This document shows positions 1 through 32,609 of a stretch of 32,609 bases of DNA, one piece after another (position 1 is the stretch's first letter; every line of letters starts with the position of its first letter). This DNA comes from a virus: the IMG/VR virus record IMGVR_UViG_3300042544_000946, positions 1-32,609 of that record, one strand, 5' to 3'. The notes beneath the pieces are model-generated. The model saw only the letters and a program-made list of their open reading frames with translations, searched no databases and had not been told where the DNA came from. Both the position numbers and the translations under genes were made by a program.

Positions 1-1
1 C

Positions 2-2320
2 ACAGTGGTCAAGCGTAATGGGCATCGTGTCCCGTTAGATATCGCAAAAATACAGAGACAGGTAGCCCACGGCTGCAGAGGCATTGATGGAGTCAGTCCA
101 TCAATGGTAGAAATTAAAGCGCAAATAGAATTACACGATGGCATGACCACTCAGACTATAGATGAGTTGTTACTTAAGGCCATGGTTAATCTAATTGACG
201 AAACTGAAAACCCGGAAATTAATAACGTTAACTATCAGTACGTAGCGGGTCGCCAGCGTGTTAGTATGCTACGCAAAGAAGTATACGGCGCCTACGATCC
301 ACCTCCGCTATATGAAATTGTAAAAAAGAATGTAAAGCTAGGAATGTATACTAGTGAGTTGTTAGATTGGTACACAGAAGACGAATGGAAAATCATTGAC
401 TTGTTCTTAGATCATAACAAGGATGAAAGTTATACATTTGCAGCCATTGCCCAACTCTGCGAAAAGTATCTTGTACAAAATCGTGCAACAGGACAAATAT
501 TTGAAACACCGCAAGTGCGTTACGCTATTGCGGCTGCTACAGCGTTCCACAACGAACCTAAAGAAACTAGATTAAAACTTGTAAAGGATTATTATGAATG
601 TGCGTCCGATGGTCATTTTACTCTCGCTACTCCTGTGCTCGCTGGCCTCGGTACTACAACTAAACAGTTCAGTAGTTGTGTGCTTATTAGCAGTGACGAT
701 ACCCTTGATTCGATATTCGCCGCAGGCGAAATGATGGCCAAATATGCCTCAAAACGAGCCGGTATTGGTCTCGAAATAGGCAGAATCAGACCGTTAGGCG
801 CCCCAATTCGCAATGGTGAAATCAAGCATACGGGTCTAGTACCCTTCCTAAAGAAATGGTTTGCCGATTTAAGATCATGCAGTCAAGGTGGCATACGCAA
901 CGCCAGCTGTACGGTTACATTCCCAGTGTGGCATGCTCAATTTGAAGACTTAATCGTGCTTAAGAATAATCAAGGTACAGACGAAACTCGTGTGCGCCAA
1001 ATGGATTATAGTGTAGTAGTTAATGCCATGTTCTGGAATCGTTATAAGCGTGGAGAAACAATGAGTTTGTTTGACCCTGCAGAAGTTCCAGACCTATACG
1101 AAGCCTATTATCGTGACAGCGCAGAATTTGAAAAGTTGTATTTACATTATGAGCAGAACCCAAAAATTAAAAAGAAAGTTGTATCGGCGGATGAGATATT
1201 CAAAAATGGAATTCTTAAGGAGAGAACTGATACTGGGCGCATTTATCTTGTCAACATCGACAACGTTATCAACCAGGGCCCCTTTGATACAACGGTGGAT
1301 CCAATATATCAATCAAACCTATGCCAAGAGATACTTTTACCCACCCGACCTTTCCAGAGAATTGAAGACCCAGAAGGAAGAATTGCTCTTTGCACTCTTG
1401 GGTCCATAAACTGGGGTGCGTTCCGTAATCCACAAGAGATGCGTAAGGCATGTCGTGTTTTAGTTCGTAGTCTAAGTAATTTATTAAATTATCAAGACTT
1501 CCTTAGCGTACAGAGTAAAATGGCTAATACTGATTTTGAACCTCTAGGTGTTGGCATTACTAACTTGGCCTATTGGCATGCTCGTAAGAGTTTCAAATAT
1601 GGTGAGAAAGATGCACTGGCAGAAGTTAAACGTTGGATGGAACACCAGGCCTACTACCTTACTGAAGCCAGTGTTGAGCTTGCCCAAGAACGTGGACCAT
1701 GTGCTCGTAGTCAGTACACCTACTACGGTAAGGGAGTCTTTCCTTGGGAAAGACGCAAAGCCGGAGTCAACGAACTCACTGACTTTACGCCTAGCATGGA
1801 TTGGGAACCGCTCCGTGCTCGTATGATCAAGTACGGGATCCGTAATGCTACACTAATGGCAGTAGCCCCAGTTGAGTCTAGCTCAGTTGTATTAAATAGT
1901 ACTAACGGAATTGAAATGCCCATGGAAATGATTTCTGTTAAAGAATCAAAGGCGGGATCGTTTGTACAGGTAGTACCAGAATACAAACGATTAAAGAACC
2001 GTTATCAGTTAATGTGGGATCAGAAAGATTGTGTTGACTATTTAAAGACAGCTTCAGTATTGGCTGTTTACATTGATCAAAGTTTATCAACTAATACATT
2101 CTATAATCCTGCCAATTATGCAGGAGGTAAAGTACCTGCAACTGTAATTGCCAAAAATTTAATGCTGGCTTACAGATGGGGACTAAAGACTATATACTAT
2201 AGTTTAATTAATAAGGTCGGCGCCAAAGCTGACATGACAAATACAAGTAGTGCAATTACACTTTCTCCAGTTACTGTCTACGAAGAATTAGACGAAGACT
2301 GCGAAGCGTGTAAATTATAA
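2..2320 (+). CDS. nrdA: Class Ia ribonucleotide reductase, large (alpha) subunit, 5' partial
   Basis: Reduces ribonucleoside diphosphates to deoxyribonucleotides, working with NrdB encoded just downstream. The frame is open from the window edge. The GTG at position 5 reads as an internal Val of the usual 'VVKRnG' start of the ATP-cone, so the true start is probably a few codons upstream. Numbering from that Val, an N-terminal ATP-cone (about 1-90) precedes the ten-stranded barrel. The active-site cysteines C225 (QFSSC) and C463 (ALCTLG), the N438-C440-E442 radical-site triad (QSNLCQEI) and the Tyr pair (TIYYS) near the C-terminus are all present. The C-terminal tail carries the swinging CxxC pair (CEACKL), which glutaredoxin would reduce. 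Length matches E. coli NrdA (about 760 aa). T4-like phages commonly carry this gene to supply dNTPs. An RBS-spaced unknown gene separates it from nrdB. Confidence 0.97.
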   Translation, partial: TVVKRNGHRVPLDIAKIQRQVAHGCRGIDGVSPSMVEIKAQIELHDGMTTQTIDELLLKAMVNLIDETENPEINNVNYQYVAGRQRVSMLRKEVYGAYDPPPLYEIVKKNVKLGMYTSELLDWYTEDEWKIIDLFLDHNKDESYTFAAIAQLCEKYLVQNRATGQIFETPQVRYAIAAATAFHNEPKETRLKLVKDYYECASDGHFTLATPVLAGLGTTTKQFSSCVLISSDDTLDSIFAAGEMMAKYASKRAGIGLEIGRIRPLGAPIRNGEIKHTGLVPFLKKWFADLRSCSQGGIRNASCTVTFPVWHAQFEDLIVLKNNQGTDETRVRQMDYSVVVNAMFWNRYKRGETMSLFDPAEVPDLYEAYYRDSAEFEKLYLHYEQNPKIKKKVVSADEIFKNGILKERTDTGRIYLVNIDNVINQGPFDTTVDPIYQSNLCQEILLPTRPFQRIEDPEGRIALCTLGSINWGAFRNPQEMRKACRVLVRSLSNLLNYQDFLSVQSKMANTDFEPLGVGITNLAYWHARKSFKYGEKDALAEVKRWMEHQAYYLTEASVELAQERGPCARSQYTYYGKGVFPWERRKAGVNELTDFTPSMDWEPLRARMIKYGIRNATLMAVAPVESSSVVLNSTNGIEMPMEMISVKESKAGSFVQVVPEYKRLKNRYQLMWDQKDCVDYLKTASVLAVYIDQSLSTNTFYNPANYAGGKVPATVIAKNLMLAYRWGLKTIYYSLINKVGAKADMTNTSSAITLSPVTVYEELDEDCEACKL

Positions 2321-2331
2321 AAGGAAATAAA

Positions 2332-2736
2332 ATGAAATTATATATAAAATATATTGATGGACAAATTGTTGATCACCCGATGCTTGAAGATAATCTAACG
2401 CAGGTAGATCCTACTTTTGATCCAGATAATCTCCCAGATACATTAAAAGTATTCGAACGTGTAAATGCTCCGATACCTGGACCATATGCTTACATACAGG
2501 TTTCATATCAACTAGGTGATGATGGTATTGTTAGAGATACGTATACAGAATTACCATTCAGTGCAGAAGAACGAGCCAAGCTAATTGAATATACAATGGC
2601 ACAAGCGCATCCCAAAGGTTGGACCTTTAATGAAACAATCTGTGGTTGGGAACCAGGAGTACCTTATCCAACAGATGGAAAAGTTTATGAATGGTCTGAA
2701 GAATTAGAGAACTGGTCAGAAATGAATACTTATTAA
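2332..2736 (+). CDS. Conserved phage protein of unknown function between nrdA and nrdB
   Basis: 134 aa, acidic, with no signal peptide or membrane segment. It has a clear ribosome binding site (AAGGAAATAAA) and starts 11 bp after nrdA. The C-terminal part holds a Trp-rich pattern, roughly W-x-F-x-x-x-x-x-x-W-x-P then PYPTDG-x-x-Y-x-W and a final W. I recall similar 'C-x-W-x-P...YPTDGK-x-Y-x-W' tails in proteins of marine T4-like phages, where some are virion-associated. I cannot assign a function. Lying inside the nrdA-nrdB-glutaredoxin run suggests co-transcription, not a shared role. Confidence 0.75.
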   Translation: MKLYIKYIDGQIVDHPMLEDNLTQVDPTFDPDNLPDTLKVFERVNAPIPGPYAYIQVSYQLGDDGIVRDTYTELPFSAEERAKLIEYTMAQAHPKGWTFNETICGWEPGVPYPTDGKVYEWSEELENWSEMNTY

Positions 2737-2740
2737 TACT

Positions 2741-3841
2741 ATGTCAAAAGCACAGTACAATTTTTCAAAACAAACAAATTACCTTAAGCGTACAATGTTT
2801 CTAGATCCAGCAGGTCCAGTAACAGTGCAACGGTTCGAGGAAGTTAAGTATCCTAAACTACAAAAGTACGAAGAACTTGCTCGGGGCTTCTTTTGGGTTC
2901 CAGAGGAAATTAGTCTTACCAAAGACAAGATGGATCACAAAGAAGCCAGTGATGCTGTTAAACATATCTTTACCAGTAACTTGCTAAGGCAAACTGCGTT
3001 AGATTCTATCCAGGGTCGAGCGCCTTTCCAAGTGTTTGGGCCAGTTAGTTCAATTCCAGAACTCGAAGCACTGACACTTACCTGGAGTTTCTTCGAAACA
3101 AGCATTCACAGCAAGAGCTATAGTCATATTATTCGTAATGTCTACGGAGTACCTAAAGATGAGTTTAACAAGATTCACGACACGGCTGAAATTGCTGGTA
3201 TGGCTGCTAGTGTTGGTCGCTACTATGAGGATCTTCATATTCTTAACAGCCGTGCAGAGCTGGGCGAAGATGTTGGACTCCATACTCACAAGCGAGCCAT
3301 ATGGATGGCCCTACATGCATCATACGCACTCGAAGCTCTACGTTTCATGGTATCCTTCGCCACGTCACTTGCTATGGTAGAGAATAAGATTTACATCGGT
3401 AACGGTAACATCATCAGTTTGATTCTACAAGACGAACTGCTTCATGCAGAGTGGACTGGTTGGTTAATTAACAATGTAACCAAAGACGATCCGGACTTTA
3501 TTGAAATTGGAAAAGAGTGTGAAGCAGAAGTATACGCTATGTATATGGAAGTCATTCAAGAAGAAAAAGCCTGGGCCGAATACTTGTTCAAGAAGGGTGT
3601 GGTCATTGGATTGAATGCCAACATATTGAAAGACTTTGTTGACTATACTGCATTTACTAGACTAAAAGAAATTGGCATCAAGTATCTAGCAGACCATCCA
3701 AAGATGAGTCCTATCCCTTGGTTTAACAAGCACGTTAACATCAATAAGAAACAAACAGCATTACAGGAAAACGAAAGCACCAATTATGTTATTGGTGTTA
3801 TGAGTGATTCAGTTAGCTATGAAGAACTACCAGATTTATAA
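2741..3841 (+). CDS. nrdB: Class Ia ribonucleotide reductase, small (beta) subunit
   Basis: 366 aa ferritin-like radical subunit that houses the di-iron tyrosyl radical cofactor for NrdA. Ligand equivalents visible are D88 (LDSIQG), E119 and H123 (helix FFETSIHSKSY), E198 (ALEALRF), and E232/H235 (QDELLH). The radical tyrosine is Y127. One oddity is that E119 and H123 are separated by three residues (ETSIH), whereas E. coli and T4 NrdB have two (ETIH), so there is a one-residue insertion in a metal-ligand helix. The C-terminal end is acidic (YEELPDL), as expected for docking to NrdA. It starts 4 bp after the preceding gene and is followed 8 bp later by glutaredoxin, forming an nrd operon. Confidence 0.96.
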   Translation: MSKAQYNFSKQTNYLKRTMFLDPAGPVTVQRFEEVKYPKLQKYEELARGFFWVPEEISLTKDKMDHKEASDAVKHIFTSNLLRQTALDSIQGRAPFQVFGPVSSIPELEALTLTWSFFETSIHSKSYSHIIRNVYGVPKDEFNKIHDTAEIAGMAASVGRYYEDLHILNSRAELGEDVGLHTHKRAIWMALHASYALEALRFMVSFATSLAMVENKIYIGNGNIISLILQDELLHAEWTGWLINNVTKDDPDFIEIGKECEAEVYAMYMEVIQEEKAWAEYLFKKGVVIGLNANILKDFVDYTAFTRLKEIGIKYLADHPKMSPIPWFNKHVNINKKQTALQENESTNYVIGVMSDSVSYEELPDL

Positions 3842-3849
3842 GGAATAAA

Positions 3850-4077
3850 ATGACCAAAGCAATTGTGTGGTCGAAGTACCACTGCCCATTTTGCGATCAG
3901 GCAAAGGCATTATTAAAACAACGAGGTATTCCATTTGAAGAAAAGAAAATCGGTGATGGATATTCTAAAGAAGAATTGTTAGAAGCAATTCCCACAGCAA
4001 GAACAGTACCACAGATCTTTATCGATGATCAACTCATTGGTGGCTTTACTGAACTAAAGGCACACCTAAATGGATAA
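3850..4077 (+). CDS. Glutaredoxin
   Basis: 75 aa thioredoxin-fold protein with the dithiol active site CPFC at residues 12-15 and the cis-proline segment TVPQIFID at about 53-60, followed by GGFTEL, which contacts glutathione. It most likely re-reduces the C-terminal cysteine pair of NrdA, the role of NrdC in T4. It has an RBS (AAGGAATAAA) 8 bp after nrdB, and its end overlaps the next gene by 8 bp. The length is short but normal for phage and bacterial class I glutaredoxins. Confidence 0.93.
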   Translation: MTKAIVWSKYHCPFCDQAKALLKQRGIPFEEKKIGDGYSKEELLEAIPTARTVPQIFIDDQLIGGFTELKAHLNG

Positions 4078-4549
4078 CGAGCCCATTGTAGATGAGAACA
4101 CCATTGATCTATCCGGTGGTGAAGATTACGACAGTATCACTATGATAGATACTAGCAGTATGAACTCTTATAATTACTCCTATAGTACAACACCATCTAG
4201 CATTACTATTAGTAACGGTAGCGGTAGTAACTATGGTGCAGTCGGTAGCTCTGGTAGCTTTCTAACCAGCGGCTTGAATGGCACTAGCTGGAGCAACACA
4301 AATTGGAATATAAGCAGTAGTTCGTCAACTCCAGGTTTAAAAGTATCAGGTGACGCAGAGTTTGAAGGCAAGGTTATGATAAACGGCCGGAATATCTCAG
4401 AGTTCATGGAAACCATTTCAAACCGTCTTGCCATACTCCAACCAGACCCTGCAAAATTAGAGCACTTCGCGGCTCTTAAAAAAGCCTACGAGCATTACAA
4501 AACACTCGAAGCTTTATGCGAAATACCCAAAGAAGAAAACGAGGAATAA
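4070..4549 (+). CDS. Conserved phage protein, Ser/Asn-rich N-terminus
   Basis: 159 aa. Residues 1-90 are low-complexity and rich in Ser, Thr, Asn, Gly and Tyr, and look disordered. Residues about 92-150 form a conserved module beginning LKVSGDAEFEGKVMINGRNI, followed by a helical stretch (ISNRLAILQPDPAKLE...). I recall this 'v.GdaefkGki.i.Gknl...l..ie.RLaIL.Pnp' module in many T4-like phage proteins, sometimes next to structural genes, but its role is unknown to me. The start overlaps the glutaredoxin stop by 8 bp. The next gene starts after one base, so translation is probably coupled. Confidence 0.75.
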   Translation: MDNEPIVDENTIDLSGGEDYDSITMIDTSSMNSYNYSYSTTPSSITISNGSGSNYGAVGSSGSFLTSGLNGTSWSNTNWNISSSSSTPGLKVSGDAEFEGKVMINGRNISEFMETISNRLAILQPDPAKLEHFAALKKAYEHYKTLEALCEIPKEENEE

Positions 4550-4550
4550 T

Positions 4551-4838
4551 ATGTTAATTCAAAAACCCGCAGCCACTGGTGACACAGTGAGCATTAAATT
4601 AATTTCCGGTGAAGAAATCATCGGACGTTTAGATGAAGATACCAGTGAGTATGTTAAACTAAACAGACCTAAGAGTGTTAGTATCGGCGCACAAGGACTA
4701 GGTATGATGCCGTTTATGTTTCTAGGTGGAGCAGACAACGTTACTATTAAACATAATCATATCATTGTTATGGTACTTGCAGAGAAAAGTGCAGCCGATC
4801 AATATGTACAGGGAACAACTGGCATTGCTCTATCGTAA
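4551..4838 (+). CDS. Small phage protein with an Sm/Hfq-like sequence pattern
   Basis: 95 aa, mostly predicted beta. Residues 12-45 (TVSIKLISGEEIIGRLDED then YVKLNRPKSVSI) resemble an Sm1 motif, in which a hydrophobic strand, a bent G-E-x-x-x-G-x-L strand and a third strand form the Sm half-barrel. Residues 62-75 (NVTIKHNHIIVMV) could be the Sm2-type strands. This is pattern recognition, not proof of RNA binding. The gene follows its neighbour by one base and lies upstream of the tail hydrolase. A late-type TAAATA element overlaps its end. Confidence 0.7.
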   Translation: MLIQKPAATGDTVSIKLISGEEIIGRLDEDTSEYVKLNRPKSVSIGAQGLGMMPFMFLGGADNVTIKHNHIIVMVLAEKSAADQYVQGTTGIALS

Positions 4839-4841
4839 ATA
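4836..4841 (+). promoter_or_regulatory. Late-type promoter element TAAATA
   Basis: TAAATA spans the stop codon of the upstream gene. It lies 17 bp before the start of the tail-type hydrolase gene, with an AGGAG ribosome binding site in between. It is one of a family of TAAATA elements in this window (see findings). Confidence 0.5.
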
Positions 4842-4858
4842 TATGATAGGAGATTAAT

Positions 4859-5692
4859 ATGCCATACATTTCCGGCACAGGCCGAATTTCAGACGTTTAC
4901 CATAGCGGCAATGTTTACGCTAACAATGTTCCAATCGCTCTTTGGTTATCGCCCGGTGCTAGTGGTACATTTGGCGGTATTAGCATATCAGTGGCAGTGG
5001 AACTAGATCCATTAGTAGTTGAGGCAGTAGCGAGCCAGGTCAATACCTATGTAGCTGCTCAGAATGGCCAACCTAATCAATATTATAGTGCTGCCGCGGC
5101 AGCTGATGGTGTTAAAGGTAATTATGCAGGTACAGTTGATGATGGTACCACAGCCACTGCCGCAGTATCGCTAATTTCAACTGACACTACTTTCTCTAGT
5201 ATTGTTCCATTCTTAGACAAATGTCTCGATGAAGCTGCACAAGGAAAGTGGCGTGAATCTGGTCAAGGTGGTAAACCTAGTAATCCTAATATTACTGGCA
5301 TTTGGCAGAACATAGGATATCCCGGTAGCAGTCCGTGGACCACAGATCAAACGGCATGGTGTATGGGATTTATTAACTTTGGATTAAAGAGTTCGGGGTA
5401 TCGATATTTCCAAACTGCATCCGCAGCCGCAATTACAACCAATCCAGAAAAGTGGAACGCTACGCAAGTTCCTAAAGATCAAGCACAGCCCGGTGACATA
5501 GCATTCTGGAGTTATAGGCACGTTAACTTTGTCTATACAGCCCAAAATGGCAAATACACGTTTGTTGGCGGAAATCAAAGTCCAAAAGCAAGTAATAATC
5601 CGGATGACGGCGATGTAACCAAATCTTATCCAAACGGAACAGGCGCTAATAACGCAAATTGGGTAAGTTGCTGGCGTCCAAGTAAAACATAA
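4859..5692 (+). CDS. Tail-type peptidoglycan hydrolase: PAAR-like N-terminus plus NlpC/P60-type (TIGR02594-like) domain
   Basis: 277 aa. The C-terminal half (about 158-245) matches the TIGR02594/CHAP-like cysteine peptidase pattern. C168 sits in QTAWCMGFIN, followed by a PGDIAFW strand (211-217), H221 in RHVNFVY, and GGNQ (237-240). Cys-His-Asn/Gln is the expected catalytic set for cutting peptide bonds in peptidoglycan. Residues 1-30 (a G-x-x-D-x-x-H-x-G-x-V-x-x-N-x-x-P pattern) resemble a PAAR-type spike-tip fragment. The middle is Ala/Gly/Thr-rich linker. There is no signal peptide, which fits a virion-borne cell-wall enzyme better than a secreted endolysin. It could still be the lysis enzyme. 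It has an RBS (ATAGGAGATTAAT) and a late-type TAAATA upstream. Confidence 0.75.
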   Translation: MPYISGTGRISDVYHSGNVYANNVPIALWLSPGASGTFGGISISVAVELDPLVVEAVASQVNTYVAAQNGQPNQYYSAAAAADGVKGNYAGTVDDGTTATAAVSLISTDTTFSSIVPFLDKCLDEAAQGKWRESGQGGKPSNPNITGIWQNIGYPGSSPWTTDQTAWCMGFINFGLKSSGYRYFQTASAAAITTNPEKWNATQVPKDQAQPGDIAFWSYRHVNFVYTAQNGKYTFVGGNQSPKASNNPDDGDVTKSYPNGTGANNANWVSCWRPSKT

Positions 5693-5695
5693 TGG

Positions 5696-5724
5696 TTGAC
5701 AAACTGGTAAAAATACAGTATAAT
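5696..5724 (+). promoter_or_regulatory. Consensus sigma70-type promoter for the cold shock gene
   Basis: TTGACA at 5696-5701 and TATAAT at 5719-5724 are both exact consensus hexamers with a 17-bp spacer. Transcription should start near 5731, giving a 14-nt leader that is little more than the ribosome binding site GAGGAAG. Confidence 0.85.
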
Positions 5725-5744
5725 AGTAATAAGAGGAAGCAGTA

Positions 5745-5948
5745 ATGCAACAAGGTAAAGTAAAATGGTTTAATAATTCCAAAGGTTTTGGATTTATTGT
5801 ACCGGACGAAGGCGGTGAAGATGTGTTTGCACATTTTAGCCAAATTCAAATGGAGGGCTATAAAACTTTGAAAACAGACGAACATGTCCAATTTGAAGTT
5901 ACAGATGGTCCAAATGGTAAACAGGCTCAAAATATTCAACGGAGTTAA
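5745..5948 (+). CDS. Cold shock protein (CspA family)
   Basis: 67 aa OB-fold nucleic-acid binding protein. RNP1 (KGFGFIVP, about 13-20) and RNP2 (VFAHF, about 27-31) are intact, with the usual KWFN start. It would bind single-stranded RNA or DNA and melt RNA structure, probably favouring translation during infection. It is driven by an exact consensus promoter with a very short leader, suggesting early and strong expression. The next small gene follows after one base. Confidence 0.95.
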
Positions 5949-5949
5949 T

Positions 5950-6096
5950 ATGTATCAATATCGTGTTTGGGTTAAACTTAATCAGTATCAAACTGCTGAC
6001 GTTGTAGTCAATGCAAACAATGATTGGGAATGTAAAATGCTTGCAGAAAGCATGTACGGTTCTGGTATGGTTCTAAACTACAGCAGAATTAATTAA
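5950..6096 (+). CDS. Small conserved phage protein
   Basis: 48 aa. The ATG at 5950 is preferred over upstream in-frame starts because GGAG lies 5 bp upstream and earlier starts would run deep into the csp gene. The sequence (MYQYRVWVKLNQYQT then VVVNANNDWECKMLAE and YGSGMVLNYSRI) resembles a small family I recall from T4-like marine phages, with a beta strand followed by a helix and a conserved YG-x-G-x-V-x-N-Y end. Function is unknown. It shares a transcript with the cold shock gene. Confidence 0.7.
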   Translation: MYQYRVWVKLNQYQTADVVVNANNDWECKMLAESMYGSGMVLNYSRIN

Positions 6097-6248
6097 ATAC
6101 ACTGTCCGATAGGGGTAAACCTGCATAGCAGGTTGCCAAGGTGAAAGACCTTGTAGTTAGGCGGAGACTCCACAAGCCCTTCGGATTCCGTCAACGTTGT
6201 CAACGTAATATAGGGCTAAGGCGTTATATATACATCATGGAGAAAGTT
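6094..6248 (+). ncRNA. Structured leader RNA or small RNA upstream of a secreted protein
   Basis: A late-type TAAATA (6094-6099) is followed by about 140 nt without a convincing gene but with several perfect hairpins. AACCTGC/GCAGGTT (6118-6124/6128-6134) closes a 3-nt loop. CAAGGT/ACCTTG (6137-6142/6148-6153) closes a GAAAG loop. AGCCCT/AGGGCT (6175-6180/6212-6217) encloses CGG/CCG (6182-6184/6188-6190) and ACGTT/AACGT (6194-6198/6202-6206). AGGG at 6111-6114 could compete for CCCT at 6177-6180. The frame of the downstream gene is open through here, but the only start with a well-placed RBS is 6249. I do not recognise a known riboswitch class. Confidence 0.55.
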
Positions 6249-6599
6249 ATGAAAAAATTATTGACTGCACTTGTTTTGTCTTTTGCTCTTGTTGGAGCAG
6301 TATCTGCACAACATAGACATTATGGCCATCACGGATATCATGGTCCAAGAGTAATCCACCACCATAGTGGTAATTGGGGACAAGTATTTGTTCCGTTGAT
6401 CATCGGTGGAGTTGTAGGTGCTGCCATTGCAAATAATAATAGACCCGTTGAGACTCCTACTGTCGTTGTTCAGCCACCGATCGCACAAGGTTCTCCAATT
6501 ATACAATGTCCTCAAGGTACATACCCATTTGAGAATTTTGGTTGGGTTAAAAACCAATATGGACAATTTGTCCAAGCTATCTATATTGAGTGTAAGTAA
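6249..6599 (+). CDS. Secreted or periplasmic His-rich protein of unknown function
   Basis: 116 aa. The signal peptide is clear (MKKLLTALVLSFALVGAVSA, cleavage after about residue 20). A His/Gly/Tyr-rich segment follows (HRHYGHHGYHGP, then IHHH), which could bind metal ions. After it comes a Gly/Ala-rich hydrophobic stretch (VFVPLIIGGVVGAAIA) that may sit in a membrane, then a Pro/Val linker. The C-terminal module carries two cysteines (CPQGTYPF...YIEC) that may form a disulfide. The start is ATG 6249 with GGAG 6 nt upstream; an ATG at 6237 is possible. Its stop overlaps the iscU start (TAATG). I do not recognise the family. Confidence 0.75.
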   Translation: MKKLLTALVLSFALVGAVSAQHRHYGHHGYHGPRVIHHHSGNWGQVFVPLIIGGVVGAAIANNNRPVETPTVVVQPPIAQGSPIIQCPQGTYPFENFGWVKNQYGQFVQAIYIECK

Positions 6600-6985
6600 T
6601 GGCCTACTCAGATAAAGTTGTTGATCACTATGAAAATCCCAGGAATGTCGGATCTTTTGACAAGGGTGATCCTAGTGTTGGTACTGGTATGGTTGGCGCA
6701 CCTGCTTGCGGCGATGTAATGAAATTACAGATAAAGGTTGACCATGATACAGGTATTATTACAGATGCGAAATTTAAAACGTATGGCTGTGGATCGGCTA
6801 TCGCGAGCTCGAGCCTCATTACAGAGTGGGTCAAAGGCATGCACATCGACGAAGCCAGAACAATTAAAAACTCCGAAATTGCCGAAGAGCTAGCTCTACC
6901 ACCAGTTAAGATACATTGTTCAATTCTAGCAGAAGATGCTATCAAAGCGGCAGTAGATGATTACCGTAACCGACACAGCCAATAA
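6599..6985 (+). CDS. iscU: IscU-type Fe-S cluster assembly scaffold
   Basis: 128 aa, full length for IscU. All ligands are present: C37 and D39 (GAPACGDV), C64 (YGCGSAIASSS), H106 and C107 (LPPVKIHCS). The LPPVK chaperone-binding motif recognised by HscA is intact. In bacteria IscU builds [2Fe-2S] and [4Fe-4S] clusters using sulfur from IscS. No iscS, hscA, hscB or fdx is in the window, so host partners would be needed, although the phage DnaK at 23990 belongs to the HscA superfamily. The gene overlaps the upstream gene by 1 bp and the IscA-type gene by 29 bp. Confidence 0.95.
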   Translation: MAYSDKVVDHYENPRNVGSFDKGDPSVGTGMVGAPACGDVMKLQIKVDHDTGIITDAKFKTYGCGSAIASSSLITEWVKGMHIDEARTIKNSEIAEELALPPVKIHCSILAEDAIKAAVDDYRNRHSQ

Positions 6986-7283
6986 GAAAATCCTACAACT
7001 TCTGTCTCGACGTGGCAAGGGTATTGGTATACGGCTAGGCGTAAAAACTACAGGTTGTAGTGGCCTTGCTTATACGTTAGAATATGTTGATAGTTATACT
7101 GTCGAAGAAGGTGTAACTAATTTTGCCCAACCAGAGTTTGTAGTATTGGTTGATGCAAAGTCACTGGCATACCTACAAGGACTCATTGTTGATTGGGCTC
7201 GTAATGGACTCAATGAAGGATTTGAATTTCGCAATCCCAATGAACGTGATAAATGTGGGTGTGGAGAAAGTTTTAGAGTGTAA
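6957..7283 (+). CDS. iscA: A-type Fe-S carrier (IscA/ErpA family)
   Basis: 108 aa, closely resembling IscA along its whole length. Ligand cysteines C34 (TTGCSGLAY), C100 and C102 (KCGCGESF) are all present. It would accept clusters from IscU and hand them to target proteins, or supply iron. It starts 29 bp inside the end of iscU in another frame, so the two are translated together. IscA fits better than ErpA or SufA by eye (GKGIGIRLGV, GLNEGFEFRNPN), but the three are hard to separate. The stop region overlaps TAAATA at 7281-7286, just upstream of the tmRNA. Confidence 0.92.
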   Translation: MITVTDTANKKILQLLSRRGKGIGIRLGVKTTGCSGLAYTLEYVDSYTVEEGVTNFAQPEFVVLVDAKSLAYLQGLIVDWARNGLNEGFEFRNPNERDKCGCGESFRV

Positions 7284-7289
7284 ATAAAA

Positions 7290-7605
7290 GTTAAGACTGT
7301 ATGAAGTAGACAGAAAAGGATTCAAGACGCGGGGGCAGTGCCCGCCAGGTCCACCATAAAGTACATTGGCCAACACCCGACATACTGGGATAATAAGATG
7401 GCATAGCCGCTAGTGTATTTTATAATGGGCCTGACACAGGATCGATTGGGTCACAAGTATTGAAATGGACAGTCCGGCAATGTAGAAGCCGTTAGGATTG
7501 GGGTCTCCCGGTCGAAGAAGCACAACAAAGTAAACGCAAACGACTCACAGTTCGCATTGGCAGCCTAAACGCAGCCTAGGGTAAGACATACCTCGTAACA
7601 GAAAC
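7290..7605 (+). ncRNA. ssrA: Transfer-messenger RNA, circularly permuted (two-piece)
   Basis: The two halves occur in reverse order. The acceptor piece comes first: T-stem 7329-7333/7341-7345 with a 7-nt loop, acceptor 3' strand 7346-7352, discriminator A7353 and CCA 7354-7356. The coding piece starts at GGGCCTG (7427-7433), which pairs fully with acceptor strand CAGGTCC (one G-U), followed by ACAGGATCGAT as in other tmRNAs. The tag frame is 7536-7568, with resume codon GCA and peptide ANDSQFALAA then TAA, preceded by the usual TAAAC. About 70 nt (7357-7426) would be the excised spacer. The T-loop is GGCAGTG, not the TTC-type consensus. tmRNA rescues stalled ribosomes and tags the product for ClpXP. 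TAAATA at 7281-7286 may be its promoter. The ends are approximate. Confidence 0.93.
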
Positions 7606-7609
7606 TCAG

Positions 7610-7634
7610 AACCCGCTTCGGCGGGTTTTCTTTT
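7610..7634 (+). terminator. Intrinsic terminator after the tmRNA
   Basis: The stem AACCCGC (7610-7616) pairs with GCGGGTT (7621-7627) around a TTCG tetraloop, followed by a T-rich run (TTTTCTTTT). Confidence 0.9.
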
Positions 7635-7681
7635 GGCAAAAATTTCTTAAAATTGTAATCATACTGTAATCATTTTGTGTT

Positions 7682-7687
7682 TAAATA
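7682..7687 (+). promoter_or_regulatory. Late-type promoter element TAAATA for pstS
   Basis: TAAATA lies 29 bp before the GTG start of pstS and just after the tmRNA terminator, the only promoter-like signal in this gap. No TTGACA is seen at a suitable distance. No Pho box was recognised, but I cannot exclude a degenerate one. Confidence 0.5.
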
Positions 7688-7716
7688 TTAATATCACAAA
7701 CACAAGGAGACTTACA

Positions 7717-8721
7717 GTGAAAAAACTATTTGCTATTCTATTAGCCGCAGTGACTATATCAGCACAAGCCACGGACATCACAGGTGCAGGAGCGACATTT
7801 CCATTTCCAATCTATGCCAAGTGGGCTGAAGGATATAAGAAAGCCACAGGTACCGGTATGAACTATCAGAGCATTGGATCATCTGGTGGCATTCGCCAAA
7901 TCAATGCAAAGACAGTGGACTTTGGTGCAACTGATGCTCCAGTATCAGGTGAAAACTTAGACAAGAACGGTCAAGTACAGTTCCCTGCTATTATCGGCGG
8001 AACAGTTCCTGTTGTAAACTTAGACGGTTTCAAGCCAGGCGAACTACGCATCACTGGACCAGTTATGGCCGAAGTGTTCTTGGGCAACATTGCCAAGTGG
8101 AATGATCCTCGATTACTAGCATTGAATCCAGGCAAACAATTACCTGATCAGCCTATTACCATTGTACATCGTGCTGATGGTAGTGGTACAACATTCAACT
8201 GGACAGACTATCTTGCTACAGTTAGCCCCGAGTGGTTGAGCCGAGTAGGTCGTGGTGCGGCAGTTAAATGGCCGGCTGCTAGTTCAGTAGGTGGCAAGGG
8301 CAATGAAGGTGTTGCTGCCAATGTAAACAGAATTAAAGGTTCAATTGGTTATGTAGAGTATGCTTATGTTAAGAAAAACAATATGACATTTCTACAACTG
8401 CAGAACAAGGCAGGCCGGTATGTTAGCCCAGATGACTTAACATTTGCCGCTGCCGCAGACGGTGCTGATTGGTTCAGTGTTCCTGGTATGGGACTGAGTA
8501 TTGTGGATCAAAAGAATCCCAATGCTTGGCCAGTGAGTTCAGCCAGTTTCATCATCATGTACAAAGAGCCAAAGAGCAAAGCTACCAGCGATGAAGTATT
8601 AAAGTTCTTTGATTGGGCATTTAAGAATGGCAAGAAAGATGCCGCAGACTTAGACTATGTAGCATTACCGGACAGTTTGACAAAACAGATCCGTGAGCGT
8701 GTTTGGACACAGATTAAGTAA
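7717..8721 (+). CDS. pstS: Phosphate ABC transporter substrate-binding protein
   Basis: 334 aa periplasmic phosphate-binding protein. It starts at GTG 7717 with AAGGAG 7 nt upstream; this start gives a clean signal peptide (MKKLFAILLAAVTISAQA, cleavage near residue 18). An earlier in-frame start lacks an RBS. Binding-site segments typical of PstS are present: GAGATFPFPIY, SIGSSGGI, and RADGSGTTF, which contacts the phosphate oxyanion. The transporter genes pstCAB are absent, so the protein would feed the host transporter, as proposed for pstS in marine T4-like phages. It is flanked by terminators on both sides, so it is probably a single-gene unit. Confidence 0.96.
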   Translation: MKKLFAILLAAVTISAQATDITGAGATFPFPIYAKWAEGYKKATGTGMNYQSIGSSGGIRQINAKTVDFGATDAPVSGENLDKNGQVQFPAIIGGTVPVVNLDGFKPGELRITGPVMAEVFLGNIAKWNDPRLLALNPGKQLPDQPITIVHRADGSGTTFNWTDYLATVSPEWLSRVGRGAAVKWPAASSVGGKGNEGVAANVNRIKGSIGYVEYAYVKKNNMTFLQLQNKAGRYVSPDDLTFAAAADGADWFSVPGMGLSIVDQKNPNAWPVSSASFIIMYKEPKSKATSDEVLKFFDWAFKNGKKDAADLDYVALPDSLTKQIRERVWTQIK

Positions 8722-8738
8722 TCTTTGATAAACAATGA

Positions 8739-8762
8739 GCCCACTTCGGTGGGCATTCTTTT
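8739..8762 (+). terminator. Intrinsic terminator after pstS
   Basis: GCCCAC (8739-8744) pairs with GTGGGC (8749-8754) around a TTCG loop, followed by ATTCTTTT. Confidence 0.9.
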
Positions 8763-8776
8763 GGTAAAAATTCCGG

Positions 8777-8805
8777 TTGCGGTATTACCATTAATGTTGT
8801 ATAAT
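8777..8805 (+). promoter_or_regulatory. Sigma70-type promoter
   Basis: TTGCGG at 8777-8782 and exact TATAAT at 8800-8805 are 17 bp apart. The start should fall near 8812, leaving a short leader with AAGGAG before ATG 8830. Confidence 0.65.
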
Positions 8806-8829
8806 AAACTATACAAACAAGGAGTTCAT

Positions 8830-9162
8830 ATGAACAACGCAGAACACACACTTACTCAACTTAAACTTTGGTGCATTGCACAATCCAAAGATGAACAGAT
8901 TTGGACTAACAAAGGTACTACCTACTACTGGAATCGCGGCAAAGATACCAGCACTGGACTTATCAACGGTGTTGTCCGAAAACTTGCAGGCAAAGATGCA
9001 CAAGGTGTTGACATTTGGGTAGTCGCAGGATCACTTAAAATTAATCCAAACGGCACCATTGCTCGCTTCACTGGCATTCCTAGCAAAGTCCAAAAGACTT
9101 TCGAGCCGCACGAATCTAATACTACTACTCCTATCGACTTTCCTCAACTAGAAACTGTTTAA
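8830..9162 (+). CDS. Phage protein of unknown function
   Basis: 110 aa. ATG 8830 is chosen because AAGGAG lies 5 nt upstream and the promoter start falls just before it; the open frame upstream crosses the pstS terminator. The N-terminal half is Trp/Tyr-rich (LKLWCIAQSKDEQIWTNKGTTYYWNRG). A central segment (GVDIWVVAGSLKINPNGTIARFTGIP) looks like beta hairpins, and the C-terminus is Thr/Pro-rich. There is no signal or membrane segment. I do not recognise the family. The next gene starts 1 bp after the stop. Confidence 0.7.
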   Translation: MNNAEHTLTQLKLWCIAQSKDEQIWTNKGTTYYWNRGKDTSTGLINGVVRKLAGKDAQGVDIWVVAGSLKINPNGTIARFTGIPSKVQKTFEPHESNTTTPIDFPQLETV

Positions 9163-9163
9163 T

Positions 9164-9553
9164 ATGACAATGCACCTTGAAGGTCCATGGCTCAGTACCA
9201 CCGGCAAGCGTAAAGGAAAAGTTAAATTTCGTAATGCCGAAGAAGCCAAGAAGGCTCGAGAACTTGACGAGGCATGGCGGCAACTTCAGAAGAAGTGGGA
9301 TGTCGAAGCTGAAGACAAGAAACGCCGACGTGCATTAGAGGCAGAACCACTGACCTACAAACTATCTATTCCAGAAGGTCGTAGTACTGCACATATTAAA
9401 AGTCTTGGACAAAGCACAGGAGTAGCCGTGTTGAAGCCAGCTCCAGTTTATACAGGTACAAAAATCAAAGGCATCGGTACTATGCATAAATCAAATGCTG
9501 TGCCTATTTTCAGCGATGAAGAAGCTGTAGCTATTGCTACCATGCGCCGATAA
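9164..9553 (+). CDS. Conserved T4-like phage protein of unknown function
   Basis: 129 aa, basic. Residues 15-60 are a charged helical region (NAEEAKKARELDEAWRQLQKK...). The C-terminus (TGTKIKGIGTMHKSNAVPIF then SDEEAVAIATMRR) matches a motif I recall from small proteins of T4-like marine phages ('kGI.tMHKSNAVPVf.dEeA..iA.MRR'). Function is unknown. ATG 9164 is used; ATG 9170 is possible. The last codons run into GATAAATA (9549-9556), the promoter-like element of the next gene. Confidence 0.75.
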   Translation: MTMHLEGPWLSTTGKRKGKVKFRNAEEAKKARELDEAWRQLQKKWDVEAEDKKRRRALEAEPLTYKLSIPEGRSTAHIKSLGQSTGVAVLKPAPVYTGTKIKGIGTMHKSNAVPIFSDEEAVAIATMRR

Positions 9554-9556
9554 ATA
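9549..9556 (+). promoter_or_regulatory. Late-type promoter element GATAAATA
   Basis: By T4 late-promoter geometry (last A of TATAAATA at -6) transcription would start at about 9562, one base before ATG 9563. No Shine-Dalgarno sequence precedes that ATG, so the mRNA is probably leaderless. Confidence 0.5.
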
Positions 9557-9562
9557 GATCTT

Positions 9563-10933
9563 ATGAAGCCAACTTTAAATGAAAAATTTCTCGCCTACCT
9601 AGCATTATTCAGTGGATTGTTTTTATCACTGGTTGCAGAGTACTACAGTATTCTGGGACTGACCTCTATCTTCTCCGCCGCAGTTATCCCTGTGGTTATT
9701 ATGGGTATAGCATTAGGCCTGGGTAAAATTACAGCTACCTTATGGCTCAAACAAAATTGGTTAATTGCTCCGTGGTCAATGCGGATCTATCTATTCACTG
9801 CTATCGTGGTCCTCATGATAGTTACCAGCATGGGTATCTTTGGATTCCTAAGTAAAGCACACAGTGACCAAAGTCTAGTGTCTGGTGATGTACTAGCAAA
9901 AATATCAATATATGATGAAAAAATTAAAACTGAAAAAGAGAATATTGAAACGAACCGTAAGGCGCTCAAACAAATGGATGAGGCGGTTGACCAAGTCATG
10001 GGCCGCAGTAGTTCAGAAACGGGTGCAGATAAGGCAGTGGCAATCCGTCGTAGTCAACAAAAAGAAAGAGGACGACTACAGCAAGATATTGCTCAAAGCC
10101 AGCAGACGATCTCAGCCCTTAACGAACAGCGAGCGCCTATTGCGGCGGAGGTCCGCAAAGTTGAGGCAGAAGTTGGTCCAATCAAATATATCGCTGCCTT
10201 TGTCTATGGCGAGACAGATCAAACAATTCTCGAAAAAGCAGTAACCTGGGTAATCATCATCCTTATTGTGGTGTTTGATCCTTTAGCAGTTATTCTGTTA
10301 TTGTCTAGTCAAATTAGTTTCCAGAACTTCCGTGAACGTGAAGATCCCAATGAAAAAGAATTGGAAGAATTTGCGGATGCCTTTAATGAAGTATTTTATG
10401 AACCAGATGATGGTCCATTAACTGATGAACAAATTGATCAGATAAAAGACAGTGTTAAGCAATCTGATATGCTACGTCCAGATCCATCACCCCCAGGATG
10501 GATGTATAATACCACTACAACAACATATCCTTCTAACGAAGAAGAAGTTGAAGAATTGAAAAACGAGTTTGACCGTAGCAAACATGCCTATCTAGACAAA
10601 CCATTCTCACATTTTAAAGACCTCAAGCCTATGGTATATAAAGTGGAGGGTGACAGCCCAAAGGATCCTGTCGACATAGTCGAAGAAAAATCTACTGTCA
10701 CAGATACACCGTTGTTTGTACAAAACGAAGAACAAAAAGAAAGCGACCTTTGGACTAAGACTGCTATTAGCAAAGAAGAATATTTTGAAACCAGCGCGGC
10801 TGTTAATCCAGATCCCTACAATGACGCACCTCATCCAGAAATTGTAGAGTACATTGAACTTGTGAAATCTAAGAAGATGGCATTGCGTGATGTTCCACAA
10901 GAATATATAATGGCAGTTAAAGCAAGAATATAA
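9563..10933 (+). CDS. Conserved phage membrane protein with coiled coil
   Basis: 456 aa. There are three N-terminal hydrophobic segments (about 8-28, 31-55 and 75-97), then a long charged helical region (about 110-205) with coiled-coil character. A further membrane segment follows (about 222-248, AVTWVIIILIVVFDPLAVILLLSSQ), and an acidic, probably disordered C-terminal half. The 'YGE...LEKAVTWVIIILIVVFDPLAVILLL' region is one I recall from membrane proteins of T4-like marine phages, of unknown function. Two membrane anchors around a coiled coil could span or remodel the envelope, but that is speculation. There is no RBS. The stop overlaps the next start (ATAATGG). Confidence 0.8.
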   Translation: MKPTLNEKFLAYLALFSGLFLSLVAEYYSILGLTSIFSAAVIPVVIMGIALGLGKITATLWLKQNWLIAPWSMRIYLFTAIVVLMIVTSMGIFGFLSKAHSDQSLVSGDVLAKISIYDEKIKTEKENIETNRKALKQMDEAVDQVMGRSSSETGADKAVAIRRSQQKERGRLQQDIAQSQQTISALNEQRAPIAAEVRKVEAEVGPIKYIAAFVYGETDQTILEKAVTWVIIILIVVFDPLAVILLLSSQISFQNFREREDPNEKELEEFADAFNEVFYEPDDGPLTDEQIDQIKDSVKQSDMLRPDPSPPGWMYNTTTTTYPSNEEEVEELKNEFDRSKHAYLDKPFSHFKDLKPMVYKVEGDSPKDPVDIVEEKSTVTDTPLFVQNEEQKESDLWTKTAISKEEYFETSAAVNPDPYNDAPHPEIVEYIELVKSKKMALRDVPQEYIMAVKARI

Positions 10934-11346
10934 TGGAAAATAGAATAACATTAATAACCCCTCCGGATTTTTTTGAGAATGAATCGTACAGTATCATGTT
11001 TGTACATCTGTCAGATGAAGATCAAACACAGGTAAGCAAATGGTTAGCCGATGCTAATCTCACAGAACATATCAACATTTATTTTTATGATCACGACATA
11101 AACCTTGAATGGTTTTTCTATGCACTGGCTAGATGCGAGTACACGTATGTTGACCTTGAAAGTCTCAATACTGCTACGTCTATCCTAGGCGGCTACATAC
11201 TAGGAAAGAAAAACGTCTATTACAAAACTGATAATGAAAACACATCCGCAGTTTGTCACTTCATTAATCAGAATAGGATAACTAAAGTAGAAGCATTTTT
11301 AGAAAGAGCATTTAATGACAAAATCGGAATCAAATCACAAGTGTGA
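10933..11346 (+). CDS. Conserved T4-like phage protein of unknown function
   Basis: 137 aa, soluble, mixed alpha/beta. The start (MENRITLITPPDFFENESYSIMFVHLS) and the pattern W-F-F-Y-A-L-A-R-C-x-Y-T-Y-V-D followed by a GYILGKKNVYYKT segment resemble a conserved phage family I recall from T4-like genomes. The alternation of strands and helices suggests a small Rossmann-like fold. It overlaps the upstream gene by 1 bp and clpX by 32 bp, linking the three in translation. Function is unknown. Confidence 0.75.
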   Translation: MENRITLITPPDFFENESYSIMFVHLSDEDQTQVSKWLADANLTEHINIYFYDHDINLEWFFYALARCEYTYVDLESLNTATSILGGYILGKKNVYYKTDNENTSAVCHFINQNRITKVEAFLERAFNDKIGIKSQV

Positions 11347-12562
11347 TTTTTGCAATAAAAGCAAAGAGGATGTGGAGAAGTTAATTGTCGGGGACCACGC
11401 TGCCATTTGTAATGATTGTGTAGAGCTATGTATTGACATACTCAAAGATGAAAAAGTAAAAACTTTTCCTAATACACTTAAACTATTAAATCCCGTTAAA
11501 ATAAAAGAGTACCTTGACGATTATGTTATCGGACAGGACGATGCTAAGATTGCCCTAAGTGTAGCGGTTAGTCAGCACTTTAAACGTATCAATAATCCCA
11601 GTAAAGACATTGAACTAGAAAAGACTAACGTATTAATGTTAGGTCCAACAGGCTGCGGCAAAACAATGATGGCACGTAAGATTGCCGAATACCTAGATCT
11701 TCCATTTGCCATATGTGATGCCACAGGTATTACAGAAGCAGGCTACGTAGGTGATGACGTAGAAAGTATCCTAACACGTTTGATCAACGAAGCAGACGGA
11801 GACATACAAAAGGCTGCTCGTGGTATTGTTTACATCGACGAAATTGATAAGATTAGCCGCAAAGGCGAAAGTGCCAGTATTACTCGAGATGTGTCAGGTG
11901 AAGGTGTACAGCAGGCCCTATTGAAGATGATTGAGGGCAGTATTATGCGAGTTCCGTCAACCAGTAAAAGAAAGCATCCCGGCAGTGACATGCAGGAGAT
12001 TGACACACGCAGTATCTTGTTTATCTGTGGTGGCGCATTTGTGGGCATTGACAAACTTATTAAACAACGTACAGGTGCTAGAAGTGTAGGTTTCCATGCT
12101 AACGTAGATAACGTAGAAGATAACCCGGATGTGTTTCATGATGTAACAACCAAGGATCTCATCAAGTTTGGACTTATTCCCGAGTTTGTAGGTCGCTTCG
12201 GATTAATCACTAATGTAGATGAACTCGAAGAAGATCAACTTGTACAGATTCTAACAGATACTAAAAACAGTACTATTAAACAATATCAGTATATGTTCGA
12301 ATTAGACGGTATTAATCTAAGTTTTGATCAGGATGCACTACGTGAAATAGCAAAGAGAGCCAAGGACCTTAAGACTAATGCTCGTGGACTTAAGAACATT
12401 ATTGAAAAGGTTCTAATGCCTTACCAATTTGATGCTGTAGATCTCGTCGAACGCGGTTTGAAATCGATTCACATAAGTAAAGATACTATTGATGGCTCAC
12501 CGGCCACTATGATTTTTGATAAAAAGAAAAATGAGCAAAAACAACAAAGCACCAATGGGTAA
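11315..12562 (+). CDS. clpX: ClpX-type AAA+ unfoldase
   Basis: 415 aa, near the length of E. coli ClpX. The zinc-binding domain has four cysteines (C10, C13, C32, C35). The AAA+ core has Walker A GPTGCGKT (110-117), pore loop GYVG (143-146), Walker B IVYIDE (171-176) and the RKH loop (219-221). The ClpP-docking tripeptide reads VGF (258-260) where bacteria have IGF, so docking to host ClpP remains plausible. ClpX recognises the C-terminal LAA of tmRNA tags, and this phage encodes such a tag. No clpP is seen. It overlaps the upstream gene by 32 bp, and the bS21 gene starts inside its 3' end. Confidence 0.96.
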
Positions 12563-12767
12563 TAAGGTTATTGTAGGAGACCTTCCCTTAAACGTAGCAC
12601 TGAGAAAATTCAAACAGAAAGTAGAAGATTCTGGAATTTTGGAAACACTGAGATCCAAAATGTTCTACGAAAAACCAACCACTGAACGTAAGCGTAAGAA
12701 AGGAGCCGCAAAGGCTCGCTGGAATAAAAAGTTACGAGATCAGTCATTACCTAAAAAAATGTATTGA
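12531..12767 (+). CDS. rpsU: Ribosomal protein bS21 homologue
   Basis: 78 aa. The core [20 protein letters not shown] then [10 protein letters not shown] and [20 protein letters not shown] matches bS21, with its Arg/Lys-rich C-terminal helix. bS21 sits near the anti-Shine-Dalgarno end of 16S rRNA. Viral bS21 is thought to join host ribosomes and bias initiation, and it is among the commonest ribosomal proteins in phages. The start is ATG 12531 inside the clpX 3' end; an ATG at 12555 is a possible alternative, and neither has a strong RBS. Its last codons contain the -35 hexamer of the next promoter. Confidence 0.9.
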
Positions 12768-12792
12768 CATTTATCATAGATTCCCTTATAAT
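12764..12792 (+). promoter_or_regulatory. Consensus sigma70-type promoter
   Basis: TTGACA 12764-12769 and TATAAT 12787-12792 are exact, 17 bp apart. The predicted start near 12799 leaves a leader of about 13 nt with AAGGAG. The -35 overlaps the bS21 stop codon. Confidence 0.85.
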
Positions 12793-12811
12793 TTACTATA
12801 AGGAGAATACT

Positions 12812-13327
12812 ATGATCAAACCTGAAAATTGCGAAGTTACTACAATCTCGGCAAAACGCTTAGATAATGCAATCGACATCAAACATATCTTTAAGGGCTA
12901 TACAAGAATAGCCTATGAGATTTTTACATTAGAAGAGACTTTAAAATACGGTGAATCTGCTGATGAAGCGGATGCAGAAAGAGTATATAGACAGCTTGCA
13001 CAATTTCCAGGGTGGCCTACTGAAGCCAGTCAAGAAGCCGCAGGACGTGATATTCTTGATGTACTTAAAAAGCGCCCTTGGCTAACAAAAAATGATATTG
13101 GCATCCGAGTATGGAACATATCAGATAAAGAATGCCAAAATATCTATGATCCCCATAAAGAAACCCGTGACATTGAACAGGAATTAATCCGTAGACACAT
13201 AGAGCAATACAACCGTGCTCCTATTGGAAATAAGGTAGAACAGCGTCGACTTGAAAAAGGACAAGACGCTATTAAGATCAAGCCTACAGTAGCACCTGGT
13301 CTTATTACAAAATTATTTGGTGCATAA
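12812..13327 (+). CDS. Phage protein of unknown function
   Basis: 171 aa, soluble, highly charged. ATG 12812 is chosen because it follows AAGGAGAATACT and the consensus promoter; the longer frame from 12764 would start upstream of the transcript. The central part is helical (YGESADEADAERVYRQLAQF). A Trp-rich segment (RPWLTKNDIGIRVWNI) and a basic C-terminal tail follow. No catalytic motif or known family is recognised. It ends just before the GATAAATA element of the methyltransferase gene. Promoter type suggests early expression. Confidence 0.75.
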   Translation: MIKPENCEVTTISAKRLDNAIDIKHIFKGYTRIAYEIFTLEETLKYGESADEADAERVYRQLAQFPGWPTEASQEAAGRDILDVLKKRPWLTKNDIGIRVWNISDKECQNIYDPHKETRDIEQELIRRHIEQYNRAPIGNKVEQRRLEKGQDAIKIKPTVAPGLITKLFGA

Positions 13328-13334
13328 GATCATT

Positions 13335-13413
13335 GATAAATAATATTGTGAACATTGTAACAGAGTACGCTGTTACTGACACAATGCGAATATTGATACT
13401 AAGGAGAAATATT
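13335..13413 (+). promoter_or_regulatory. Late-type promoter and hairpin leader of the methyltransferase gene
   Basis: GATAAATA (13335-13342) precedes a two-part hairpin. The outer helix is ATTGTG/CACAAT (13345-13350/13380-13385). The inner helix is a perfect GTAACAG/CTGTTAC (13357-13363/13370-13376) with a 6-nt loop. AAGGAG (13401-13406) follows. The structure supports reading this stretch as untranslated leader. Confidence 0.6.
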
Positions 13414-14460
13414 ATGCCGCAGAAAATTACAGCCACAATCACCCCTCAAGAATTTAAAGACTTATTTGGTTTTGATGAACCAAGTGGACTTTATAACAAC
13501 CCCCAGTTTAGACTAGTAATAAACAAGTTTGGTAGATGCTATTGGCTACTAAGTATTGACAACCTTCAAGGTCCAAGATTTAGTGGTAATAATGTCTACT
13601 ATCAAGGCAATAACTCTAGATTGATTCGAACCATCTATCCTCAGGCACGTAGAATCATTGACGTAGGTGCTAACGTTGGTAACAACACCATTGCCTACGC
13701 AGAATGGGCAGAGAACGTAGAAAGTTTTGAACCAACTCCTACTACTTTAACCATGCTAGAAGCCAACGTCGAAATTGCCAAACGTAGCAATCTACAAGGT
13801 GTATACTGGAAAGGCACTGATATTGCTGGTTCGATATATAGAGATGCAGATGCCCCCTCCGGTTGGTTTACTTGGAAAGGTGTACAACAATCTATGAACA
13901 TTGTTGGAAATATTAATATCCACAAGGTTGCTGTAACAAATCGAAACATAGGAACTATTGGCATCCAAGACCATCCCGAGCATGGGGGTCATAACTTTGC
14001 TGTCTATAATGAGAAACACGTTAAAAAATCACAACACGTTGTTCAAGTACCCGCCCGGACAATTGATAGTTTTAATTTTGAAGATGTGGATGCTATTAAA
14101 ATTGACGTAGAAGGCAGTGAGCTATTTGTTATTGAAGGCGCAGATGCTACTATTAAACGATGCAGACCTAGTGTACAGGTAGAGATCGTTCCAAAACAAT
14201 GTACACAATATGGTTACAATCCACAGGACTTGTATGATTACTTTGACAAATTAGATTATGTATGCGTATGTGCTGTACGAAAGCCATTAAATGCAGAACA
14301 AAAAGGTCTAGAATTTGGACAAGACATTGGAATGATACATCGTCAAATTCCAAAATATATGGATAGATTGTTTGTACCACGCGAAGTCCATTTTACAACA
14401 GATTACAGTATTATGCAACAAGCAGACAACGAGTTTGAAAAATTATTCGATTTTGGTTAA
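13414..14460 (+). CDS. FkbM-family SAM-dependent methyltransferase
   Basis: 348 aa from ATG 13414, which has AAGGAG 7 nt upstream. Motif I (RIIDVGANVGNNTIAYAEW) binds S-adenosylmethionine, followed by the acidic end of strand 2 (VESFEPTP). The FkbM hallmark IKIDVEGSELFVIEGA lies at about 255-270, then RPSVQVEIVPKQ. Residues 1-75 form an extra N-terminal part. FkbM enzymes methylate small molecules or sugars, often on surface glycans. In T4-like phages they are common and could modify host or virion polysaccharide, or DNA-linked groups. The substrate is unknown. A terminator follows directly. Confidence 0.9.
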   Translation: MPQKITATITPQEFKDLFGFDEPSGLYNNPQFRLVINKFGRCYWLLSIDNLQGPRFSGNNVYYQGNNSRLIRTIYPQARRIIDVGANVGNNTIAYAEWAENVESFEPTPTTLTMLEANVEIAKRSNLQGVYWKGTDIAGSIYRDADAPSGWFTWKGVQQSMNIVGNINIHKVAVTNRNIGTIGIQDHPEHGGHNFAVYNEKHVKKSQHVVQVPARTIDSFNFEDVDAIKIDVEGSELFVIEGADATIKRCRPSVQVEIVPKQCTQYGYNPQDLYDYFDKLDYVCVCAVRKPLNAEQKGLEFGQDIGMIHRQIPKYMDRLFVPREVHFTTDYSIMQQADNEFEKLFDFG

Positions 14461-14470
14461 ATTAATCTAA

Positions 14471-14496
14471 AAGGGTGTTGACAGACACCCTTTTTT
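14471..14496 (+). terminator. Intrinsic terminator after the FkbM gene
   Basis: AAGGGTGT (14471-14478) pairs with ACACCCTT (14485-14492), followed by TTTT. The loop contains TTGACA, the -35 box of the next promoter, so terminator and promoter interlock. Confidence 0.85.
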
Positions 14497-14506
14497 ATTG
14501 TATAAT
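14478..14506 (+). promoter_or_regulatory. Consensus sigma70-type promoter nested in a terminator
   Basis: TTGACA 14478-14483 and TATAAT 14501-14506 are exact, with a 17-bp spacer formed by the descending arm and T-run of the upstream terminator. The predicted start is near 14513. Confidence 0.85.
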
Positions 14507-14512
14507 TATTAC

Positions 14513-14604
14513 ATGAACTAGCAATAGTGTCTTGTTCATAAAACACTAGCCCTTGTGGTTAGTATAAAATTTTTAACAGGCCGTGTGCCAGAAAAGGAAA
14601 TATC
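14513..14604 (+). promoter_or_regulatory. Leader RNA beginning with a compact H-type pseudoknot
   Basis: Starting at the predicted first base, ATGAAC (14513-14518) pairs with GTTCAT (14534-14539). GC-TAGTGT (14521-14522 and 14525-14530, two A bulged) pairs with ACACTAGC (14543-14550). The helices cross, giving an H-type pseudoknot with loops TA, CTT and AAA. A run ATAAAATTTTTAA (about 14564-14576), a small GGC/GCC hairpin and the RBS AAAAGGAAA follow before ATG 14605. It resembles small pseudoknot riboswitches in size, but I cannot match a known class. Confidence 0.6.
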
Positions 14605-16080
14605 ATGAAAGTAAAATTTTCACCCATCTACGGTGACGTTCATCCGTTTGAAAAACGCAGGTTTGGTAAAAATCTTGTCAAAGTAACAGAAGAGGATCCT
14701 AGTAATCCGTCTGATGCTGCAAAAAAGTTAACTTCTCTATCTAAAAAACAGCTTGAGAAATTGTGTAATAAACACAAAGTTCTCCACGAGCTCCCAATGA
14801 ATAATCCGCAGGAGAGTTTACCAAATATTATTGATGCTGTTTTAAATCACTTTGAAGAGACGGGCATCCTTAAAAATATCATTCTTCCGTTTATTGAAGA
14901 AAAATCTCCTCTCCAAGAACCAGACGAATTGTTGTATCCAATTGACCGAGTTTTTCTAAATTACGGTCCTGACGGTAAAGGTGGTCAGCGTAATCCTAAA
15001 CCTCGTCATGTATTAGAAATGATGCGTAAGTTTAATATTAAACTACTTACTGTAGGTATGGCCAGACGAAATAGCACAGGTCAAGTATTTGTTAATGAAG
15101 GTCAACAACGCAGTATTGCCGCAGGTATTTTAGGCAAATCTAAAATGTGTTATCAATGTCTTGTTAGTGACGACGAGGCCGACGATCCTATTGCTTATAA
15201 AGGTGAGAATAGCGGTAAGTTGTCACAGTCAGATGTAGAGACTTATGAGTCTGATGCAATTATTGCAAAAAACGCTCTCGAAAAATATTTGCTTAAGAAC
15301 GGTCGTGGTGTTCATACTGATCTAGATTTTGCATCTGTTCAACGAATTCTTAATGTTGGGCCAGAGCAGGACGAATTTGTCCATTATAAGATGAAACGTA
15401 TCCTATATTGGAATCGTAGATCTGTACAACAGATTCATTTAGTTAACTCTGATGCAGACTCAAAGACACGGTTCGCTACTAATCACTGTGGAAACTATAG
15501 TCAAACATGGGATATTTTTGAAACAGACGAATACACTGACAACAACGATCGTGTATTAAAATCTGCACTTGATTTCTATCAGCGTGTTTGGTCAAAACGT
15601 GCAATGGTCACCGGTGATTTGATTATGTTCTTAGAGTTCTTTTACTTTAATCAAGATTGGTTTTACGATTTTGACGAGAACGAACAAGAATATTTTTTAA
15701 TCCGGATGAAAAATGCTATACAACCAATTTGGGTTGATAATGAAACAGGTAATAAAGGTGCTGGTAACAGAGCAGTATGGGATGTTATCCAGGACGCTCG
15801 ATCTGCATGTTATCCGTTTAAAACAGTTGCAGACAAGCAAGCAAACAGCATTTACTACTCTGCGGCCAGTCCTCGAGTAGCACAATGCATGTGGATTGGA
15901 ACTGCACTTTATCATCTTCTTAAGGAACGCATGGATGAAGACGATGTTAAGTTATTGGTACAGCCATCTGTTATTACAGAAGATGGAACTGAGTTAGTTT
16001 ACGATAAGTTGATTATTGTTCCTAAATCTGCAGAGAAAAAACCTACTAAGGCAAAACTTAAAGTAGCTAAGAAAGCCTAA
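14605..16080 (+). CDS. ParB-like (ParB/Srx fold) phage protein
   Basis: 491 aa. Residues about 110-180 resemble the ParB N-terminal domain, with YPIDRVFLNYGPDGKGGQRN, then a helix and a hydrophobic strand (IKLLTVGMARR), then VFVNEGQQRSIAAGILGKS. The last corresponds to the 'dGqhR..Aa..lG' nucleotide-binding signature. The N-terminal 100 residues include a charged helical part, and the long C-terminal region (190-470) is helical with a Lys-rich tail. ParB-like proteins may bind DNA and CTP or act as nucleases. The phage family is uncharacterised to me. The consensus promoter suggests early expression and the leader holds a pseudoknot. The next gene starts 1 bp after its stop. Confidence 0.7.
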   Translation: MKVKFSPIYGDVHPFEKRRFGKNLVKVTEEDPSNPSDAAKKLTSLSKKQLEKLCNKHKVLHELPMNNPQESLPNIIDAVLNHFEETGILKNIILPFIEEKSPLQEPDELLYPIDRVFLNYGPDGKGGQRNPKPRHVLEMMRKFNIKLLTVGMARRNSTGQVFVNEGQQRSIAAGILGKSKMCYQCLVSDDEADDPIAYKGENSGKLSQSDVETYESDAIIAKNALEKYLLKNGRGVHTDLDFASVQRILNVGPEQDEFVHYKMKRILYWNRRSVQQIHLVNSDADSKTRFATNHCGNYSQTWDIFETDEYTDNNDRVLKSALDFYQRVWSKRAMVTGDLIMFLEFFYFNQDWFYDFDENEQEYFLIRMKNAIQPIWVDNETGNKGAGNRAVWDVIQDARSACYPFKTVADKQANSIYYSAASPRVAQCMWIGTALYHLLKERMDEDDVKLLVQPSVITEDGTELVYDKLIIVPKSAEKKPTKAKLKVAKKA

Positions 16081-16081
16081 G

Positions 16082-16615
16082 ATGCGTTACACTGATGTAA
16101 TAAATCAGATGATCCTCGATCGCAAGTTGGTCGAGGATCAACTAGATAGAAAAACTTGGAAAAATTTACAATCGTATCATCTTTGTCACGAACACAATGA
16201 TCTTAGATATGATCACATTTTAAGGATTATGAAAAAGTGGCACGGTGGTACGATCGAGCAATGGATCGAGTCTGACAAATGCCCAGTAAGTCAAAAAACT
16301 GATTCGGGTAAAGAATATCTCATAGACTATGGTAAGGGAAAGAATAGTGTGTTACATCAATTTAGGCATGCGTTTGTTTCTAATCCAGACCTTGCTTATG
16401 AATATAAGATGTTTCACACTCCAGAAAATGATCATTGCCCGCAACCAAAATCTAAAGGTGGGCAAGATTTGTTTGATAACTGTGAAGTTGTGATCAAATA
16501 CCCAAATCAATCATCGTTGGATTTAGATCTAGATGATATTATTGAGGCTTGTGAATTAACCCTAGCAACCTATAAACGAATTAGAGACAAATTGCAGATT
16601 GACAAACCTAAATAA
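16082..16615 (+). CDS. Phage protein of unknown function
   Basis: 177 aa, soluble. It contains several His/Cys residues (SYHLCHEHNDLRYDHIL, then DKCPVSQKT, FHTPENDHCPQPK) but no regular zinc-finger spacing that I trust. The C-terminal third is helical (LDLDDIIEACELTLATYKRIRD). It starts one base after the ParB-like gene, so it is probably co-translated and may be its partner. Its 3' end carries the complete -35 and spacer of the exonuclease promoter. No family is recognised. Confidence 0.7.
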   Translation: MRYTDVINQMILDRKLVEDQLDRKTWKNLQSYHLCHEHNDLRYDHILRIMKKWHGGTIEQWIESDKCPVSQKTDSGKEYLIDYGKGKNSVLHQFRHAFVSNPDLAYEYKMFHTPENDHCPQPKSKGGQDLFDNCEVVIKYPNQSSLDLDLDDIIEACELTLATYKRIRDKLQIDKPK

Positions 16616-16627
16616 AGACGATATAAT
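16599..16627 (+). promoter_or_regulatory. Consensus sigma70-type promoter placed for a leaderless mRNA
   Basis: TTGACA 16599-16604 and TATAAT 16622-16627 are exact and 17 bp apart. Only 6 bp separate the -10 box from ATG 16634, so the first transcribed base should be the A of the start codon. No Shine-Dalgarno is present. Confidence 0.8.
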
Positions 16628-16633
16628 AAACAC

Positions 16634-17164
16634 ATGGCAAAACATTTAATGATCGATATGGAGACTATGGCAGTTTCCCCAAACGCTGTAGTCCTCAGTC
16701 TAGGCGCAGTACACTTCAATCCCTATTCACAGGGCTATGGAGAAAAGATATATTTTAAAATTGATCTCGATGACCAAGACAAACTAGGCCGTGAAATCGA
16801 TCCCCAAACATTGGAATGGTGGGGGCGACAGGATCCTGCTATCATGGAAGAAGCTTTCAGCGAAGAAGGTCGTATTCCCCTAGTTGATGCTATGGATCAG
16901 TTCCACAAATTTGCTTGGAACTGCGATGCATATTGGAGTCATGGCGCTACCTTTGATCTTGTGATTATAGAAAACATTTATCGCCAACTTGGTAAACCAC
17001 TGCCATGGAACTATTGGCAACTACGCGATACTCGCACATTGTTTGATTTGGGCTACGATCCAGATATGCCACAGGGCAGTAAACACGATGCCCTGCAAGA
17101 TGCTATTCGACAAGCAGTAGGTGTGCAAAACATCTACGCAAAAATGAAAATCAGACCACGATAA
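16634..17164 (+). CDS. DEDDh 3'-5' exonuclease, DexA/Rv2179c-like
   Basis: 176 aa RNase H-fold exonuclease. The acidic catalytic set is visible: D8 and E10 (MIDMET), D108 (HGATFDLVII), H151 and D156 (KHDALQDAIRQA), which is the DEDDh type. The segment PQTLEWWGRQDPA (about 57-69) matches the 'T..WW..Q.p.a' feature of T4 DexA and the Rv2179c-like exoribonucleases. T4 DexA degrades single-stranded DNA 3' to 5', while Rv2179c acts on RNA, so the substrate is open. The gene is expressed from an exact consensus promoter and the transcript appears leaderless. Confidence 0.9.
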   Translation: MAKHLMIDMETMAVSPNAVVLSLGAVHFNPYSQGYGEKIYFKIDLDDQDKLGREIDPQTLEWWGRQDPAIMEEAFSEEGRIPLVDAMDQFHKFAWNCDAYWSHGATFDLVIIENIYRQLGKPLPWNYWQLRDTRTLFDLGYDPDMPQGSKHDALQDAIRQAVGVQNIYAKMKIRPR

Positions 17165-17287
17165 TGTTCATGGTTTCCCTATTACTAAAATAGGAAAATA
17201 CAATGGAAGACTCATGGTTTTCCATTGATTTCTTCATTAAATACATGTACAATAAATATTGTTTCATTCACACACAAAGGAGATATT
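17165..17287 (+). promoter_or_regulatory. Regulatory region of the ahpC-like operon
   Basis: TTGATT 17225-17230 and TACAAT 17248-17253 are 17 bp apart, a sigma70-type promoter. AATAAATA (17251-17258) overlaps the -10 box and could be a late element. A perfect 8-bp inverted repeat, CAATGGAA/TTCCATTG (17201-17208/17220-17227, 11-nt loop), overlaps the -35 and may be an operator. A further hairpin CCTATT/AATAGG lies at about 17178-17194. AAGGAG precedes ATG 17288. Confidence 0.55.
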
Positions 17288-17839
17288 ATGAAAACAGTGG
17301 GAGATAGATTGGAAAAATTTGCCGTAACAGGCGTGAACCCAGGTAAAGATGATTTCTTTACTATTACAGATGAGAGCTTTGCAGGAAAGTGGAAGGTAAT
17401 TGTTTACTATCCTAAGGACTTTACGTTCGTTTGTCCTACAGAAATTGTAGCCTACGATAAACTGTTCCAAGACTTTGCCGACCGTGACGCTGTATTGCTG
17501 ACAGGTTCAACAGACAACGAGTTCTGTAAACTAGCATGGCAACGTAGCCATGAAGATTTGAGCAAGATTAAACACATTCAGTTTGCTGATACTCAACGCC
17601 CTAACAACGAAACTTATGAGAATCTTAGCCTAATCGAACAGCTTGGTGTGTTCTATGCTCCAGCAGGTGCCGCACTTCGTGCAACATTCATTGTTGACCC
17701 AAACAATGAAATCCAACACGTTACTGTCAACAACTTGAACGTTGGTCGCTCACCCGAAGAAACACTTCGTGTATTGGATGCGCTACAAACTGGCGAACTA
17801 TGTGCTTGTAACCGTACAGTCGGCGGTGAGACTCTATAA
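17288..17839 (+). CDS. ahpC: AhpC/Prx1-type peroxiredoxin
   Basis: 183 aa from ATG 17288 (AAAGGAG upstream). Peroxidatic C49 lies in FTFVCPTEI with T46 and R131 as active-site partners. The C-terminal resolving region has C172 and C174 (ELCACNR), plus an additional C80. The CxC end is typical of the mycobacterial AhpC type, which takes electrons from AhpD, not from AhpF. An AhpD-like gene lies two genes downstream, which supports that pairing. It reduces hydrogen peroxide and organic peroxides and probably protects the infected cell. The stop overlaps the aldolase start (TAATG). Confidence 0.95.
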   Translation: MKTVGDRLEKFAVTGVNPGKDDFFTITDESFAGKWKVIVYYPKDFTFVCPTEIVAYDKLFQDFADRDAVLLTGSTDNEFCKLAWQRSHEDLSKIKHIQFADTQRPNNETYENLSLIEQLGVFYAPAGAALRATFIVDPNNEIQHVTVNNLNVGRSPEETLRVLDALQTGELCACNRTVGGETL

Positions 17840-18489
17840 TGTTAGAAACTATATGCGACACGTTAGTTGAAGCATATAGACGCAACTGGATTACCAGTCG
17901 TGATGGCAATGTTTCAATTCGTCATCACGACCGTGATCACTTTTATATCACACCCAGTGGCGTCCGTAAGCAGACCATGCAACCTGATCAGTTCAAGAAG
18001 ATTGGCATTGAGAAAGGTTACTACGATCAACCTCCTCGATTGTATCATGCTGGCAAGGAATTAGAGTACACTGACATTAGTGCTAACCTAAAGCCTAGCG
18101 GAGAACTACCATTGCACTTTGGCTTACAACGAGAAATGGGTCAACACTCAAGCGATGTTAGAGTTGTAGTTCATTTACATCCAACTTACTGCATTGCGGC
18201 CATGCATGCCGGTATTGATTTAGGAACGGTTAGTGCAGCCTTCCCAGAACTTAATCGCTATACTAAAGTTGCACCCAACGTTGGTGATGTTCCGCCTATC
18301 AGTCAAGAACTTGCTGATCGTTGTCACGAGAATCTACAGTTAGATAATCTAGGCAACATCGCCTACGATATTGTTGGTATCAAAGGTCACGGTGTTGTAG
18401 CCATTGACACAAGCCCATGGAGGGCGTTTGAACACATTGAACGATTAGAACATATTTGTCAAATCGTATTAGCATCAGGGAAATATTAA
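17839..18489 (+). CDS. Class II aldolase/adducin-family protein
   Basis: 216 aa. It carries the family landmarks: RDGNVSIRH (21-29), PSG (39-41), a candidate catalytic Glu E89 in PSGELPLH, metal-binding H112 and H114 (VVHLHPTY) and H184 (KGHGVVAI). The fold covers fuculose- and ribulose-phosphate aldolases and the methionine-salvage dehydratase MtnB. It does not clearly match one member, so the substrate is unknown. It may process a sugar phosphate or another carbonyl compound. It lies between ahpC-like and ahpD-like genes with 1-bp overlap upstream and a 1-bp gap downstream, so the three form one operon. Confidence 0.85.
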   Translation: MLETICDTLVEAYRRNWITSRDGNVSIRHHDRDHFYITPSGVRKQTMQPDQFKKIGIEKGYYDQPPRLYHAGKELEYTDISANLKPSGELPLHFGLQREMGQHSSDVRVVVHLHPTYCIAAMHAGIDLGTVSAAFPELNRYTKVAPNVGDVPPISQELADRCHENLQLDNLGNIAYDIVGIKGHGVVAIDTSPWRAFEHIERLEHICQIVLASGKY

Positions 18490-18490
18490 A

Positions 18491-18997
18491 ATGAGTTTTA
18501 TTGAATCAGTGAAAGGTGCGTTGCCAGACTACGCCAAAGATACAAAATTAAATCTGGATGCTGTATTGCTACGCAGTACATTGGATGCCGATGTTGCTAT
18601 GGGCTGTGCAGTAGCCGCTCTGGCCGCAACTGGCAACGGCAAAATATTATCAGTAATGTTAGCAGATGCTCCAGTACACGCAGAGTCAGCAATGACAGCC
18701 GCAAGCATTATGGCACAAAACAATGTATGGTACCCATTCGTTGAGATGGCTGATGATCCTAGTCTAAAAGGATTGCCAGCAGGTTTGCGTATGAACGCCA
18801 TTCTGCACCACGGTGGAACTACTAAGGCTAACTTTGAAGCATTCAGTCTTGCTGCCAGCATTGTGGGCAAGTGCCATTTTTGTGTTAAGGCACACTATGA
18901 CACACTTAAAAAGGAAGGCTATACTGTAGAACAACTTCGAGACATTGGACGTATTGCCAGCGTTATGAACAGTGTAGCCAAAGTGTTAAACAGTTAA
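18491..18997 (+). CDS. AhpD-like alkylhydroperoxidase
   Basis: 168 aa. It carries the complete AhpD catalytic signature E-x11-C-x2-C-x3-H: E116, C128, C131 and H135 (segment KCHFCVKAH). In mycobacteria AhpD is a thiol relay that re-reduces AhpC using lipoylated dihydrolipoamide succinyltransferase. Here the phage AhpC has the matching C-terminal CxC. Length is close to the single-domain-pair AhpD. The protein should act in the cytoplasm. A 570-bp non-coding region follows. Confidence 0.92.
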   Translation: MSFIESVKGALPDYAKDTKLNLDAVLLRSTLDADVAMGCAVAALAATGNGKILSVMLADAPVHAESAMTAASIMAQNNVWYPFVEMADDPSLKGLPAGLRMNAILHHGGTTKANFEAFSLAASIVGKCHFCVKAHYDTLKKEGYTVEQLRDIGRIASVMNSVAKVLNS

Positions 18998-19034
18998 TTT
19001 GGCTAAAAAAGGTATATTATCTGCAATATTTTTG

Positions 19035-19063
19035 TTGACAAGATAATTAAATTACTATATAAT
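19035..19063 (+). promoter_or_regulatory. Consensus sigma70-type promoter of the large non-coding RNA
   Basis: TTGACA 19035-19040 and TATAAT 19058-19063 are exact and separated by 17 bp. Predicted start is 19070. The nearest downstream gene begins 500 bp later, so a long untranslated RNA is made. Confidence 0.88.
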
Positions 19064-19086
19064 AATAGCATAGACAGTAAATTATA

Positions 19087-19106
19087 AGGTTAGGTACAGC
19101 AACATT
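19087..19106 (+). repeat. Direct repeat, copy 1 (5' end of the non-coding RNA)
   Basis: AGGTTA, two bases, then TACAGCAACA, one base, T. It matches copy 2 at 19519-19538 at all but three positions. The AGCAAC part is complementary to GTTGCT at 19178-19183, and AGGTTA to TAACCT at 19244-19249 and 19552-19557. Confidence 0.8.
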
Positions 19107-19518
19107 CATAATACTATGAATCGTTGGACCCTATGGTAGTCAGCTGGAGTTGAAGGGCTTGCCCGGAGACATTGAAGGTTGCTATTGAAATAGACCAACA
19201 AGCTCAGAGTGATGGCCTGAGTAAAATAAAAGCAGTCAACAACTAACCTGTTAAATCCTAGGATGGATTCAGCAACTTAAACATTAAACTCTGAGCTAAC
19301 TGCTATAGAAGATGGTCGCAGGACACAGTAGAAATACTGTACTAGGAAACTAGACTCGAAGGAATAGACGACACATTGGAAAGACTTTGTATGATGATTG
19401 TACAGACACAACACAATCTAGGCAACATGAATTGTTTGCTAGGCTTGCGGAACTAAACCGATACACTGGGGAATAGGCAAGCAGAAAATAAAATACGGTT
19501 CCGACCATCCTGTTGTAT

Positions 19519-19538
19519 AGGTTATATACAGCAACAAT
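19519..19538 (+). repeat. Direct repeat, copy 2 (3' end of the non-coding RNA)
   Basis: Second copy of the 20-nt repeat of 19087-19106, here forming the loop and 3' arm of the terminal hairpin. The two copies bracket the RNA, 432 nt apart. Confidence 0.8.
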
Positions 19539-19570
19539 TTTTTAATTAACATAACCTGAAGGAAAGTAAA

Positions 19571-20968
19571 ATGAACGCATTTGTTGAAGCGGTTAAGTCC
19601 GTTCCAGTTGAATCTCGTACCGCAAACGGTATGAAGACTTTTGAATCTAGCAAGAGTGATCTTGTAGATTTGTTCTTTGCCATTGGTGCAAGCCGTGGCA
19701 AGGATTTAAGCACTCAGTTTGCTCGCGCACTAGCACAAGACGAAACTCTTGCTCTACGTCTTTTGATGTGGGCACGTGACGTGCGTGGTGGCGCCGGCGA
19801 ACGTGACGTTGTTCGTAAGATTCTAGTAAATCTAGAAAAGACCAACCCAGCCGCATTGGCAAGAATTCTGCCACACCTGGCTGAATTTGGACGTTGGGAC
19901 GACCTATTGATTTTTACTTCCAAGGAAGTGAAGGCGCAGGCATTTACCCTAATCGGTGATGCGCTACGTGCTCGCAATGGGTTGGCAGCAAAGTGGATGC
20001 CACGTCAAGGTCCGTTGGCAGTTGAAATCCGCAATTTCTTCGGTATGAGCCCAAAGTTCTATCGTAAGAGTTTGGTTAACTTGAGTAAGACCGTTGAACA
20101 GAACATGTGTGCAAACACATGGGACCAAATCAATTATGGACACGTTCCATCGTTGGCGGCTGCTCGTTATCAAAAGGCTTTTAAGAAGCACGATGCTGTT
20201 GGTTATGATGCCTATAAGGCACGTTTGGTCTCTGGTGAAGATAAGGTTAATGCCGCAGCCGTTTACCCATACGATGTGATCAAGTCACATAAGTTTGGTG
20301 GAGACGCAACTGTGATCCAATCACAGTGGGATGCATTGCCAAACTACATCGGTGATGAACTGGTGTTGCCAATGTGTGACGTGTCTGGCTCTATGAGCTC
20401 ACCAGTTGGCGGAAACGCTAACTTGACTTGTATGGATGTTTGCGTGAGCTTGGGCTTGTACCTTGCTGATAAGAACACTGGTCCATTCAAGGACATGTTT
20501 TTGACTTTCTCTGCAAAGAGCAAGATCGAAATCTTGAAGGGTGACTTGTTAAGCAAGTTGGCTCAACTACAACGTGCAGATTGGGACATGAGTACCAACC
20601 TACACGCGGCCTTTGACACTGTATTAAACTACGCTGTCAAGGCCAATGTCGATGCCAAGGATATGCCACGGTATGTCCTTATCATGAGTGACATGGAGTT
20701 CAACGTTTGTACTCGCAACGATGACTCTGCTATGCAGATGATCGAACGCAAGTACAACGAAGCAGGATATACTGTTCCAAACATTGTATTCTGGAACTTG
20801 AACGCTCGTGCAGGTAATGTACCTGTTAAGCACGACAAGAAGGGTGTTGCCCTTGTTAGCGGATTTAGTCCAGCTATCATGAAGAGCATCCTGAGCGCTG
20901 AATCATTGGATCCTGTATCAGTAATGATGCAGACTTTGAACAGCCCACGTTATGCTGTAATAGCATAA
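19571..20968 (+). CDS. DUF2828 protein: TROVE/Ro60-like helical repeats plus vWA domain
   Basis: 465 aa. Residues 1-230 are helical repeats resembling the HEAT-like TROVE ring of Ro60, with the DUF2828 landmarks WARDVRGGAGERD (67-79) and YGHVPSLAAARY (189-200). Residues 262-430 are a vWA domain with a complete MIDAS: D270-x-S272-x-S274, T342 and D374 (MSDMEF). FWNLNAR (407-413) and KGVALVSGFS (424-433) are also family hallmarks. Ro60 binds misfolded RNAs and Y RNAs; RNA binding by DUF2828 proteins is not established to my knowledge. All 32 lysines use AAG and none AAA, unlike the neighbours, suggesting high expression or foreign origin. RBS GAAGGAAAG. It sits 27 bp after a large structured RNA. 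Confidence 0.88.
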   Translation: MNAFVEAVKSVPVESRTANGMKTFESSKSDLVDLFFAIGASRGKDLSTQFARALAQDETLALRLLMWARDVRGGAGERDVVRKILVNLEKTNPAALARILPHLAEFGRWDDLLIFTSKEVKAQAFTLIGDALRARNGLAAKWMPRQGPLAVEIRNFFGMSPKFYRKSLVNLSKTVEQNMCANTWDQINYGHVPSLAAARYQKAFKKHDAVGYDAYKARLVSGEDKVNAAAVYPYDVIKSHKFGGDATVIQSQWDALPNYIGDELVLPMCDVSGSMSSPVGGNANLTCMDVCVSLGLYLADKNTGPFKDMFLTFSAKSKIEILKGDLLSKLAQLQRADWDMSTNLHAAFDTVLNYAVKANVDAKDMPRYVLIMSDMEFNVCTRNDDSAMQMIERKYNEAGYTVPNIVFWNLNARAGNVPVKHDKKGVALVSGFSPAIMKSILSAESLDPVSVMMQTLNSPRYAVIA

Positions 20969-20975
20969 GGTGGTT

Positions 20976-21004
20976 AAAAAGGACTCCTAGGAGTCCTTTT
21001 TTTT
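20976..21004. terminator. Bidirectional intrinsic terminator
   Basis: AAGGACTC/GAGTCCTT around a CTAG loop is flanked by A-run and T-run on either side, so it can stop both the DUF2828 transcript and the convergent reverse-strand gene. Confidence 0.9.
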
Positions 21005-21006
21005 GA

Positions 21007-21426
21007 TTACTTAAACCAACCTATCTTCTTACCCTGTGCTTTGCGCTCATCGTATTCTTCAGGAGTACTTGGGAAACGTAATGCCCATATAGCGCAGAGT
21101 GCCATTCCCAGTCCAACACCTGCAACTAGTTTCCAATTGTAGGTAGTGAACCAAAGAATGATAAGACTGATATCCATGGTAATGATCATAGCCCATTTAC
21201 CATATGTTGGGAATACTCGTTTCTCACTCCAATTACGTAAGAACGGACCAAACAGTTTATGATTCATAATCCAATTATGCCAGCGATCTGAACTTTTGGC
21301 AAAACAGTAGGCAGCACCCACAGTTGGTGTGCTCCATGGAATTCCAGGTGTGACTACTCCAATATAGGCAATGCCTAAACAGATAAATCCTAGAGTCATC
21401 CATAACGCTTTTTTAATCTTTTCCAT
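21007..21426 (-). CDS. DUF454/YbaN-family inner membrane protein
   Basis: 139 aa, the only convincing gene on the reverse strand. It has three to four hydrophobic segments (about 7-27, 78-94 and 98-115) and the DUF454 pattern GVVTPGIPWSTPTVGAAYCFAKSSDRWHNWIMNHKLFGP. The N-terminal GFICLGIAYIGVVTPGIP corresponds to the typical 'lG.iGi.lP.lPTtPFlLla..cfarSS.r...wl' run. The function of this family is unknown. It has its own RBS (AAGGAT) and a TAAATA element in the correct orientation upstream (21449-21444). Confidence 0.88.
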   Translation of the reverse strand: MEKIKKALWMTLGFICLGIAYIGVVTPGIPWSTPTVGAAYCFAKSSDRWHNWIMNHKLFGPFLRNWSEKRVFPTYGKWAMIITMDISLIILWFTTYNWKLVAGVGLGMALCAIWALRFPSTPEEYDERKAQGKKIGWFK

Positions 21427-21443
21427 AATAAATCCTTATCAAC

Positions 21444-21449
21444 TATTTA
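21444..21449 (-). promoter_or_regulatory. Late-type promoter element TAAATA on the reverse strand
   Basis: Reads TAAATA on the reverse strand, 17 bp before the start of the DUF454 gene. It is back-to-back with the forward consensus promoter at 21467-21495. Confidence 0.5.
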
Positions 21450-21466
21450 ACTTGGTAAAATAGTGA

Positions 21467-21495
21467 TTGACAAAAGTTTGAATTCCGTGTATAAT
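21467..21495 (+). promoter_or_regulatory. Consensus sigma70-type promoter placed for a leaderless mRNA
   Basis: TTGACA 21467-21472 and TATAAT 21490-21495 are exact and 17 bp apart. ATG 21502 is 6 bp after the -10 box, exactly as at 16599-16634, and there is no Shine-Dalgarno. Confidence 0.83.
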
Positions 21496-21501
21496 TAGTA
21501 T

Positions 21502-21759
21502 ATGAAACACTCGAAACTAGATCGTCGACATACTGGCTATTCAGACTTCAAGTATGCGGCTCAATTTGTTTCTAAAGAAAAACACAAATTCTGCGATATT
21601 AGAGAATGGGCATGGTCTCAATGGGGGCCTAGTTGTGAAATGGAATTTTGGGATTCTATTAGAAATCCTAGATGGTGTTGGGTAGTTGATCAATATAAAA
21701 TTAAGATTTTCCTTGCCACTGACGCAGAGTATCAGTGGTTTTTACTAAAATGGACATAA
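21502..21759 (+). CDS. Small Trp-rich phage protein of unknown function
   Basis: 85 aa with eight Trp residues, several in a run (REWAWSQWGPSCEMEFWDSI, then RWCWVVDQ). It is basic at the N-terminus, with no signal peptide, and three scattered cysteines. The start codon coincides with the predicted transcription start of a consensus promoter. It heads a run of seven closely spaced genes up to 23899. No family is recognised. Confidence 0.65.
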   Translation: MKHSKLDRRHTGYSDFKYAAQFVSKEKHKFCDIREWAWSQWGPSCEMEFWDSIRNPRWCWVVDQYKIKIFLATDAEYQWFLLKWT

Positions 21760-21760
21760 A

Positions 21761-22573
21761 ATGATTATTCACTTAGTCAGTGATTTACACTTAGAATTTG
21801 CCTACCAAGAGTTACCCGGTGGTGATGTCCTTATCTTGGCTGGAGATATCTGCGAGGCAAAAACCTTGCGTAAGGAATTCCACCAGACTAAGGTAATCGA
21901 TCGTGTACCAGGTGCGTTCAAAGCCTATGACTTTTTCTACAGCGAATGTGCCAAATACAAAAAGGTGTTCTATGTTATTGGAAACCACGAACATTATCAC
22001 GGACGTTTTGACAAGACCTACAACGAATTAAAGGCTATGATGCCCGACAACGTAGTCTTGTTGGAAAAGGAGTGTTTCGAGTATGAAGGTATATTATTCT
22101 TAGGTGCTACATTATGGACTGACCTTAATAAGGGTGATCCTATTACAGTTTACACTATGAAAGGTTTTATGAATGACTACAAGGTTGTTCAAAACTTTTA
22201 TGCAGACAAGGGGTTGTACTACAAGTTAACTCCTGAGCACACCTTTGAAGAACATCGTAAAACTAAAGAATATTTTAAGTTTATGCTAGAAGAAAAAAGA
22301 GACGTGCCGGTTGTTGTAATCACACACATGGCTCCTAGTTTTCAAAGTGTCAACCAAAAGTTCAAACACGAAACTACAACCAATGGCGGGTATGCTAGTG
22401 AGTTAAGTGAGTTCATCCTTGATCATCCTAACATCAAGGTATGGGTGCATGGGCATATGCATGATCCTGTAGACTACAAGATTGGTGATACCCGTATACT
22501 TGCTAACCCAAGAGGCTACATGCCTTGGGAAGATGGCAACGGCTTTGAACCTGGTCTGTACTTTGAGGTATAA
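21761..22573 (+). CDS. Calcineurin-like metallophosphoesterase
   Basis: 270 aa. The metallophosphoesterase signature is complete: D8 and H10 (SDLHLE), D29 (AGDIC), N75 and H76 (GNHEHY), then THMAPS and GHMH towards the C-terminus. These bind two metal ions and hydrolyse phosphoester bonds. The GATLWTDL and NPRGY segments resemble the small phosphoesterase subfamily common in phages and bacteria. The substrate cannot be told. It follows the Trp-rich gene by 1 bp and precedes five small unknown genes. Confidence 0.93.
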   Translation: MIIHLVSDLHLEFAYQELPGGDVLILAGDICEAKTLRKEFHQTKVIDRVPGAFKAYDFFYSECAKYKKVFYVIGNHEHYHGRFDKTYNELKAMMPDNVVLLEKECFEYEGILFLGATLWTDLNKGDPITVYTMKGFMNDYKVVQNFYADKGLYYKLTPEHTFEEHRKTKEYFKFMLEEKRDVPVVVITHMAPSFQSVNQKFKHETTTNGGYASELSEFILDHPNIKVWVHGHMHDPVDYKIGDTRILANPRGYMPWEDGNGFEPGLYFEV

Positions 22574-22576
22574 AGC

Positions 22577-22819
22577 ATGGCTAGTCTAGCAGAATACTTT
22601 GAAGCCAATCGCCCTAAACCCAAATACAAGTTTGGGGATAGGGTCGAAGGTGTGTATATGAAGATACCCTATGTCGGTACAGCCTATACAGATAATCAAC
22701 GAAATGAAATAGAGGGCCCTATGGTTAGTATTCATTTAGATCTGCCTATGAAAATTGGAAAAATGTGGCACGAATACATTCGTGTCAAATACAAAGACAT
22801 TAAAGGACTACGTAAATGA
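22577..22819 (+). CDS. Small phage protein of unknown function
   Basis: 80 aa. It begins with a short helix (MASLAEYFEANRPKPKY), then beta-type segments (FGDRVEGVYMKIPYVGTAYTD and a later VSIHLDLPMKIG) and a basic end. The F-G-D-x-V-x-G-x-x-x-x-I-P pattern hints at a small SH3-like barrel. It starts 3 bp after the phosphoesterase and shares ATGA with the next gene. Confidence 0.65.
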   Translation: MASLAEYFEANRPKPKYKFGDRVEGVYMKIPYVGTAYTDNQRNEIEGPMVSIHLDLPMKIGKMWHEYIRVKYKDIKGLRK

Positions 22820-23079
22820 ACAAAAGAATTCAACAACTTAAAGAACAGGCTATGGAATGGGTGCCTAATCAGGTAGATCCAGATACCAAGATTAGATTGC
22901 TTAATGCTGAAAAGTTCGCCGAGTTGATTGTTCAGGAATGTATTGAGCAGGTGAGAGGAGAATTTCTGCCTGTGCTAGAAGATGAAGCTATGATGAAAGA
23001 TACTCATTGGGACGGATATGTCCAATGCGGAGTTGACAGTGTTGTGGCCATTAAAGAACATTTCGGAGTTGAAGAATGA
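22816..23079 (+). CDS. Small phage protein of unknown function
   Basis: 87 aa, acidic and largely helical. It has the pattern LNAEKFAELIVQECIEQVR in the middle and a C-terminal helix ending IKEHFGVEE. The 'ekFAelIvqEC' segment is common in small T4-like phage proteins of unknown function. It overlaps both neighbours by 4 bp (ATGA type), so the cluster is translationally coupled. Confidence 0.7.
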   Translation: MNKRIQQLKEQAMEWVPNQVDPDTKIRLLNAEKFAELIVQECIEQVRGEFLPVLEDEAMMKDTHWDGYVQCGVDSVVAIKEHFGVEE

Positions 23080-23351
23080 TAGTCTTAACCTTTTCTCTGC
23101 AAAACCCTTACTTTAAAGGTTTGAAGGATTTTAAAAACATCCGCAACTGGCACGGATCTCTTCCTTTCAAAAACAAGTACTGGGAATTTGAAGTCATGCG
23201 TTCGGGCGCACTAATAGAGTTTGACTTTACAGTTCGCACACGTTGCGATCATGCCGGCATCACATTGGGCTTAGGTCTGTTCAACTATGCCCTCAATCTC
23301 ACTGCTTATGATAATAGGCATTGGAATCACGAAACCAACACTTGGAGTTAA
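23076..23351 (+). CDS. Small phage protein of unknown function
   Basis: 91 aa, rich in aromatic residues and predicted beta (NKYWEFEVMRSGALIEFDFTV, then HAGITLGLGLFNYALNLTAYD). The C-terminal end NRHWNHETNTW is Trp/His-rich. It shows no catalytic motif. The start overlaps the preceding stop by 4 bp. Confidence 0.68.
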   Translation: MIVLTFSLQNPYFKGLKDFKNIRNWHGSLPFKNKYWEFEVMRSGALIEFDFTVRTRCDHAGITLGLGLFNYALNLTAYDNRHWNHETNTWS

Positions 23352-23354
23352 AAA

Positions 23355-23606
23355 ATGACATCAACAGTACGTATACCTTGGACTAGAGAATTTGATAATG
23401 AGTACAAATGGAATGAAGTCTGTGCCAGAGCCATTGAAATGTTTGGCTTGCCCGGAGATAGATTTGAAACTCATGCCAATGTTAACTATATGGACTTTGT
23501 ATTTAAAAGCAACAAAGACGCATTGATGTTTGCAATAGAACATAATGGAAGTATTGTACCCGATGATGAACTAACTGTAGAAGCTGTGGGAAGATACATG
23601 CAGTGA
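23355..23606 (+). CDS. Small phage protein of unknown function
   Basis: 83 aa. Residues 8-83 read like a compact alpha/beta fold: WNEVCARAIEMFGLPGDRFE, then NVNYMDFVFKSNKDALMFAI, then a short C-terminal helix. It starts 3 bp after its neighbour without a strong RBS and overlaps the next start by 4 bp. No family is recognised. Confidence 0.65.
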   Translation: MTSTVRIPWTREFDNEYKWNEVCARAIEMFGLPGDRFETHANVNYMDFVFKSNKDALMFAIEHNGSIVPDDELTVEAVGRYMQ

Positions 23607-23899
23607 GAAAGCGTGAGGATGAAACTTATGAAGCATGGTGCAAACGTGTTGAAATGTATGAACACGGTTGTGCCCTGCAACGGATTGCCGAAGGTGATCC
23701 TATAGATAAAGTTTTAGATGATATGAGTCGTAAAATTGTGCAAAAACTTTTACATCCTCTCTATGACGAAATCCGTAAATCATCAAATACTACTTATGAT
23801 GCAGAAGCTAGCAGAAAAGACTATTATGAAAAATACTTAAAAAATCGCGATCCAGTAGCGGATCATGTTGAAGGTCAATTATTTGACAAACGCGATTAA
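23603..23899 (+). CDS. Small phage protein of unknown function, GTG start
   Basis: 98 aa, highly charged and helical (REDETYEAWCKRVEMYEHGC, DKVLDDMSRKIVQKLLHPLY). It starts with GTG inside the upstream stop region (GTGA overlap). Its last codons contain the TTGACA of the dnaK promoter, so the cluster ends in a promoter with no terminator between. No family is recognised. Confidence 0.65.
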   Translation: MRKREDETYEAWCKRVEMYEHGCALQRIAEGDPIDKVLDDMSRKIVQKLLHPLYDEIRKSSNTTYDAEASRKDYYEKYLKNRDPVADHVEGQLFDKRD

Positions 23900-23913
23900 T
23901 TCGTGTATAAATA
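23883..23913 (+). promoter_or_regulatory. Combined early/late-type promoter of dnaK
   Basis: TTGACA 23883-23888 and TATAAA 23906-23911 are 17 bp apart. The -10 box is also the start of an exact T4 late-type TATAAATA (23906-23913), so both polymerase forms could use the same position. Confidence 0.75.
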
Positions 23914-23946
23914 TAGCTGTAGTGAATACTTTTAAGATTTGCTACC

Positions 23947-23989
23947 GGACATAGTGTCCAAACTATTCTTACTTACCAAGGAGATAAAA
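23947..23989 (+). promoter_or_regulatory. dnaK leader element shared with hsp20
   Basis: Hairpin GGACA/TGTCC (23947-23951/23955-23959) is followed by ATTCTTACTT (23965-23974) and AAGGAGA. The same order and spacing recur upstream of hsp20 (25913-25956), with a compensating base change in the hairpin. Confidence 0.65.
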
Positions 23990-25867
23990 ATGAGTAGAGT
24001 AATCGGTATCGATTTAGGTACAACAAATTCGTGTGTAGCAGTCATTGAAAATGGTGTTACAAAAATTATTGAGAATTCAGAAGGCGCACGTACTACCCCT
24101 AGTATTGTTGCCTACGCCAATGATGAAATCCTTGTAGGAGCTTCAGCAAAGCGTCAAGCAGTAACAAACCCAAAAAATACAATCTACGCAAGTAAGCGTT
24201 TGATCGGACGTAAGTTTACAGAACAAGCAGTACAAAAAGACATTGACTTGATGCCTTACAAAATTGTACAAGCCGACAACGGTGATGCTTGGGTACAAGT
24301 AAACGAGGACAAACTTGCTCCTCCACAAATCAGCGCAGAAGTCCTGCGTAAAATGAAACAGACCGCAGAGGATTATCTAGGACATGAAGTCACACAAGCG
24401 GTTATTACAGTTCCTGCATACTTTAACGACAGTCAAAGACAGGCGACTAAGGATGCTGGTAAAATTGCCGGCTTAGAGGTACTCCGTATTATTAACGAGC
24501 CTACTGCGGCAGCTCTTGCTTATGGCGTCGATAAAGCTGATAAAGCTGACAGGAAAATTGCTGTATATGACCTCGGGGGAGGTACGTTTGACGTATCGAT
24601 CATTGAAATTGCAAATGTTGACGGTGATAAACAAATTGAAGTTCTAAGCACTAACGGTGATACATTCTTGGGTGGTGAAGACTTTGACCAACGTATCATG
24701 GACTTCTTAGTAGCAGAGTTTAAGAAAGACAACGGAGTTGATCTTACCAAAGACATGTTGGCTCTACAGCGTCTTAAAGAAGCCGCTGAAAAGGCCAAAA
24801 TTGAATTGTCCAGCTCTGCACAGACAGATGTTAATCTGCCTTACATCACAGCAGACGCAAGTGGTCCCAAGCACATGAACGTTAAGATCACTCGTGCTAA
24901 ACTTGAGCAGTTAGTTGATGAATTAATTCAACGTAGTATTGAACCTTGTAAGACTGCCATGGCAGATGCCAAAGTCACAGCCGCAGACATTGACGAAGTA
25001 ATTCTAGTTGGTGGTATGACACGTATGCCCAAGGTATACGAAACAGTCGAAAAGTTGTTTGGCAAAGCACCACGTAAAGATGTTAATCCAGACGAAGCAG
25101 TGGCCGCTGGCGCCGCCATTCAGGGTGATGTACTAGGCGGTGGCCGTACTGACGTTCTATTGTTAGACGTTACTCCATTGAGCTTAGGTATCGAAACAAT
25201 GGGCGGGGTTATGAGCAAGTTGATTCAAAAGAATACAACTATTCCTACCAAGGCAAGTCAGACATTCAGTACTGCTGAAGACAATCAACCTGCGGTTACT
25301 ATCAAGGCGTTCCAGGGCGAGCGTGAGTTTGTCCAGCATAACAAGTTGTTAGGTGATTTTAATCTTGAAGGTATTCCTCCTGCTCGCAGAGGTCAACCTC
25401 AAATTGAGATTACATTTGACATCGATGCCAATGGTATCATGCACGTATCTGCCAAGGACAAGAACACAGGCAAAGAAAACAAGATCACTATTAAATCCAA
25501 CAGTGGCCTAAGTGAAGCTGAAATCCAAGAGATGATCAAGGATGCGGAACTTAATGCCGACGAAGATAAGAAAAAGCGTGAACTTGTGGAAGCACGTAAT
25601 GGTGCTGAGAATGCCATCTACTCTATCAAAGAGGACATGGAAAAATACATTGACAAAGTCACCGCTGAAGAAAAGGCCAACCTTGAAGATGCTATCAAGG
25701 CTGTCGAAGATGCTGCCAAAGGTGATGATCCTAAGATCATTCAGGATCTTGTACAGGCAATGTTCAAGGCCATGGGTCCTTTGATGGAAAAGAAACAGTC
25801 CGAAACTGCTGATGCTAAACCTGCGGATGACAATGTTGTTGACGCAGAAGTCAAAGAGAGCGTATAA
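23990..25867 (+). CDS. dnaK: DnaK (Hsp70) chaperone
   Basis: 625 aa from ATG 23990, which has AAGGAG upstream; the longer open frame includes the leader hairpin. It has a complete Hsp70. The ATPase domain (1-380) carries [10 protein letters not shown] (phosphate 1), [12 protein letters not shown] (phosphate 2) and LVGGMTRMP (adenosine). The conserved linker is [19 protein letters not shown], followed by the substrate-binding beta domain and helical lid. The tail ends [10 protein letters not shown], like the bacterial DVVDAEFEEV end. It refolds proteins with DnaJ and GrpE, which are not here, so host co-chaperones would be used. A full dnaK in a phage is unusual. It is followed by hsp20 with a matching leader. 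Confidence 0.97.
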
Positions 25868-25956
25868 TTGTTATAAATAGTACTGTGGGACACCTAAATG
25901 GGTTCCACAGTCGGGCATAGAGCCCAACATGATTCTTACTTTATAAGGAGAAAATT
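25839..25956 (+). promoter_or_regulatory. Promoters and structured leader of hsp20
   Basis: TTGACG 25839-25844 and TATAAT 25863-25868 (18 bp) overlap the end of dnaK. A T4 late-type TATAAATA lies at 25872-25879. The leader has hairpin ACTGTGG/CCACAGT (25882-25888/25905-25911), extended by ACC/GGT, then GGGC/GCCC (25913-25916/25922-25925), ATTCTTACTT (25932-25941) and AAGGAG. It could act as a temperature-sensitive structure, but the RBS is not obviously paired. Confidence 0.6.
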
Positions 25957-26391
25957 ATGAATCAATTAGTACGTTTCGACACCAATGCTCTAAACAGAGC
26001 TCTAGTAGGATTTGACACAATGTTTGATAACTTTGAACAGCGTCTTGCAAGTCAAATCAACAACTCATATCCCCCATACAACATTCTAAAACACGATGAC
26101 AACTCTTACGAGTTAGAAATTGCTGTTACTGGTTTTACACCAGAAGAAGTTGTAGTAGAACTTGACCAAAATCAATTGATAGTTAAGGGACATCGCAGCC
26201 ATGACGAACATGCTGAAACACAGTATCTACATCGTGGACTAGCAACTCGTGATTTTACACGTAGTTGGACATTGGCTGAACACATGGAAGTAGGAGAAGG
26301 CCGTATTAAAAACGGTGTTCTTACTATTGCTCTAACTCGTGTTGTTCCAGAAGCTCTTAAACCAAGAGTTTTAAAGATCAAAGCTGAGTAA
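25957..26391 (+). CDS. Small heat shock protein (Hsp20/IbpA-like)
   Basis: 144 aa. The alpha-crystallin domain spans about 38-128: YPPYNILKHDDNSYELEIAV, then the TRDFTRSWTLAEHMEV strand and KNGVLTIALTR, the 'NG.L.I.L.R' signature. The N-terminal arm (FDTNALNRALVGFDTMFD) and the C-terminal PRVLKIKAE, which includes a V-x-K-I tail resembling the I-x-I anchor, are IbpA-like. It holds unfolded proteins for DnaK to refold. Hsp20 genes are common in T4-like marine phages. The leader resembles that of dnaK. Confidence 0.95.
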   Translation: MNQLVRFDTNALNRALVGFDTMFDNFEQRLASQINNSYPPYNILKHDDNSYELEIAVTGFTPEEVVVELDQNQLIVKGHRSHDEHAETQYLHRGLATRDFTRSWTLAEHMEVGEGRIKNGVLTIALTRVVPEALKPRVLKIKAE

Positions 26392-26398
26392 TCTTCCG

Positions 26399-26415
26399 GG
26401 GGCTTCGGCCCCTTT
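26399..26415 (+). terminator. Possible terminator after hsp20
   Basis: GGGGC/GCCCC around a TTCG loop (26399-26412) followed by only three T. The hairpin is stable but the T-run short, so termination may be partial. Confidence 0.55.
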
Positions 26416-26429
26416 ACTAACCCTGTTAT

Positions 26430-26435
26430 TAAATA
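26430..26435 (+). promoter_or_regulatory. Late-type promoter element TAAATA for clpS
   Basis: With T4 late geometry, transcription would start at 26441, the A of the clpS ATG. No Shine-Dalgarno is visible, so the mRNA is probably leaderless. Confidence 0.5.
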
Positions 26436-26440
26436 CAATC

Positions 26441-26746
26441 ATGGCAACAGATACAATCATTGAAAAGAAATCCAAAGTTACCGACACTATTAAAGCGCCA
26501 GGTAAATTTAAAGTTGTCGTCTGCAATGACGATGTAACCCCTGTCGAATTTGTAATATCCATGCTGGTCATGGTATTCCGACACACTGAAAAATCCGCTC
26601 TAGAGCTAACACTGAAGATACACAACACCGGTAGTGCCGTAGCTGGTATTTTTAGCTACGAAGTTGCAGAGCAAAAAGCATTAGATGCAACCAATCTTGC
26701 TAGGGCCAACGGTTATCCTCTGATAATTAAAGTAGAACCAGAATGA
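26441..26746 (+). CDS. clpS: ClpS N-end rule adaptor
   Basis: 101 aa. The disordered N-terminal 20 residues are followed by the ClpS core: FKVVVCNDDVTPVEFVISML (23-42), with N29, D30 and D31 of the N-degron pocket. LKIHNTGSAVAGIFSYEVAE carries H61, which closes the pocket, and ANGYPLIIKVEPE ends the domain. ClpS delivers proteins with destabilising N-termini to host ClpA(P) and inhibits other ClpA substrates. In a phage it could redirect host proteolysis. It lies after hsp20 and before the heme oxygenase gene. Confidence 0.94.
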   Translation: MATDTIIEKKSKVTDTIKAPGKFKVVVCNDDVTPVEFVISMLVMVFRHTEKSALELTLKIHNTGSAVAGIFSYEVAEQKALDATNLARANGYPLIIKVEPE

Positions 26747-26754
26747 GGAACTAA

Positions 26755-27291
26755 ATGAGCTTAAAAGATTTAACCAGTGCTAAACATGCAGAGGCTGAAT
26801 CTACTCCGTTTATGAAGGCAGTGTTTGCAAAGACCCTGCCTTTTGATTTGTGGGTAGATTGGACATATCAAAAGTGGCTATTCTACGGAGCCATTGAAGG
26901 TGCCGCAGGTGCTAATCGTTTACTAGGTGATTTACCTGATTTGCGTAGGGCATTTTATTTGTTCATGGATTACAATGAAATGAACACCGAACGTAAAAAA
27001 CACGAGTTTCGTCCTATTGCCATCGACTACTACAAATACCTAATTTCCATTGCCAACGATCCCAACAAGATTATGGCGCATTTGTACACATGGCACATGG
27101 GTGATATGTTTGGCGGCCAAATGATTAAGAAGATTGTACCCGGTGCTCACCGTAATCTAGAGTTCGAAGATGCTAAGACACTGATTACTAACATTCGTGC
27201 TAAACTAGATGACAGCATGGGCGACGAAGCCAATGTAGCCTTTGACTGGGCAATACGTATGATGAGGGATTATGACAATAGTTTGGGATAA
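26755..27291 (+). CDS. Heme oxygenase (biliverdin-producing)
   Basis: 178 aa, all-helical. Residues 6-22 (LTSAKHAEAESTPFMKA) match the heme-binding N-terminus of heme oxygenase, with H11 the likely proximal ligand. AHLYTWHMGDMFGGQMIKK (108-126) matches the distal helix 'lGDLsGGQ' signature, whose glycines sit over the heme. It opens heme to biliverdin, CO and Fe2+ using ferredoxin electrons. It is shorter than most bacterial HO1 (about 240 aa), but phage versions are often short. It overlaps the bilin reductase gene by 20 bp, a strong pathway link. Confidence 0.9.
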   Translation: MSLKDLTSAKHAEAESTPFMKAVFAKTLPFDLWVDWTYQKWLFYGAIEGAAGANRLLGDLPDLRRAFYLFMDYNEMNTERKKHEFRPIAIDYYKYLISIANDPNKIMAHLYTWHMGDMFGGQMIKKIVPGAHRNLEFEDAKTLITNIRAKLDDSMGDEANVAFDWAIRMMRDYDNSLG

Positions 27292-27943
27292 GGTTAGTAA
27301 ATTAGCCGCAGACATCACTGAAAAATTTAATGCTACAGGCGAAGTAATTAACGGCTCGTCTGAAGATCAATACGGATGGCATAATACTCTTTGGTCTAGT
27401 AATAGATACCGCAGAGCTCACGTTGAGATCGTAGACTTCCGCGAAACTTACAAAATATACATTTTACACGTTACTGTATTTCCACACTTTAACGACCCTA
27501 GTCCTATATACGGGTTTGATGCGGTATGCGGACCTAACAAAATAACGGGTGCGTTCCATGATTTCAGCCATGCAGGTGACCCTACAAGTTTTATGTATCT
27601 ATGGTTTAAAGCAAAGGTAAATGGGTTAGAATGGAACAAACCTAGACAATTGCCCGAGTGGGCACAGGCTATATTCAGCCCTGCTATGGTAGCCGCAGGT
27701 AATCTGCAAGATGAATCTGAAATAGATCAGCTCTGTGATACAGCATTAACCACACTTGATTTCTATCTAGCAAAAATAGGTAAAGATCAACAAAGTGGCG
27801 CTGATTATCATATGGCCCAAAACCGCTATTGCCACTATCAAAAGCAAAATCCTCACGTAATCAACAGCATGATCAGCATGGGCATTCCTGAACCTAAAAT
27901 GAAGCAGTTTGTACGAGAAATTCTATTTCCTGAATTTCACTAA
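27272..27943 (+). CDS. Ferredoxin-dependent bilin reductase (PcyA/PcyX-like)
   Basis: 223 aa. Family landmarks: NTLWSSNRYRRAHVEIVD (38-55), ILHVTVFPHF (64-73), PIYGFDAVCGPNKITGAFHD (78-97) and the C-terminal HYQKQNPHVINSMISMGIPE then LFPEF. H66 and D83 correspond in position and spacing (17) to His88 and Asp105 of PcyA, the proton-donating pair, and E52 may match Glu76. It should reduce biliverdin from the overlapping heme oxygenase to a phycobilin. The viral enzyme PcyX, described from uncultured oceanic viruses, makes phycoerythrobilin, so product assignment needs assay. There is no photosynthesis gene nearby. Confidence 0.9.
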   Translation: MTIVWDKVSKLAADITEKFNATGEVINGSSEDQYGWHNTLWSSNRYRRAHVEIVDFRETYKIYILHVTVFPHFNDPSPIYGFDAVCGPNKITGAFHDFSHAGDPTSFMYLWFKAKVNGLEWNKPRQLPEWAQAIFSPAMVAAGNLQDESEIDQLCDTALTTLDFYLAKIGKDQQSGADYHMAQNRYCHYQKQNPHVINSMISMGIPEPKMKQFVREILFPEFH

Positions 27944-27946
27944 ATA
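27941..27946 (+). promoter_or_regulatory. Late-type promoter element TAAATA
   Basis: It overlaps the stop codon of the bilin reductase gene. The predicted start is 2 nt before ATG 27954, which has no Shine-Dalgarno, so a leaderless transcript is likely. Confidence 0.5.
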
Positions 27947-27953
27947 TTAGATT

Positions 27954-29480
27954 ATGCGAGCAAAAGAATTTTTATTAGAAGCAGGATTAAAACCAGCAGG
28001 TCTTAGAAAGAACTACGTTGACAATCTAATTTTATTAATCCGTGGCAATAAACCTATAACCCTTGTGCCCAAGGCCGCGGCAATACACGGTAAGAGTGTT
28101 ATTATCGATCAATCTGAAGCAGATCGTATTCAATCTATTTTAGATGCAAGTGCAGGTGGATTAACCAGTAATGGTTATTTGGAACTGGCGCCAATTGGTA
28201 AGATAAAATTATCAGGCGGTAAATCTCAATTTATCAATCTTCCAGACATTGAAAAGAGCCCCGAAATAAAAGGCAAGGATTCTGACTACAACATTGGTGA
28301 TATTGGCGAGATTGCTCTCGGTGTTGCCGCAGGCGCGAAATTCTTAGCAGCAGGAGCTGAAGTAGGTTCAAGAGAATTTGTAGACCTAGCATTAAAAATG
28401 ACTCAAAATACTGTGGTGGGCAAGAAAGGTCAACTACTAGATTCTCTAAAATTAACCTACAGAGGTCCATTAGTACATGCTTCTGGTAAACAAGACAATG
28501 TTGATATTATTGTTGTTGCTCCCGGAAGAAGTGTTAAAGCATTTGTTGAGATGATGAATACTATCGAAATGAATCAAAAATTTCCGCCTGAGGTTAAAGG
28601 TACAATTTTATCGGCATTAGAGTATGCAAGAAATGCTCCTAAAATTAAAGCAGGCATCGAACAAACTGCCGCTGATCCTAATACAAATACCATCGAAGTA
28701 GTCTGCGATGGCGTAAGTGATCAGAAAGGAACCAAAGCTGATTTAATTTTACACATTGATGGAAAGAGGATTAATCTAATCAGTGCTAAAACTGGGCCAA
28801 GTCAATTAGGACAGGCTAGTGGACACGAGTGGACTAAACAGGTAACATTCTTCAGCACAGTATTTGGTGTTAATGTTTCTAAGTACCAAGATGCTTGGGG
28901 CACAACTAATGAAGAACATCTTTCAGCATTGCAAGGAATTTATTCTATGTTAATAATTCCAAAAATTCAAAGACTAACGGGCGGAAACAGTGTACAAGCT
29001 GAAGCGGCATTAGTCAAGTCTATAGCTAGTGGATTGATTAGATACAGTAATAATTATGACGAAAAAACATCTCAAGTTGAAACTGTTGATATTGTTAAAT
29101 TATCCACAGAACCAGGAACACCGGGATTTAGTCTTTTAAGAGTTGATGCTAGACTCGAAGCGGCATTAATGAAAACAGACCTAGTAGGAACAGCAACCCC
29201 TAACAATCAGGGTATACAGGTAGTAGGAACTGTAAACGGTAAGAAAGTATTATTGTTTAAAGCAAGATCCTATTACAGTAAAGCCGGTGCTGTAGTAAGG
29301 ACTATTATTGAAGGTGGTCCATTATTGGAACAATTAGCAGTTGTTACTCCTGCTAATACAACACCTGCTACAAACCCTGCTATAGCAAATCAGCCAAAAA
29401 GCATACAAAATATGCAAAAACCTTTAGGTACTAGCCAGCAAATGATGGGTCAAGAACCCGCACAAGCACCTCCACAATAA
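27954..29480 (+). CDS. Large phage protein with PD-(D/E)XK nuclease-like core
   Basis: 508 aa. It begins MRAKEFLLEAG, a start I recall in many proteins of T4-like marine phages ('RAkeFl.E'). The middle contains a possible PD-(D/E)XK active site: E119 in a GDIGEIALG helix, then D263 in KADLILHIDGKRINLISAK, with S277-A278-K279, followed by GPSQLGQ (281-287). That fits the E...D...(S)xK...Q order of some such nucleases, with Ser in place of the second acid. The last 50 residues are Thr/Pro/Gln-rich and disordered. It may be a nuclease or a virion protein. No RBS; late-type TAAATA overlaps the upstream stop. Confidence 0.6.
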   Translation: MRAKEFLLEAGLKPAGLRKNYVDNLILLIRGNKPITLVPKAAAIHGKSVIIDQSEADRIQSILDASAGGLTSNGYLELAPIGKIKLSGGKSQFINLPDIEKSPEIKGKDSDYNIGDIGEIALGVAAGAKFLAAGAEVGSREFVDLALKMTQNTVVGKKGQLLDSLKLTYRGPLVHASGKQDNVDIIVVAPGRSVKAFVEMMNTIEMNQKFPPEVKGTILSALEYARNAPKIKAGIEQTAADPNTNTIEVVCDGVSDQKGTKADLILHIDGKRINLISAKTGPSQLGQASGHEWTKQVTFFSTVFGVNVSKYQDAWGTTNEEHLSALQGIYSMLIIPKIQRLTGGNSVQAEAALVKSIASGLIRYSNNYDEKTSQVETVDIVKLSTEPGTPGFSLLRVDARLEAALMKTDLVGTATPNNQGIQVVGTVNGKKVLLFKARSYYSKAGAVVRTIIEGGPLLEQLAVVTPANTTPATNPAIANQPKSIQNMQKPLGTSQQMMGQEPAQAPPQ

Positions 29481-29497
29481 TTTCCCCTATCTTTTCC

Positions 29498-29531
29498 TAG
29501 ACTTAAATAAGTCTACAGAGTTAAATACTCT
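29498..29531 (+). repeat. Two tandem palindromes, each with TAAATA near its centre
   Basis: TAGACTT/AAGTCTA (29498-29504/29509-29515) and AGAGT/ACTCT (29517-29521/29527-29531) each surround a TAAATA sequence (29504-29509 and 29522-29527). They lie just before the DUF3307 gene and may be a promoter with operator-like symmetry. Confidence 0.55.
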
Positions 29532-29545
29532 TATATAGAAAAGAC

Positions 29546-29917
29546 ATGGAAATTCTAATATTATTATTGCTCCTGCAGATTAAACACTGCTACGCTGATT
29601 TTTATCTGCAAACCTATATGCAGACAGTTAAAAAAGGCGTATGGATGGATCCTATTGGACTCAGTCACACTGTGGATCACATATATTCCTCCCTGATTGT
29701 TATGTTAGGATTTAGCCTTTTCGTTTCAATTAATCCAATTTCTATTATATTTGTTGTAGCTGTAGAAAGTATTATCCATTATATAGTAGACTTTACTAAG
29801 GTAAAATACGGTTGTAAAGATAACACTAAGCCAATTTTCTGGACACAGTTCGGCTTAGATCAACTGGCCCACGAAATGACGTACCTATGGATGGTATGGT
29901 ACCTACTCGTTTCTTAA
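29546..29917 (+). CDS. DUF3307-family membrane protein
   Basis: 123 aa integral membrane protein with hydrophobic segments at about 1-12, 45-65, 68-85 and 108-122. It shows the DUF3307 pattern: HCYADFYLQ (14-22), a second DPIGLSHTVDH, the ESIIHYIVDFTK segment and FGLDQLAHEMTYLW at the end, with conserved His/Asp pairs inside the membrane. The family is found in bacteria and phages and its function is unknown. The start has only a weak RBS (AGAAAAG), and two palindromes precede it. Confidence 0.82.
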   Translation: MEILILLLLLQIKHCYADFYLQTYMQTVKKGVWMDPIGLSHTVDHIYSSLIVMLGFSLFVSINPISIIFVVAVESIIHYIVDFTKVKYGCKDNTKPIFWTQFGLDQLAHEMTYLWMVWYLLVS

Positions 29918-29963
29918 TCTAGATTAAACTTAACTGTATAGATAACTCCACGTTTGTTGTCAG

Positions 29964-29969
29964 TAAATA
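29964..29969 (+). promoter_or_regulatory. Late-type promoter element TAAATA for the curli-type genes
   Basis: TAAATA lies 21 bp before ATG 29991, with CGGGAG as the ribosome binding site. It probably drives csgF and csgG together. Confidence 0.5.
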
Positions 29970-29990
29970 TTGATAACACGGGAGCAGTCT

Positions 29991-30476
29991 ATGAAAAAGA
30001 CAAGTGCAATTATAGGAGTCGTGCTAACACTGGCAGTCTCCGCAGTTAGCGCAGAATTAGTTCAACAATTTAAAAATCCAGCTTTTAGCGGCATTGGATT
30101 TAGTAGCCATGTTCTAACAATCGACAGTATTGAAAAATCACGACGTGATGCCATTGAAGCAGATAAAAAATCTGCAATTGCCAAAGCAGAAGCAGAACTT
30201 CTAAACACACCGTTGAATAGATTTATGAGTCTATTCCAAAGCCAAGTATATGCACAACTTGCCACACAGTTAAGCAATAACTTGTTTACCAACAAATGTA
30301 GTGCCGCAGATGGCACAGCAATTCCAGGTTGTGTAAATCCAACAACAGGTAATTTTGTATTAGATGGTAACACAGTTACCTGGGTCAAGGCCAATGACAA
30401 AGTTACGCTAACAGTGGTAGATGCCAAAGGTAATAGAACCACTGTTGTTGTTCCAATTGCTAGTTTTAGTTTTTAA
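29991..30476 (+). CDS. csgF: CsgF-like curli secretion accessory protein
   Basis: 161 aa from ATG 29991. The signal peptide is MKKTSAIIGVVLTLAVSAVSA. The mature N-terminus ELVQQFKNPAFSGIGF corresponds to the CsgF segment (QFRNPNFGG in E. coli) that inserts into the CsgG pore and narrows it. A central helix with charged residues and the C-terminal beta part (TVTWVKANDKVTLTVVDAK) follow the CsgF plan. Unlike E. coli CsgF it has C103 and C114, which may form a disulfide loop. It precedes csgG by 10 bp. The protein would act at the outer membrane. Confidence 0.9.
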   Translation: MKKTSAIIGVVLTLAVSAVSAELVQQFKNPAFSGIGFSSHVLTIDSIEKSRRDAIEADKKSAIAKAEAELLNTPLNRFMSLFQSQVYAQLATQLSNNLFTNKCSAADGTAIPGCVNPTTGNFVLDGNTVTWVKANDKVTLTVVDAKGNRTTVVVPIASFSF

Positions 30477-30486
30477 GGAGTAAAGA

Positions 30487-31425
30487 ATGAAAGCAATTAA
30501 ATTATCCTTAATCACACTAGCCATAGTAGCCCTAGCAGGTTGCTCAACAGTTCGCCCATGGGGCAGTACACAGATTAAAGAAGAAGCCAAAGTCAGCGAA
30601 ACAATCAACAAGAGTTTTAGTAATGTACCAAGCCCAGCAGGCCCGGCAGTTACCGTGGCAGTATACGGTTTTAAAGATATGACTGGACAGCGTAAACCAA
30701 GTTCAACATTGAGCTTGTTCTCTACAGCAGTTACACAGGGTGCAGAAGCATACCTAATTAAAAGTTTACAAGAAGTTGGCAATCGTCAATGGTTCACAGT
30801 AGTCGAGCGTGTTGGCCTAGACAACTTATTAAAAGAGCGTCAGATGATCAAGCAGACACGTGAGATCTATGAAGGCGCAAATGCCAAACCTTTACCTCCA
30901 CTACAGATGGCGGGTGTTATTCTTGAAGGCGGCATTATTGATTATAACTCTAATACACTAACAGGCGGCACAGGTGCTCGTTGGTTGGGCATTGGAACAC
31001 AAACAGCCTACACTCAAGACGTGGTTGTGATCAGTTTACGTCTTGTGAGTGTTCAAACTGGGGAAGTATTAACTACTGTAACAGTGGAAAAGAACTTGCT
31101 CAGTACCGCCGATGGCGCTACTGCATTTAAATTCTTTAATCAGGCTACACAGGCATTTGAGTTCGATTCAAGCCAGACATTTAATGAACCTGGCAACTAT
31201 GCACTACGTTCAGCAATTGAGACAGGTGTTGTTGAGTTAATTAAGAAAGGCGAACGTAACAGCTTATGGAAATTCAAGGAGAAACCCAATGAGTTGGTTC
31301 AAAAGGAAACCCCACGTGAAGGAGCCGCCAAAACTCCACCCGCACCACAGCAGTCCAATATCGGAAAGCGTGATGAAGGAAGCAAAGAAAAAAGTAGTTG
31401 GAGTAGACTCCAATTCTGGAAGTAA
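30487..31425 (+). CDS. csgG: CsgG-like outer membrane curli secretion channel
   Basis: 312 aa. The lipoprotein signal ends in LAGC with lipidated C19. The core follows CsgG: AVTVAVYGFKDMTGQRKPSS (about 54-73), QWFTVVERVGLDNLLKERQ, an AGVILEGGIIDYNSNTLTGG segment and AYTQDVVVISLRLVSVQTGE. These form the periplasmic part and the transmembrane barrel of the nonameric pore. The last 50 residues are an extra Lys/Pro/Gln-rich tail ending WSRLQFWK that E. coli CsgG lacks. It would export curlin-like subunits, or form a large outer membrane hole late in infection. Confidence 0.94.
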   Translation: MKAIKLSLITLAIVALAGCSTVRPWGSTQIKEEAKVSETINKSFSNVPSPAGPAVTVAVYGFKDMTGQRKPSSTLSLFSTAVTQGAEAYLIKSLQEVGNRQWFTVVERVGLDNLLKERQMIKQTREIYEGANAKPLPPLQMAGVILEGGIIDYNSNTLTGGTGARWLGIGTQTAYTQDVVVISLRLVSVQTGEVLTTVTVEKNLLSTADGATAFKFFNQATQAFEFDSSQTFNEPGNYALRSAIETGVVELIKKGERNSLWKFKEKPNELVQKETPREGAAKTPPAPQQSNIGKRDEGSKEKSSWSRLQFWK

Positions 31426-31562
31426 GAAGAAAAAAGATTAGGTGTTAGAATTTTTACAGTAAATTTTTTTACATGTAAACAAATTAACATCGGTGTTTAA
31501 CTTGTAAGGAAATACATTTAAATATTATTGGAGGGGACATTATTAAGTCCAAAGGAAACAAA
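31426..31562 (+). promoter_or_regulatory. Intergenic control region between csgG and the curlin-like gene
   Basis: Very AT-rich. It holds a perfect 12-bp palindrome TTTACATGTAAA (31468-31479), TAAATA (31519-31524) as a late-type element, and hairpin GGAC/GTCC (31535-31538/31547-31550) just before AAAGGA and ATG 31563. No gene is seen. Confidence 0.5.
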
Positions 31563-32351
31563 ATGAAACAAATATTATTAGCACTAGCAATATTAACAGC
31601 GTTCCCGGCCTTAGCCCAAACAGCGGTTACAGCCCCGAGTGCTCCTACAATACCCACAATGGTCACAGTTAGCCCTAACGCAACAGCAGCCCTGGCCATT
31701 AGCACAACTAACCGCATCTTCATTGATCAAAGCGGTGACAATCCTGATGTCAATATGACACAAGATGGTACAGGTAACAAAGCTGGTTCAGCCAATCGTC
31801 CAGTATATCTACGTGGTATCGACCAAACAGTTGTTACTCGTCAAATTGGCGTTAACAACGACATCAACTTAGAACTTGTCAATGATACAACTGGTTCTGG
31901 TAAAGGTGTAACTGTTACAATCCAACAAATTGGCGACAGCAACATTGTTGATGCAGCCTGCGGATATGGCACAGCTTCAACAGGCGGAACAGCCCTAACA
32001 GGTTGTAATGCCGCTGACCTAAACTGGAAGTTTACTGGCGACAGCAACGACTTTCAATTCCGTGGCACAGGTGCTGACTTAAAGAGCGCCATTGATGTCT
32101 CTGGTGACAGCAACGTATTTCGTATTGATGCCATTGGTGACAAGCACAGCCAAACTATTAAAGTAGCTGGTGACACCAACACATTTAACATCAATCAACG
32201 TAGTACTGGTGCCGCTGGAAGCAGTATCTGGGTTGATCTAACAGGTAACAGCAATAGCCTTACAATGAGCCAAACTGGCACCATTGACAGTGTTATCAAT
32301 ATCAAGAGTGTATCTAACTCAGGTACATTTAACATCACTCAGAAGAACTAA
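31563..32351 (+). CDS. Curlin-like secreted repeat protein
   Basis: 262 aa. The signal peptide is MKQILLALAILTAFPALA. The mature part is Asn/Thr/Gly/Gln-rich and built of degenerate repeats of roughly 20-24 residues. The hallmark is I/V-x-Q-x-G-D-S/N-N, for example VTVTIQQIGDSNIVD, DVSGDSNVFRIDAIGD and KVAGDTNTFNINQ. It ends GTFNITQKN. This is the strand-turn pattern of CsgA/CsgB amyloid subunits, with repeats less regular than in E. coli and an intervening Cys pair near residues 140-151. With CsgF and CsgG upstream it is the obvious export substrate. It could form fibres or a plug. Confidence 0.85.
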   Translation: MKQILLALAILTAFPALAQTAVTAPSAPTIPTMVTVSPNATAALAISTTNRIFIDQSGDNPDVNMTQDGTGNKAGSANRPVYLRGIDQTVVTRQIGVNNDINLELVNDTTGSGKGVTVTIQQIGDSNIVDAACGYGTASTGGTALTGCNAADLNWKFTGDSNDFQFRGTGADLKSAIDVSGDSNVFRIDAIGDKHSQTIKVAGDTNTFNINQRSTGAAGSSIWVDLTGNSNSLTMSQTGTIDSVINIKSVSNSGTFNITQKN

Positions 32352-32360
32352 GGACTGGCA

Positions 32361-32609
32361 ATGAGAATTGCCCTCTTTATCATTGGCCTGTTAATGGCCG
32401 TTACCGCTTGGGCAGATATTGGTTCTGTCACTGAAGCGTCAGGTACGGCTATTATTAAACGTGGTAAGGATACTATTCAAATTGCCAAAGGCACAGAAAT
32501 CAAAATCAACGACAAAGTTGAAACCAAGAACGGAAAAGTCAAGATCGTTTTTAAAGACGATACAAACGTTACTGTTACTGAGTCGAGTAGCCTTGTTATT
32601 GACGACTTC
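32361..32609 (+). CDS. Secreted FecR-domain protein, 3' partial
   Basis: 83 codons are visible and the frame runs off the window. The signal peptide is MRIALFIIGLLMAVTAWA. A FecR-type domain follows: DIGSVTEASGTAIIKRGKDT, then IKINDKVETKNGKVKIVFKD and the strand TNVTVTESSSLVIDD. It matches 'G.v....G.a.v.R.g......g..l...D.v.T..+s...i.f.Dgt...l...s.l.i'. It starts 9 bp after the curlin-like gene with AAGGA as RBS, so it belongs to the same unit. Secreted FecR-domain proteins lie beside curli-type genes in other genomes as far as I recall. Function unknown. Confidence 0.82.
   Translation, partial: MRIALFIIGLLMAVTAWADIGSVTEASGTAIIKRGKDTIQIAKGTEIKINDKVETKNGKVKIVFKDDTNVTVTESSSLVIDDF

Follow-up and report, generated by a model that had tools for sequence, protein, structure and literature searches.

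The window, that is, the whole stretch of 32,609 nt of viral DNA that was analysed (IMG/VR record IMGVR_UViG_3300042544_000946), harbours at 19070–19557 a real, conserved and structured RNA, which lies behind a conserved promoter and directly upstream of the gene for a Ro60-like protein. The features of this region are as follows.

19035–19063, plus strand: sigma-70-type promoter, TTGACA-17-TATAAT, matching the consensus at 12/12 positions.
19070–19557, plus strand: the complete RNA, three units in a chain (blastn homologues, folding z score of −4.6, no Rfam match; start placed from the promoter).
19087–19249, plus strand: module A, with stem AGGTTAG (19087–19093)/CTAACCT (19243–19249), a 3-nt spacer, CAGCA (19097–19101) and the 141-nt effector domain A (strict descriptor, compensatory stem variants).
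19260–19511, plus strand: module B, with stem AGGATGG (19260–19266)/CCATCCT (19505–19511), a 3-nt spacer, CAGCA (19270–19274) and the 230-nt effector domain B (strict descriptor, covarying inner helices).
19303–19367, plus strand: domain B helix CTAT (19303–19306)/ATAG (19364–19367), with 100% of cells paired and both sides changed in 3/4 pairs.
19396–19418, plus strand: domain B hairpin stem GATTGT (19396–19401)/ACAATC (19413–19418), with 93.8% of cells paired and both sides changed in 5/6 pairs.
19443–19502, plus strand: H-type pseudoknot, GCTTGC (19443–19448)/GCAAGC (19477–19482) crossed by GGAAC (19449–19453)/GTTCC (19498–19502), with covariation.
19519–19557, plus strand: mini-unit C, AGGTTAT (19519–19525)/ATAACCT (19551–19557), with a 3-nt spacer, CAGCA (19529–19533) and a 17-nt insert.
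19571–20968, plus strand: gene for the Ro60-like protein, DUF2828/DUF7788, phrog_850 RNA-binding protein (Pfam, PHROGs, predicted structure).
20976–21001, plus strand: terminator-like hairpin after the Ro-like gene, an 11-pair stem followed by a T-run.

The exact promoter at 19035–19063 had been noticed from the sequence alone, as had the gene-free stretch that follows it, and both are borne out: no ORF of at least 60 amino acids overlaps 19064–19570, and a promoter matching at least 10/12 positions is found within about 100 nt upstream in 57/60 non-redundant homologous loci, compared with 3/60 reversed and 1/60 shuffled upstream stretches. The dense structure is equally evident, since the minimum free energy of −125.1 compares with a mean of −100.2 for 100 dinucleotide shuffles, none of which folded as well (z score of −4.6). 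The earlier observation that the RNA could not be matched to any class was accompanied by the suggestion of an Rfam search, which gave no family: the window RNA had no gathering-threshold match in Rfam 15, and a relaxed search of 18900–19700 returned five matches, the best with an E value of 0.35 and all far under their gathering scores. Neither ARAGORN nor Rfam detected a tRNA in the window RNA. The T-run hairpin described at the end of the RNA is present, overlapping unit C beside the Shine–Dalgarno sequence, but in many relatives it does not persist as a terminator; a conserved terminator at this position was accordingly rejected, and the T-run may not be the 3′ end of the RNA.

Homologous loci were collected in IMG/VR with the downstream gene (19571–20968) as query, and the best 80 of 344 were used. 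Many of these 80 gave a blastn match to the RNA, with identities as low as about 60%; the match mostly lies just upstream of the gene but downstream of it in L027, L028 and L030. The comparison of regions upstream of DUF2828-gene homologues, proposed together with the original observation, thus shows that the tie between RNA and gene holds widely. The same tie emerges from the opposite direction: a pattern built from the RNA alone retrieved 31 stretches, with the gene present in 27 of 30 new loci and the available DNA stopping at or just past the RNA in the remaining three, and in a larger motif-collected set a Ro-like gene lies close by in 97/112 loci. A total of 47 distinct RNA matches were extended to more than 380 nt, the last two (L017 and L023) being partial. 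A first alignment of all homologues was too gappy for folding, and RNAalifold on whole domains recovered the structure in part only. A set of 61 rows, from which the chance match L062 was left out, was selected for pairing of the A and B stems, and from it 43 rows (set A2) and 32 rows (set A3) were picked by hand for similar length; the high pairing of the A and B stems in these rows is therefore partly by construction.

Alignment of the homologues revealed that the window RNA is built from a single unit used three times in succession. The unit opens with a 7-nt strand, in most cases AGNNNNN, and continues with a spacer of exactly 3 nt, CAGCA(A), an insert and the complementary strand, usually followed by GTT. 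In the pairing-selected set, the stem of unit A occurs with both strands changed as GGTTAG/CTAACC, GGATCG/CGATCC, GATTAG/CTAATC, GGTAAG/CTTACC and GGGTAG/CTACCC, and that of unit B as GGATGG/CCATCC, GGATGA/TCATCC and GGATAG/CTATCC. When 46 homologues were aligned pairwise without selection, the stem was fully paired in 26 for A, 35 for B and 11 for C. Several of the misses appear to be alignment slips, and the low figure of 11/46 for C arises in part because the closing strand sits at another distance in many relatives. The Shine–Dalgarno sequence GAAGGA is located directly 3′ of unit C, with 13 nt between the unit and the next start codon. As expected of a Y RNA, units A, B and C are each closed by a basal stem formed from their two ends, with conserved unpaired bases.

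Several helices within module B also covary. The H-type pseudoknot recognized in the sequence-only reading is real and covaries in homologues: GGAAC/GTTCC is paired in 100% of cells, with both sides changed in 3/5 pairs, and GCTTG/CAAGC in 76% of cells as aligned, while GCTTGC/GCAAGC is swapped as a whole helix among relatives for GGTCTG/CAGACC, GGTCTAC/GTAGACC, GGCCAA/TTGGCC and others. Both GAAA hairpins, at 19326–19339 and 19342–19353, are present; the first varies with compensation (78% of cells paired) and the second is less well kept, its 48/128 paired cells being due in part to alignment shifts. The CTTG loop is found in GGGCTTGCCC, near 19155–19164. The inner helices of module B (CTAT/ATAG, GATTGT/ACAATC, GGAAC/GTTCC, the first GAAA hairpin and GCTTG/CAAGC) had no role in row selection. 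In the covariation test that had been called for, the whole structure, including the B stem, scored 0.316; shuffles reached 0.151 and slid partners no more than 0.077. A different outcome was obtained for the proposed 9-bp long-range pair, GATGGTCG (19311–19318)/CGACCATC (19503–19510), which competes with the better-kept B stem and was rejected: it pairs in 193/252 cells versus 219/223 for the B stem, in 32 homologues that had been chosen for A- and B-stem pairing. Taken as a whole, the original description of the RNA survives in its promoter, lack of ORFs, folding, GAAA and CTTG hairpins and pseudoknot, and is not supported in its long-range pair.

The DUF2828/DUF7788 neighbour has a predicted Ro60 fold, composed of a HEAT ring and a vWA domain. 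An AlphaFold2 model computed from 22 relatives (pLDDT of 79.6, pTM of 0.75) matches the TROVE structure 9kop with a Z score of 20.3, Ro60 of Thermus phage phiLo (PDB entry 9l5y) with 18.2, Xenopus and human Ro60 with 18.0 and 17.0, respectively, and Deinococcus Rsr with 13.7. Altogether, ten TROVE/Ro60 entries gave Z scores of 13.7–20.3 over 366–396 residues, compared with 11.6 for the best vWA-only structures. The protein thus shares its predicted two-domain architecture with Ro60/Rsr, including phiLo Ro60, but differs from them in belonging to DUF2828/DUF7788 and in being unrecognized by the Pfam TROVE model; PF05731 found no match in the window record at an E value of 0.001, which counts against the Y RNA reading.

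The association between unit and gene was quantified in the best 80 of 344 protein-collected loci, from which 16 duplicates and nine loci with short flanks or a missing N-terminus were dropped, leaving 55. A unit lies within 1.5 kb in all 55 distinct loci (reversed control 3/55) and 47 of them have one ending no more than 30 nt from the Ro start codon (reversed control 0/55), so that, again as expected of a Y RNA, the unit is encoded together with a gene of predicted Ro60 fold. When motif-collected loci and duplicates are included, a unit is found within 90 nt of the Ro start in 199/221 loci, and in 179 of these 199 the distance is 12–17 nt, which makes the closing strand abut the Shine–Dalgarno region. 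A strict descriptor (7 bp with at most one G-U, a 3-nt spacer, CAGCA and a closing GT or GCT) identified 374 distinct units in 2.15 Mb of collected loci, many of which had been gathered by RNA motifs, versus 16 matches in the reversed sequence.

Among 11 named phages with a Ro-like gene, the strict descriptor detected a unit in five (reversed control 0/11) and a looser one detected a unit within 1.5 kb in seven (reversed control 2/11). According in part to a loose pattern scan with many chance matches, tandem arrays of units occur in Aeromonas phage LAh_6, three units each in Synechococcus phage BUCT-ZZ01 and Mycobacterium phage Lumos, and two in Mammaliicoccus phage PMS3; units also lie near the gene in Bacillus phage 2S-4, and a tiny unit directly precedes the Ro start in Stenotrophomonas phage DLP6. 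In Escherichia phage JH2 (L118) the looser descriptor placed four units in a tRNA array that follows the Ro gene; these four are distinct from the two strict matches in this phage. No unit was found within 1.5 kb in the other four named phages (Citrobacter Ci1, Erwinia pEa_SNUABM_19, KVP40 and Ochrobactrum OC), which speaks against a Y RNA. In contigs from bacterial genomes a unit was detected in 5/8 (control 0), and ten loci of 3–4 kb each from eight cellular genomes with TROVE matches contained one poor unit match. A connection with the long RNAs of phages K and ICP1 was also considered and rejected, as tblastn gave no match to the Ro-like protein in the stretches examined; strict unit matches numbered one in 40 kb of ICP1 and none in 37 kb of K. 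Separately, one more CAGCA hairpin precedes the three-unit RNA in L055 and L057, near 3353; it may mark where a second chain ends.

Units are also associated with phage tRNA genes, which are present in 22/38 homologous or related loci scanned, with up to 27 in one locus. A tRNA begins within 25 nt after 44 of 461 distinct units, 33 of these at 10–12 nt, where chance corresponds to 1.4% of positions; the count of 44/461 includes three regions fetched for holding such tRNA-leader units. A motif search independent of Ro (47 stretches) yielded 45 copies of the mini-unit in 43 new loci, with the closing strand in 44 and a tRNA within 25 nt in 38. Mini-units located 10–14 nt before tRNA genes are found in large phage tRNA arrays (L257–L259, L260–L302 and positions 4726–5574 of JH2, L118). 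Thirteen among the largest contigs with a tRNA-leader mini-unit were searched for a Ro-like gene, which was found in nine, one of these being a partial match at the contig end; the four contigs where it was not found, all possibly fragments, count against the Y RNA reading, as does the absence of an RtcB RNA-repair gene in all eight contigs searched for it.

Bacterial Y RNAs are described in PMC8394870 as holding Ro60 at the stem formed by their two ends and binding PNPase through a domain similar to the D, T and acceptor arms of tRNA. YrlA resembles a tRNA with the basal stem in place of the anticodon arm; the primary Ro60 site is given as a bulged base in the Y RNA stem in PMC4030889 and PMC11277228. 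YrlA is reported in several phages according to PMC7765460, and no description of a large or multi-module phage Y RNA was recognized in the open-access PMC literature. The middle unit of Mycobacterium phage Lumos is matched by the Rfam YrlA model with 39.3 bits (E value of 2.8e-7 for 451 bases, under the gathering score of 69). A T-arm motif is present in the insert of 35 distinct units, and by a rough pattern a D-arm-like motif comes after it in 25 of these 35, as it should in a Y RNA. In jumbo-phage contigs, L167 among them, chained units surround tRNA-like inserts that are circularly permuted; a permuted intron or circularizing element had been considered for these inserts until the YrlA architecture was found to fit. 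In L167 the Ro-like gene is located elsewhere on the contig; of the eight unit contigs inspected for such a gene, four had been collected by the Ro protein, and only L167, L170, L154 and L145 are informative. L167 also contains, at about 7795–8050, a large structured stretch apparently closed by a long perfect stem (AAAAGTTTATTAAAAAGAACC and its complement), with no convincing Rfam match. Overlong tRNA genes near a Ro-like gene (L113 4711–4824, L112 4852–4966 and L116 524–640; 114–117 nt in Rfam tRNA matches) contain CAGCAA or a unit-like hairpin, partly according to the chance-prone loose scan, and are possibly tRNAs in which a docking unit replaces the anticodon arm.

The window RNA itself is not a YrlA, because the YrlA model (RF02553) has no match up to an E value of 10 in 18900–19700 and domains A and B lack the tRNA-like effector domain, which is seen only in units of relatives. 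Its likeness to YrlA-type RNAs lies in the adjoining Ro60-fold gene, in modules closed by a basal stem that includes a conserved asymmetric loop, and in relatives where the unit bears T and D arms like those of tRNA together with a closed acceptor, the YrlA model matching one such case. It differs in that three units are chained over about 490 nt, compared with 90–150 nt for YrlA in PMC8394870, in that its effector domains are large and not tRNA-like, in that a unit is present in the leader of the Ro mRNA, and in that the CAGCA(A) internal loop replaces the YrlA consensus loop. The cellular locus L251 encodes two YrlA above the gathering score without a CAGCA unit; the CAGCA stem form thus appears to be phage-type, and the connection to cellular Y RNAs depends on the tRNA-like modules of phages. 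With animal Y RNAs, the window RNA shares a basal stem with conserved unpaired bases, the Ro60 site according to PMC4030889 and PMC11277228, but it is far larger, carries several stems per RNA and shows no stem of the GGUCCGA type.

Taking together the conservation, compensatory changes and repeated unit of the RNA, its linkage to the Ro-like gene, the predicted Ro60 fold of the encoded protein and the YrlA-type modules of its relatives, the region is likely to encode a giant multi-module phage Y RNA, the units of which would dock the phage Ro60, with unit C probably regulating Ro60 translation. It is best described as a far larger three-unit variant of an already known kind of Y RNA, with two large effector domains. 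Points against it include the sub-threshold score of the Lumos match and the absence of a tRNA-like domain and of a YrlA match in the window RNA. Several other readings were weighed against this one. The unit could be a processing signal at which a nuclease or another phage protein cuts polycistronic precursors, the two large domains being released as separate RNAs; its placement between modules, 10–14 nt before tRNAs and 12–17 nt before the Ro start would suit such a role, but it travels with the Ro60 gene and forms the basal stem of YrlA-type modules, which is the Ro60 site of known Y RNAs according to PMC8394870, and this explanation is improbable. A long cis-regulatory leader controlling the Ro60 gene alone would fit a 5′ leader behind one promoter with unit C touching the Shine–Dalgarno sequence, but it would hardly place the RNA downstream of the gene, as in L027, L028 and L030, or units in tRNA arrays and in separate tRNA-like modules far from the gene, and there is very little likelihood that it accounts for the region.

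The original observation had pointed to an undescribed ornate RNA comparable to GOLLD and ROOL, which are large, structured, found in phages and often located near tRNA genes according to PMC7567579. What endures of this proposal is a large conserved structured RNA without an Rfam 15 family; the comparison itself gives way to a chain of three units. The window RNA shares the general traits of GOLLD and ROOL but differs from them in being tied to a Ro60-like gene and built from a repeated docking unit, and membership in either family was rejected, with no gathering match in the window and none up to an E value of 10 in 18900–19700. An autonomous RNA of this type, assembling through RNA alone and merely neighbouring the Ro-like gene, would explain the size, the many helices, the pseudoknot and the many homologous loci situated among tRNA genes (at least one in 22/38); the lack of an Rfam match, the constant linkage to the Ro60-fold gene and the occurrence of the unit on small and tRNA-like modules make it highly unlikely. 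A three-unit Y RNA is preferred to such a lone RNA because of the repeated unit, the YrlA-type modules in relatives and the Ro60-fold neighbour.

If the region is a Y RNA, the Ro60 ring would grip each docking unit, comprising the 7-bp basal stem, the 3-nt spacer, CAGCA(A) and usually GTT. The Y RNA is probably transcribed together with its phage Ro60 partner: the strongest terminator-like site among those listed in 17500–21500 lies after the gene (20976–21001), so that the simplest picture would be that of one transcript in which unit C senses free Ro60. Unit C, which immediately precedes the Shine–Dalgarno sequence within the 5′ leader of the Ro60 mRNA, most likely lets free Ro60 stop its own translation, a shut-off that would act once the Y RNA is saturated with Ro60. 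Since mini-units precede tRNA genes, the Ro60–RNA particle probably has a role in the quality control of phage tRNAs or RNA. A wider proposal, with about an even chance of being correct, is that of a general phage Ro60 docking system, in which the stem-CAGCA unit is used on giant Y RNAs, tRNA-like Y RNAs, tRNA-gene leaders and the Ro60 mRNA, and in which chained units would hold several Ro60 rings around large effector domains, with feedback on Ro60 synthesis.

To our knowledge, the roles of Ro60 and Y RNAs outside animals are poorly understood and bacterial models are few. From the present analysis, the Ro60–Y RNA system of some phages would be much richer than the small Y RNAs hitherto known, and a large orphan phage RNA would be explained by its partner protein. 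The docking unit is defined in sequence; its natural variants number in the hundreds, it bears effector domains of varied sizes, and it occurs in the Ro60 mRNA as well as in tRNA leaders, so that Ro60 recognition, autoregulation and the care of phage tRNAs become directly testable, including in a group of E. coli phages.

Other features were noted on the viral contig. A permuted tmRNA gene is located at 7223–7613 (Rfam RF04321 with 103.1 bits, alpha_tmRNA with 61.3 bits), with no flanking CAGCA units by reading of the sequence or by the unit descriptor. A second exact TTGACA-17-TATAAT promoter lies at 21467–21495, just upstream of an ORF at 21502. Host-like genes at 2–3838, 6599–6982, 17225–17836 and 23939–26388 encode the large and small chains of ribonucleotide reductase, a NifU N-terminal domain, AhpC/TSA, Hsp70 and Hsp20, and a 3′–5′ exoribonuclease domain (Rv2179c-like, E value of 2e-38) is encoded at 16634–17161, about 2 kb upstream of the RNA.

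Follow-up and report, generated by a model that had tools for sequence, protein, structure and literature searches.

Why would a phage with no recognisable photosystem genes encode the two enzymes that convert heme into a bilin? Bilin genes in phages have mostly been interpreted as an aid to light harvesting by cyanobacteria. The stretch analyzed here (the window) is the whole IMG/VR virus record IMGVR_UViG_3300042544_000946, a genome fragment of 32,609 bases, in which a heme oxygenase (HO) gene is followed by a gene for a ferredoxin-dependent bilin reductase (FDBR). A sequence-only reading had treated this pair as surprising in a non-cyanobacterial phage, a surprise already overtaken by publication: PcyX has been reported from phages other than cyanophages (PMC13193486), and HO-FDBR pairs are known from phages of heterotrophs in PcyX, in the pelagiphage Mosig and in CB_2 (PMC11480375). 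New here are the linkage to Hsp20 and ClpS, the exchange of reductases behind HO and the phages with two reductases, in a large freshwater clade; all three are absent from the open literature searched.

The HO gene (26755-27291, + strand) encodes 178 amino acids and the FDBR gene (27272-27943, + strand) 223, with frames that overlap by 20 bp (27272-27291, + strand), suggesting translational coupling. Overlap of the two frames was found again in nearly all of dozens of phage contigs with the same arrangement, which is not due to chance. The phage HO scores 55.2 bits against the Pfam profile Heme_oxygenase (PF01126; curated cut-off 23, E = 1.1e-14), and has the proximal histidine (H11), the GDxxGGQ distal-helix motif (GDMFGGQ, residues 116-122) and the HO fold that define the family. 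H11, G116, G120, G121 and Q122 do not vary across 17 aligned relatives, and D117 hardly varies. HmuO of Corynebacterium diphtheriae is the best solved relative (1iw0, E = 9e-10) and also the top Foldseek match (TM 0.83 by query length) of the AlphaFold2 model (pLDDT 93.8), with other HOs matching as well; fold and motifs are shared with HmuO, but the phage protein is far diverged and shorter (178 amino acids versus 215 residues in the PDB chain).

The reductase is assigned to the FDBR family by profile (Fe_bilin_red, PF05996; 62.4 bits, cut-off 31, E = 6.3e-17) and by fold (AlphaFold2 pLDDT 90.8), with PcyA and PcyX as top Foldseek matches and PebA, PebB and PebS also recovered. ORFs, Pfam profiles and invariant residues thus confirm exactly what had been claimed from the letters, i.e., two genes overlapping by 20 bp with the key motifs of each family, including His66 and Asp83. 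Comparison with relatives gives dN/dS values of 0.036-0.073 for FDBR and 0.017-0.083 for HO (some dS near saturation), ratios indicating that both genes are under purifying selection. Families, folds and catalytic residues likewise favor the predicted conversion of heme to a bilin. We assign a probability of roughly two in three to the reading developed below as a whole, in which the pair would constitute a functional phage heme-to-bilin module. It builds on the identity of the genes, on their catalytic residues, folds, synteny and purifying selection, and on related records in which photosystem genes and known acceptors are missing; from these we infer enzymatic activity, product, electron donor, host and purpose.

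Both His66 and Asp83, on which the earlier PcyA-type label rested, are invariant in our alignments, and that part of the label stands. It had overlooked Glu52, which aligns with PcyA Glu76; in a residue scan E52/H66/D83 matches the Synechocystis PcyA triad E76/H88/D105. At the position linked to the product, Synechocystis PcyA has Glu76 and PcyX has Asp55 (PMC10151467, PMC11480375), and Glu76 has been tied to 18-vinyl reduction (PMC10151467). PcyX (EBK42635, PDB 5owg), which occurs with its own HO in marine phage metagenomes, shares the catalytic His and Asp with the window FDBR but has Asp at the first triad position, as does the Mosig enzyme, where the window enzyme has Glu. The name “PcyX” was rejected for the window FDBR on this residue.

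Trees including PcyA, PebS and PcyX, a comparison that the sequence-only reading had proposed, give the reductase a position of its own. Among 64 phage reductases it lies in a phage-only Glu-type clade (support 99/99) nested among Asp-type, PcyX-like enzymes that include 5owg; this clade is separate from the branch carrying 5owg, with all of them inside one AX phage group. Cyanobacterial and cyanophage PcyA have the same Glu/His/Asp triad but form a separate, far-off clade on long joining branches, in trees built without a bona fide bacterial AX PcyA sequence, and the cyanophage enzymes are 22-27% identical to the window FDBR over most of its length. PebS of P-SSM2 is a distant outgroup that has a gap where the window FDBR has Glu52, and Asn in place of His66. 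Sequence comparison thus describes the window FDBR as PcyA-like by its triad, outside the cyanobacterial PcyA clade and without the residue expected of PcyX. Seven matches to close relatives were obtained in bacterial genome contigs, all of them in MAGs, and each of the five inspected looks like a phage contig; a bacterial origin for these relatives was rejected. Among 385 alphaproteobacterial genomes only two have an FDBR above cut-off, one a MAG with phage-contig matches and the other G695.

Phycocyanobilin, a blue-green pigment, is the probable product of the window FDBR, given the PcyA-type triad and the precedent of CB_2. The CB_2 reductase lacks the PcyX Asp55, the expressed CB_2 pair makes phycocyanobilin, and the Asp55 position was offered as the explanation (PMC11480375), which by analogy supports, without proving, the same product here. 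That the enzyme is functionally a PcyX making phycoerythrobilin is rather unlikely, although its best solved relative by sequence is 5owg (E = 2.3e-47) and its clade is nested among Asp-type enzymes; the Glu at the Asp55 position speaks against this, as does the use of that very position to account for the CB_2 product. FDBR regiospecificity was judged not reliably predictable in a 2026 paper (PMC13193486), and this difficulty, the identity of about 40% to 5owg and the nesting among Asp-type enzymes together leave some probability for phycoerythrobilin or another bilin.

CB_2 is a close parallel by description, the only basis on which it was compared: like the window it is from a large freshwater phage, pairs HO with an FDBR lacking Asp55 (vHemO + vPcyA/X + AlaS), and is predicted to infect a non-photosynthetic proteobacterium (PMC11480375). 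It differs in that its product has been shown, AlaS lies nearby and the predicted host is Methylocystis, an alphaproteobacterium, whereas the window is without AlaS and carries betaproteobacterial clues. The Pelagibacter (SAR11) phage Mosig EXVC030M (MT647606), an isolated myovirus of a heterotroph, has an overlapping HO-FDBR pair too, but its FDBR is of the Asp type (38-39% identical to that of the window), a ferrochelatase is nearby and no Hsp20-ClpS genes adjoin.

The phage probably infects a non-photosynthetic host, and judging from the DnaK phylogeny and the tmRNA this host is probably a betaproteobacterium. The DnaK gene (23984-25867, + strand) is an upstream neighbor of the pair in many relatives (39 loci). 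Phage DnaKs form one clade (SH-aLRT 100) that is sister to a Cupriavidus and Caballeronia group; the join has a support of 91, and E. coli, Pseudoalteromonas and an alphaproteobacterium branch outside it. The nearest genomes by DnaK are at 70-75% and were placed via named Cupriavidus and Caballeronia sequences and the tree. A permuted, two-piece tmRNA with the tag ANDSQFALAA is encoded between iscA and pstS (7295-7568, + strand; Rfam RF04321, 103.1 bits); ARAGORN returned no tmRNA in the window. In a fine search beta_tmRNA was the best model of its clan for this RNA (78.1 bits, below the gathering score of 84), and in the relative L013 it passes that score. Permuted tmRNAs were seen in the relatives L013 and L197 as well. 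IscU, IscA, the tmRNA tag and DnaK thus bear out the proteobacterial host proposed earlier. Comparison of ClpX, DnaK, the ParB-like protein and NrdB with a phage collection gave no close cultured relative from which a host could be read. The genome with the nearest DnaK belongs to an order in which none of 399 genomes has an FDBR. Elsewhere in the window (6599-8721, 11315-12562 and 17225-18997) there are host-like genes for IscU, IscA, a PstS-like binding protein, ClpX, AhpC and a carboxymuconolactone decarboxylase-family (AhpD-like) protein.

To place the pair in a wider gene context we examined 30 related phage records of 61-323 kb, most of them incomplete, for which the absence of a gene is no proof. 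Photo_RC (psbA/D) was found in none of them, in keeping with the earlier description of a phage without photosynthesis genes, and searches of the same 30 records were equally negative for GAF domains, for 2Fe-2S ferredoxins (Fer2) and for phycobiliproteins above cut-off. Phycobilisome matches in four records were discarded, being below cut-off and inside long ORFs (756 to 2199 amino acids). Given that no Fer2 was found, electrons would have to come from the host or from another ferredoxin type, and, the window being a fragment, a phage-encoded bilin acceptor could lie elsewhere. AlaS, which catalyzes the first step of heme synthesis, scores above cut-off in nine of the 30 records; it is near the reductase in L003 and overlaps it in L046. 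In the latter, marine-type setting (L046:8818-10672) the AlaS ORF overlaps an Asp-type FDBR and no HO was found upstream. A tblastn search with AlaS of L003 and L046 found no AlaS in the window fragment, which accordingly has HO and FDBR without the nearby AlaS of the CB_2-type cassette.

Immediately upstream of the pair are genes for ClpS, an N-degron adaptor (26441-26746, + strand; PF02617, 85.7 bits), ending 8 bp before HO, and for the small heat-shock protein Hsp20 (25957-26391, + strand; PF00011, 60 bits). The order Hsp20-ClpS-HO-FDBR is tightly packed and conserved as a block. Where a locus extends far enough upstream, Hsp20 and ClpS come ahead of the pair in 32 of 40 cases with a Glu-type reductase, 6 of 6 with a Ser-type and 6 of 31 with an Asp-type; HO itself lies upstream of FDBR in all 40 Glu-type and all six Ser-type loci. 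The MAG-derived phage contigs L144, L145 and L150 likewise have Hsp20-ClpS-HO. A sigma70-like promoter match before hsp20 (TTGACG-18-TATAAT, 25839-25868, + strand) is weak, with fewer matches in the region than in its shuffles. This fixed neighborhood is a lead on the function of the bilin pair.

ClpA is the usual partner of ClpS. A 207.8-kb relative (G405) encodes a ClpA-like ATPase and DnaJ (L191, G405:1-20000, minus strand, 13785-16073 and 16578-17399) together with a T4-type clamp loader, RIIA, PhoH, DNA ligase and 40 tRNA genes. With ClpA-like, DnaJ, ClpS, ClpX, Hsp20 and often DnaK, these phages hold much of a protein-quality-control system. Downstream in the window is a curli/type VIII secretion-like set, kept beside the HO-FDBR block in many relatives: a CsgF-like gene (29970-30476), CsgG (30487-31425), a secreted repeat protein of 262 amino acids (31563-32351) and a 3'-open ORF (32361-32609). 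A 465-amino acid protein with DUF7788 and DUF2828 (19571-20968) is also encoded near the pair in several relatives.

The reading we prefer is that phage HO would open host heme to biliverdin IXalpha, CO and Fe2+, and that FDBR would then reduce biliverdin with four electrons from host ferredoxin, most likely to phycocyanobilin. The two genes would form one operon with those of Hsp20 and ClpS, from which both enzymes are produced while the phage infects its non-photosynthetic host, probably a betaproteobacterium. The reduced bilin itself may be the aim: it could protect against redox changes or stress, or serve a host protein as ligand, and iron release would be a by-product. A protectant role would fit the Hsp20-ClpS block, and the bilin is favored over iron as the aim because FDBR is always present and relatives add AlaS. 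A pair conserved in phages of heterotrophs, in the absence of photosystem genes or a recognisable acceptor, points to bilins or heme turnover mattering in infection in some other way.

Of the purposes that the sequence-only reading had listed (iron release, redox control, photoreceptor ligand), iron supply in its pure form is weakened by these data, and we consider it unlikely. Iron from host heme would go to phage NrdB, to Fe-S clusters via IscU and IscA or to the virion, with FDBR pulling HO forward by removing biliverdin; HO frees one Fe per heme, NrdB, IscU and IscA are all encoded in the window, and iron supply has been put forward before as a role of such genes in phages (a proposal discussed in PMC11480375). 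Yet iron release needs HO alone, and in these loci HO is always accompanied by FDBR; AlaS in relatives and ferrochelatase near the Mosig pair feed heme synthesis, which consumes iron first; and IscU and IscA are neighbors at a single locus among relatives (limited flanks), not regular ones.

Equally improbable is a photoreceptor ligand, a bilin that is loaded onto a host bacteriophytochrome as its chromophore, or drives out the one already there, and alters light signaling during infection. The CB_2 phage bilin does assemble a working phytochrome in vitro (PMC11480375). The look-up of host photoreceptors suggested earlier yielded a PHY (phytochrome) domain above cut-off in 41 of the 399 genomes from the order reached through the nearest DnaK, which leaves about nine in ten without one; the related phage records, for their part, offered no GAF domain or other phage-encoded bilin acceptor. 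That the two genes are relics or misannotations, decayed or unrelated, is scarcely credible: despite Pfam scores that are only moderate, it is already ruled out by dN/dS values of 0.02-0.08 and conserved catalytic residues, together with confident folds and wide conservation.

The preferred reading, in which the bilin is the aim, can be extended to how the reductases vary behind HO. Ser-type reductases, including one Cys-type row, form a clade in the phage FDBR tree (100/99), while the HOs of the same loci do not, and forcing these HOs together was rejected (p-AU = 2.6e-6, for a group chosen post hoc). In the HO tree the neighbors of the window include loci with Ser-type, Gln-type and double reductases. 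Four records representing two distinct sequences (L089/L090 and L091/L092; contigs of 229, 164, 193 and 38 kb for L089, L090, L091 and L092, respectively) encode one HO followed by an Asp-type and then a Glu-type reductase, both open frames and 41-42% identical to each other; in L089 the Asp-type (PcyX-like) gene is at 5524-6204 and the Glu-type (PcyA-like) gene at 6201-6869. The conflict between the Ser-type FDBR and HO trees and the two-reductase records indicate that, behind an HO that stayed conserved, one reductase was exchanged for another or joined by a second.

It is conceivable, and we put it forward tentatively, that large phages of non-photosynthetic freshwater bacteria tune the bilin they make: behind a conserved HO in the fixed Hsp20-ClpS locus they would swap reductases that differ in the residue determining the product (Glu, Ser, Asp and others), with one lineage having Glu- and Asp-type enzymes side by side, and the bilins would act, independently of light or in light sensing, on a target in the host or the virion. 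Together, the Glu- and Ser-type clades and the phages with two reductases also provide an enzyme panel on which to ask which residue sets the product.

Several further loci show other residues at the Glu76 position with HO still upstream, i.e., Ser, Gln, His, Cys or Asn (L027, L032, L033, L093, L096, L118, L024, L035, L034, L075), and the products of such enzymes are unpredictable from known ones. The gap between HO and FDBR in L031 was considered as a lost reductase, but it holds an alpha/beta-hydrolase-like ORF. In L089 ClpS and HO are separated by a beta-ketoacyl-synthase-like ORF. A deep phage FDBR clade (L074, L146, L147, L148, L149) has Lys at the Glu76/Asp55 position (KHD), and three of its contigs were assigned to the bin of a Rhodobacteraceae MAG, which appears to be contaminated with phage.
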